From contig OX387191.1 in assembly GCA_947561395.2 (NCBI GenBank), forward strand, positions 39,015,439 to 39,079,438: DNA of 64,000 nucleotides, given 5' to 3'. The notes under the pieces were generated by a model. The model was not told where the DNA came from. It searched no databases and was given only the letters and a program-made list of their open reading frames with translations. Source of the DNA: Buxus sempervirens (taxonomy: Eukaryota > Streptophyta > Magnoliopsida > Buxales > Buxaceae). Position numbers and translations under genes: made by a program. This document shows positions 1 to 64,000 of the stretch, piece by piece. Within the stretch, counting starts at the first letter, position 1, and each line of letters starts with the position of its first letter.

Positions 1-519
1 TAAGCAACCTGTGAAAAATTTGGCCCAAATCGGGTTTAAAATCACTTTCTAATTAATAAACGAAATATTACCAGAAATAGCAAAAAATAACTAAAAATAG
101 TGATTCGGAGAGGAAAATAGTGGAATTTGAGGTCAGAAAAGATGTACACCAACTTAGGTGGCGTCCACAGCGTGCGCACCGAAAATAGCTTTCCGAATTG
201 AGGTTATATATGCGATTCCGATACCCGTAGCAAAAATTATGGTCAAAATACTAAAACGCACTCAAAACTGCCCCAATTAGGAAGATATCACAATCGCTTC
301 CTGCCTTTGCGTTGAGCTGCCAACTCATGGTATTTCAGTGCCATCAATGTGCAATCTGACAGCTCAGCATCATCTGTCTCAGATCCCCTGCATCAATAGG
401 GCCATACAGTCATTTTGGATGAATCATGACCAAAATCCTTTTACAAATTATTTTTTCCATTTTTCTATTTTGGCTGATTATCGTATTAATTAGCTGTAGG
501 AAGACCAAATGAGCCCACA
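1..519. other. Left flank, no gene recognised
   Basis: No convincing coding exon, RNA gene or element terminus is visible. The first ~450 bases are somewhat GC-richer than what follows and look like an old repeat fragment running in from outside the window, but I could not assign a family. Confidence 0.3.
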
Positions 520-577
520 GGTTTATCCTCTCTCTCTGACTACCAAAAAAAAAAAAAAAAGGTTTATCCTCTCTCTC
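520..577 (+). repeat. 17-bp direct repeat flanking a short poly(A) insert
   Basis: GGTTTATCCTCTCTCTC occurs at 520-536 and again at 561-577. Between the copies lie only about seven bases and a run of about 17 A. A long direct repeat bracketing a poly(A) tract is the footprint of a target-primed (LINE-machinery) insertion, here reduced almost to its tail. Slippage in the CT-rich tract could extend the repeat but would not create the A run. Confidence 0.55.
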
Positions 578-2583
578 CACATACCACACTCCACCACGAG
601 TATGTGCGACTATCCTTTTTCTTGTATGTTTCTTTAGTCATTTAAAAAGTTGATGGCAACCAATTTTTCATGATTGCTTGTGTCGGAATAAGGTACTTGG
701 GGGAGGGGAGATTACATATGATCCTCTTCCACCATCTCGACCTTCTCGAAAAAGCATATGTTAAGTCAGAGTGACACCTAGATTTTTGTTATCTCAACTT
801 TATATCTTTATTTTGAGACTCACTTTCGTGTTCAATTCCACTCTAATTAACAGAGGCGAGAGAGAGAGAGAGACTGTACGATATCGCTTTTGTCAATCAC
901 AGTTCTCCCTTTTCTTTTGTGATTATGCCGTTTTAAAAGCCATTGAAGAACTTTTGTCACAAACACTCAACCTTACCGGCCAATTGAGGAACTGTACGTA
1001 CTGAAGCAAAAATGACCCCATGATCATGAATGATTCATCTCTTTCAAATCAAAAGACCACACGTTGTCCCTTTGATGAAAATAATACAACACATTTATCA
1101 GGCAAACGGAAAAATAGAAAATAAAAAGGAAATGAAGGTAATATTACCTCATCTTCTTCACAGCTTCCTTTTCACCACTAAGCCATCCAGTTCAGCTTCC
1201 AGAGCTCTGCTGCATGACCTATTTGTTTACGCAAGTCTTTTTGTTTTTAGGGTTAAGTCATGAGCTATTTCCTTTTTGCTTCAACAGATGTAGTTTTATA
1301 GACGCTGAGTATAAACAGGACAGCAGTAAAAAGGTTGGGCTTTTGATATTTTATGCAATATCAATGTACAACAATGACGAGAGATTAATTAACTCATGCT
1401 ACACATCCGCACAACTTTTGATTTTTCCTCCCAAATCTCATCTCTCAACCTCGATCCTTTTCTTGTGATTTTATAAACCTTTGACAAAAACTATAATGGA
1501 GATCATATAAAAAGATTTATCAACCTCAACAATACTTGGAGGGTAGTGGGGTTTGATGTGGTGAGGATGAGAGGGAGAATTTTTTTTTTCTTTCTTTGTT
1601 TTTTGTTTTTTTTTTTTTTTCTTATGGGGTTGAGGATTATATCACCATATCTGGTTCCACCATTCATCTATGGGAATTAAAGAAAAAAATTTTGACTTTG
1701 ACATAGTCTCACTTACACAAGCAAGACTTGGCTACAAGAGCAAGAGCCATATGTATGAGAAATTAAGTTTGGTGACCGTTCACTGTGATAGACCGCCTTA
1801 GAGGAAACTAACTTGCCAGATCTTTTTTCATCCTCACAAAATGCTTGTCATGTGTTCAAATAAACTATCAGATAAAATGGATATCTCGATCGAATATTTT
1901 TATAAAATTACTTTTGTCCCCGCCAAGCAGTCAAAAACAAGTCAAGGAGCCCTAGAAGAGAATAAAAGGAAGATGAAGACGGAAATCCCCCTTTTGCAGT
2001 AGTCAGTTCTTAATTCGAGGATAAAATGAACAACAGGCTCCTTACACGTCAGCTTTGATTGCTTTAACGTTACAGCTTTTCACACAAAACTAGGTTTTTA
2101 CCCTTCTTTTCATAATTGCATGCAGTCTTACTTCTCTTAAACCAAAACCCAAAGCCCATATATTGAAGTTCATGATTATGCTCCGGCATCTTTATCCAAA
2201 GTCACAAAAATTGTTGAAAAGTGATCGAGTTCAAGAACAATTTTCAGTCAGCAAAAACATCTACCAAATGAACAATCCGCGAAGTCTTTCAATCAGAAAT
2301 TCATTATCAACTCTATAACAAGAACCCATGAACCTACCAAAATTTGAATAAACAAATTATAACCATAAAAAAGATCTAAAGAAAAATCAACGTCATTTCT
2401 TGAATTAATCCCATATACTTACATTCTCAAGCTAGCATATATGACTGGTATGTAAGAGTATAATTTCAAAAACATTACAACGCTTAATTTCCGAACACCA
2501 AGGCTGTGTGGATAAGTATATACTTGCACACAAGAACAAAGTTGATAAAACAATGGGTGGGTTTGATCCTTTGGTTAGTTTAC
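578..2583. other. AT-rich intergenic DNA, 3' side of the CLE gene
   Basis: The stretch has simple CT, T and A runs (for example a T-rich tract around 1580-1620). Short open frames are present, but none has codon bias or recognisable motifs. The part nearest 2583 should hold the 3' UTR of the minus-strand CLE gene. No clear polyadenylation signal was identified. Confidence 0.4.
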
Positions 2584-2937
2584 TTACCTATTTGAGATGG
2601 GATTTGGGCCGCTTGGGACTTCATGAGCAGAGACATTCAACACTCCCTGCTGCGTCGGAGATCGATAAGCCCAGAATGGCCTCTTCTCTTTCTGACTGGG
2701 AGAAGGAACTGAGATTGCATTAAATTTCGAATTGCTGCCACCAAGCTTTCTCGCAGATAATTCCACCTGGATCGTCTCCTTAAGTGATCCACTTCTTGAT
2801 GATTCATATGGCATTCGACACTCTTTGTCGGCCATGGTTTGAGCCATGATGAGGAAAAAGATGAAAACTGTCACTGTAAGATTGTAGTGACGGAGGGACA
2901 ATAATGGTGAGAGCTTCTTACTTCCATCACGAGCCAT
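2584..2937 (-). CDS. CLE41/44: CLE41/CLE44-type (TDIF) peptide precursor
   Basis: The product is a small secreted prepropeptide of 117 residues from the preferred start. It ends in HEVPSGPNPISN plus one Arg, and that dodecamer (2590-2625) is identical to TDIF, the mature peptide of Arabidopsis CLE41 and CLE44. In the known pathway the peptide leaves phloem cells, binds the receptor kinase TDR/PXY on procambium, promotes vascular stem-cell division and blocks xylem differentiation; the prolines at positions 4 and 7 are hydroxylated. The N-terminus has a short basic stretch, then a hydrophobic signal segment (LTVTVFIFFLIMAQ), a poorly conserved middle, and the C-terminal CLE motif, which is the normal family layout. 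I chose the ATG at 2935-2937 because a G follows it and the signal segment then lies nearer the N-terminus. An in-frame ATG at 2962-2964 would give 126 residues. No intron is needed. Family assignment is very secure; the choice between CLE41 and CLE44 is not possible from one copy. Confidence 0.93.
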   Translation of the reverse strand: MARDGSKKLSPLLSLRHYNLTVTVFIFFLIMAQTMADKECRMPYESSRSGSLKETIQVELSARKLGGSNSKFNAISVPSPSQKEKRPFWAYRSPTQQGVLNVSAHEVPSGPNPISNR

Positions 2938-3059
2938 GCAAAATGAACTAAACAGACCATGCATTCAACAACTCTAACTCTTATCGACATCCACTGACGA
3001 GATAAAACGGTTTGAAAACTCAGATGCTGTTTCTGACAGAGATATATACTTTGTAGAAC

Positions 3060-3240
3060 TGAGACTTAAGAAAATCGAAGCAAAACAAGACAGCGAGAAA
3101 GGGAGAGACAAACAGAACCAGATCGAGAAAGAAGAGACAATTTGGTTGGACTTTAAACATATCTTTTGATGGTTGCGATGAGACCGTTTGGAGGTGGGAG
3201 TGGTGACTCTAAACGGAGGGTGCATACTAATATATTATTT
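3060..3240 (-). promoter_or_regulatory. Likely core promoter and CT-rich leader of the CLE gene
   Basis: Read on the minus strand, an AATATATT TATA-like element lies at about 3227-3235. About 50-160 bases further downstream is a pyrimidine-rich stretch (CTCTCCCTTTCTCGC and similar) typical of plant 5' UTRs. A start near 3200 would give a leader of about 260 bases. The position is inferred from sequence alone. Confidence 0.35.
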
Positions 3241-3937
3241 CTTGTGGTTGTCTAAAGAAGCCACTTGTATCTCGTTCCGATTCCCATTCTCTTTGGACTA
3301 CTAAAAATCAAATATTTCTAAATGATATCTGAAAATACAATTTGACATGGATTTCGTAGGAATTATTATATAAAATTAAGAGAGCATACGATGTTAATTA
3401 TTAAAAGTCAATATCTCAGTTCTGGTCGTTAGCCTCTTCCTCTAAAATCTCTTAGTTGAACATTATCCACAATTATGTATTGTGGGATAATTAAATTGGC
3501 ATGCTATTGTACCTATAGTCCAGGAATGATCAAATCTGGATTATTGATTGCATTCAATAGTGCTCGAAAATCATGTACTCTACCTTCCCCAACCTCTATA
3601 CACATCATACTTCAAGTAATTGCAAATTTCACGAGGAGTTTCTTGAAAGAATGATAACACGATAACCTCTTTCCCCAACAGCAGAGTAGCTTTTAACACC
3701 CTCTTCAAGTATCTAAAAACAATTTCCCCTGAGTACCGTGAAAATTTCTAAATTATATTTTGGATTTTTTTAGCTGCTTTGGAAATTGTGTTATGCAGAT
3801 TCTAGAGGATTTTGTATGTTTATTTTCTGAGTTGGAGAGATCCTATGGCTTCGAGGTAGGATTTATGTTGCTTGTGAACCAAAGATCAAGATGGTGATCC
3901 TAGATTAGAGTCATCAATCAAAGTATATGGTACATCC
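3241..3937. other. Intergenic DNA upstream of the CLE gene
   Basis: No gene is seen. This is the presumed upstream regulatory region of the CLE41/44-type gene, and Copia A was inserted at its far end, about 1 kb from the start codon. Confidence 0.4.
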
Positions 3938-4058
3938 TGTTGAAAGTGATGCAAAATTTTAGGGACGTGGTGTTTAGCACGTCCTAGTTGGTGGTTTGGA
4001 GAAGTTGTGTTAGTGGGTCTCATGCAACCCAGTTTTTACGAAGAGATGTTTTTGTTAT

Positions 4059-5004
4059 GGGAAAATTACCGTACACCCTATTTTTTTAAACATTATTCCA
4101 AAATACACTACCTTTGTAACCAACTGCCAAGTTTACACTTGTTTTATAAACAAAATGACAAAATACCCTGTTGCATATGTTAGAAGACAAAAATTGCCCC
4201 TTTTGCCCTTGGTTTACAACTCACAAACCGATCTGAATCAAACAAAAAAAACCTTCTTCGATCAAAACCTTTCGTCTACAGAGTAGTTGTGATCTTCCTA
4301 GGCAGTGCCGACGATTGAGAAGCACTTGCATATGCCGGACGCATGACAGAGCACTCGAACATAAGGCTCATATCGTTCCGATTCTCATCGTTCACCGAGA
4401 TTGTGTGCGATTTAGGAAGGAGCACTTCCCTTAATGCCGAATCGCTGAATGATCTTAGGATTAGGACAGTAGGGTATGAAAGGGTAGTGTACCAAGAGGA
4501 TGTTGTGATAGATGTGAAGGGGATGCTTAGTGTAATCCAATCATTGGAGTATGCTTATGACCTTGTGATGGTGGGGAGACACCATTCAAAACCCCGACTC
4601 CTGAAGATGCTTTAAGGACATAGCAACTGCCTAGAGCTAGGGATAATCGGAGATATTCTTTCAGTACCACATTTCAAAGGGTTGATTTCAGTCTTGGTGG
4701 TGCAATAGCAGGCAAGAGATAATAGATGAGCCTAATGCCAGATGCCAGTTTTTAGGTTTAACAAATTTGAAGTGCTACTACTAGGATCGATGCTTTTGTT
4801 GTGTCCTAACTTTAACTACCAAGTATAAAAACTGGGTTTGTGAGTTGTAAACGGGGGCAAAAGGGGCATTTTTGTTCTCCTAACATATGCAGTGGAGCAT
4901 TCTGTTATTTTGTTTATAAAACCAGTGTAAACTTGGCAATTGGTTGTGAAGGTATTGTATTTTGGAATAACGTTTTAAAAGACAGGGTGTACCATAATTT
5001 TCCC
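4059..5004. mobile_element. Non-autonomous Mutator-like element (Pack-MULE)
   Basis: This 946-bp element has terminal inverted repeats starting GGGAAAATTA and ending TAATTTTCCC. The similarity continues inward for more than 100 bases on each side (ACACTG, TTGCCAA and related blocks). It is flanked by the 9-bp target duplication TTTTGTTAT (4050-4058 and 5005-5013), the Mutator signature. The 3' LTR of Copia A lacks the insert and shows the empty site. There is no transposase; instead it carries an internal fragment of a host CHX gene. Confidence 0.93.
4283..4708 (+). pseudogene. Captured fragment of a CHX cation/H+ exchanger gene
   Basis: One continuous reading frame of about 140 codons resembles the cytosolic C-terminal tail of plant CHX (CPA2 family) cation/proton antiporters. 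It opens with a VVVIFLGSADD block and EALAYAGRM (the family's GG-DDREALAYA-RM motif), continues through a DVVIDVKGMLSVIQ stretch and YDLVMVGRHH (family YDL-VGRRH), and ends LELGIIGDIL...SVLVVQ (family PELG-IGD-LASS...VLVVQQ). Two in-frame stops are present, one replacing the Arg of the DDREALAYA motif, so no working protein is made. The membrane transport domain was not captured. The fragment sits inside MULE terminal repeats, so it was carried here by the transposon. The CHX identification comes from recalled family motifs and is strong because several motifs occur in the correct order. Confidence 0.85.
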
Positions 5005-5262
5005 TTTTGTTATTAGTTAGTTATGTGTAGTGGATGATTGTTACGAGTAGTGGAGTTATGTGTCAATCTTGTAGGCCACGTAAGGAGTTTGTTTCCTTTT
5101 AAATAGATGTTGAAATAGTCCATGTGAGATTGTGAGAGAGTCCTTGTAAGTGAGAGTCCTTTGTAAGTGACATGTTGTGGGTGTTTTGCAGTTTACAAAC
5201 TCTCTTTAATGATAGTAATTGCAGTTCAGAATTATCCAAACTCTTATCGTTTTCCAACATTT

Positions 5263-5275
5263 TGGTATCTGAGCC
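5263..5275 (+). other. Primer binding site of Copia A
   Basis: TGGTATCTGAGCC lies three bases after the 5' LTR. It closely matches the initiator-methionine tRNA primer site TGGTATCAGAGC used by most plant Copia elements. Confidence 0.85.
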
Positions 5276-5446
5276 TAGTTCGTTCTAATCTTCCTGGGCG
5301 TACGAGTGTGCGTGGGATTCCTATTGAAGCAATCGATCTCCAAAAAAAAGAGGTATTTTTGTATTTTGTGGTGGTTCATCATGTCAACTGGTATGAATAC
5401 TCTCAACCTCTCACAATCCTTGATTCCTATTTTTAATTGTTAAATT

Positions 5447-6446
5447 ATGAATTTTGCTGTATATATAAAGATGAAGACATTTTTCATTTCACTAGATCTG
5501 TGGGATCTAGTTGAAAATGGCTATGCAAAAGCAAAAAGCTCGAGATCCACAGAGAAAACAGCAGAGCTTCGTAAGAAAGATGTGAAAGCTCTACTTGTTT
5601 TGCAGCTGGAAATGACTGATGCTATCTTTCCCCAGATTGCTAGTGCCGCCAAATCTAAGGATGCCTGGACTATACTGAGGCAAGAATTTTATGGTGACTT
5701 CAAATTCTTCATAGAGAATTTGAGACACTATTCATGAAGGGAGGTGAGTCAGTTAAAGATTTTTTCTCTAGAATTTCTATCACGATAAATCAAAAGATGA
5801 CTTATGGAGAAAAAATTCCATACCAGAAAATTGTATAAAAAGTTTTAAGGAGTTTGCCACCAAAATTTGATCATGTTGTGACTACTATTGAAGAGCTAAG
5901 GATTTGTCTACTTATTCTCTTAATGAATTGGTGGGTTCTCTTTTAGTTCATGAAGAAAGAATGAACAGGTTGGTCAAGAAAAATGTTGAGCAAGTTTTTC
6001 AAGCCAAGTTGGAGATTAGCAACAAACACAGAAATTGTGAAGGCACTTCTGATCAAAAGCATGCTAGTCAAGGGCGTGGTAGAGATGGCTATCGTGGACG
6101 TGGTCATGGACTGGTAGGTCCGGCAACGATCATCAAAATTTTGAAAATGGTGAGAAAGGGAATCACAATCAGACCCAAAAAAAAAAAATAGATATTACAC
6201 TTTTTGCAAGAGGAATGGACATATTGAACCATATTGCTCGGATAAGGCAAAACAAGAAGCCAATTTTGTGGAACAAAAGCAAGAAGTAGGTAACTTGTTT
6301 CTTACTTGTTCAAAAACCAGTTGAAGTAATGCTGATGTATGGTTTCTAGATAGTGGTTGTAGAAACCACATGATAGGAAAAAGAAGCCTTTTCTGCAATA
6401 TGGATGAGTTTGTGAAACTGGAAGTTCGACTTGGTAATGACAAGTG
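5447..6446 (+). pseudogene. gag and protease part of Copia A
   Basis: Recognisable pieces of a Copia gag (UBN2-type), a CCHC zinc-knuckle region and the start of the aspartic protease (a WFLDSG-type motif near 6340) lie in order. This is a fossil and is not intact. The LTR fragment starting at 6452 interrupts it. Confidence 0.8.
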
Positions 6447-7659
6447 TGTCCTGTAACACCCCAAATCCGAGTCTTTTTTTTCTTTTTGACTTGGATCAAG
6501 GCATTAATTAGTGATACATAACAATCAGCTCAAAAGATGGAGAATAAAAGAACTAAGAGTTATCAGAGTGCTAGGAATATTAACTTATTCATTAGAATCT
6601 AAATCTTACTATTACATCAAATATTCAAATAAAAGACAAACTACAACTTAACTAACTCCCAAAACTCTACTGGACCACCTACTAATATTTTAGGAAAATA
6701 AAAACACCTACATCAATATGCTACTCTTGACTTCTGAATATTTTAGACTTCAAGCCCACTTCCAGACTACCCAAGGCGTCCTCTCCAAGACACCTGAAAA
6801 CAAAACATTTAAAAGCAAGAATGAGATATAAAATCTCAGCAAATAGCAACATGCATGGAAGAAAACAATTTATATATATACATATCATTTACAAACCTTT
6901 CATGAGTTGCAAAACAATATCACAAGTATCGCTAAAACAGGAAGACAAAGCTGTATAAATCAAATCTACAATTTTTCCCAAATTAATACAAATATTTTTT
7001 ACCAAAACAATTCATCATGCTAATCATGTCATTTTAATTTTTTTTTAAAACCGTTCTTGTCAAAACATGGCTAAACCAATCAATCAATCTCTTTCTTTTT
7101 AAAAGAAATCAAATCATTTATAATTAGTAATTAAAGCTCATCTTCAAGTAGTAGCCTACCTCTACCGCAGGATGTAAATACATAGTATTCACACTTCCTT
7201 CACAGGAGAATGCACATCTCTAGACCGCAGGCACCCCGCGCAGGAGATAGCATAACTCAACCGCAGAATGTGAACACATCACACCTACATCTCCCCTGCA
7301 GGAGATAGCTTCCTCATCTTCAAGTGGTAACTCACACGCCCATCTCCCATGTAGGATTCAATCATGTAGTAATCACATCTCCCCCACATGAGGAATCTCC
7401 CATGTAGGATGCAATCCCATTGGAACTACATCTCCCCCACAGGAGGTAACACGTCTCTCCCGCTGGAGGTAACACACACATCTCCCCTGTGGGATGCAAT
7501 CACATCATGATTACATCTCCTCCACAGGAGGTCTCTCACCTGCAGGATGCAATCCAATATGGACTACATCTTCCCCACATGAGGTAACATGTCTCTCCTA
7601 CAGGAGGTAACACACACATCTCCCTGTGGGATGCAATCACATCATGATTACATCTCCCC

Positions 7660-10191
7660 TGTAGACACCTGATTTTTGCACCCCTGAAATGAAGAAAATT
7701 AAAAGTCAAACCTGAAAGGGTCAAAATTTTGACTTTTTGATCAGGTGCAAATTGACTACCAAACTTCATACCATTGGAAAGAGGATTCCGATACGGTTCT
7801 AACGCCACTGAGTTTGCTCAAATCGGAATCCGAATAAAGAAGTTATGGGCTGGTCAAATCTGGAAATAGCAGAAATCGGCTTTCTGCAAAACTCCAAATT
7901 AGCTGCTCAATTGGACATCCACAGAAAGAGCACATCGACACGACTCCAACGCAACTGAGTTTGCTGGAATCGGAGTCCCGGATAAGGAGATATGAGCAAA
8001 ACTGGCTCCAGGACGCGAATTTGCACTTCTGCTAAAAAGCCTGAATTTACTGCCAAACTTGATCTCAATAGATAGCTGGTTCCGAGCAGATTCCAACGAC
8101 ACTAAGTTGCTGAAATCGGATATCAAATGAGAAAGTTATGAGCAGTCAAAAATTTCGGAAAATCTGCACATGTGGCAAGGTTAAAGAAAGGACAAAAAAA
8201 TAAAAATCTAAGAATAAAATAATAATATTTTGTAAATATCTAACAGTTAAATTAAATCAAAAATAAAATAGAAAATAGAAAACACATGTGTCTTCTAACC
8301 AAAAAATCTTAAGAATAAAATAATAATAAATCTTAAAGAATCTAAAAATTAAGATAAATAAAAATAAACAAAAAAATATCAACCACATGTCAATACTATG
8401 GATAAGCTTAATGACTTGGATGGATAAGAATGAAAATATTTATGTTTTAGTTACATGAAATATGAAATAAAAATTCAGTCACAAAAGGTGATTAAAATTC
8501 CAAAAAAGGTCATTTTTTCAACTATAAAAGGGGGGCCACCCCCCATTCCAAATCATGAAGAAATCTCCTTTCCTTCTCCCCCTCTTGCTCTCTCCTACAG
8601 CTCCTCTCCTCTTCTTCTTGGTCTTTTCCCACATCCAAGCTCTGCCCAATTTACATCTCCCTCAATACCCAAACCCCAAAATACCCTTAGGCTACCTCCA
8701 AACCATGCCCAAACTCTGTTTTTCCACCTTGTAAGCTTAGATAACCCATCGAACCCCTGCCAAAACCAATTTAGAAAATCGGCAGAGACGCGGAAGCGCT
8801 GCCAAAATTCTAGGAGAACCCCTTTCAACCCCATTTCGGAGAATGAACGGGAGCGCGGAAGCGCTGCCAAAATCTCTCTGAAAAATCACAAGACCATGCC
8901 CCTTCTCCTCACCTTCAATCTCCTTCCAATCTAAGAATAAAAGAACCCCTTTTCAAACCCAATTCGGAAAATCAAAGGAGGAGCGGAAGCGCTGCTGAAA
9001 TTCTTGGAGAACTTCAACACATCTAAAGCTAGGTAAGTATTATTTACAATTTTTCATTCAATATGAGTAAATATTGGCTGATTTTGGTATCCATCTAAGT
9101 TTGTTTTCTACATTCAGCTCTTCCCATACTTGTTCTAACCTCTTCCTTGCCTGTTGTACATCCCGAGAAATATACTTAAAGGTAATTAACTACCTAAGAA
9201 GGGAGGAGAACATCTACAAGCCAAAAAGGACATTTAAGTTAACTTCAAGCCATTTTAATGAATTCATTTTGTTTATTTATAGAAGGATATGTCCTTCTTA
9301 AGAATCTGTTGTACCCCATGCCCTCCTCTTTCTTTCCCTTCTTGGTGTTGGCCACAGGTGATTAAAAGATGAGCTCACTTCTTTAAAGAGTGCAAAAGAG
9401 AGAAAAAGAAGAATTTTAAGACCAAGTGAAGCAAATGCATTGCTGCGGAAGTGGATGAAAGCCCAGTGGAGGTCGCTAGAGTCCCTAAGGAGCCAACCAA
9501 GTTGATCCCAAGCTAAATCGACCCTTAAGATATCTTGGGCTGTTTTGAGTCCACTTTTGGACTGTAGGCCTAAATGGGCCCACCAAGATCATCCTGAGCC
9601 CACTTGTGGGACCCACACTAGACTGACCCGAACCAGGCCCGTTTTCAATAAAACGGGCCCAAGGCCACTTGACTCAGGCTTATGGGCCCATTCCAAGCCC
9701 ACTAAGCCCAAATAAAATTGTAAATAAATAAGATTTAATAAAATAATCAAATGGGTTACCCAATAACCCAACCGGGCCCAAGGCCCAACCATGGCAGCCC
9801 ACGGGTCTTCCAACGGGACCCGGGTCCGACCCACTTTACTTAAATAAATAAAAAAGATAAAATCAAAATAAAAGGGACCCACACCTACAGAGGGCCCCGC
9901 CAGACCCAACAAGGCAGCATGCTAGTCTAGGAAGGGTGAAACTGACTCAAAAACCAGGGAGACCCGAGGGACCTGTCAAACCGACAGGGCGGGCCGGGGT
10001 GTCTTAGGACTTCCCCGGACGTAACCGAGGACTTAGCTAGAACTCTGAAAAGCCGTAGACCAGACTTAGACCCGGATAGGGCAATCACCGTGTCTGCCTG
10101 CACCTCTCAGGCAGTGGCGACTCCGAATGTCCCGAGGCACGCAATGAAAGTGCGCCCGGTGTGCGATCTAGGCCAGATTTAGGTGCGCACA
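7660..10191 (+). mobile_element. Solo LTR S1 (Tat-like LTR family)
   Basis: It runs from TGTAGACACC to GTGCGCACA and is flanked by TCCCC duplications (7655-7659 and 10192-10196). It contains a TATAAAAG box at 8523-8530, a C-rich leader, a GTAAGT donor-like site near 9031 and the conserved GTGGCGACTC block near 10114. There is no internal region and no coding capacity. Open frames at 8455-8934 and 8595-8870 are chance frames in the leader. Confidence 0.88.
8790..8997 (+). repeat. CGGAAGCGCTGC repeat in the S1 leader
   Basis: Three copies of CGGAAGCGCTGC at about 8791, 8856 and 8984 sit in longer imperfect units (GGAGAAC and CCCCTTTTCAACCC blocks recur). Each has the palindrome AGCGCT at its core. 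Confidence 0.65.
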
Positions 10192-13072
10192 TCCCCCATA
10201 AGAGGTCTCTTCCCTGCAAGATGCAATCCAATATGGACTACATCTCCCCCATAAGAGGTAACACACACATCTCCCCTGTGGGATGCAATCACTTTATGAT
10301 TACATCGCCCCCAAAAGATGTCTCTCCCTTGCAGTATGCAATCCAATATGGACTACATCTTCCCCATAAGAGGTAACACATCTCTGCCACCAAGCAGGTA
10401 ATCAAAAATTTGGCCACTAAGCCATTGTACAAATAATCCACATTGCCATCCATGGCATATAAATCATTCCATGATACATGGAAGAGCATAAATCTACAAT
10501 CCAATTTCGTATATAAAGTAGTTTTTTCATATTTAATCGATAATCCAAAACCTCTTGCCAATACTTATTGTATTTCAAAACATAGGCTTAATGTACTCAA
10601 ATCCGTTATAAAAGTATTTTGATCCATTTTGGAACTTGAATCACATCTAAAACAATGTTTTACAGGTGTAGAAATCAACCAAATTGATTTAAACAAATTC
10701 TAGAACCAAAACTCTCTTTCAAGTCAAAACAAGACATATTTTAGTAGAACATACCCAAAACTTTGTATAATTTTTATAAAATTAATCGACCACTGAAAAC
10801 AACTCATAAACACCTAAATCTTATTTGTACATATGTTTTATTTGTCTAAAAATCAATTTATAATAAAAATCTAGGTATTTTCCCAAAATTAGAAAATTTG
10901 GGTTGGGCGCTCAAGCGGTCCTACCTAGCGACCTTTGAAATAAAACAGAACAATACGGAACAAAACAAACACTCAATAGAGTGCTCAAGCAATCATGTTG
11001 AGCGGTCGATAATATAAGTAATGCAAGTGAAACGCTTAACAAGGTCGCTCGAGCGACCTGTCACATGCTCACCCAATTGTGGCAAAACCTGAAAATCCGA
11101 TTTCTATAATTTTTTTCTTTTAATCATTTAAATCATAATTCCAACAATTCAAACCACTTCTAACACATCTAATATCATTTATAAATCATATTAAATCATT
11201 CTAAACAAATCAAAGCACAGATTTACTACAAATCTAAATCAAAATCTTAGAAATTCAACAATAGAAAACATACTTAACAAATTTCATAAACCCATCTAAG
11301 ATCATTCAAATCCACGAAATCTACTATATAAAATACATGGTTTGGTATCTCAAATCATCATATATTAATTCCAGATCAAACTCAAATGATTAAACCTAAA
11401 ATCATGCAACGATAAAACAAAACGGAGTGTTATTACTTGCCTCAAAACGCAAAATCCTTCTCTTCAAGTTACCGCTGAGATTCTGCTATTATCACACCGC
11501 TCTAGAAACCTCAGAACACCATCTCTAGTGTTCAGATTTAAGCTCCACCAGTCATGAACAAATGTAAAATCTTGAATTTTTTAATATAATAATAATATAA
11601 TAAAATAAATCTAAGTATTAAAGAATAAATTCAATAAGCCTAAACATATTGATAACTAAAGATTTAATTTAGGTATTGGAGGATTAACATTATAATCCAA
11701 AGATATATTTGTAATTAAATAAATAAATAATAGTAATTTTGAGTAATTAGGAATTTAAATAGTAAGTTCAATTAATTGGAAGAATAATTATGGATTTGAC
11801 TTTAGGAAGAGTTAAAGAGTAATTAATAGTAATATAAAGTAAAGGATTGATTAATAGGTAGAATAAATTAAATATGGATGTTTGGGGGAGATAGGTACTA
11901 ATCTAAGTGCATTTCATGGTTAAAAATTATATGAGGAATAAAGATGAGAATTTTGGAAAAGATCCAAAGGTTAGATATGGAATTGTAAAGAAAAGGGTAT
12001 TTTAGGCTTTTCATAATAGGCCAATTAATAAAGTAATTAATAGAATTGGAAATATTTAATTAGACTTAATTTGGGTTAAGTTTGAATTTAAATAGAAAAT
12101 TTATGGCTTAAAAGAAGGAAAAAGGGCTTATTGGTAATTATGATTTAATAGATGCCTTAAATTTGAGGATAAGAGGAGCATTGGGGTGTTTTAGTAATAT
12201 TTTAAAATAAGGAATTAAATTAACACAAAATCAAGTAAATTAGAAGTTCCTTATAAATTAGATTTCAGAGAAAGTGGAATTAGAATGAGGGGTAAGATAG
12301 GAAGGTTTCCAATTAGAATTGGGAATCCTAGTTAGAAGGTCTCCTAAACCTATTAGGACTTCTAATTAAGTGGGCCTATAAAAGGAAGGCATTAGGGAAG
12401 TTTTAGGGTTTCCATTAATTGAATCAAGAGGAGAAAAGAAGTGAGGAAATTCGTGCATAGGGCTGGAGAAAAATAGAAAGAGATATCGAGAGAAGAAAAA
12501 GGTCTTTTATGAAGGACTGCTGTAGAAATCCGACCAGTCATGTTCAAATTGAGATCTAGAAAGATCCGGCCGTTGGATTGGCCGCAAATTTGGAGGTTAT
12601 GTTTTTTACTCGTAGGACCTCCATCTGAACGGTGGAGATTTGATTTGGAGAAGTCTAAAGTGGTACGATTAAGCTCAGAAAATCGGTCGACATTCGGGTT
12701 TCTTGGGAGAATAACTTCATATATTAAGGCAAGTAGCAAACACTTTGAAAACTGGAGGAATTGCATGACTTCTGTATGATTTAGATGTTTTATCTTGGTT
12801 TGTTTTAATTCAAATCTTGGTTTGAAGAGTTGAGAATTTTCTAAGATGATTTTGTTTTTATATACTTTTAGAGAAATCAAGAAAAGTGTTGATCATAAGG
12901 GATTTAATTTACGTAGGAAATTCTATATTAAAATATGATTGAGGGGAAATGATTAGGGTTGTTTTAGAAGTGATTTAGAATAGATTTAAGATGATTAAAA
13001 ATAATTAAAATTATACAAAATCTTTTATAATTCGGAAAATAAAAAAAGCCCAGAAAATACACTGAAATTAGC

Positions 13073-13240
13073 CTAGCGCTCGTCGGCGCTCGAGCACAAT
13101 TGCAAGCGCCTCGCCTATGTAATTTTATAACAGAACCTTGAACTCGACACCTGGGAGGACGCTCAAGTGTAGTCCCGAGTGGCTAAGCAAAATTTCACCC
13201 AGTAATGGACGCCCAACAGGCCGCTCGAGCACAATGTCGA
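13073..13240 (+). repeat. GC-rich short-palindrome cluster in LTR R
   Basis: GCGCTCG, GCGCTCGAGC, CGCTCAAG and CCGCTCGAGC units recur within about 170 bases. The flanking DNA is AT-rich, so the cluster stands out in base composition. Confidence 0.7.
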
Positions 13241-14176
13241 CCAACCACTGTCAGAATTTTCCAGATTTTGTAATTCGAGCCCAGATCTATTTTTAATGAT
13301 TTTTCTTGGAATTCTAAAGTTGTAACACCTGTAATTAGGATAATTTGAGATGAAGGAAGTGACGGAATGAAATTTAGATAAAAGAATAGTAATTTGAATG
13401 ATGAATGTAAAGATTGATTTTATAGAGGTATTTTGAGGAACATGTGGACTTAACCTATTTAGATCTGATTTTGAGTAACATTAATTATTCCTAAACTTCA
13501 CTACAGACCTAAGTTATCCTCTGAAAGGATCAAATATCAATATTAATAAGTTTTAATACCTTAGGTTCTTAAAAGAAGAAATTTGAACATCATTGAGTAA
13601 ATTATTGAGAATAACAACCAACTATGAGATGAAATTAAGCAAGACCTAGTATATTGATTTAATAAGTCATCTAACACTTAAATATGAGTAAATTAAGAGT
13701 ATTTACATTAATAAATTACTGTTTAGGCATTTAATCAAAGAATTGGGCATATTTTGGTAAAGATGACATGTTTTCAAGATTTGGATTGTGTTTTCTATTT
13801 ATTTCCAGATTTGAGCAATTTCTTACATTCAATATTATATTTCTAAATACTTGCATATAGTTTTATTGATAAATTGGCAGAATTATTGTTTTACCTCCGT
13901 GTACTCGAGGATGCCCCATGTATTTAGGATGTTGATACCTCTGTGTACTCATGGATGCCCTTTGTACTCGAGATGAGATATTTGAGATTCAGATGAGTTG
14001 TTTATTGAAGATTTATGGTATTGATTGATGCATTATTAAGTTATTAAAGGTTTTTGATTGTGAAGTTGTGTCTACCAGGCTTAGCTCTTAATGGATCCAT
14101 AGAGTAGCTAGTAAATGGAAATGTTTTCTAAAGTTCTTATTCTGTGTCATAGGCATTCCATCATCTCGAGGATGGT

Positions 14177-14264
14177 ACCGCTCCTGTATTGGTCGGTTGC
14201 TACGTTACCCACTCCAGTATCGGTTGGGCCGTACATGCTAACTCACTCCAATATAAGTTGAGTT
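14177..14264 (+). repeat. Three-hairpin array with constant loop, LTR R
   Basis: The stems are ACCG/CGGT (14177-14180 with 14194-14197), CCCA/TGGG (14208-14211 with 14225-14228) and AACTCA/TGAGTT (14240-14245 with 14259-14264). All three loops are 13 bases and related: CTCCTGTATTGGT, CTCCAGTATCGGT and CTCCAATATAAGT. Confidence 0.75.
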
Positions 14265-14420
14265 CTTCCGTTGGGTGTGGAATATAACCTGACCAGTAGT
14301 GGCGGGTCCACCTGTAAATCAATTAGATAGCATATTGGCATATGTCTGTAGTTAACTCTGTTTACAATTCTATTAGTCCTATAATGTCATAGGTGTGGTG
14401 TGCTGATTGTTATGATTCAT

Positions 14421-14421
<1 letters not shown>

Positions 14422-14475
<54 letters not shown>
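14422..14475 (+). repeat. (ATT)n microsatellite
   Basis: About 18 uninterrupted ATT units lie inside solo LTR R. Confidence 0.95.
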
Positions 14476-17400
14476 CATTTATCTGGTTTAATCGCATACC
14501 TCATTACTTGTTTTATAAAATTATTGATTGTTTTATAGCATGCATATTGCTATTTGTTGAGATTTATATCTCACTCCAGTTTTCCCCATTTTTCAGGTAT
14601 TCTTGGAGAGTTCGACAACCTTGGGGTGAATGTGAAAGGGGTAGTATTTAGTTAGGACCCAAATATAAGCTGATATTGTAAATTAGTTCTTAGTTGATGT
14701 TCCCACTTGTAACTATTGTAAGTTTGTTAATGAATTAAAAAGTTCCTTAGCGTAAATTTATCTTCAACCTTTTTATGCTATGTACTTCATTGTCTTGTTA
14801 TCATTCAAGTAATGTCCTGATCCGTTTTAAAAAAAAAAAAAAACAACAACACTTGGATTTGGGGTGTTACAACAAAACCCCTAAATTTGAGGTCAATCCA
14901 ACAGTTGAATCTCCTTAGATCTCACTTTTATGAACGTTGGTTAGAAATTTCTGCAGCACCTTCTCTCTCTATATTCTCCAAACGTGAGAGCCCTCCTTTC
15001 TCCTCATTTTCCTTTATATGATTTGATTAAAAGAAACCCAAACTCGCCCTGAGAACCAAACCGCAAGTCTCCCTCACGTTGTATCAACTGAAAAACAAAA
15101 CAAAACAAAACACGGATGAAATACGAATATCCCAGTAGGTAACACTATGCATGAATAAACAGTTTATACATAAAAATAGTCATGCTTTCATGTTCGATAA
15201 AATATATGAGAAAACATGACACAATCTCAGAAAATAAAACAGTAATCAAATAAAAACATTTCAACAGATATAATCTTTCCCATCAACATGATTTTCAACA
15301 CAAAAGTGTAATAAGCAAAACCAAAACCAAACCATCATATGTCTTTGTAGGACTCATGAAGACAAGCAGGCCTTTAACAAGAAACTCTCTATTCACTATG
15401 CCACAATGCGACTTATGAGCGAAGCTAGTAAAATCCTTAAAACTGTATGAAAACTGAAACATGAGACCTAGACATCAACTTATTGCACACGAAACTCACA
15501 GAGTTCGGCACATACCACCCAAGCATGCAGCCCCTGAATCTGAACATGAGGATGGCCGCTAATCTGCACATACAGGGTACTCACTAGCAACTGGCATCTG
15601 AAATAAGATCCTATTGACATGAAGACCCCCCCAATTCAAACTAACTTGAAAAGGAAGCGTGAGCACAAACTAGGAGTATCCGACCAAAGAAAAACCTCTT
15701 CACACTCTAGCTTAACCTTATGGATCTATATTCAACTATGCCCACTAGATATGTAAAACCCCAGATTTAGTAAGAATTTAATTAACAGATTTACTGGTAG
15801 ACTTAATTAAATACTTGTGAATGGAGATTTCGGGCTATCGAATAACAAAGGGGAATTTGAATTTTTATTTAAACTTAAGTGGGTGAATACTAAATGGTAA
15901 TTAATAGTGATTAAAAATTTTAAACCGAATAAATAATATTATCCTTAACCTTAGGGGAGGGTAAATATGAGATTTCGAAGATTAAGTCAAGACGACAATA
16001 AATAAATTAGGTTAAGAGTGGAGTTCGGCGAAGGCTATAAATAGAATGCTAGGTTAAAATTTCGGATTGGAAGAAAAGAAACCAGAGGCCGAGCTTTGAT
16101 AATTGGAGGGCGAGAGGAAGGAGATATATCCCAAGGGTGTTATGTGGGGCCGAGCTCAGATCTAAGTTAGGTCTGGATGCTGTTATGGACCAGAGGGCAT
16201 TGGACGATAAGTTTTCTTTTCGGTGGCAACTACTAGAAAGATTAGAAGCTAGAAGAAATTCTCAATAAAACAAGTGAGTAGCATCGTTTTAATCTGTGTT
16301 TTGGGTTTTGATTTCTGGATTAGCCGAACTGCATGTTGTGGAAGAGTGTTAGTTTCAAAACATGGATTTTTCAATGAGATTTAGATTGGTGATATGAAGT
16401 ATGTTAGATTAATTTCGAATCATGTTTAAACGTCTTTTGGGGATGGTAGAAGCATAGGAAAATTGTTACATAGGTGTAAAATTTGGTCAGTCATGGAGTT
16501 TTGGAGTTAACAGAGAGTTGTAAAACGTAGGTTGGATCCGCCGAGCTACTGCCAACCTCCTTGCTTTCAGCGGCAGCTCAACGTGAGTTGTGTTTTGGTT
16601 CCGCCGAGTAGGTGCCGACCTTGCCCCAAGTGTCTGCGGTTAGCGCACCCACTAAATTCCTCAGAAAGGTGCATCTGACCAATCCAAGCCAAATTTTGAT
16701 ACTGTGAGGCTTCAACCTCTTAACCAAAGACTAAATTAGGATAATAGAAGTATCTTATCTACTCAAAAACATCCGAAGATCCTTTAGTCAAATTTATTGA
16801 TAATTTTATGAGTTCCTAGGTGATAATGGAGGGACTGTTAGTAGGTGATTTTGCTATTCCTGACACTACGAGTTAATGGATTAGTTTTTCTTATGTTCTA
16901 CATTGTTTTCCGATTGTGAAATTGTTTAAACTGGGTTTACTTGATTTTAAAGTGTTGAATTGTATTTTATAGAGTTTTCTTGGTGTGAGTAAAATGGTTT
17001 TACTACCAATGTATTTTGGTTGAAATATTACTGAGATGTCATGAGTATTGTTCTGGCCTGGAGTGACTTGTGATGAGTTGTATTGGGGTATGTGTAACAC
17101 CCCGGAACCGGGTTATGTAGAAAAACCATAACTCGTTCCCAAAGGGTTTCTTATATACACATGATCGCTATATCAGAGTGAAGGATAACATGAAATAAAC
17201 AATAATATAATCAGAGTTAACTAAAAATCCCCATTTCACCTGAAACAAGCATATACCCGCCTGTATCGTCCTCTCTGAAATCTGAAAACAAAACGAAACA
17301 AAAGGAATGAGATACGACTATCTCAGCAAGTAGCACATGCATGCTCAAATATATATTTAATTTAATTTCTAAAACATGCACGATTAAAACATACTTAACG

Positions 17401-17642
17401 ATTAACCACGGATAAATCGATTAATCCAACTAATTCGGCAAAACATTATCAAACCACAAAGTAAGGTGGGACTCATGAAATTGGACCACTTTGTAAGGTT
17501 AAGTTCTAGCTCCAAACAGTTTTAGTCCGAAATCCTCTACCAAACCTGATGCCACTGTCAAATCTGATATATCTGCAAAAACTTATTCCTCCGCGAAATT
17601 CTAATTCCAATATCGTCGTCTCTCAGTAGAAACACAAGACCT

Positions 17643-17860
17643 CACCCTCTCCAAGGGTGGAAATGGATAACCATCCAGTCTGAGAACCACTATCACACTG
17701 TCAAATCTGCTGCCAATAATTAGACCTCACCCCCTCATGGGGTGGAAACGGAGCTGCTACAGCACTTCCCTCATAGAAGGCCTCTTTATATGGAGGAAAT
17801 GCACCAGGTAATTTGATTTGCAGCACTTCCCTCATGGAAGGCCTTTCCATATAAAGGAAA
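17643..17860. repeat. Hairpin array in LTR Z
   Basis: CACCCT-CTCCA-AGGGTG (17643-17659), TGGAT-AACC-ATCCA (17664-17677), CACCCC-CTCAT-GGGGTG (17728-17744), CTTC...GAAG (17765-17779) and, in the following unit, CTTCC-CTCAT-GGAAG and CCTTT-CCATAT-AAAGG. Five-base CTCAT/CTCCA loops recur with different stems. Confidence 0.7.
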
Positions 17861-18063
17861 CGCATGAAGGAAGCTAGACTTTAACCAAACAAATTAGACA
17901 GACTTCACTTACTAGCTAAATTATGGATCCATAACGTGCTATGCCCTAAATAGCTTAAATAACTAAACCAACCAATAAAGCAATGACTTCGAATCAAACC
18001 AAGAAATAATCCGACATGCAAACCAACAAACAACCAAATGCGAGCAAACGTAATCGTGGCCAC

Positions 18064-21000
18064 TGTGAGACGTGGAAAAATCACCAGGATGATTCCCCCT
18101 CCGTCATCACACGGGCTCAACATAAAATGAGAGAGTCGCCACCATTCAGATCTTCGGGTGTGAATGGACACCAAAAGATTCAAAAATAATCAAAAAGAGC
18201 TAAAACGCAAATTCTAGAGTAAAAATAACTCTACTTGAAAATCAAATCCAGAGATGGGTAAGGGGATTAGATTATGAATGTGGGAAGGTGTTTGGCACCC
18301 TCATTCACCCACACAAGGTGGTTTCCAAGTGTTGTTCATGCTAAAAAATGAGAAAGCTTGCTAAACTCATCAAAAACCTTGAAAAAGGATAAAACAAATG
18401 TATGATATCTTCACATGAAAATCCAAATGAATTTCAGATCCTCTTTTATGTCAATATCACTTCTGGAATATCACCAATAGATGGAAATCAAAGCAAAAGT
18501 TGCACAAAACCAAGTTGAGTCAAATCCGGAAGATTCGGTAAAAGATAACGCCATTTGTCTTGAAATCATTTAAATCCAATTTAAATGGAGCCAAACCAAA
18601 TCCATTTGAAAGATTATGGTAAATGAGAGACTCATGCAAAATTCCAATTAAATCTGGTTGAAATCCTAGGAGTTGTATTTCTTTTAAAAGTGTTGTTGGA
18701 GGTAGTAAAAAGTGGCAAATGGGCAAGTTTGGAAAATTATCTAGAAAAATCGGCTCCATATAAATTCATGAAATTTGGTGGGAATGAAGTATGTATAGCC
18801 ATCTTTCAGATGAAACTAGCCTCATACAAAAATTCATTCGGATGTGTCTTGGGTGGTCTCCCGAACAGGCCCCGAAGATCACACATTTACCTAGAAAAGT
18901 GTTGTTGAACAGCTCTGAGTAAATCTGTTACCAACAACACAAATGGAGTCAAAAAATTATGAAATCAACTGGATTTGAAACTAGACTTCCAAAGGAAAAC
19001 TCAGAAATAAAAATCATTCGAATCGGACTTAAAACGAACACATGGCGCTCAGTCGAAGTGACAAGTTCTGTATTCAAACCTGAACTGACCTATCAACTTC
19101 GACAGAGAGATGTCAAAAATCCGCTTAATAGAAATTAATGAAATTTTACAGGCATAAACTAGACAGCCTCACCTTTCCCATAGCTCTAGAATCACTCCAA
19201 AATTCATCCGGACGATGAAGTTACGATTGTCCTAAGTTGGGGTACAGTTGCTGTCAAGTTAAGCCTTTTTTTTGAAGAAAATCAACTCAAACAGTGATAA
19301 AGTGTGTGGAATCCGTGCAAGATAAATCAAAACCATTTTGAAAAGATATTGAAGAACCTCTAGAAAGAAATTGGGCACAAGTTCGGCTCACCATCCTCTC
19401 CGATTGGAAAGGATATGCCAAAAACCCCAAAATTGAGCAAAAGTGCCCAAAATCGAGAGGTTAGACCTAGAGGCCTTCAAGATTTGAAATAAACTTGATT
19501 GAAATCGATAACGAACATTCCAGAATTGCTTGGGGCTATTTATTTTAGATCTACCACAATGACGCCAATAAATCCAAAATACAAGCCGAATCCGACAAAA
19601 CAAGTGCTATGTGTGTAAGTGTAAAAATCCATTCTTTAACAATATAATAACATATAGCATGCATTTAAATCAATCAAATGGGGTTCTAAAACAACCTAGG
19701 GTTCCGTTCCATTATCGTTTCCCTTAGTTCTCTCTCCCCGTTAAACACGGTTCTTCAAGATAATCTTGGGGTACTTTGAATATGAAACGGTTTTCATAGA
19801 ATCAAAAGGCTTATTCCAATCAAAGTTCTAGCACTAGGATCAACCACCAGTCTCGTTTCCCCTAGATCTCGCCTTCACGTTTTACGGCTAGGGGGAGTCT
19901 CGAGGTACTTTGAGTAGAGGAAGGGTTTTCACACACATAGAAGAGGCCTTATTCTACAAAAAGGTAGAAGAAGAGATCTAGATCTAGAATGTAAAAACAG
20001 AAAAATAAAGAGAGGTTTAAGGCTTACCTGGGCTTCTGGAAGCAAGATTGCAACGGTTCCCCTCTTCACTCGGAGCTCTTTGATCTCCAACTTCTTGGCA
20101 AAAGTTCTTGGCAAGAGTTAATGGCCATTTGCTTAAGGAGGAGCCTCCTATTTATAGGCAAAGGCTAGGGTTAGAGTTGGTGGGATGGTAGACGCAACAT
20201 AATGTCTAGAGCCCACCAACCTTAACCCTAAGGCTATTTCCGAGATTTCCACTCATTTAATGAAGGATATAATGGTAAAAAGTGAAAACTCTCGGAAAAC
20301 CCTAATTTTGAGCAAAAATCATGTATCCGACATATCAGGTCGGATACACAAGTGCCAATATGTATCCGACATATGATGTCGGATACATTAAGAGCCGCTT
20401 ATATCCGACATAAGTTGTCGGATATGAAGAAGTATGCTTGTATCCAACCTGAGTTGTCGGATACAAGGAAAAATGCCTATTTTCTCAAATTTTGTGCTGG
20501 TTTCAAAGGAAATAATGATTTTTGCCAATTATTTATCATCTTTATTGTGCAATTTGGGGTGTCTACAACTGCCCCTCTTTGCGGGAGTTGCGAAGCAATG
20601 AGCTGCAAAGATTAGACAACCCCAAATTGCACTCCCTTAACCATGATTTGCTTGGTTCAATTCAATTTTGTAAAATAATTTTTGGGTGAAGATTTGCCAA
20701 AAAGCCCTAACTTTAAGTGGGTATCTCTCCAAGAGGTCTTAAATTCCACTAGCTCTCGTGGCTATGAACTAGATTTTAAACCCAAAATAAGATTTTTGAA
20801 AACTGATTTTTTATCAAACCAAGTTAAAAATTGAGTGAATATTTTCCTTTTGACCAGCACATTTCTCCCAAGTTGTCCCAAATTCCACTGAGCTCTCGTG
20901 GCTGTGAAGTGGATTTTAAGCCAAAATAGGGTTTTTTGTGAAAATAGCAAATTTTGTAGCACACATTTTTTTTCCTTCTCAAACCCAATGCAAAGAATTG

Positions 21001-21069
21001 AAAATTCCAATAATATATTCCTCTCCTTCAAGATTTATCAAAAATCGTGCAATTTTGGGGTGTCTACAG
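18064..21069 (-). mobile_element. Tat-like LTR element remnant U
   Basis: The + strand runs from TGTGAGACGTGG to GGGGTGTCTACA and is flanked by GCCAC (18059-18063 and 21070-21074). On the minus strand a full LTR starts TGTAGACACCCC at 20570 and is preceded by the purine tract AAAGAGGGGCAGT. 20571-21069 ends in a second LTR-like start. It therefore looks like an internally reduced element rather than a simple solo LTR. A minus-strand CTATAAATAG-type TATA box lies at 20149-20159 and a GTAAG donor-like site near 20024. It is a fossil with no coding domain left. Confidence 0.75.
20323..20467. repeat. Four-hairpin array upstream of the U TATA box
   Basis: GTATCCGAC/GTCGGATAC (20323-20347), TGTATCCGACAT/ATGTCGGATACA (20361-20387, 12-bp perfect stem, 3-base loop), ATATCCGACA/TGTCGGATAT (20401-20425) and CTTGTATCC/GGATACAAG (20437-20467). 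The shared stem core is TATCCGAC; the loops differ. Confidence 0.88.
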
Positions 21070-23570
21070 CCACTCAGGACCAACTTACTCCCTCATGGAG
21101 TTTCCAAAATATTTCTCAAGTAAATCCCCAATACAAGTCAAAATGCAATATCACTTCAAACTTGAAATCCAATTTTTATTCAAAAACTGTTCAATCACTA
21201 AATAATCAAACTCAAGCCAAATCAAAATATTGTTCCAAGTATAGGAAGTCATTTTATAGTTAATCATATCAAATTCGGTTTCAAATAATCACTAGAATCA
21301 TTAAACAGTGAAATTTCCAAAAACAAAACTAAGTTAAATCTGAATATTTCTAGCAGCCAAATTTACTTGAAATCTATTCATCTGATCAACATAAATCAGC
21401 CTACGAAGCTTAACAAATTCCTAGTAAATCATATAGCAAGTCTAACAACCTTACATCAATTATCCTCTAAGATTTTCCCACTAATAGTATGAGTTTATTT
21501 TCAAATAATAAAAGTTAATATCTCACTAACAAAATAAAATTTCTCTATAACAATGTGGATAGTATAAAGTTAAGGAGACCAATAAAATAAATAAAATAAG
21601 TGCTAAAGTATCTTTCCCAAATCTAACATTATATAGATACCTTTTTGCCCCATAAATACAACATATCTTCAAAACCCCATATCTTGGTCATTTCTCACTC
21701 AAATGACACCAAACTTGACTCTTTAGATTCCAAATTGATTGAAATACATTATGCTATAACAGGTTTTGCAAATGCTTTACAGTTGAAAAATAGTGTTACT
21801 TTGAACTTACTCTTTAAGAAAAACAGTGCAGCCAAGCACCCATAAAAATTAAGTTCAAAATTAGTAAACAGAGAAATATTATTTCTTTTATATTTTTAGG
21901 CTAACATAGACTCAAAAACAAACAACTTTCATGAGAACACAGCTCCAAATTCGTCCTCTAAGTAAATGTAATAAATCGATTAATCCCAAAAATGCTTCAG
22001 AAAATTTGATAATGAAAGATTCTAACTCTTTTACATTTCTGAGTTTTCTTTCCTACACCATGCAATTCCAGGATAGGACCCCCACGAAATTAGCCCCTTA
22101 TCTGTTTCAAAACCTACAATTACCCATCACATATGCATGAACACCTTCTCCTTTAACCCTTGAACACCAACACCTTCCAAATTCTGCACTGTAACAGTAA
22201 ATCTGAATATTTAGTAAGTGCTACTTGCAACCTTTCAAGGACTGAACCATTTTCATTCTTCTAAACTACTTCTAACACCATATAAATCATCAATATAACA
22301 CAATTACACTGATTCGAATATAATTTAAACAAGTTAACTCTGCATCATAGATTAAATGCCCATTCATGAACATAAAACAGATTTTTATTTGTTTCAGATT
22401 CATCCATTTAGAAATTCGTCAAATCCACATGAAAACATGATGTTTAAAAGGATGCTACTTGCCTTATATTGCTGGAATTCAACTTCACCCAAATCAGCAA
22501 TGAGGATCAGGTATTCTCCACGCCCAAAGCTTCCCAACAGCTGCTGAAATTTTGCATAAAATTTTCAAAATTCAGATCTGATCCACTCGTCCAATTCTCT
22601 ACTAAAGCTTTGTTGGAAAATAACTCAGACTAACCTAAATCAAACACTGAGATTAGCTTACCTGATCTGGACTGAAAATTGGACAAGAATATAAGTAACC
22701 ACATCAGACGCCCTCCCTTCATGAACTAAGCTCCCTTCACAAAACCTTAATTCTTCAGATCTGTTTTGACTCACCCCCAATCTCTGCTACTCCAGTTTTC
22801 TCCAGCAACAAAAGGGAACTTCAAAAGCCCCTTTTCCAACAACAATTTGGAAGTTCAAGAACCAACTTCTCCAGCACTTCCCAAGCACTCCTTGAACTTT
22901 CCAAGCACCCCTTGGAATTCTAACTCTCTCTCTCCTTGGACAACTTCTCATGTGTTCAACTTTTCAGCTCCCTCTTCATGATCCCATATTGTGATCTCCA
23001 CCAAATTCCCTACACTAACATTCTATTAGACTTGATTCACTAATTTGCCACTCATCTATATATAACATCACCACTAAATAATTTCTAATAAAATTCCTAA
23101 CTAATATTTCTTGACCATTGAAATTATAATATAACCTCACTTAACCGAATTTACATAATCCCCTATTTTTTTTTCAAAGATTCCCAAATTGTCCTTGTGG
23201 CACTCCACCCTAAACCAATATATTAAAATATAATTATTGCTTCTTATTTTTATAATTAGAATTTCTACCCGGATTCACCCGAGAACTCCGGTTCGACCAC
23301 TTAATCTCTTTTTCTAGACTTTCCCATCAATTAAAACAATTAATACTCCCTAAAATCAAATTTTTAATATTATTAAAAATTCGGGATTTTACAGTATGCA
23401 TGATGGTGATCAGCGTTGGTTTATCGTTTTGCAAATGCTGAGTTTTATGAAATTGTTTATTTTGGTTTTGGTTTAGCTTCCCTTGGATCCATGCTTAAGC
23501 TTAGTAATGTGATGGTATTGTTTGTTGGTGTAATTCCATGGCCTTGTGTGTTGCCACGACCGGTGTAGAG

Positions 23571-23695
23571 CAACCAGAAACCCTGAGTAGGCCTGGTTGT
23601 CAATGCCGAAACCCGGGGAGTAGACCGGCATTGGATGACTAAACCCTAAGTAGGCCGTCATTTCAGAGTTCCGAAACCCTGAGTAAGCCGGAACT
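23571..23695 (+). repeat. Four-hairpin array with constant loop, LTR Y
   Basis: The stems are CAACCAG/CTGGTTG (23571-23577, 23593-23599), AATGCCG/CGGCATT (23602-23608, 23626-23632), ATGAC/GTCAT (23635-23639, 23657-23661) and AGTTCCG/CGGAACT (23667-23673, 23689-23695). The loops are near-copies of AAACCCTGAGTAGGC (15-17 bases). Confidence 0.9.
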
Positions 23696-24588
23696 GTGTA
23701 CATAGAGGTGTGGATGTCTCCTTGGCATGTTAATTAACCAATTTAAACAATAGTCATGACATTGACCATTCGATGTGTTATCGGTATTGTTATTGAATTG
23801 ATTGCAAACTATTATTGGTTTTGGATTTCAATTTGGAAATCGTCTTGGTTGCTTTAATCGTGCTTGCTATTTATCAGTGCATATTTATAACTGTTGTTAA
23901 CTATTTCTGCATGCATATGTTACTAGCTAAGATATTCGTATCTCATTCCGTTGTTTTCGTTTTGTTTTCAGATACTCTTGGAGAGCGATGCTTGCAGGTA
24001 GTTACTTGGCATGTGAGTTTATTCATTTGGGATTATTTTAGCACACTCTGTTTTATAAGTATTATTATATTCATGTTTTCCTTAACTCTGATATTGCGGT
24101 CCTGTGTTACATGCTAACCTCTGGAGTCGTGTTATGTTTTAACTACGTAACTCGGATCTGGGGCGTTACAAGATACCAACAATAGCAACTCACTCAAACC
24201 AATGTAGTTTAGTAATAGTGCCTAGTGGCATATAGGGTTTTCTGAAGCTTATAATCTTTCCAAAGATAACTCTGCAAAATAGTTCTGGTATGAAGTTCTT
24301 CTAATAAAGTTCAGAAATCAAGATACTTTAAAATATATTATACTGAGTAAGAATTTTTCAATTCACTCAAATCAGATTGTGAAATAGCCCAAAAATCCTT
24401 TTATTTCTAAAATAAGACAACCTTTTTGCAAACAAACCTAAATCACTCATCAAATTGTTTTTAATACAAAAGATCATTGAAAACAATTATAAACACTTAA
24501 TATCTATTGGTTTGGATATTTAATATCATTTAAAATCATTTTGTATTCAAATTTCTCTTCAAAATTCAGAAAAATCAGAATTCTAAGT

Positions 24589-24905
24589 TGGTCGCTCAAT
24601 CCAGTCGCTTAGGCGATCTGGTTGTGCGTCCACACGTTGAATAAATCAAAAAATCACATGGCCGCTCAACGTAGGCACTTAGGCGATCTAATAGGCGTCC
24701 TAAGTAAAATCAAGTTTTTGAACTGTCGCTCGACCCTGGCCGCTTAGGCGATCTAATAAGCGTCCTAAGTAAAATCAAGTTTTTGAACTATCACTCAACT
24801 CTGGTCGCTTAGGCGATCGGTTGGGCGACTATTTTGACTAAAATTACAGGCGAGCCGCTAGACAAGATCGCTCAGTCGATCGTGTCGAGCGCTCGAACAA
24901 TAGCG
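24589..24905. repeat. GC-rich short-palindrome cluster in LTR X
   Basis: About nine copies of GGTCGCTCAA, CGCTTAGGCGATC and similar units occur, several spaced by near-identical CCTAAGTAAAATCAAG linkers. Confidence 0.7.
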
Positions 24906-25818
24906 GCTAAATCGAACTTCTGAAACAGGTTTTTACACAATATACTACGTTCTATACATAGAAATCAACTCTAAAGTATTCATAAACATATATTCAACAC
25001 TTCCAAAATATGTAAAATGATCAAACCTCAGTAAAACACAATATCAACTAAATGGGTGTGCTACCTACCTCTGTTCGTTCAAAGTCTCATTCTTCCTCCT
25101 CTTTCTTCTTAGCTTAGGTTCTGATTTCTCCCTCTTTAACAACACAAACTCTTCCTGGGATGCAGAACTCTTCAAGAACAACAAGCCTCCACAATCTCCT
25201 CCTCCTCTCTCTCGGTTCTTCTCTTCTTCTTCAGCCGTCAAAGACTACGAATATGAAAGCGTAGGTATATGATTAGTCGTGTACTCTCTTAATAAACCCC
25301 TATTTTAATCCTTATGATTCCATGTATCTCCCCTCCATCAATTTCCATACTTCTAACCAATCAAATTAAAAGATAGCCCTTGATTTAATACTTACCTCAT
25401 TATTTCATGATCCAACGGTTGGATTTGTATCAAACTCCTAATCTCCTTCATCAATATGATCACCTATATATTCCATTACAAACCATCAATAAAATATTGA
25501 TTTTTATTTAATTAAGATTTCTGAAAATTTTCGGGGTCTTACAGAAAGGCCCTAAGCCTAACCTTAGTCCAAACCCCTTGGCATCCAAACTTAATGAAAA
25601 TGAAACAAATTATAGGATACAGCTGTAAGGCCCAAGTTTCCCACAAGATCTTTGCAGACCCACTTAGGGAGACAAAAGCATGTGGTTAAAATCATATCCT
25701 AACCAAACCAACCTCAAACCAAAAAGGGTACTACCCCATGTAGCAACCCTAAATGGGATTTAGGTCTCCTTAGGCCTAACTTGGCAACCTGTGGGCCTTC
25801 CAACGGGGCCCACACATC

Positions 25819-28065
25819 TGTAAAACCCCGATTTTTCTACATGATTTTATTAGAAAAATATAATTAATGAGCTGTTTGTATGTAGGAAATCTTGGTGGAC
25901 GAGCATGCACCAAATCCCAGGATTTCAAAAACTCGTCGAGCAGCAAGTATGTATGGTAAGTATAAATACTTAAGGTAGTTGCTTCGTAGGTTTCATTTTC
26001 ATACATTGAGAGGGAGGGAGATCACGGCTGTTTGTTTCTAGGGTTTTGGGAGAGGAGCCGACTTGTGGGTCTTCCTTGTCGTTAATAGAAGTTCCAAAGA
26101 TCGTCTTTGCGAAGAAAGTTCAGAGGGTCGACTGTTGGATTTGCGAACAGATGATCGATTGTGGGCTTCGCTGTTCAAGTAGTTTCTGTTGCAAGGATTT
26201 GAGCGTGCGAGAGGTGAGTAGCATCGTTTTAATCTGGGTTTTGGCTTTGATCATTGAGTTTAGTCGTAGTGCATAAGTTTCTGGAAAATACAGTTTCGAA
26301 CGTGAGTTTTCGGAAGGATTTTTAGAGATAGATTTTGATGTGTTTAAAATAATTTCGAAACTTGTTTAAACGTCCTTTAGGGATAGTAGAAGGTTAGGAA
26401 AATTGTTACAGAGATCAAATTTTTGGTCAGTCATGGAGATCTAGGGTTAGCAGAGAGTCGAAACTCATAGTGGATGTCCGTCGGGTTGGCGCCTACCTAG
26501 CGCCAACTAGTTTAGTCAGCGCGAGGGGTTGTTTTTAGTTCTCACTAAGCTCGCACTCATCTCTCACCGAATGTTTTAGTTAAACGCGAGATTGATTTTC
26601 CTTACCGCTAAGTTCGCGCCTATCTCTCGCCCAGTTTATTTTGAGTTAACGCGACGTGTATTTGTATAACCGAGTTATCGCCGACCTCGCGCCAAGCGCC
26701 AGAGGTCAGCGCAACCCCTAAGAATCAGCCGAAATGTGTTTTTGACCAAATTAAGCAAGAGTTTGATTAGTTGGAGGTTTCAATCACTTAGCCAATGACT
26801 TGTTTAGGATTTTAGAAATACTATTACCTGTTCAAATACCCTGAGATCATTAAGTGGAATTGTTGGTAATCCTTAGGAGTTTCCGAAGTAAATTTTAAGG
26901 GCTATTGGTAGGTTATGTTACTATTCCTAACACTAGGAGTTCATGATTTAGATCTCTCTTTTGTTATACACTTGTTCTTGATTGAGAAATTGTTTAATCT
27001 GTTTTACTTGATTTAAAGTTCTGAACTGTATTTGTAAAGTTTATCTTGGTGTGAGTAAATGGGTTTTATTACCAAAGGTCTTATGTTCTGGAATGGGAAT
27101 AATCACTGAAAGTACATGAGGTACTGTTTCTGGTCTGCAGTGACCTATGTTGAGCTGTGTTGTGTTGTGCATGATGATGAGTATTGTTGATTTAATATGA
27201 TGTCAGAGTTGAGTTTATACGATGGTTTTCTGTTTTGGTTTAGCTTGTCCTGGATCCATGCTTAAGCTTAGTAATTTGATGGTATTGTTGTGTTGTAATT
27301 GCATGGCCTTGTGTGTTGCCACGACCGGTGTAGAGCAGCCAGAAACCCTGAGTAGGCCTAGTTGTCAATGCCGAAACCCAGGGAGTAGGCCGGCATTGGA
27401 TGATGAAACCCTGAGTAGGCCGTCATTTCAGAGTTCCGAAACCCTGAGTAGGCCGGAACTGTGTACATGGAGGTGTTGAGTGTCTACTTGGCATGTTAAT
27501 TTATCAACTTAACAATAGTTATGACATTGACCATTCGAAATGTTGTCGGTATTGTTATTGAAATATGATTGGAAACTATTATGGGTTTTGGATTTAAACT
27601 TGGAAATTGTCTTGGTTGCTTTAATTGTACTGGTTATTTATCGATGCATAATTTGAACTGTCGTTAACTATTTTCTGCATGCATATGCTACTCGCTAAGA
27701 TATTCGTATCTCACTCTTTTGTTTTTGTTTTGTTTTCAGATACTCGAGGTGAGGCGACTACTAGGGTAGATCCGACTGAGACATATAGGGAGGAAGATTA
27801 CTATTACATTCCTTAGACCTGTAGGTTATTTTTGAATTGAACATTTGAATTAATTAAATTTTGGAAGTGTAATAAAGTAGTTCGAGGTTGAACCATTTGA
27901 TTTTAATTAAGTTGAATACTGAATTCTTAGATAAAATATAATTGTGCACTCTGATATGGTTTAGTTTAGGTTGTTATCCAGCGATCACAATTCTTTAAGA
28001 TCCTTACCTAACACTCCGTGAGACGTGTTATACCTTTATTCACAACACGGATTCGGGGCATTACA
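25819..28065 (+). mobile_element. Solo LTR i (Gypsy-type, Y family)
   Basis: It runs from TGTAAAACCCC to GGGGCATTACA with ACATC on both sides (25814-25818 and 28066-28070). It has TATAAATA at 25961-25968, a GTGAGT donor-like site at 26214, a GC-rich GCGCC cluster (26465-26705), a hairpin array (27337-27472), AGATA-TTCG-TATCT at 27698-27711 and TTTTCAG ending at 27739. There is no coding capacity. The open frame at 27222-27479 is the hairpin array read as codons. Confidence 0.9.
27337..27472 (+). repeat. Four-hairpin array with constant loop, solo LTR i
   Basis: This is the same layout as in LTR Y. AATGCCG/CGGCATT and AGTTCCG/CGGAACT are perfect 7-bp stems, ATGATG/CGTCAT pairs with one wobble, and the first stem (CAGCCAG with CTAGTTG) is partly decayed. 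The loops are variants of AAACCCTGAGTAGGC. Confidence 0.88.
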
Positions 28066-28987
28066 ACATCAGACTCAAATCACTTGGGCTAAAAAGATAA
28101 AATCAAAGTAAAGGGGCCTACACCACACATGTGGTTCGACCAAGACTTAATCAAATGAGCATGTTGGCATAGGACGGGTGAGATATAAAAGTGAGTTGAC
28201 TCAATTCAAGTCTAACTAGGGATGACCATGGGACCTATCTTTTGATCGGGCGGACCGAGTGTAACGCCCCGGATCCAGGTTTATTTAAACACATAAACCC
28301 AAATCTGGTTCGTTAGGGAAAAAGGCCCAAAACACTATTCCAGACTTAAACAATTTAATTTATTATATCAAAGTGCGGAAATAAAAACATCTTTCAGAAA
28401 GCGCGGAATTAAACTACCAAAATAATCCTTTTATATTTCATCTAAAAAGTCTAGAAATGGTTCAACTAATAACATAAATATCATCCACCAAAGGTGTGGA
28501 ATAAAGATACCAACGATCCTTTAAATAACATCAAACTCCTCAATCAAAATACTAAAAATAATCCCTAATAAAAATAAATCTAATGTTTCTCCATGTCCCT
28601 CTGGACCTACACAAGAATAAAATAATCTTCTTCCTAATAATCACAGTAATCCCCCGGTATCTCTACCCCGGCAACGTTCTTTCCAGAAATATTTGAAAAC
28701 AAAACAGATAAAACAATAATGTGAGAAACAACATCTCAATAAGCAGTCATGTAAATAATTGACCACAATAAAATATGCAACGCTTAATCTGAATAATCAC
28801 AATAAGAGTTCAAGACAACAAGGAAATACAATTTGTCCACCTCATGGGACTCATGAAATAGTATACCAGATAAAGAGAGTAGACATGTGCCAGTATGCTA
28901 CCTAACCGAATTACGATGGACCAGCCGCCCTGCAATCTGACTATTCAACACCAACGGAAGAACCCAACCATGAGTTAGCATGTACAG

Positions 28988-29039
28988 CCCAACCAATCCA
29001 AGAGTGGGTAACGTAGCGACCGACCAATACAGGAGCGGT
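28988..29039 (-). repeat. Hairpin pair with constant loop, solo LTR ii
   Basis: CCCA/TGGG (28988-28991, 29005-29008) and ACCG/CGGT (29019-29022, 29036-29039) enclose 13-base loops ACCAATCCAAGAG and ACCAATACAGGAG. This is the reverse complement of the array in LTR R, with the same stems in the same order. Confidence 0.75.
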
Positions 29040-29649
29040 ACCATCCTTGAGATGATGGAATGCCTCAGACACAGAATTCAAACCCCTCTAATACACATTT
29101 CACTTACTAGCTATTCTATGGATCCATATAACTGCTAAGCCCACTCAACAGTGAGAAAACCAACCAAGGTAATGGCATACTTCTCAATAACACCCACCAA
29201 AATACAGAACCATATCTGTAACCAAATCTGCCCATGCGGAAAACAATAAATCAGGCACCAACCTTGTCACACTAGTGACCCAAAACCAAAACAGAATGTA
29301 CCAAGTCATATGTCCAAAACTTCAGGTTTCAACGGGCCAATATGTCCCGAATGTGTATCGACTCCATCGATGCACACAATACCTTCATATCACCCAAATA
29401 CAGGTGTATGAACTCACAAAACCAACCTTGGTTAAAAGTAAATTCTTTTGGAATAATAGAATCAAGTAAAAGTGCCTCTTTATAAACATCTACCCAAAAT
29501 CTTTATAAAATTGAATTTTAAACATCCACCAATGCAAACACTTCCCAAATACCCCAATCTTTATGTTAAATAGGTTAAAATTGAATAGAACCACTTCCTT
29601 AGTGAAAACTAGGTTGAAAAGTCAAGTTTTCCAAAATCTGATAGACTGG

Positions 29650-29810
29650 TCGCTCGAGCGGCCAAGGGCGCTCGATCGGCCTCACAGAATAGGTTAATTC
29701 AGGTTAGGTCGCTCGAGCGATTATTCTAGCGGTAGTTCAATCTGGGTAAAATTACTCTCGGGTTTCGACTATATACATATGGCGCTCGAGTGACTGCTCA
29801 GGCGGTCCGA
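29650..29810 (-). repeat. GC-rich short-palindrome cluster in solo LTR ii
   Basis: GGTCGCTCGAGCGGCC, GGCGCTCGATCGGCC, GGTCGCTCGAGCG and GGCGCTCGAG units lie within 160 bases. Confidence 0.75.
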
Positions 29811-31014
29811 TACGTGAAAAATCCGTAACTTTGCGAAATTCAATAAAAATTCCACAACTCAATATTCAATGCATCAAAATCATTCTAAAATACTTGATAC
29901 ACATGCTAGAACAATTCCCAACAAATAAAACATCATAAATAACAAAGACAACGCATCAAAACAACGATTAACCACGACTATTGACTAAATACGAATTGTA
30001 TTTTTATGCAAACATCAAGGGACTACTTACCTGGTTTTAGGAACTTAAATCTTCTCTAAGAGCCACGAAATATCACGACAGAGTTTGCCAAACGATCCCA
30101 ACAAACCTTGATCACGTCTGGGTTAAAAATCACACTTTTAAGACTCTTTAACATACGAAAATCTCTAGAACAGAACTTATATCTATTGGGCTCTTACCTG
30201 GGTTCTCTATGCACGAAAATCTCCTTCTTCCTTCTCTAAGATGGCTCCAACAGTTGTTTAGGGTTTAGGTTTTGATCACAAGGAAACTAAGAGAAGAAAA
30301 ATAGGAAGCAAGAAGAAACGCACGGTTGTTTCTATTCTAAGTTTATAAACTCCACGTAAATCACTCCATGCACTACTAGGTTTAGTTTAATATTTAATGG
30401 CTTTTACTTAATTGCCCTCTTCACTAAACCAACACAATCAACCCATCTAATTCTTAAACCAACAAAACCCTTGGGTCAACCCACTATCATTGGGTTCGAC
30501 CAACCCCTTTTATCCTCTTTATTTATTTCTCACTTTATTCTTACTAACATAAACCATAGCAACAATAATTATTAAATTAAAATTATATTTGGTCAATAAT
30601 TAAGTGCTCACCTTATATAAGCTCTCCTATCATCTCCGGTTCATCTTGAACTCCTCCGGGTTGAACCAAAATCTCATCTCCTGCATATTATTAACCAATT
30701 AGTCTAGTTACCAAAATCTGGGATTTTACACCGAGGTGTCTACGAACTTCTTTGAACCATAACCAGGCACTTTCTCAGAAACTCAATATGCTGACCACTT
30801 AGTAGATAGTCTCTTAGGCATCTAGGTATTTGCCTGCACCCCTTCAAACAGTGGCGACTCCCAAACCCCTTTTATCCTTTTCTGATATCCCAATCCTAAA
30901 AGTGTGTGATCCTTCTACACTTTCTCAGGAGAGTGCGCTAGGCATGTTCCCGAAAGGGGAGTGATCCCACATCACACCAGCATTTCGTGTGCACCACGGA
31001 TCAATGTGCGCACA

Positions 31015-31872
31015 AATGGGATTTTTATTTCTCTAGAGAAATATGCATTGGATTTGCTTAAGAAGTATCACATAAAAAATTACAAGGCATTTTCTACCCC
31101 CATGAATGCAAATGAGAAGTTGAGCTTATCTGATGGGACAGCCAAAGCTGATGGAAAATTGTTTAGAAGACTGGTTGGTAACTTTATGTATTTGTCTCGC
31201 ACTCATCCAGATATAATGTTTCCCGCTAGTTTGATGTCAAGATTTATGCATAATCCATCAATGCATCATCTTGGAACAACAAAACGTATTCTTCACTACA
31301 TTCAAGCAACCAGCAACTACATGATTTGGTACAAATTAGTTCCTAATTTTAAATTGTTTGGTTTTATTGACAGTGATTTATCTAGTTTTCTAGATGATAG
31401 GAAAAGCACCGATGGTTATGTTTTTTAGCTCGAGTCTGGTGTAGTATCATGGTGCTCAAAAAAGCAAGCTACAACAGCATTGTCATCATTTGAAGCCGAA
31501 TACATTGCTGCATCGGTTGCTGCTTGTCAAGTGATTTGGATGCAAAAAATTATGGAGGATTTAAAGCAAGCTCAACCATATGCAACAGAGATTTTTTGTG
31601 ATAACAATGCAACCATCTTGATGACCAAAAATCCGGTGTTCCCTGGAAGAACGGAACATATCGAACTCCATCACAATTTCATACGAGATGTTGTTGCAGA
31701 AAATGTTATTGTGTTGAAATATTGTTCAACCAATGATCAAATTATAGAGGGCTTCACCAAAGCATTCCCATACTCAAAGTTTGTGAAGTTTAGATCTTTT
31801 CTTAGTGTATGTGATTTTGCATCAAGGGGGGATGTTAAAAGTGATGCAAAATTTTCGGGATGTGGTGCTTAG
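31015..31872 (+). pseudogene. RT-RNase H part of Copia A
   Basis: This is the C-terminal part of a Copia reverse transcriptase (YLSRTHPDI-type motif) followed by the RNase H domain (SSFEAEYIA, DNNATI). It runs into the purine tract and 3' LTR. It is a fossil and not intact. Confidence 0.85.
31822..31832 (+). other. Polypurine tract of Copia A
   Basis: A CAAGGGGGGA purine run lies immediately before the 3' LTR start TGTTAAAAG at 31833. It primes plus-strand synthesis in this family. Confidence 0.75.
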
Positions 31873-31912
31873 CACGTCCTAGTTGGTTTACAGAAGCTGT
31901 GTTAATGGTTCT

Positions 31913-34900
31913 TATGCACATGTCGTGGGAGACGCGAGGCGAGCACGCGATGAAAAGTGCGAGGGAATGGGGGTATAAGGAGTCGCCACTGCCTGATGGG
32001 CTGCAGGCAGACACCTGGGTGCCCTAAGGATATCTACTTTGGTCTACGGCTTGAGATTCCAGTTAAGGTCTCGATTACGGTTCGGGGAAATCCGTAGATA
32101 CCTCGGTCCGCCCCGTCTATTGACGGGTCCCATGTGTTTCCCTGGTTCGAATCAACTTTGGTTCAACTCACCCTTATGTCCTACACCAACATGCTCACTT
32201 TATTACGTCTGAATGGGACCTTCAAAGGTGTGGGTCCCTTTTATTTTACTTGATTTTATCTTTCTTTGTCAATGTGATGTTAGTCTAATGTGGGCCCCGT
32301 TGGAAGGCCCATTGGATACCAAAGAGGGCTTAGGTCAAGCCCAATTCCCATTCGGGGTTATGTCGGATAACCCAGCTTATTGGATTTGGTTATGTGGTTT
32401 GGGGGTTAATAGAATGTACAAGATTGGTGGGTTTACGGGGCATAACCATAGAACAGGTGCAGTTCAGGGGCGAACCGTTCTATGTGTCCGGTTCAGGGGC
32501 AAACCGCTCTGTGTATGCGGTTTTGGCACAGAAAGCCCAAACGGGAATTCTTCATGGGGGGCTTTGGGGAGCAGCCTAGTATGCATGATAAGGTTGATGA
32601 GTGTGTACACAAACGAGGAAGCTAATTACGAATGCAACCAAAATAAAACACAGGAAAACATATGCTGGGACAGCAAGAGGATTAGCGAACAAGGCCCCCA
32701 CAAATAACATACAAACAATGGCTTACTAGAGAGCATATTGACACACCAAAATGGTAGCCTAAATGTACCAAGGGGGGGGGGGGGGGGCCATGCGCATGCA
32801 TGACTACTACTTTAGCATGAGAACACAAGCTGTAGGCGCCTAGCATCTGGTGAGGAAGGTCTGAACATGCTATTGGGAAGTGGAATGTACATGCTAATCG
32901 GTGTAGAACAGCAAAAAGGGGTAAGTGGGAGCTGCTGTCGTCACCAACAAAATCCCACATATATTTCAACAAGGAGTTAGGAAGTAAAGGAAACATGCTT
33001 TACTTAACATAAATCAATGGCACATCACAGGGTATCACAACAAACAAACATGAGATGAATAACAGGAGTCTTGTTATAGGTACAGGGGAACAGCAGCAAA
33101 TAAAGGGCAAAACATGCTAAGTAGAGATGGGGAATTACATGGAGATTAGGGGTGAGGCTGCCCTTATGCATGGTACTTGGGCTGGGTTAATGAAGGGTAG
33201 ACCTGCTAGAAACAGCAGCCGTACCAGGGGGAAGGGGGCACAACTGCTATGGTCAAGGTGCTGAACTAAGGAAGGATGGCGGGCCTTCCCTATTCTTCCT
33301 CATATGCTGAGTCCAACACGTGAACAGGGGCCGAACACCCTTATTATGGTCTCCTTAAATCAGAAAAGAAAGCAGTAACTCAAGCATGCGAAATAAGCCA
33401 ACCTAAACATACTTTGATGGGGGTATTGCCTATTGAAGGGTGCATGTGAGTGATTATTTGTGCCTTTCTTGAAGAGGAATTCAGGAATGGAAATAGCATC
33501 ATGAGATGAAGTGGTGTAAGACAATAAGGGTACTTTTATACTCACATCCCACAAAAAGGTGATGCCATGCACCCTGTTTTGGTAGTCATTTGCATACATA
33601 TGAAGGAAAATCAGCAAAATCACACTCATGCAAGAAAAGAACACATAAATGATCTACCATACACCACCTATGCCTTCTAAACCGGTCTGAACCCAACCTT
33701 CAAGTTCAAACCAAGAACATTCAGAGAAAGGAAAGAAAATGGGGTTTATGTGGGGATACAAAAGAGCATCATACAAGTAGGAACATGCTCCCTTCTGAAA
33801 TAAACGAAACATCTAAAACAGTAACTGAAAATAACCCATAAGTGTACGAAAAGGGGCTCTCAATCTCCCTTAGACTCATCTATATACTCCACTTACCATG
33901 AGAATTTTCTAATACCAAGTACAGGAGATGGCAATAGTGGAGGAATAGTGGGAAGCTCATGCACATAGTACTAAAGAAAAATGGTTCATCATAATCCAAG
34001 TTCCATAGATATTGAATAGAAGCTATAAGAAAGCTCACACAAATGTAGAGAAACTTCTCTGATGTGGTGGGGAGCCTCCTGAAGATGGGAGCAACAGTTG
34101 GAGAAACTCCTTCCAACTTTCCAGCAAAGAAACCCAGCTTCCTTCTTACTTTGATTGGAGAAGAAGAGACTGGAGTGATGTTTAAGGGGATCAAGGTAGG
34201 TTTAAGGCTTTAGAATAGTGAAGAAGGGTAGTTCGGAGGTTCAGAGGGTTGAGGAGACAGAGAAGGAACAGGGGAAAACCATCCATCCATGTCCCACTGT
34301 TCGGATTTTCCTTTTATAGCAAACAGGGAAAAAAACCACATACTCAGAGCAGTTTTGCCGAAAATGAACAGTAACCGCACATACCGTGCGGTTTGGTCGA
34401 AACCGCAGGGTATGTGCAGTTTTGGCCCCGTCCTTTCAGCAATGATGAGGTGACAAATTGGTCAGACGCAGTCTGACACACCATGCAACCATACTGTATG
34501 TGCGGTTGACTTTCGCGCGCCGCTTGCACTGATTGGCTCGCGCAGGCGGTGGCCGAAAAATCGACCGTACTTCATATGCGGTCACGAACTTTTTCTCCCC
34601 TTTTTTTGGTTGAGTTGATGGCTGAGGTGACTCAGCCGCCCACTCGGACGAATTAGATTTCCCCCAATTTTATTATTTCCCATTTATCTTAATTAGTTTA
34701 ATTAAGATATTTTAACTTTGACTGATTTGCCCCTAGGACTGTTTTGCTCATATCTTTTTCATCCGAGCTCTGATTCCTGCAAACTTAATTGCGTTGGAAC
34801 CGTATCGAGATGCTCTACCCATTGGAATAGGGTATAGCAATCAATTTAGACTCAGAGGGAAAGTCATCTTTTGCTCTTAAGGGTTTAGACCTATCTTTTA

Positions 34901-34950
34901 GGGTTTTGCTTTCAGGCTTTTAAAAGGGATGCAAAAATGAGGTGCTTACA
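31913..34950 (-). mobile_element. Solo LTR W (Tat-like, S1 family)
   Basis: On the minus strand it starts TGTAAGCACC at 34950 and shares with S1 the GAGTCGCCAC block (31971-31981), the leader and the TATAAAAG box (34311-34320). The flanks GTTCT and GGTCT match the GGTCT of the empty 5' LTR site of Copia A with one change. There is no coding capacity; open frames at 32213-32707 and 33360-33644 are chance frames. It contains a run of about 17 G at 32771-32787. Confidence 0.8.
34373..34583. repeat. Five-hairpin array upstream of the W TATA box
   Basis: AACCGCAC/GTGCGGTT (34373-34393), AAACCGCA/TGCAGTTT (34400-34422, one mismatch), GTCAGAC/GTCTGAC (34461-34477), CAACC/GGTTG (34486-34508) and GACCG/CGGTC (34563-34583). 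Confidence 0.8.
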
Positions 34951-35497
34951 GGTCTAATGCAACCCAGTTTTTAGGAAGAGATATGTTTGTTATTAGTGGG
35001 TTATGTGTAATGGGTGTTTGTTACGAGTAGTGGAGTTATGTGTCAATCTTGTAGGCCACGTAAGGAGTTTGTTTCCTTTTAAATAGATGTTAAAATAGTC
35101 CACATGAGGTTGTGAGAGAGTCCTTGTAAGTGAGAGTCCTTTATAAGTGGTGTGTTATGGGTGTTTTGAAGTTTATAAACTCTCTTTAATGATATTGATT
35201 GCAGTCCTGAATTATACGAACTCTTTTCGTTTTCCAACACATCCTTGTAGCACAAAGATGTATTTGTATCACACATATGTATCATAATATGAAGATGACA
35301 TATTTAACACCAGTCCCTTGACAAATCAGGTTTTGACATCTAAAAAAGGGTTAAACTTGTACAAGCTGGTAAGGTATTAGCCAGAATGTCATATATATAC
35401 TCATCAAACGATGTACAATTTGGAGTCTTCTAGAGGAAATTATGGCACTTTTACTAAAGGTTATTTGGTGCTATTGTTCTTGGATGAATTTTGTAGT

Positions 35498-37316
35498 TGT
35501 GAGACATGGGAAAAAATCAATTCCTTGACTTCCTCAATCATCACACGGGATTGGTTAAAACAAAGAGTTGCCACCATTCTGTTTAAGTGTGAATGGACAC
35601 CAAAATATCAAATAAGCACAAAAAGGCAAATTTAGGGTAAAAATAACCCTATTAAAAAAAAAACCAGAGATAGGTAAGGGGATTAGGTTATGAACAGGGG
35701 AAGGTGTTAGGCACCCCTATTCATCCACACAAGGTGGTTGCCAGGTATTGTTCATGTTTTTCAAAGAAAAAAAAAAGCCTTGCTACAAAAATCATAAAAA
35801 ATCACCAAAAGACAAAAGTGTATGGTTTTTTCATACGAATAGCCTGATTGATCCAGAACTTTCAAATATGATCATACCATTCCTAGGGTTTCACGATTAA
35901 AATAAAATTGAGATAAAATCAAATAAAACCAATCTAAAGTGAAAACTTCAAAAATCTGGCTTCAAGCTAAATTCTAGAAATCTAGAAAAATATGATTTTT
36001 GTAAAATATTTCAGAATTAAACTTGAACAGTCCAGGACATAGATATAGCCCAAATTTCACATTAAATCAAGAAATCAAAACCAAAAATACCCACGTTGAT
36101 GAAGAACATCAAAAGCGGAGAACTTAGACCGTAGGGTCTTCTCTCAATAATGAAAAAGGACTCAAAAACCACATCATGAAACCGTAGAATTTACTTTCAA
36201 GCTTCTGAATCCAGATCTATCATATTGATCATGATAGATCCAGGATCTTAGCCTAATATCACAAAAATCACGAAAACAGTGCTGTAGGTGCAAGGATGTG
36301 TAAAATCCAAATTTTAGCAAAAAATGGGGATCTCATGCTATAGACATCATAAACATCCTAGATTCAGAGGATTCATTTAGATTCAATCACTAGATCATTA
36401 AAACATCAGCAGGATATCCAAAGCAACCACATCTCATAGATTAGAGCACATGGGGTCTACCCTACGGATCCACCTGTTCTCTTTTCCCTTAGCTCTCTCT
36501 TCACGTTTTACGGCTAGAGAGGATTCTTGAGGTACTTAGAGATAGGTTTGGGTATACAAACACAATCAAAGGCCTTATTCTAGAAAAAATGAGAAAAACA
36601 GATATGGGGTTCTATTCTAGGGATCCACCTGTTCCACTTTCCCCTAACTCTCTCTTCACGTTTTACGGCTAGAGAGACTCTTGAGGTACTTAAAGACAAG
36701 TTTAGGAATACAGAATAAAATATGGCCTTATTCTACAGCAATGGAGAAGATCCTATTACTTCTAGAATTGAAGACAGAAAATAAAAGGGAAAAGGGACTT
36801 ACCTGGATTGAGCAAGCAGAGCAGCAGGGATTCCTCTCTTCTCTTGGAGCTCCTTGGACTTCAAATTTTCGTGGCCTTTTTTGCTTGAGGAAAGGCCCTC
36901 TATTTATAGGCAAACTCAAGGGTATGGTTGGTCCAAGGTTTTGCAAGATATAGTTTCAGATTGAGTTAAACACAAGGATAATGCCCATCCATGGCCAACA
37001 AAGATATTTCGAACGAACAAAAGATATAATTCGCTCATTTAAAGGGATATTGGACTAAAGATAAGGCTCAGAAATCGAGAAAATATAAAACTCGCACGAA
37101 TCTAATGTGTTCGTAAATGATTTACGGTCCAGTGGTGTCCGTATATGTATTACGGGCGCTGCGTGCCCGTGTACAAAATCCGGGCGCGCTTAGCCCGTAA
37201 ATACAATACGGTCAAGGCTTGAATTATTGATTTTTATGCATTTTTGGCCTGTTTTAAATCCCAATTATATGTTTTCATTATTTTCTCATTTTGTAGTGCA
37301 ATTTGGGGTGTCTACA
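35498..37316 (-). mobile_element. Solo LTR T (Tat-like, U family)
   Basis: The + strand runs from TGTGAGACATGGG to GGGGTGTCTACA with perfect GTAGT duplications (35493-35497 and 37317-37321). On the minus strand there is a CTATAAATAG-type TATA box around 36898-36910, a GTAAGT donor-like site near 36800, the GTTAGGCACCCC block (35708) and the GGTGGCAACTC block (35568). No internal region is present. Confidence 0.93.
37123..37211. repeat. Hairpin array upstream of the T TATA box
   Basis: TACGG/CCGTA (37123-37143), CCGTA/TACGG (37139-37155), ACGGGC/GCCCGT (37152-37170), CGGGC/GCCCG (37181-37197) and CCGTA/TACGG (37195-37211). Neighbouring hairpins share arms, so alternative foldings compete. Confidence 0.82.
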
Positions 37317-37809
37317 GTAGTCCAACTCATTTTCTAAATCTTTGTTGATAATAGGTGGTCAAAGTTCTTATTTACTATTTTGTTTTTGAAGTTGTCTTCT
37401 TGAAAATAAGTAGTCTAGGTTATTTTGGGTGGGAATTGAAAGCTTTAATTGCCCATACTTGGAGGATTGTTCCAAGTATTTCTATAAATACTCTATCTCA
37501 TAAATGAAATGGGGTTTTTGCCATTTTGATAAAAAAAGTCTCTTCTTTACTCTAGTCTTTTGGTAAATTCCAATAAGTGATGAGCTTCTTGCTTTGTACC
37601 TCCTATGAGTTTTGTATCCCATCATATTCTTACTTGAGTGGTGAGCTTATTTTCCCTTTGGGTGGTAGTTATCTATATCCCATTGGAGCCTCTTTTTTTA
37701 TAATTTGTTTTCCCTTTCACAAATTCGGTATCAGTATTAATGGTCAAGAATGAAGAAAGAGATAACAAATTTTGTATCAAGTTGTTTGTTCAGTAAAGAA
37801 GTTAAGGCT

Positions 37810-38110
37810 GAACATCAACAACCCATATGAATATTGTAGCCATACCCCCATTCCAAAGTGGAAATGGAAGCATATCATAATGACGCAATTAGTGGCATCA
37901 ATGGCAAAACTATATAACAAAGAGATTGTGAAGTTGCATAGAGTACCAATATCGATTGCATCTTATTGTGGTCCTCATCTTGTATCCCAATTTTAGTTTA
38001 GTCTACAAAGTGCATTGGGAATGCAACTTAATTTTAATACCAGTTTTCATCATCAGACCAATGGTTAGTTTGAGAGGACGATTCAGATTTTTAAAGATAT
38101 GTTGCATTAT
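37810..38110 (+). pseudogene. Ty3/Gypsy integrase remnant
   Basis: WKWKHI, KLHRVPISI, SQF and HHQTNG-type motifs in order match the integrase core of Ty3/Gypsy elements. It is a broken fragment with no LTRs recognised next to it. Confidence 0.7.
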
Positions 38111-38542
38111 TGTGTTTAGACAAAATTAACAAATCTGATAAATGATACATGGGCCTCTTGTGAAAATTTGTTGATTATTTTGATGTTGTGGATGTTTATT
38201 CCTGCTAAGTTAGGTCTATTATGACCTCTTCCATGTCCACACCTATTGAAAGTTGATTGTCGACGTTGATTTTGTCTACTATTGCAAGAGGAACTGATCA
38301 TCTAATAGCCATATTAGCTATGACCATTCCATGGGCAATCAATGATGAGTATTGTTGGGTTAATGTTATCTCTTTATTGAACAATAAATCATGTAAATCA
38401 TCATTAGTAACAGATTTAGAACAAGTGGTTATAGAAGTGTTGAATGATTCATATCGGATCATAAACCAACAAGAATATATAATACCAAGTCCTCATTATA
38501 AAAAAAGTTAAGCTGCTTCCTTTTGCCTTTTGAAGATAATTT

Positions 38543-39050
38543 TCAATACACATTAATCCCTTCTTCAAGGTTTGTAAGTGCAGCCTTAAATGCATAGCAC
38601 AAGTTTTGAATGAAAAACATATTCTTAAGAGTTAACCAAATCACTTTAGCACTTAAAAGGCCCATAACATGAGCTGTGACACTATCACTCAAGGAAGAGA
38701 AAATCCAGCTGAGTAATAGTTGATCTTTCTTTTGCCAAGCAATATATTCTGGGTTTAGATTAGAAGAGCCAACTCCTCCTCCAACAAAAATAAATTTTGG
38801 AGGACATGGAGTCACTCTAGTTAAAATGGCCAAGAGATCATAAAGTTTGAGAATGGAGAGGAATTGAGACCTCCATAATAGAGTTATTTCTATCTAATTT
38901 CAAAGAAACAAAGTGATGAAAATTTCCAATTGATGGGATAGAGTTACTTGCTGAAATTTTCAGTGATGTTTGGATTCTCAATTTGGGTTAATTCCACATG
39001 GGCAAACATTTATCAAGAAGGCTCCAATGCCATAAAATAGTAGTTTGAAA
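38543..39050 (-). pseudogene. Copia gag remnant
   Basis: The minus strand encodes a UBN2-type gag segment (NPEYIAWQKKDQLLLSWI-like) preceded by a diverged methionyl-tRNA primer-like site near 39030. It is a broken fragment of a Copia distinct from A and B. Confidence 0.7.
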
Positions 39051-41462
39051 GGGTATTCTTTCTCACACTTCAACGTGTAGAGATAATGTATTTATAAATT
39101 GTTTTAAAATCTTACAGATAAGGTACAACAATATTTCAAAGTTTAAAAATAACAAAATAACAATCAAATTTTCTTTGGACTTTAAGTAGAATTCTTATCC
39201 GTAATAGTGTGAGACCATGGAATGCAAGGATTCCACACACCTACATGGGACTTAACGAAGAGTAGGAGTTGCCACCATCCAAGGGGTCTTAGTGTGGACA
39301 GTCACCAAAGTGTGAAAAAAAATTGTTAAAAATGAGCTAAAGTAAGCTCAAGTTATAGCCTACACCAGAGTTTGGGCAAGGGAGTTAAGTTATGAGTAAG
39401 GAAAGTGTTAGGCACCCCCACTCATCCACTTGAAGTGGTTACCATAAAGGTTTCACCATGTCACATTGCTTGCATACATTTAGATCACTTAAACATAATA
39501 AAAGAAGGCACAAAACATGTATGATTATCTACGAGAATTATCCAATTGATTTGGATGCATATATTTGAAAGAAAAACTGACCAAGACAAAATTGAAAGAA
39601 AAACTAATCAAATCATTTATGAAAATCAGTGCATTCGAGAGCTATTTGAGCTGTGCACATTCAATTAATCGTAATTCACTCATATGAAATCCAAAATTGA
39701 TGAAACCAAAGTTATTTGAAAGCTAATTTGATGTACAAAACACTGTAAAAATTTCATTCAAAACAAATTGAAAGAGTTATGCTTGGTTAAAGTTGCTATT
39801 CTATTACAGTAATAGTGATGACCAACATAACTTTACAAGTCTATTCATGTAAATCCACTCCATACAAATTCATGAAAAATGGTGTGGATGAAGTAAGAAG
39901 TGTCCTCTTTCAAATAGTATAAGACTCAACCAAATTTTCATCCATATGAGGTTTATGTACTCTTACAAATACCTCAAAATCATCACAGATTGACCATGTA
40001 ATCTGTCACTGAGCAGTACAAGATCAATCAAGCACATAAATCTCAATATTGCTCTAAAAATCATGAAACTAGCTTATTTTGAAAATAGACTCATCAAGGA
40101 AGACTAAAAACAAGAATCAAACAAATTGGATCTCAAATGAGCCAATGGTGCTCAATTGAAGTGACAAATTTAGTAATCACTATGTTGCAGGTCTGTCAAA
40201 CTTCAATCAACTATGGAGAGCAAACAGCTTAATTAAAAATCATCAAAATTACTAGGATTAAACTAATGGATTATACTTTTCACATGCAACTGAAATCAAA
40301 AACTCATCCGGAGGATGAAGTTATGAGTAAAACAAGCTAATGTTCAAGTACAATTTAGATTTTAAGAGTTTGAGTAAAATCAGAACCAAAAACTTTAGAT
40401 CTATGCACTGAGCTCTCTAAATCTAATCTAAAATATTTAAAATAAAATGAGAAAACTCTAAAAACATTGAGGGTAAAGGTTGACTCATATCTCTTATGAT
40501 TTAGAGAATGAGAGCCAAAACAGCCCAAATTCACTTGGAATCCTTTGGATCTAAAGAAATATAGCTATACAGCCTCCTCCAAGAGATCAAAACCATTTAA
40601 AAACTTATCCAAAAAAGACCTAAGATTTATTTTGATGCTAAACTCTCAAACCTATCACATGGATTAAGGTAGATCTAAGTGTTCATGCATATATTTGAGA
40701 AAACACAAGTGATTGCGGGCTAAAGTATGAGATTAAGCATAAACAGCTATGAGCAAGGAGGAATTTTAGATATAAAGCCATGAGTTGATCTAGATCTACG
40801 AAATTCCTCTCAAATGTAAGACCCCAAAAATTTGCAGAAATTTTTAATTAAATAATAATCAGTATTTTATTGAGGATTTTAATGATGGATTGTAATTATA
40901 AATATAAGTGATCACATTGATGGAGGAGATCCGAAGATTGAAGCAAATCTAACCGTTGGATCATGAAATAAATAAGTATTAATGTAAAGCTATTAATTAA
41001 TCTGATTGGTTAGTAGTATAGCAGTTGATGGTAGTGAGATACATGGAATCATGAGACTAAAATAAGGTTAATACTTAATAGAATACTTCTCAAAATACTA
41101 ATTGTATTTTAGACTTGTATTCTCAGACGGCTAAAGGAAACGAAAGACCGAGAGAGAAGAGAAGGAGCTTTCGTTGATCTTGAGCCGTTCTTCATCTAGA
41201 AGGAGTTCTGTGTTGCTGTAGAGAGAGATCATCATTTACAGTTGAGGAGGAAGAAGGAAACTTGATCGAACAAAGGTAGGTAGCACGCCATTTAGTCATT
41301 ACTTAGTTTTCTTACTTTTGATTATTCTACATGATCATATATATGTTTCTACATGATTTGGAAGGATGATATAGTTGTTTTGAAGTTGTTAGAGTTGATC
41401 TAAATACTTAGATTTTCGTTTTGATGCATAAAAACTAGTTTTTGGAAGTCGGATTAGCCGCT

Positions 41463-41712
41463 GTTTGTCGAGCATTCAGCACGATCGCCTGAGCGACCTA
41501 GACAAGCGCCTCACTTGTGTTTTTTAAAAATACATAAGTATTGGTCACCCAACCGATCGCTTGAGTGATGGGCTGAGTGACCGTGAAAAATATGGATTTT
41601 AGGTAGGTCACCCAAGGGGGTCGCCTGGGCGCCCACCTGAGCGGCCGTTGATTTGGAAAACTTTGTTAAAAACGTTCTACTGCCCACCTGGGTCGCCTGA
41701 GCGATAGGGGTG
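41463..41712 (+). repeat. GC-rich short-palindrome cluster, 40815 LTR
   Basis: Repeated CGATCGCCTGAGCGACC, GTCGCCTGGGCGCCC and GTCGCCTGAGCGAT units in an otherwise AT-rich LTR. Confidence 0.7.
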
Positions 41713-43159
41713 AGTGATTAACAATAAATTCTGATTTTTCATAGATTGAATTTTTAAATGATTTTAAACATCTGAATCAACTTATTTTAGGTGTTTACAA
41801 CTGTTTTAAATGATCTTTTTTATTTAGAATAAATTGAAGAATAATTTAGGACTATTTTGAAATTGGGTTGTTTGACTTGAAAATAAAATGGGATTTTGGG
41901 TTATTTAGAAATTTGATTCGATTTGGTCAAAAATTCATACTTAAAAAATGTATTTTAAAGTATTATGATTTCTGAATATCACTAGAAAAACTTTACACCA
42001 GAAACTGTTTTAAAAAATTATATTTGGAAAGAATATGAGATTTTGAAAACCCTATATGCTACTAGGCATTTTTATTAAACTATGTTTGTTTGAGGTAATT
42101 GATATTGTTGGTGTCTAGTGGACATGGCTGCATATGGATCCATAAGGTTAAGCTTGAAAGTGGAGAGGTTTTTCTTTGTTTGGGTACTCCTAATTTACAC
42201 TTGCACTTCCTTTCCAAGTTAGTTTGCATTGGGGGGTCTTCATGTCTGTAGGGTCATTTCGAGCCTCGCTGGTGAGTCCTATATATGCGGATAAGCGGCA
42301 ATCTCCATGTATTGATTCAGGTGCTGCATGCTGGTCATACGTGCCCAACTTCGTAAGTTTCGTATACAATAAGTCGATGACTACGCCTCTTGTCTCAGTG
42401 ATATACAGGTTTGAGGGTCTTAGTAGCTTCGCTCATAAGGCACATGGTGGCATAGTGAATGGAGAATTTCTTTTCAAAGACCTGCTTGTCTTCATGAGTC
42501 CTACAATGTTGTATGATGGATTGTGATGGATTTGTTGTAATCCTAATTATTACACTATTGTGTTTAGAAATTTATGTTGATGGAAAAAATTATATTTGTT
42601 GAACTGTTTTGATTTAATTACTGTTTAATCTGATGAGATTGTATCGTATCCCGCTTATCTCGTTTATTTTTACCGAGCATGAAAGTAATTATCTTCTATA
42701 TATAAACTGTTTATTCATGCATGTTGTTACCTACTAAGATATTCGTATCTCATTCCTATTTGTTTTGTTTTGTTTTCAGCTGATACGTGTGAGAGAGACG
42801 TAGGGTTTTCTTCTGGGGGCAAGTTTGCTGATTTTCTTCCAGAGGACTACTATTATCCAGAGTAGTTAGGTTTTGATATTGTTTTGTTATTTGAGACATT
42901 GATTAGTTATTTGTTAATTTAAGAATTGATGTTTATAAGAGTGAGAGTGATAGAACCTATTTTACCATACTTGAGTTATATTTTGATGAGAAGGTTTGGA
43001 TGACTTTAATCCACGATTATTATCATTGGTTTTTTTTTATGATAAGACTTCCGCACTATGATTTTAATTGTTTAATGAATGATATTATTGGTCTGGTAAT
43101 TTGATTTTTTGGGCCCGTAGCACTTCGGATTCGGGTTGAGTGCCGGTTTTTGCATTAAC

Positions 43160-43405
43160 CCGGGTTGAGGTCCGTGCGTCTTGGGAAATTCAGCAAGTGT
43201 CAGTTTTGGTTGAGACAGATATCCTTCTTAGAACATATTATTTCATGTGAGGGTATATCTGTGGACCCTGAAAAAGTTAAGGCAGTAGCAGAGTGGTCTA
43301 AACCCACTACAGTTACAAAGGTCCGTAGTTTTCTTGGTATGGCTGGGTATTACAGACGTTTTATAGAGGGTTTTTCTCGTATTACTCCACCTTTGTCTAA
43401 TCCAG
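43160..43405 (+). pseudogene. Ty3/Gypsy reverse transcriptase remnant
   Basis: KFSKCQFWL, ISVDPEKV and VRSFLGMAGYYRRF are hallmark motifs of the C-terminal part of Ty3/Gypsy RT (thumb/connection). Only this piece is present. Confidence 0.88.
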
Positions 43406-46129
43406 GAGTAGCATCATCCTCGAGATGATGGACTGCCTATGACATAGAATAAGAAACTCCAGAAGACAATTCTAGTTACTAGCTATTCTATGGATCCATG
43501 TAAGAGCTAAGCCTGCTAGACACAACTCACAATCAAAAACTCTAAACAACTTAATAACATATCAGTCAATAATATAATAAAAAGCATACACCATGAGATA
43601 GCCGTAATAGTAGAGACACAATCGTGGCAGTAACACACCCGCAATAGCGGAATAAACAGTATGGCAATAGCCAAATCTCATCCGCAATAGCGGAATAAAT
43701 CAATAGAGGCAATAGCCTAATCTCATCCACAATGGCGAAATAAACAATAAAACTAAACCATAAAAGAATGGAGAATAAATCAAGACGTTAAATACACCCC
43801 AAGGTCAAGTTCTTTTAGGAAAACACCCCCCAAAACCGTGAATAAATCCTTTAATCAAATGTTACAATTGTTGATGTGCATGAGTCATTATTATTTAAGT
43901 TTTTGACATGTTTTAGTTCACATTCCTAAGCACTAACAATGTTTCCAATTCTTGTCTAAAACTTCCCTATTTCTATGATCTAATAATATCCAAATTTTCC
44001 CTCATTTAGAGCCTAAGATGTCAAAACTTAGTAACCCTGTTATTTAGTTCATCCAAAAGGTAACTTAGGTCTGTATTGAAAGTTAAGAATAGGTCAAGTT
44101 ACCCAAAATCAAATCTAAATTAGGTTGTGTCCTCTTTCTACTTAAAACATCTCCAAAATTTTCATCTTTACAATCATCGTCCCAAATTACTATCCTTTAA
44201 TCCCAATTTAATTCTACCACTTTCTACATCTCAAATTATCCTAATTACAGGTGTTACAACTTTAAAATTTCTAGAAAAATCAATTAAAATGGATTTGGGC
44301 TTGAATCTCAAAAATCTGGAAATTCTGACAAAGGCCACTTGACTAGGCACTCGAGCAGTCTATTAGGCAATCTCTACTGGGTAAATTTCTTCTTAAGCCG
44401 CTCACAATGACACTCAAGCGGTAATTCGGGCATTGGGTATCAAGTTAAATTTTAATTCTGTTTCAGAACACACAGGCAGGGCGCTTGCATTTGCACTCAA
44501 GCGGTCACTCGAGCGCTTGGCCAATTTCACTATTTTTCTGGGTTTTTTAGATTTCAGAAATTTCTCAAATTTCTATGGTTTTAAATTGTTTCTAAACATA
44601 AAAATTTCATTCTAAAATACTTCTAAGACAATCCTAACCTAATCTTAGTGACTAAAAATTTATCTACGTTTTTCTCACTAAATTTAATATCTTTTATTTA
44701 GCACTTTTCCAAATTCTTTAAAGAGAAAGTAAACAAACTCGATTTATAAATCCCCAAACATTTCAAAATGAAATCTGAATCAAATAAACCACGATTAATC
44801 ATCAAATTCAAACGAAAATCATGCAATCTCCAGTTTTCCAAAAAGGGTTTGCTACTTGCCTCATTATGTAAATTCTTTCTTCCAAAAATCTGATCGTACA
44901 TCGATTTTTTGAGCTTTATCGCACCCCTTTAAACTTCTCCAAATCCAATCTCCACCGTTCAGATTAAAGTTCTTCGAGTGTAGATCAAAACCATCAAGTT
45001 TAAAGCCGATCCAACGGTTGGATTGCTCTAGATCTCCATTCAAACAAGGCTAGTTGGCCATCTGCAACACTGCCCTTTCTTCATAAAACCCTCTTTTCTT
45101 TTCTCTATTCTTCCCCCTATTTTTCTCCAAGTCTAGGCACGATTTCCCTTCTCTTTTCCCCTCATTTTGGCTCATTTGAAAACCCTAAACTCCTCTAAAA
45201 CTTCCCCTTTTATATGCTCACTTAATAAGCAACCCTAATAGGTTATCCCCACTTCAATTTTTAAAACTTTTTCCTCCTTTACCCCTCTTCCTAATTATTT
45301 CCCTTAAACTTTCTCTTAAAAATTTCCTAATAAATTTCCGTGCTAGTTCTCATCCTAAATTTTAAATTTTAATTAAACACTTATTATCCTCCCATTTTAC
45401 TAAAATTAAGGATCCTAAATAGTATAATTACAATTAAGTTCTTATTCCTTCTTTTGGGTCTGTAGCACATCGGATTCGGGTTGATTGCCGGTTTTTATAT
45501 TGACCCGGGTTCAGGGCGTTACATCAAATCAAAGAGGAAATCACACCAAAATAATAATCAAAACTCATACAAGAAGAATCAAATCAAAAAAATCACATCA
45601 ATTAAGTTCTAGATTCTAAGGATCCATTCCATAGATCATTTTCCCTAGCCTGCTCTTCACATTTTACAGCTAAAAATAGGCTTAAGGTACTTTGATTTAG
45701 ACTTGGGGCTCACACACACTCAGGCTCTATCCTAAAGAAAGGTCCAAGATGAGAGAATGCTTAAAAGTTAGAGAGAGTGCTGGAAAATAACTAGAATTAT
45801 ACCTTGGATGAGCCTTGGAAGCCTTCAGAAGTTGAGAATGGATTTGGGTAAAGTCTTCCCTCCTCTAGCAAGAGCTCTTGATCTCAAAATTTCCAGCCCT
45901 TTGCATTGAGAAAAAGCCTTCTATTTATAGGCACAAGTAAGGGCAATACATGTCCAAGGGTAGGCTCAAAAATTATCTCTAGATCCTTCCAACTAAGGAT
46001 CAAAGTATGTTTTGGATAGAATTAGAAAGAATTTATATGGTATTTCAGCCAATCCATAGCCTTTAGAGAGAGGTAGAGATTGTTAATAAGCCACAAATCT
46101 CGGCCTTTTGCAAATTATCAAAATAGATG

Positions 46130-46410
46130 AAGAACCGTATACATAATACAATGCCTCGAGCACCATATATAATATGCGGTTCTTAAGAATCTCTTCACCA
46201 ACGTATTGCATATATGGTAGAAATCTGTTACGCTCCCATTTGGTGCAGCTAACATGGCATAACGACATAATCTTCCGTATGCCACATCGAACTCCATGCA
46301 TATTCACTGGAATCATGCATCAGTCAATCGTATTGCAAATACAATGACCACCGTATTACTAATACGGTACAACATAAAATGAAGTAACCGTACATGTTAT
46401 ACGGTGCGCG
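46130..46410. repeat. Hairpin array upstream of the V TATA box
   Basis: ACCGTATT/AATACGGT (46350-46368, perfect) and ACCGTA/TACGGT (46387-46405, perfect) are the best preserved. Weaker ACCATA...TGCGGT pairs occur from 46162. Confidence 0.65.
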
Positions 46411-46450
46411 GCAAAAATGATGTTGCAACACAACTCTGCACAAATTTAAA

Positions 46451-46886
46451 CCTTATTTCCGCATGCAATATTTATTTATATGAATATTATTTAAGTAAAT
46501 ATCATCATATTTTTTAATCTCCATTTACTTAAAATATTACATGTAAATAAGCTAACGAATATAATTTCCTGTTTCCTTTTGGTCATTAGTTTGACTTCAT
46601 ACTACTTTCATTTTACTCTATTTATTTATTCAATGTAATCCCAACTTAGTGCAAGTAAACATATAATCATCAACTTAGAAGCATCAAAGCTGACCAATCC
46701 CACATTTTATCTAATTAAACTGTTATTATGGTTCAAGCAATTCTCTGAATTCCACATAGATATAGTTACAACCTTTGGAAATATAATCAAATTAACCCAG
46801 ACCATTACATCTGTTAAATATTCTTCATTTGCTCCAACAGAAAAAACCTAATTCCATCCAGACAAATTAAACCTAGACAAGATTAT
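46451..46886. other. AT-rich flank left of Copia B, nothing recognised
   Basis: No gene or element end is seen. The last bases (GACAAATTAAACCTAGACAA) resemble a short repeat on the other side of Copia B at 62035-62095, so this is probably the original left neighbour of that locus. Confidence 0.35.
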
Positions 46887-46891
46887 CTAAT

Positions 46892-47514
46892 TGTTGGTGA
46901 TGTACCTTTAGATACCGAATCGGATAAAAAAGAAGCCATATCGAGTACGAGTCTTAGCTGGTATTCCTATCCGTAGTCACGGCATCCACTCATTGATTCT
47001 TATTTTATTTTCCTCATATATAAAATTGTTGTGATAAAGGAATACCTATGAATCACAATCCAAATAAATCGCAGATGTTGTAGATGCCGGAAATCAAAGA
47101 CCATGGAGATCGGATGAGATGAAGACGCAGTTGCTCTCTTTAGGGAGATTCACGCCCCTATAGAAGATCAAGTGTATCTGCGAACCCAAACACGTTAGCC
47201 CCAAGATACAACAGACCAGTCTCAGCACTATAACGCCCAAATTTGCCACATGCGCAAATCAAGCAACAACAAGACCACACCAGTGCTATGCCCAGAAAAA
47301 ACAAAGAAGAAAAGTAGGGTTCTTCAAAAAAAAACAAAAGAGAGAGAGGAAGAAGAGGGTTTTTCTTATGCATAAAATGAATAGGGAGAGAGAGGATTTT
47401 CTTGGATGTTAAGATACCCTAAAGCCAAGAACATTTGGGCATTTACATGGGGAACTTTTCCAAGGAACGTATGCCCCACTTAAAGAAATATTTTCTTATT
47501 AAAATCCTCCAATA
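46892..47514 (-). repeat. 3' LTR of Copia B
   Basis: It shares the blocks GATGTTG-AGATGCCG, GAACCCAAACACGTTA, GCATA and ACGTATGCCCC with the 5' LTR pieces at 53281-53575 and 61855-62001. Confidence 0.87.
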
Positions 47515-47526
47515 ATCTCCCACTTA
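47515..47526 (-). other. Polypurine tract of Copia B
   Basis: On the minus strand, AAGTGGGAGAT directly precedes the 3' LTR, the typical Copia purine tract. Confidence 0.75.
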
Positions 47527-49127
47527 TTTTAATAAAATGAAAAAACTGAAAGATAAAAGAAAAATTGAAATATTAGGCAAAGCTAGAATAATTGGCATAA
47601 TAGAGGTGATAGTGTCTTGACCTCTACTTAGTATAACTGTATCTTTGTATAAGAAACAATGGTGAACAAAATCTTGAGCCTGTTTTCTTGGATTTATAAA
47701 ATGTATAGAAAAATACAAAGCATTCACTAGCATCTACATATGCTTTCAAGCCAACATATTACGACCTTGTGCTTAATCCTGGATTCATAAGTGTTCTTAC
47801 AGAGTAAGCCCCCACTCTCAGAGGAAGGGGCCCAACTTTCATACACTTACATAGGTGAGACTCTCAAGGATACTCCTGCAACTAAACATCCCACTCATAA
47901 GAGCTATAGTACTAATTAAGAGTTTAACACTCATCCTTTATTATCGGTACAGGACCATGCACTCACATCTAGGGATGGACAAAAATATATACATATATAT
48001 ATATAGTGCATGCTAATCTAAATTACACTATGACTTTGCTTTTCCTTTTGAACCTAGTTCTTGGGATCTCCAGTCCTTAGGTTAGGTATCCATTATATGT
48101 AATTCATTTTATGGGCTTTAAACCCATCCCTGTTGATATATTCTACACATTTTCTCTTGCTAGAGCTTTACTCATGGGGTCAGCAATGTTATCCCCAAAT
48201 CTAACAAAGTCAACTGTAACAATACCATGAGTCAAAAGCTCAAGTATAGTAGAATGATTACGCCAAATAGGTCTGGACTAACTTTATAATACTTATTTTG
48301 CACTCTACCAAGTTTAACTTTGCTATCACGATGTATTAATATTGGAGGAACAAGTCTTGCCAACATAGCAAAGTCAGATAAGGTTTCTCAGCCATCTTGC
48401 CTCCTCACTAGCTGTGGCAAGTGATATTATAAGTTCAAATTCTATAGTGGATTGAGCAATTATAGACTGTTTCTTTGACTTCCAAGAAACCATTCCTCCT
48501 CCAATAGTAAACATATAACCATTGGTACACATGGAATTATCCGATAAGGTATTCTAATAGGCATCACTAAATCCTTCAAGGATCGTGAGATACTCGTAAT
48601 AATGAAGTCCATAATTCAAAGTTCTTTTCAAATGCTTCATAACATGATTTGCAGCATTCCAATGTTCAAAATTAGGATTAGCAATAAATTTTCCAAGTAC
48701 TCCAACAGCATAAGCTATGTCTACTCTAGTGCAATTAGCAACAAATCTCAAACTATCAATGATGCTAGCATATTCATACTGATTTACACTACTTCTAGTA
48801 TTCTTAAACAATTTAATACTGGGATCAAAAGGAGTACAAACAAACTTACAATCAAAATATCCATATTTCGTTAAAATCTTAATATAATGAGACTGATCAA
48901 GTGATATGCATTCAGATGATCTAGTGATTTTAATGCCAAGAATGACATTAACTTCACCAAGGTCTTTCATAAAATTACTAAATATTAATTCTTTAGTTTG
49001 ATTCACAACATATATATTAGAACCAAAAATTAAAATATTATCCACATATAGACAAATTATAATATGATAATTATCAATGACCTTATAATGTATGCATTAA
49101 TCAGTTCTATTTATTCTAAATCCATTA

Positions 49128-50361
49128 GGGCCCGATTGGTTCGCAGAATCAGGGGTTGGAATTGGGGTAAGAATTGGAATTGGGTTCCCAATTCCAATTC
49201 TTTTGGTTGGTTAAATATTTGGAATTTGGAATTGGAATTAAGGCCCAATTCTATAGAATTAGCTTATAGGCTATTTTTGAAGTTACCTAATTCCCTACTA
49301 AATTGAAAAGAATTGGGGATATGAGATAGAGAATTAGAAGCACGATATATGCTCGACACATAGAGCTGGAAAAATGCGACCCGCCCCGACATGAGTTAAA
49401 CGGGTTTGGGTTGATCCGTTTATTAATTGGGTTGGGGTTTCCCTGACCCACCAGTAATTGGGTCAACCCGATTATGACCAGGCAACCCGATTTATAAAAA
49501 AAAAATCGAAAAAACTGGCATGTCCCGACCCGATTAACCCCCAACCCGACCCAAACACGGTATAGCCCGATTCAATTAACCCTCCCCTCAACCCTATTTT
49601 AATCATATTTTTTGAAAAATAAAAATAATAATAATAAACAGGTTAGCGGGTTGAAGCCATTTATTGGCGGGTTGGGGGGTTTTCCAACCCGCCTTAATTT
49701 AGTTTAACCCGAACCCGACCCAATTAACCCCAAACCCGATTATGATCCGACCCAACCCGACCCTTTGTCAGCTCTACCGATAAAGAAGCTACCAAATCTC
49801 ATTATCCTCTACCTTGCTGGTGTTGCGAAGCTACCAAATCTCGTTCTCCTCTTCCTTGCTGGTGTTGCAAGGACTAGTACATATCTTCTCCCTTCTTCTC
49901 TCCTCTCTCTCTCTCTCTCATCCATCTCTCTATCTCTCTTGTTTCCTCTCTCTCATTCTTCCATATTTCTCTCTCTTCTGTTTCCACTTGCTTTGACCTA
50001 TCGAGTTGATCATAATCCCCTAGTCTTACATGGAGGACCTGATTAAGACAAAAATATTGTTAAAACCCAGTAGGGTTGTTTTGGTTTTGGTTGCAAGGAA
50101 TGGATTATTGGAATTCATATGTCATGATAAACATTTGTGTTATTATTAACATGGGAATGATATAAATCAATTCTTCATAAGTTCATCCAATCAGTGGAAT
50201 TGGATTTTAAATCAATTCTTCATGGAATTGTAATCCAAATTTCAATTCTCTTGCCATCCAATCACAATAATTTCAATTCTACTCAATTCCAATTCTTGAT
50301 GAATTAGAATTGGAATTATAATTCTTAATTCCAATTCCAATTAATTGAACCAATCGGGCCC
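49128..50361. mobile_element. Harbinger-like (Tourist-type) non-autonomous element
   Basis: The terminal inverted repeats are GGGCCCGATTGGTTC and GAACCAATCGGGCCC, with a 3-bp TTA duplication (49125-49127 and 50362-50364). Both subterminal regions are packed with AATTCCAATTC/GAATTGGAATT repeats. It has no transposase and contains a hAT MITE and a CT-rich stretch. The terminal sequence and TTA target fit the PIF/Harbinger superfamily. At 1234 bp it is long for a Tourist MITE because of the internal insert. Confidence 0.85.
49361..49776. mobile_element. hAT-family MITE rich in AACCCGA units
   Basis: The ends TAGAGCTGGAAAAATG and GTCAGCTCTA match the TAGAGCTGTCAAA-type termini of plant hAT MITEs. 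The 8-bp flanks TCGACACA and CCGATAAA agree at five of eight positions. The interior is dense in GGGTT/AACCCG units, which resemble telomeric DNA but are typical of this MITE type. Confidence 0.75.
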
Positions 50362-51960
50362 TTAGAAATGACAAAATGATCAAACTTCTCATGCCATTGT
50401 TTGGGAGCCTATTTTAGATCATACAAAGACTTTTACAAGCTTACAAACTTTTTTTTCATTTCCAAAAGATATGAATCTCTCTGTTGGTCCACGTAGATTT
50501 CTTCTTCCAAGTCACCATTCAATAAAGTTGTCTTAACATCCATTTGATGAATTACTAAGTTATAGATGGATGCTACATCCATTAAAATTCTAATAGAAGT
50601 TATTCTAGTGACAAGAGAATAAGTATCAAAGAATCTATGTCTTCCTTTTGTTTATAACCCTTAGCTACAAGCCAAGCTTTAAACTTATCAATTGTACCAT
50701 CAGGTTTAAGTTTTTTTCTTAAAGCCCATTTATACCCTCTGGTTTTGCATCCAGGAGGTAAGTTAACAAATTTCAAAGTCTGGTTATGAGTAAGAGAATT
50801 CATCTCATCTTTGATGGCTTCTCTCTAAAATTCAGCATCTAGAGAGGAAAGAGCTTCATTTAAGGATGTTGGACCTCCCTCAACATTAAAGATATAGTAG
50901 TCAGGTCCAACATCCTTAATGATGTTAGTTCTCTTACTTTTCCTTGGTTCCATTTCATTGACATCATCTCTTGGTCTAGTCATAGAGGGTTTAGAATTTC
51001 TTATAATCTCAGAGCGCCCACTATTCCTAGGCTCAAAGGGAATTTATCTTCAAAATATTTAGCATCAACAGATTCAATTGTAACATCATTTTAAAGATCA
51101 AAGAACCTACAAACCTTACTAGTTTGTGCATACCATATGAACGCACATATTGTAGTTTTATTTCCTAGTTTAGGTCTCTTTTGATCTAGTAATTTCACAT
51201 ATGATAGACACATCTAGGCCTTAAGATAACCTGAATTAGGATTTCTAGCTTTCCATGATTCATATGGTGTAGTTTTTGTTTTCTTATGATGTACTTCATT
51301 AACAATATAACATGCAATCAAACTAGCTTCTCCCCATAAATTATAAGGACTCCAAAGCTCAATAACATAGCATTAGTTAGTTCAACTAATATTCTATTTT
51401 TTGCATTTTGCTACTTCATTTAAGGATGGAAACTATGAAGAGTAACCTCATGTATGATTCCCAATGATTCAACAAAAGCATTAAATTCATTAAATTCATG
51501 CCCTCTTCCTCTGTTACTTCTTAATCATGATTTTCTTATTATGCTGATTTTCAGCTTCTAAAAGAAATCTTAAACATATCAAATGCATCACTTTTATTTT
51601 CTTATTAAATAAATATAAGTGTATTTGGAAAAGTCAACAATGAAAGAGATAAAGTATCTCTTTCCACCTCTGGTTAAAATACCATCTAGCTCACATATGT
51701 TAGAATGAATGAGTTCTAGTAATTCAGTGTTATTATCAACACTTTTAAAATTCTTTCTAGATATTTTAGACTTGGCACATGATTCACATTTATCGAACAT
51801 GTTATTATCAAGTTCAAGAATTAAACCTAAATTATTCATGCATTTAACAGACTTGCTATTGATATGACATAAACAAGCATGCCAAATATTCAAAGAAGAA
51901 AGCATGTAAACAGAAGAAGTAGATGCTTTATTCATATTCTCAATTTCAAGTTTGAACATG

Positions 51961-53280
51961 CCATCACATACATAGCCCTTCCCAACAAAGACAATGCTCT
52001 TGTGACTACATATTGGTCAAACTCTATGGTCTCCCTAAACCCAGCCTTATTCAACCAAAACCCAGAAACCAGATTTTTCCTCATCTCTAGTGTGTGAAGT
52101 ACGTCCTTCAATGTAATGACACAACCAGAGGTAAACTTGCGTTTCACATCACCAAAACCCAAAAAAGCAGTAGTATGAGAGTCTCCAAGTAATACAGATT
52201 TTTCCTTCTCCACTAGAGTGTAGGACTTAAACCAATTTCTATCAAAAGACATGCCTAGAGGCACCTACATCGATCTACCACCCTCACTGCCATTGAAGAG
52301 ATTAACCTCAGTAATCATAGCCACAAAAGGCTCTTCTATTACGTTAGTTTGTCCCACAAGTTCACGTTTTAGGTTTCTCCATACACGAGCTGTATGCCTA
52401 GGTTTCCCACAACAATAGCAAAATATATTTTTGTTTTGCTTTCATTGTTCATATCTCTGCCTTGAAGGGGGTCCTTAGTTTGTATTTTTCTATTCCAGTT
52501 CTAACATTGTTTGTTCTTCATACTTTTTCCTTTGGATTTCAGTTGAGTAGGGGCAGAATGGCTATATGTATGTGGCTTATTCTGTGTGACCAGATTCACA
52601 CTACTAGAAGGGTCCATATGTTGTTCTTTATTCTTATCCTGAATTTGGGCTTCCTCTTCTATTCTAAGTCTAATAATAACACTTTCCACAAAAATAAAAA
52701 ACTATTTGGTTTTGTGCCTAAGCATATTCTTAAACTCTTTCCATGATTGAGGTAATTTATCGATAACAGCAACCACCTAGAATTGATCATCTATGTATAT
52801 ACCCTAAGATAGGATTTCATGCATTATCATATGTAGATCATGGGTCGAGAAACTACAGATTTATCATAAACCATATGGAATTTAAAGTACCTAGATACTG
52901 CATATTTCTTAGATTCAGCCTCTTTAGTATCATATTTCTTTTGCAGTGTTCTCCACAATTTCTTATCAATTTTACATCTGATGTAGAAATCATAGAGATC
53001 ATCTGAGAGTGCATTTAGGATGTAATTTTTGCCCTCGCAATCATCGTCTTTCTATTTGTTCAACAAAAGATATGTATTTAGGGTCTTTTGCACTAGGCTT
53101 ACGTTTCCTAGGGTCCTCATCAGTTATCATATAGGCAACCCTCATCAGATTAAGATAGAAGAATATCTTGTATTACGATCTCCTAAAATGTTCACCTGTA
53201 AACTTGAACGGTTTATTCCAATCAAATGTGGAAGATGCAGCCTTAATGTTCCCCTCCATCGGATGGAATCACCTTAATAT
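51961..53280 (-). pseudogene. gag-protease region of Copia B
   Basis: A zinc knuckle (CYCCGKPRHT-like, about 52365-52425) and flanking gag/protease segments are readable on the minus strand. It is a fossil, not intact. Confidence 0.7.
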
Positions 53281-53575
53281 TACTGGTGATAATATATAAA
53301 ATTGACCGTAGATGTTGCAGATGCCGAAAATCAAAGATCACTGCAGATGAGATGAGGTGCTTACATAATCGCTCCCTTATGGGAAGACCAAGTGCATCCG
53401 CCGAACCCAAACACGTTAACCCTTAGGACACAACAGCCCAATCTCAACACTGTAACACCCAAATCAGATCAAGCAAGAGCAAGACCACGCCAGCACTACA
53501 CCCAAAAAAAAACCAAAGAATAGAACTAAGGTTCTTCAAGAAAAATAAGATAGAGGAAGAAGAGAGTTTTTATTA

Positions 53576-56500
53576 GGGAAAATTTCAAATGTGACCGTCT
53601 TTTGAAAAGTAAATACAAAAACAGACGTTGAAAAGTCTTCCCTACCGAAACATGCAACTTTTCAAAACTATTTACCAAGTGGTCCAAAAACACTGTAGCA
53701 TATTTCGAAGACCCCATTTTGCCCTTCCTTCTTCGTTCGACTGAAACACCCATCGGTTCATCTTCTCATTTTAGCAAAGCGATTAGGTGCGAAACCATGA
53801 GTGATACAACGAACCCAGAGCGACGGCGAGGCTTGTTCCCGGCGTTGGGCGACAACCGTTGTCATCACTGGCGCTTCCGATTGAGGGGGGTTGACCGACA
53901 TTGTCATCTCTTTCGTCTCTCGTTTGTAGGAGGTCATCGGCGCTTGAGATCTGGTGGAAGCGGTTATAGTGTGCCATTTTCTTCTGTCTGTCGGAAAAGA
54001 AAACGGCAGTAGAGAGCCTTCACGAAGCACTTCAGCCAGAAATTTCCCTTGTTAGAGGTTGTGAGCAAATCTCCTCAAGGTAAGAACCGATTGTCCCTAA
54101 TCTGTTTGCTTTTTAGAATGAAAATTTTTTGGTCTACATTTTTGTTAGGTTTCCATCCATGATGTGGTACATTTCGTTTAGTTATGGATAATCTAACCTT
54201 AGTCTCTGAATCGATGCATTTCAAATGCTTGAAGAAATTCTCGAATGAATCGGAACGTGAACACCATGTAATTTTGGATATGGTGTTCGTAATGCCCATT
54301 TTTTAATAAAAAAGTTCATTTGAATGGTTGATTCGACACACCCATTTTATCTGTATTATTTTCTTTGTGATTGCAAGGATGCTATTAATGGTATGGGAAG
54401 ATATGTAACATCCTGGATTTGCAGTATCTTACTTATTAATGTGGTTTTCCTAATTTCCCATATTTTGTTATTTGTTGTGGTTCATCTTGATTGTTTTATT
54501 TGAGTTGTCTAATTTTTGTGGCATTTTATGTGCTGTTTTACTGTGCTTTATTTCTTGCCATGATAACTGTTGTGAATTAGCTTGGCTTTCTGTGCAAGAT
54601 TGAGTTTTAATTTATTTTAGGCATATTATATTGGATTATTCAATGGTGTGATTGTATGCATTAATTATTTGGCTTGGTGTTTTATTTTGATTTGTTTTGT
54701 ATTATGCATGGTCCGGCTTGTTTTGAGTGGATCTGCTTGGTTATGTTAGGTTGAGGCTGTTTAGATGCTCTTAGTTTGCTCTATGATTAGTCTCTATTAT
54801 CGTTTACCTGTGCATCAGGGCATTCATTTGGAAGCATAAAACTCATGGTCCGGCTTGTTTTGAGTGGATCTGCTTGGTTATGTTAGGTTGAGGCTGCCTA
54901 GATGCTCTTGGTTTGCTCTGTGATTAGTCTTTATTATCGATTACCTGTGCGCCAAGGCATTCATGAGCGTTGGAAGCATAAAACTTCTTCCCCTATATTC
55001 CTTTGCTCTTGTATGCCTTGTTTCTCTTGTACTTTTGGTGGTGGTGAGCTTTTTGGGCTGATTGAGAGATTGGGAGCTCGCTTCGATTATTTGTGTTTTT
55101 GGTGCTTTTCTCCTTGATGTAAGCTTCAACATTTTCTTGGATTTATATGTAAATATGGTTAAACAGTGAAGTGTGTTCCGTTTCACTTGATTTTGGGGGA
55201 ATAGTTTTAGGTTCTTCTACAACTGACTTCTAGTGTCTTTGGAAGAAATTCCTCAATCCTCTCCTTTGTTTTCTTATACATTCAAGAACCACTTATTTGG
55301 AATTTTCTACGAATCACATACAAGTTCTATCTTAATTTACTTTATTTATACTACTATTGAAACAACGTAGATAAATTAAACAAGAAGGAAAATGCTTACA
55401 ATAATAGATAAGTTAGATTTAACATAAAGCAAGATTGATGTATCCTTACTTTATTCTTACAAGACGCCGACGAGGTACGAAGCAACGGGTGTCGTTAAAA
55501 CTGTGCCTTGTGCAATGTTGAGAACATCTATGGTCCTCGCAAGTTCCCTTACATAGGTTGGTCTTTGAGTATAAAGGATGTTTCTTTTGTGAAATATGCT
55601 TGCACAAACATGGGACCCATATCTTTTGTCATATCTAAGATAAAATTCATATTATTCTATATTTTTATTAACGTATTTTCCTCTCTTTACTATTCAGTTC
55701 ATATGTTTGATTTTGACCAAGTTGATTAAGGTGCTCATGGTATAGGTTTGTGTGGGTAGATAATTGATAGCCTAAGTTGTTATTTCGAGTAGTTTATATT
55801 AATCATGCATTTGCTCACCTTGTTAACATGTTATATGGAGTGCAATATGCCACAACCACCCCGGAGAATTCGTTGTTTTGCTACTTTCATATAGATGGAG
55901 AAATAGTTATAGAGCAAGAAAAGTCTGTATCATACCTGGGAGGGGAGGGGGGGGGGGGGGAAGTCGTTTAGATGGATTCAATATAAGTGGTAATACATAG
56001 TACGATCAATTTGTAAGTGATGCCTGTAATTTATTTGAAATATCTCCAGTGGGTTTGTTTATGAAGTACTCCCTTATGTACAATAAGAGTGCATTACTTC
56101 CACTTACTGGTACATTCTTCGATTGTCAGGAGGTGGCTGGTCGGCTAGAGCACATGCAGAAAGAGTTACAAATAATGAGTGATGCATATCGGAGATCCAT
56201 CACTGTTATAAGAAACGCATATGGAGGTTGCAATACTAGAGCTGATAAAGGTATAGGTGACTGAGATGTTATTACGTGGTTGGAATTTTTTTTTTGATTG
56301 ATTATATGCGCTTGCTAGTGACCAAGATGAATTCATTTGAATTGCAGGTACGTAAAGAGTTGCGATTGAATATATCAAATGTGGAGTAGAGCTTTATGAT
56401 TGCGACTTTCAGCTACATGTTTCCATGTATTCATTTATGTAATTAATGGAGCATATGTATTTGGGATTTTTGTATGGTGATTACCCCAAATGTGGTGGAT

Positions 56501-57178
56501 TGTCAGTTTTTCGTATGACAGTTGTGGTTTTTTCACAAATTGTAGATGTTCTTTGAATATAAATAAATTTTTTTGCAACAATTGAAATGACATAAGCGAT
56601 TACTCAGTTGTCCAAAATTTGTCTCAAATCGATTGCATGCAATTTGTCTATAACAGTTATTTCTCATGTTTCGATTAATGATGTGTCAATAACACATAGG
56701 CCTCTGATGATATGAACTCAGAATTTTGAATCGTGAATTAATAGATTAATCGTAAAAATATTGGTTAATCGAGGTGTTGTTATGATTATCCAGTAGTAAT
56801 TTTATGCAATGGCCGAAGTGGTTAATCGGCACATTTCGATTAGTCGAGTGTTAATCCTGCAATGAACTTCAGAAAAACAACCAACTGTAACTCTAATCGA
56901 CAAATTATCGAAGCACCTTAAAAATAGTGATTAATCGGGAAATAGATACGATTAATTGATACTAATTGAATGCCATGCGCCCAGTTGTTCATCGGCAATA
57001 TCCGATTAATCGACGGTTAATCCTGCAATTAGCCTCAGAAAAACAATACTCTGTGATTCTAATCGAGATTTTCTCGATTAATCTAAAAAAAAGTGTTTAA
57101 TCGGGAATTAGATACGATTAATCGGTCATCATTGAATGCAATGTGCCCAGTAGTTCATCGGCAAGGTTCGATTAATCG
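53576..57178 (+). repeat. Left arm of the foldback MULE
   Basis: It pairs base for base with 58245-61845. The differences I noticed are a G run of 14 against 12 (near 55946 and 59463) and one A/C change near 56567. The arm includes a direct repeat of about 137 bp (54707 and 54844 starts), a GC-rich block (53800-54080) followed by a GTAAG donor-like site, and the transposase fragment. Confidence 0.95.
55810..56264 (+). pseudogene. MULE transposase N-terminal (PB1-like) fragment, left arm
   Basis: The segment reads FHIDGEIVIEQEKSVSYLGG, then a glycine run and RLDGFNIS (shifted frame here because of the longer G run), then FVSDACNLFEISPVGLFMKYSL and LLPLTGTFFDCQEVAGRLE. This follows the N-terminal domain of plant MURA-type transposases: a G-F-V...Y-GG block, a D-x-D block, then F...V...F...IKYFLP...TLI.LSND.DL. 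There is one in-frame TAG between the two blocks. It encodes no catalytic domain. The match is to a remembered family pattern, so a profile search would be needed for certainty. Confidence 0.6.
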
Positions 57179-57183
57179 TGGCC

Positions 57184-58090
57184 CGGATATAAGTGTTGTA
57201 ATCGTGGGATACCATCTGAACTTCGCGAATTGGCAACAATAAAAAATAAGTATCCCTTGAAGTATGTAATTGTATCCCACGAATAGAAAATGTATCCACC
57301 GAATAATAAAATTGTATCCCAGAAGGGCATTAATCGAAATTTATTCTCTCGATTAATCGAAAGTTTCTCCCCAAGTACGCGTCGGATATAAGTGTTGTAA
57401 TCGTGGGATACCATCTGAACTTCGCGAATTGGCAACGATAAAAAATAAGTATCCCCTGAAGTAGCTAATTGTATCCCACGAATAGAAAATGTATCCACCG
57501 AATAATGAAATTGTATCCCAGAAGGGCATTAATCGAAATTTATTCTCTCGATTAATCGAAAGTTTCTCCCCAAGTACGCGTCGGATATAAGTGTAGTAAT
57601 CGTGGGATACCATCTCAACTTCGCGAATTGGCAACGATAAAAAATAAGTATCCCCTGAAGTATGTAATTGTATCCGACGAATAAAAAATATATCCACCGA
57701 ATAATGAAATTGTATCCCAGAAGGGCATTAATCGAAATTTATTCTCTCGATTAATCGAAAGTTTCTCCCCAAGTACGCGTCGGATATAAATGTAGTAATC
57801 GTGGGATACCATCTCAACTTCGCGAATTGGCAACGATAAAAGATAAGTATCCCCTGAAGTATGTAATTGTATCCTACGAATAAAAAATGTATCCACCGAA
57901 TAATGAAATTGTATCCCAGAAGGGCATTAATCGAAATTTATTCTCTCGATTAATCGAAAATTTCTCCCCAAATATGCGTCGGATATAAGTGTAGTAATCG
58001 TGGGATACCATCTCAACTTCGCGAATTGGCAATGATAAAAAATAAGTATCCCTTGAAGTATGTAATTGTATCCCACGAATAAAACATGGG
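57184..58090 (+). repeat. 199-bp tandem repeat in the foldback spacer
   Basis: The block AGAAGGGCATTAATCGAAAT recurs at 57321, 57520, 57719 and 57918, an exact 199-bp spacing, giving about 4.5 units. Each unit contains several ATTAATCG/CGATTAAT palindromes and two GGGATAC/GTATCCC pairs. The units stay open in one frame, so long minus-strand frames appear, but they have no protein-like signature. Confidence 0.95.
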
Positions 58091-58244
58091 TTGTTTGAAA
58101 TTTCAATGATCGACAACATATTGATTAATCGTATATTTGGCGATTATCAAAGTTAGGTTGTTCAACTATTCGTTGATCGGAAGTAACTCGATTAATGATA
58201 AAATTAGTGATTTGTTGGTTAATCGGCAATTGAACGCTAAACTT

Positions 58245-61200
58245 CGATTAATCGAACCTTGCCGATGAACTACTGGGTGCATTGCATTCAATGATGACCG
58301 ATTAATCGTATCTAATTCCCGATTAAACACTATTTTTTAGATTAATCGAGAAAATCTCGATTAGAATCACAGAGTGTTGTTTTTCTGAGGCTAATTGCAG
58401 GATTAACCGTCGATTAATCGGATATTGCCGATGAACAACTGGGCGCATGGCATTCAATTAGTACCGATTAATCGTATCTATTTCCCGATTAATCACTATT
58501 TTTAAGGTGCTTCGATAATTTGTCGATTAGAGTTACAGTTGGTTGTTTTTCTGAAGTTCATTGCAGGATTAACACTCGACTAATCGAAATGTGCCGATTA
58601 ACCACTTCGGCCATTGCATAAAATTACTACTGGATAATCATAACAACACCTCGATTAACCAATATTTTTACGATTAATCTATTAATTCACGATTCAAAAT
58701 TCTGAGTTCATATCATCAGAGGCCTATGTGTTATTGACACATCATTAATCGAAACATGAGAAATAACTGTTATAGACAAATTGCATGCAATCGATTTGAG
58801 ACAAATTTTGGACAACTGAGTAATCGCTTATGTCATTTCAATTGTTGCAAAAAAATGTATTTATATTCAAAGAACATCTACAATTTGTGAAAAAACCACA
58901 ACTGTCATACGAAAAACTGACAATCCACCACATTTGGGGTAATCACCATACAAAAATCCCAAATACATATGCTCCATTAATTACATAAATGAATACATGG
59001 AAACATGTAGCTGAAAGTCGCAATCATAAAGCTCTACTCCACATTTGATATATTCAATCGCAACTCTTTACGTACCTGCAATTCAAATGAATTCATCTTG
59101 GTCACTAGCAAGCGCATATAATCAATCAAAAAAAAAATTCCAACCACGTAATAACATCTCAGTCACCTATACCTTTATCAGCTCTAGTATTGCAACCTCC
59201 ATATGCGTTTCTTATAACAGTGATGGATCTCCGATATGCATCACTCATTATTTGTAACTCTTTCTGCATGTGCTCTAGCCGACCAGCCACCTCCTGACAA
59301 TCGAAGAATGTACCAGTAAGTGGAAGTAATGCACTCTTATTGTACATAAGGGAGTACTTCATAAACAAACCCACTGGAGATATTTCAAATAAATTACAGG
59401 CATCACTTACAAATTGATCGTACTATGTATTACCACTTATATTGAATCCATCTAAACGACTTCCCCCCCCCCCCTCCCCTCCCAGGTATGATACAGACTT
59501 TTCTTGCTCTATAACTATTTCTCCATCTATATGAAAGTAGCAAAACAACGAATTCTCCGGGGTGGTTGTGGCATATTGCACTCCATATAACATGTTAACA
59601 AGGTGAGCAAATGCATGATTAATATAAACTACTCGAAATAACAACTTAGGCTATCAATTATCTACCCACACAAACCTATACCATGAGCACCTTAATCAAC
59701 TTGGTCAAAATCAAACATATGAACTGAATAGTAAAGAGAGGAAAATACGTTAATAAAAATATAGAATAATATGAATTTTATCTTAGATATGACAAAAGAT
59801 ATGGGTCCCATGTTTGTGCAAGCATATTTCACAAAAGAAACATCCTTTATACTCAAAGACCAACCTATGTAAGGGAACTTGCGAGGACCATAGATGTTCT
59901 CAACATTGCACAAGGCACAGTTTTAACGACACCCGTTGCTTCGTACCTCGTCGGCGTCTTGTAAGAATAAAGTAAGGATACATCAATCTTGCTTTATGTT
60001 AAATCTAACTTATCTATTATTGTAAGCATTTTCCTTCTTGTTTAATTTATCTACGTTGTTTCAATAGTAGTATAAATAAAGTAAATTAAGATAGAACTTG
60101 TATGTGATTCGTAGAAAATTCCAAATAAGTGGTTCTTGAATGTATAAGAAAACAAAGGAGAGGATTGAGGAATTTCTTCCAAAGACACTAGAAGTCAGTT
60201 GTAGAAGAACCTAAAACTATTCCCCCAAAATCAAGTGAAACGGAACACACTTCACTGTTTAACCATATTTACATATAAATCCAAGAAAATGTTGAAGCTT
60301 ACATCAAGGAGAAAAGCACCAAAAACACAAATAATCGAAGCGAGCTCCCAATCTCTCAATCAGCCCAAAAAGCTCACCACCACCAAAAGTACAAGAGAAA
60401 CAAGGCATACAAGAGCAAAGGAATATAGGGGAAGAAGTTTTATGCTTCCAACGCTCATGAATGCCTTGGCGCACAGGTAATCGATAATAAAGACTAATCA
60501 CAGAGCAAACCAAGAGCATCTAGGCAGCCTCAACCTAACATAACCAAGCAGATCCACTCAAAACAAGCCGGACCATGAGTTTTATGCTTCCAAATGAATG
60601 CCCTGATGCACAGGTAAACGATAATAGAGACTAATCATAGAGCAAACTAAGAGCATCTAAACAGCCTCAACCTAACATAACCAAGCAGATCCACTCAAAA
60701 CAAGCCGGACCATGCATAATACAAAACAAATCAAAATAAAACACCAAGCCAAATAATTAATGCATACAATCACACCATTGAATAATCCAATATAATATGC
60801 CTAAAATAAATTAAAACTCAATCTTGCACAGAAAGCCAAGCTAATTCACAACAGTTATCATGGCAAGAAATAAAGCACAGTAAAACAGCACATAAAATGC
60901 CACAAAAATTAGACAACTCAAATAAAACAATCAAGATGAACCACAACAAATAACAAAATATGGGAAATTAGGAAAACCACATTAATAAGTAAGATACTGC
61001 AAATCCAGGATGTTACATATCTTCCCATACCATTAATAGCATCCTTGCAATCACAAAGAAAATAATACAGATAAAATGGGTGTGTCGAATCAACCATTCA
61101 AATGAACTTTTTTATTAAAAAATGGGCATTACGAACACCATATCCAAAATTACATGGTGTTCACGTTCCGATTCATTCGAGAATTTCTTCAAGCATTTGA

Positions 61201-61845
61201 AATGCATCGATTCAGAGACTAAGGTTAGATTATCCATAACTAAACGAAATGTACCACATCATGGATGGAAACCTAACAAAAATGTAGACCAAAAAATTTT
61301 CATTCTAAAAAGCAAACAGATTAGGGACAATCGGTTCTTACCTTGAGGAGATTTGCTCACAACCTCTAACAAGGGAAATTTCTGGCTGAAGTGCTTCGTG
61401 AAGGCTCTCTACTGCCGTTTTCTTTTCCGACAGACAGAAGAAAATGGCACACTATAACCGCTTCCACCAGATCTCAAGCGCCGATGACCTCCTACAAACG
61501 AGAGACGAAAGAGATGACAATGTCGGTCAACCCCCCTCAATCGGAAGCGCCAGTGATGACAACGGTTGTCGCCCAACGCCGGGAACAAGCCTCGCCGTCG
61601 CTCTGGGTTCGTTGTATCACTCATGGTTTCGCACCTAATCGCTTTGCTAAAATGAGAAGATGAACCGATGGGTGTTTCAGTCGAACGAAGAAGGAAGGGC
61701 AAAATGGGGTCTTCGAAATATGCTACAGTGTTTTTGGACCACTTGGTAAATAGTTTTGAAAAGTTGCATGTTTCGGTAGGGAAGACTTTTCAACGTCTGT
61801 TTTTGTATTTACTTTTCAAAAGACGGTCACATTTGAAATTTTCCC
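58245..61845 (-). repeat. Right arm of the foldback MULE
   Basis: Inverted copy of 53576-57178, with the same content read on the minus strand. Confidence 0.95.
59159..59625 (-). pseudogene. MULE transposase N-terminal fragment, right arm
   Basis: This is the mirror copy of 55810-56264. Here the G run is 12, so the frame runs unbroken from SVSYLGG through RLDGFNISGNT up to the single TAG, after which FVSDACNLF follows in the same frame. It is the better preserved of the two copies. Confidence 0.6.
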
Positions 61846-62006
61846 TTTTTATTATGCATAGAACGAATACGGAGAGAGAGTTTTCTTGGGCGTTAAAATA
61901 CCCTAAAGCCAAAACCGTTTTGGCATTTATACGGGGCACGTTTGCAAGAAACGTATGCCCCGCTTGAAGGGAAAAAAAAATTTTCTTAAAATACTCCAAC
62001 ACTAAT

Positions 62007-62856
62007 TAATTCTGTCCCTGTCTGCTCATATCCTGACAAATTAAACCTACACAAATGCCCAGCTCATATCCCGACAAATTAAACCTACACAAATACCCAG
62101 AGAGAACTGTGAATTATTATCAAAACTGGGGCTTTGTTCATGAAGAAGTGAGCAAATTCTGCTACTGTATTCTGTTTAAAAACCGTAATCAAGGACCACA
62201 GAAAGCAACTAGACCTTGATAAATTCTTCTTTCTTCTTTTTTTCCTATGCTTGTAAGAGAGAATAAAGCTTTGTGAGCAAAAAATGATAAAGAGAATTAC
62301 AAAAATGCCATCAAACATTATAAACAACAATTTGTTATCTTCAAAAACCGAGCTGTTCCTCGATCACTCTTCTCGAAAAACGATTTAAAGACCGCGCCTA
62401 CCAAACAAGATTTTGGGTTTTCTGCTTTCAAAGTCGAGAAAACTGTTTTTGAAAACATTACCAAACAGCCTGTTAATTAATACAAGAATCTAACTTTGTG
62501 ATATGCATCCTAGACGTGTGGCTGCTTCGCATGTTTATTAATCGTCATAGCAGCGGCTATTTGTGTTATAATATCAAAATACAAAAACACTTAGAGCTAA
62601 GAAATCTGTCAAACTTTTATAAGCTTTTATAAAGCTTGATGTACATATAGACTTGGCAATATAAGCATCCTTACTAAAATGACAAATACAAAGCAATTGC
62701 CGCCTCAATGAAACAGAATTCTAGCTTATGAAGCTCAAAAATGTCCAAAATTTCAAGCCTCTCATTGCCTCTTTATAATCGATCTGTGAAAGAATCATCC
62801 GGTTTACCTTCATGATCATGAATTGTGTAACTTGGTCACTTGTACACGCTGATAAT
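62007..62856. other. Right flank of Copia B, 3' side of a possible host gene
   Basis: Two direct copies of about 40 bp (GCTCATATCC-GACAAATTAAACC..., 62024-62098) resemble the left flank of Copia B at 46860. The rest is AT-rich and may contain the 3' UTR of the minus-strand exons to the right. No further gene is recognised. Confidence 0.4.
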
Positions 62857-62947
62857 TCACTGAGATGCTATGATTTTTGCCAACCTTTTTGAGTCATTTA
62901 GCCTCTGGTCAAACTTTTTGACAGCAGAAGCAAGTCGCAGAGCATCT
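62857..62947 (-). CDS. Possible last exon of an unrecognised host gene
   Basis: Read on the minus strand, a pyrimidine-rich stretch TGCTTTTCTGAAG could act as an acceptor. The frame DALRLASAVKKFDQRL...KRLAKIIASQ then runs to a TGA at 62857-62859. The charged, leucine-rich helical composition looks like a real protein C-terminus rather than a chance frame. A second acceptor-like site (TTTTCCTTGCAG, exon starting at 63050) lies upstream. I do not recognise the family. The exon call rests on splice-site appearance and composition only. Confidence 0.3.
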
Positions 62948-63848
62948 CTTCAGAAAAGCACACCGAGCGAGCTGCATCTACAGCACTCCCTGACGAACCA
63001 CATCAAAGGACCAAGTGCGCCTTCCCATAATACCTATTTATAAAGGGAGCCTGCAAGGAAAATACCAAGAATCAACTCATGCTTAGTCATAATCATGACA
63101 AAGTGACCAGCATTTACAATTTCAATTCATGGGCAAATTGTAAACATAAAATTCTGATAAATTTATCTTTTAAAATGTGTTTGAACCGCCTACAATTTGA
63201 CACGAGGGTTAGTGGAATAGTCCTCATTGATGGCACAAACTAATCTTAACAATAAAAAGGTAGATCTTATAAGAGGAATGATAAATCAGTCTCTCCCCTG
63301 TCTAAGCTTGCCATGAAGACGCATTTCAATCAACATTGACAGGAGCTATAGCACAAAAACATGAAGGGTGAAGAATATTGACCATTAGGATACACAAGTT
63401 TATAAAGAAAATTCCCAGATCAAGAAAGCTGAATTTATGATGTAAGAAGCAGGCTCTGCCAATTCTTAACGATCAGTATATCAAAAATTATCTTTCAAAC
63501 AGCTCACAGAAAGTAGGCCGAAGACAGCTGAAAGAGCCTCAATGGTACACATGACATGACGAATATATGCCCTGTTATACACTGCAAATAACCGAAAGAG
63601 CCTTCACAGTATACATGACATGACATAGGCTAAAGGACAGACAAAAACTAATGCAGTGAGAAAAAAATAACACTATAGTTCCCAAACAGGAGTTCAAGAA
63701 AACCACAAAAAACAAAGAGTAACACAATATAGAAAGCAAGCAAAAAGTGAAGTATATCTGGATGGAATAAGGGGATGAGAAGACCAGAAAGAAAAAATAA
63801 GCAATTGAACTTCCAATAAACGTTATTGAAGATAAAATGAATTATTAC

Positions 63849-63943
63849 TCGATAAGATTGATCAAAGCACTCACAAACATAGGCAAGACGTGAAAAATCA
63901 CAAGCAATAATGTCAGAAGTGACTGCGTAATTGATCATGTGAC
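63849..63943 (-). CDS. Possible internal exon of the same host gene
   Basis: On the minus strand an acceptor TGTGTATGCAG precedes a 95-bp segment reading HMINYAVTSDIIACDFSRL then AYVCECFDQSYR, followed by a GTAATA donor-like site. The composition (Asp, Cys, Tyr and Arg rich, not AT-driven) suggests coding sequence. The gene would continue beyond the right edge. I cannot name the family. Between this and 62857 are mostly AT-rich, intron-like sequences, plus a direct repeat of about 64 bp (63527-63640). Confidence 0.3.
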
Positions 63944-64000
63944 CTGCATACACAAGTCATATTGAGAAGAGGAAAACTCGTAAACAAGGGTACAAGAGAA

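Follow-up and report, generated by a model that had tools for sequence, protein, structure and literature searches.

A constant-loop, variable-stem hairpin array in two diverged LTRs as a candidate cis-acting RNA element

How can neighboring hairpins keep one loop while their stems change and still pair? A 64,000-nucleotide stretch of DNA (the window) raises this question within an LTR that we call Y, where a first-pass annotation had claimed four consecutive hairpins with differing, complementary stems. Direct reading confirmed all four (Table 1): in the inner 6+6 nt arms of the array 23 of the 24 positions are paired, and none of 200,000 letter shuffles was as good. The stem lengths first given hold for H1, H3 and H4, and that of H2 is 8 bp, one above the reported value. 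Likewise, the description of the loops as near-identical fits the three loops of 15 nt, which are 1-2 bases apart (with the T/C position of H3 placed in its arms for this count), but not H2, whose loop has 17 nt. Searching the window with the loop as a 16-mer at up to 3 mismatches returned 6 matches compared to 0.33 expected. When we scanned for neighboring hairpins with alike loops, the Y array accounted for 5 of the 19 pairs among the matches listed, compared to 0, 1, 1, 2 and 3 pairs in all in five Markov controls of the same length; by a stricter count of different stems, two of the five array pairs pass, compared to 0, 1, 1, 1 and 3 in the controls.

Two carrier LTRs and a second copy of the array

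Y and a second LTR, X, have a common start (TGTAAAACCCC) and a common end (GGGGYRTTACA), possess the TG...CA ends of LTRs, and are each flanked by short 5-bp target-site duplications, ACATC for X and AGATA for Y. Each looks like a solo LTR, and the window as a whole looks like nested LTR elements in plant-like DNA. X and Y can hardly be aligned outside one block: BLAST homology between them begins at the donor-like GTGAGTAGC and stops 14 nt beyond the acceptor-like TTTTGTTTTCAG, and the array sits within the predicted intron of ~1.5 kb in both. The array of X lies ~1.4 kb downstream of a TATA-like box, and a late AATAAA is present in X and absent from Y; the intron, promoter and poly(A) sites are consensus readings.

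Table 1. Window coordinates of the LTRs, their predicted signals and the hairpin arrays
Feature	Position	Strand	Description
LTR Y, 5' part	15752-17092	+	starts TGTAAAACCCC; target-site duplication AGATA at 15747-15751
LTR Y, 3' part	23399-24170	+	ends GGGGCGTTACA; AGATA again at 24171-24175
Element W, nested in LTR Y	17093-23393	-	target-site duplication GTATG at 17088-17092 and 23394-23398
LTR X	25819-28065	+	2247 bp; target-site duplication ACATC on both sides
Predicted intron of X	26214-27739	+	donor GTGAGTAGC, acceptor TTTTGTTTTCAG; consensus prediction
Predicted intron of Y	16274-23971	+	donor at 16274, acceptor end at 23971; interrupted by W
TATA-like box	X 25961-25968; Y 16036-16043	+	consensus match only
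AGATATTCGTATCT hairpin	X 27698-27711; Y 23930-23943	+	28 nt upstream of acceptor
Hairpin H1, LTR Y	23571-23599	+	stem CAACCAG/CTGGTTG, 15-nt loop; read directly
Hairpin H2, LTR Y	23601-23633	+	stem CAATGCCG/CGGCATTG, 8 bp, 17-nt loop
Hairpin H3, LTR Y	23635-23661	+	stem ATGAC/GTCAT, 5 bp; next inner pair T/C mismatch
Hairpin H4, LTR Y	23667-23695	+	stem AGTTCCG/CGGAACT
Second whole array, LTR X	27336-27460	+	hairpins at 27336-27364, 27366-27398, 27400-27426 and 27432-27460
Constant-loop array V2	43639-43738	-	loop YATT; stems TCGC, AGGC, CCGC, TGGC, CCGC with their partners
Array A7	7355-7654	-	compensated inner pairs; related copies at 10220-10359, minus strand; rows preselected for pairing

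We found no continuous ORF of at least 110 aa in X or Y and, in the window, no coding region belonging to either, no Gag, no primer-binding site and no full-length member of their family. The Met-tRNA primer site TGGTATCAGAGC, allowing up to 2 mismatches, has 2 matches in the window compared to 3.55 expected, neither of them adjoining X or Y. A Pfam scan of 10 of the 19 ORFs of at least 110 aa returned a copia-type reverse transcriptase piece and a gag-pre-integrase piece, both away from X and Y, and one further weak match under its cut-off. Past the acceptor, one frame stays open in X (27740-27815, reading TRGEATTRVDPTETYREEDYYYIP, then stop) and in a further unit, Z1 (42780-42860, reading DTCERDVGFSSGGKFADFLPEDYYYPE, then stop); both readings end in EDYYY plus two residues, and an LGE reading occurs close to the post-acceptor start in three more units (A7, V1 and Y). 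From these translations, a shared coding exon within the LTRs downstream of the acceptor is possible.

Seven units in the window have a common order of short hairpin, 23-31 nt and acceptor, some of them related to one another (X and Y; Z1 and Z2), and in five of the seven a recognized unit end follows 189-342 nt past the acceptor. The seven LTR-like units are at 6452(-), 14871(+), 15088(-), 17093(-), 24170(+), 28065(+) and 42779(+), and their pre-acceptor hairpin is of the type GAGAT..ATCTC or AGATANTCGTATCT. Other repeats were also seen: inside W, an array of long hairpins at 20300-20480 has constant arms (TGTATCCGACA...TGTCGGATACA) and changing centers, the reverse of the pattern in Y; GC-rich hairpin repeats of the TCGC..GCGA type at 24600-24900, 29630-29800 and 41500-41720 occupy the 5' part of the intron in units Z and one further stretch; and a 3.6-kb inverted repeat of 99.75% identity (53575-57178 and 58245-61846) surrounds a 199-bp tandem array. 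A fragment at 43216-43400, adjoining Z1, reads by eye like a Ty3-type reverse transcriptase.

The loop recurs at three further sites within 27343-27454 that, together with an H2-type hairpin, make up an array of four in X, a second in-order copy that was absent from the first-pass annotation. Compared to the Y array, it has four stem substitutions, otherwise identical stems, and the identical order. The stems must therefore have diverged from each other before the two LTRs parted, each stem having its own place. Differences between the two arrays fall on 4 of 56 stem sites and 4 of 62 loop sites, and none of the differing stem sites is part of a compensatory change; the resulting defects are a G-U and a C-A in H1 of X, a U-G in H3 of X, and the mismatch in H3 of Y. 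Stem arms that drift without compensatory pairs in other copies, which the first-pass annotation had named as evidence against its view, are thus partly seen, in a comparison that is weak because both copies have the appearance of solo LTRs that have decayed since insertion; the X/Y differences mostly measure this decay.

We compared this divergence with that of the surrounding sequence. X was divided into 50-base steps and each was scored for identity to Y. The five steps outside the homology block reach 16-48%; within the 5' intron, 14 of 20 steps reach 60-86% and the remaining six 0-52%. Identity peaks at 94-96% across the three steps containing most of the array, which is the best conserved part of the predicted intron, and is 84-88% beyond it. 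Differences number 8/125 in the array, 7/104 in its 5' flank, 33/275 in its 3' flank and 282/877 in the 5' intron. The array is therefore less diverged than the 5' intron (p 7e-11); compared to the 3' flank alone the lower divergence is not significant (p 0.11), and p is 0.047 once the 5' flank is added. Local recombination among LTR lineages could alternatively have produced this conservation profile.

That the array arose by chance, or is a neutral relic that never had a function, would agree with a modest folding energy on the plus strand (z -1.5 for Y and -1.4 for X, 126-nt pieces) and with changes that strike stems and loops alike, but not with pairing that no shuffle matched or with an order kept in two diverged LTRs; already disfavored on these grounds, this explanation is extremely unlikely.

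Covariation among the eight hairpins

The first-pass annotation had argued that arms which differ and yet remain complementary need either selection on pairing or a templated process, and it had proposed covariation of the stem arms as the test. We aligned the four X and four Y hairpins as eight paralogous rows with 7 stem pairs (56 cells). In this alignment 96.4% of the cells are paired and two-sided changes occur in six of the seven pairs; the covariation score is 0.867 compared to 0.238 for shuffled rows, a score that 0 of 500 shuffles reach and that slid partners do not approach (at most 0.189), figures that are not probabilities because the rows are related. Compensatory changes beyond controls, as expected of a structured RNA under selection, are thus found among the paralogous hairpins, and pairing and covariation together bear out the original argument. 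A covariance model of the eight hairpins, searched against the window, found the same eight, with the next best match at E 0.23.

Comparing hairpins pair by pair within each LTR gave 20 two-sided and 5 one-sided stem differences in 42 comparisons for Y, with pairing preserved in all 20 two-sided cases, and 20 two-sided and 6 one-sided differences for X, with both members pairing in 19 of the 20. In X, H1, H3 and H4 have one and the same loop sequence, with stems that are unlike at 5 to 6 of the 7 pairs. H2 and H4 have 5 of 7 stem pairs in common and differ by two compensated, non-adjacent pairs; H2 and H3 of Y have 4 of 7 in common and differ by one compensated pair and two one-sided changes. 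H2, H3 and H4 are plainly related, with H1 the most distant. With these shared pairs the hairpins look like diverged duplicates, which points to compensated change after duplication rather than abrupt rewriting; the contrast that had been drawn with ordinary tandem duplication is not supported.

Two further arrays in the window were scored in the same way. V2, whose rows are 5 of the 17 YATT sites of its region, picked since all four of their pairs form, has 100% of 16 cells paired and a score of 0.875 compared to 0.349, which 13 of 500 shuffles reach; its number of covarying pairs is matched by 178 of 500. In A7 and its related copies the outer stem is kept while inner pairs change from A-U to C-G, giving a score of 0.327 compared to 0.201 (1 of 500 shuffles) and a number of covarying pairs no better than shuffles (324 of 500). 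Both arrays lend weak support, because their rows were chosen for pairing and because shuffles reach their scores and covarying-pair counts.

Differing complementary stems could also come from template switching, in which fold-back copying during replication or reverse transcription rewrites both arms and leaves the loop untouched, with selection weak or absent; the process has been inferred for rRNA hairpins, where it can fix stems with the loop kept (PMC8794818). Consistent with this, most compensated swaps in our arrays lack a G-U route: such a route exists for 2 of 7 in X/Y (with the mismatched inner pair of H3 in Y given the G-C of X), 0 of 2 in V2 and 0 of 2 in A7. The combined 2/11 compares with 61.0% of instantaneous changes in rRNA (PMC8794818; p 0.005, or p 0.013 at 3/12 if one V2 change is counted as two-sided, and p 0.09 for the 2/7 of X/Y alone). 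This share does not decide the question, because saturation by long divergence likewise pushes it to about one third, near the observed value. Isolated changes, 94.7% of the rRNA cases, are uninformative on template switching (PMC8794818), and the H2/H4 swaps, at two non-adjacent pairs, do not have the enriched mark of many pairs changed at once. Furthermore, the process favors four-nt loops in rRNA (PMC8794818) compared to 15-17 nt in X and Y, and it leaves the constancy of the loop letters across duplications unexplained. We regard template switching as the main rival, a live but rather unlikely source of the stems. Because the hairpins of one array replicate each other internally, the array lends itself to testing this process.

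Strand, folding and possible use

On the LTR sense strand, stem pairs other than Watson-Crick are more often G-U than A-C, by 4 to 1 in X/Y, 2 to 0 in V2 and 18 to 1 in A7, in a tally whose rows are related and in which 8 of the 18 in A7 are a single pair that is U-G in every row. We counted this bias in favor of a sense-strand RNA. The antisense strand is lower in energy for each of the eight X/Y hairpins taken singly, which suggested the minus strand as the transcribed one; we did not adopt this, since X and Y both carry their TATA-like box, donor, T-rich tract and acceptor on the plus strand and since other units, in either orientation, repeat the order of hairpin and acceptor.

Free folding leaves the sense structure unsettled, because lengths and copies disagree on the four hairpins. 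At 126 nt the plus strand favors other pairings over four plain hairpins in both Y (-37.0 compared to -30.0) and X (-37.4 compared to -27.8), whereas at 141 nt Y folds into all four (-40.5) and X does not (-39.4). The minus strand of Y forms all four at 141 nt and at 126 nt (-45.5, z -2.6), and the 141-nt minus strand of X forms some of them only. In a folding-energy map, no window on the array was among the 70 strongest of 2130.

The lower antisense energies, together with two foldable strands and CpG at the inner stem ends of H2, H4 and the 3' arm of H3, would suit palindromes that act at the DNA level, as transcription-factor binding sites or silencing targets, and palindrome arrays are known from plant LTRs, including those of Sireviruses (PMC2829016, PMC10760457). 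A DNA-binding site, however, would keep the letters of its arms, and here the arms vary while the loop is kept; the X array also lies downstream, not upstream, of the TATA-like box, and the G-U bias favors sense-strand RNA. These data make a DNA-level role unlikely.

The array could instead be a source of small RNAs, either miRNA-like or as an siRNA hotspot. With 5-8 bp, its stems fall far short of what Dicer takes as a substrate. Although hairpin-rich LTR regions of maize yield an excess of small RNAs (PMC10760457), stems of this size make such a source very improbable.

Our preferred reading builds on what was observed: an array of four hairpins that recurs in order in a second LTR, covariation among the paralogues, and a position within a homology block running from donor-like to acceptor-like sequence. 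We tentatively favor, at somewhat less than even confidence, a cis-acting RNA element of the sense strand, formed by tandem duplication of one hairpin, in which the loop is selected and the stems are free as long as they pair. The data suggest that the element once benefited from the folded RNA. The donor-to-acceptor block is probably an intron and the sense transcript probably the acting molecule, and we infer a reader of the constant loop, a protein or another RNA, that is indifferent to stem sequence. On this model, one hairpin would have been duplicated in tandem, and selection would have kept the loop and its G-C closing pair while stem letters drifted with pairing as the sole demand; a loop-reading partner would leave just such a constant loop and closing pair, and a stem required merely to pair.

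Most likely, the array would label element RNA that has not been spliced, perhaps serving as a packaging or dimerization signal on an intron-retaining genomic RNA, with control of splicing a close second. Splicing of the likely intron would remove the array and so confine it to unspliced RNA, as would suit a mark for genomic RNA. Retroviral Psi is likewise placed after the splice donor, and the packaging and dimerization signals of retroviruses and Ty1 are leader hairpins that mark genomic RNA; X and Y differ in that no accompanying Gag, primer-binding site or full-length element of their family was found in the window. The partner would presumably be supplied in trans, because no coding region of X or Y was found in the window.

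A broader scheme, which we consider distinctly unlikely, would make this a general design of plant LTRs of this type: an intron within the LTR with arrays of hairpins in which one part stays constant and the rest may change if it still pairs, whose loops serve as an 'address' recruiting the machinery of an autonomous partner, and whose arms are rewritten as units by fold-back copying. If so, an unspliced, coding-free RNA with several copies of the address would recruit the packaging or splicing machinery of that partner, and fold-back copying in reverse transcription would give each lineage new stems with the address kept. There is, to our knowledge, no agreed account of how coding-free plant LTR elements are recognized and packaged in trans; a constant-loop, free-stem array in two diverged LTRs, within a likely intron, is a concrete candidate for a trans-packaging signal.

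Relation to known elements and RNAs

Sequence searches for relatives gave little. The 16-base loop matched 6 loci in IMG/VR and 21 in GTDB genomes, with a single match each, which we took as chance. Two double-loop patterns, the 17-base flank and one pre-acceptor hairpin pattern had no match in IMG/VR, and a second pre-acceptor hairpin pattern matched one locus, in a 109-kb viral contig; 27232-27753 had no match in PLSDB. Rfam gave 0 matches above the gathering score over the window and, at a lax threshold over 23200-24300, 2 matches under that score, neither on the array. Exact searches of the literature with six motifs found no occurrence, and among the matches listed no title or abstract start describes a constant-loop, variable-stem array in any LTR.

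Repeated motifs in Sirevirus LTRs were reportedly described by Bousios in 2016. A maize LTR study cites that work for Sirevirus LTR motifs and describes Ty3 elements as generally without an obvious peak of palindrome or hairpin structures (PMC10760457). Like X and Y, Sireviruses have palindromes that are clustered in plant LTRs and able to fold as hairpins (PMC2829016). The constant part of these arrays is the arms (a CGG-CCG core; CACCGGACNNNGTCCGGTG), located upstream of the TATA box (PMC2829016). In X and Y it is the loop that stays constant and the stems that change, and the array is found far downstream of the TATA-like box. The X/Y array therefore does not fit the Sirevirus motif of CGG-CCG core palindromes upstream of the TATA box.

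By their ends and build, X and Y look like the LTRs of Revolver and LARD, the latter regarded in Triticeae as solo LTRs (PMC2851119). In common with these, they have incomplete inverted ends (TGTAAAACCCC and TGTAAYGCCCC here, TGTgAcGCCC and TGTaAtGCCC in Revolver, a likeness judged by eye), an early TATA box, an exon-intron build, a late AATAAA (in X only), and a variable 5' part with a conserved 3' part (PMC2851119). We have not filed them as Revolver: that element has three exons, two introns and a 139-aa ORF (PMC2851119), compared to the one predicted intron recognized, and no continuous ORF of at least 110 aa, in X and Y, which also differ in their length of 2.1-2.25 kb. The accessible passages on Revolver mention hairpin loops for Superior and contain no constant-loop array (PMC2851119).

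A likeness in design comes from bacteria, in Csr/Rsm RNAs such as RsmZ, which, like X and Y, are series of stem-loops with one conserved loop motif, conserved closing pairs and several copies per RNA (PMC4005645). Unlike in X and Y, their loops are A(N)GGAX and their partner is CsrA/RsmE (PMC4005645), and we claim no shared descent. The first-pass statement that no element family is described with this pattern is therefore to be narrowed: constant-loop series are known from Csr/Rsm RNAs, and the palindromes of Sirevirus LTRs carry the reverse emphasis, with the arms as the constant part.
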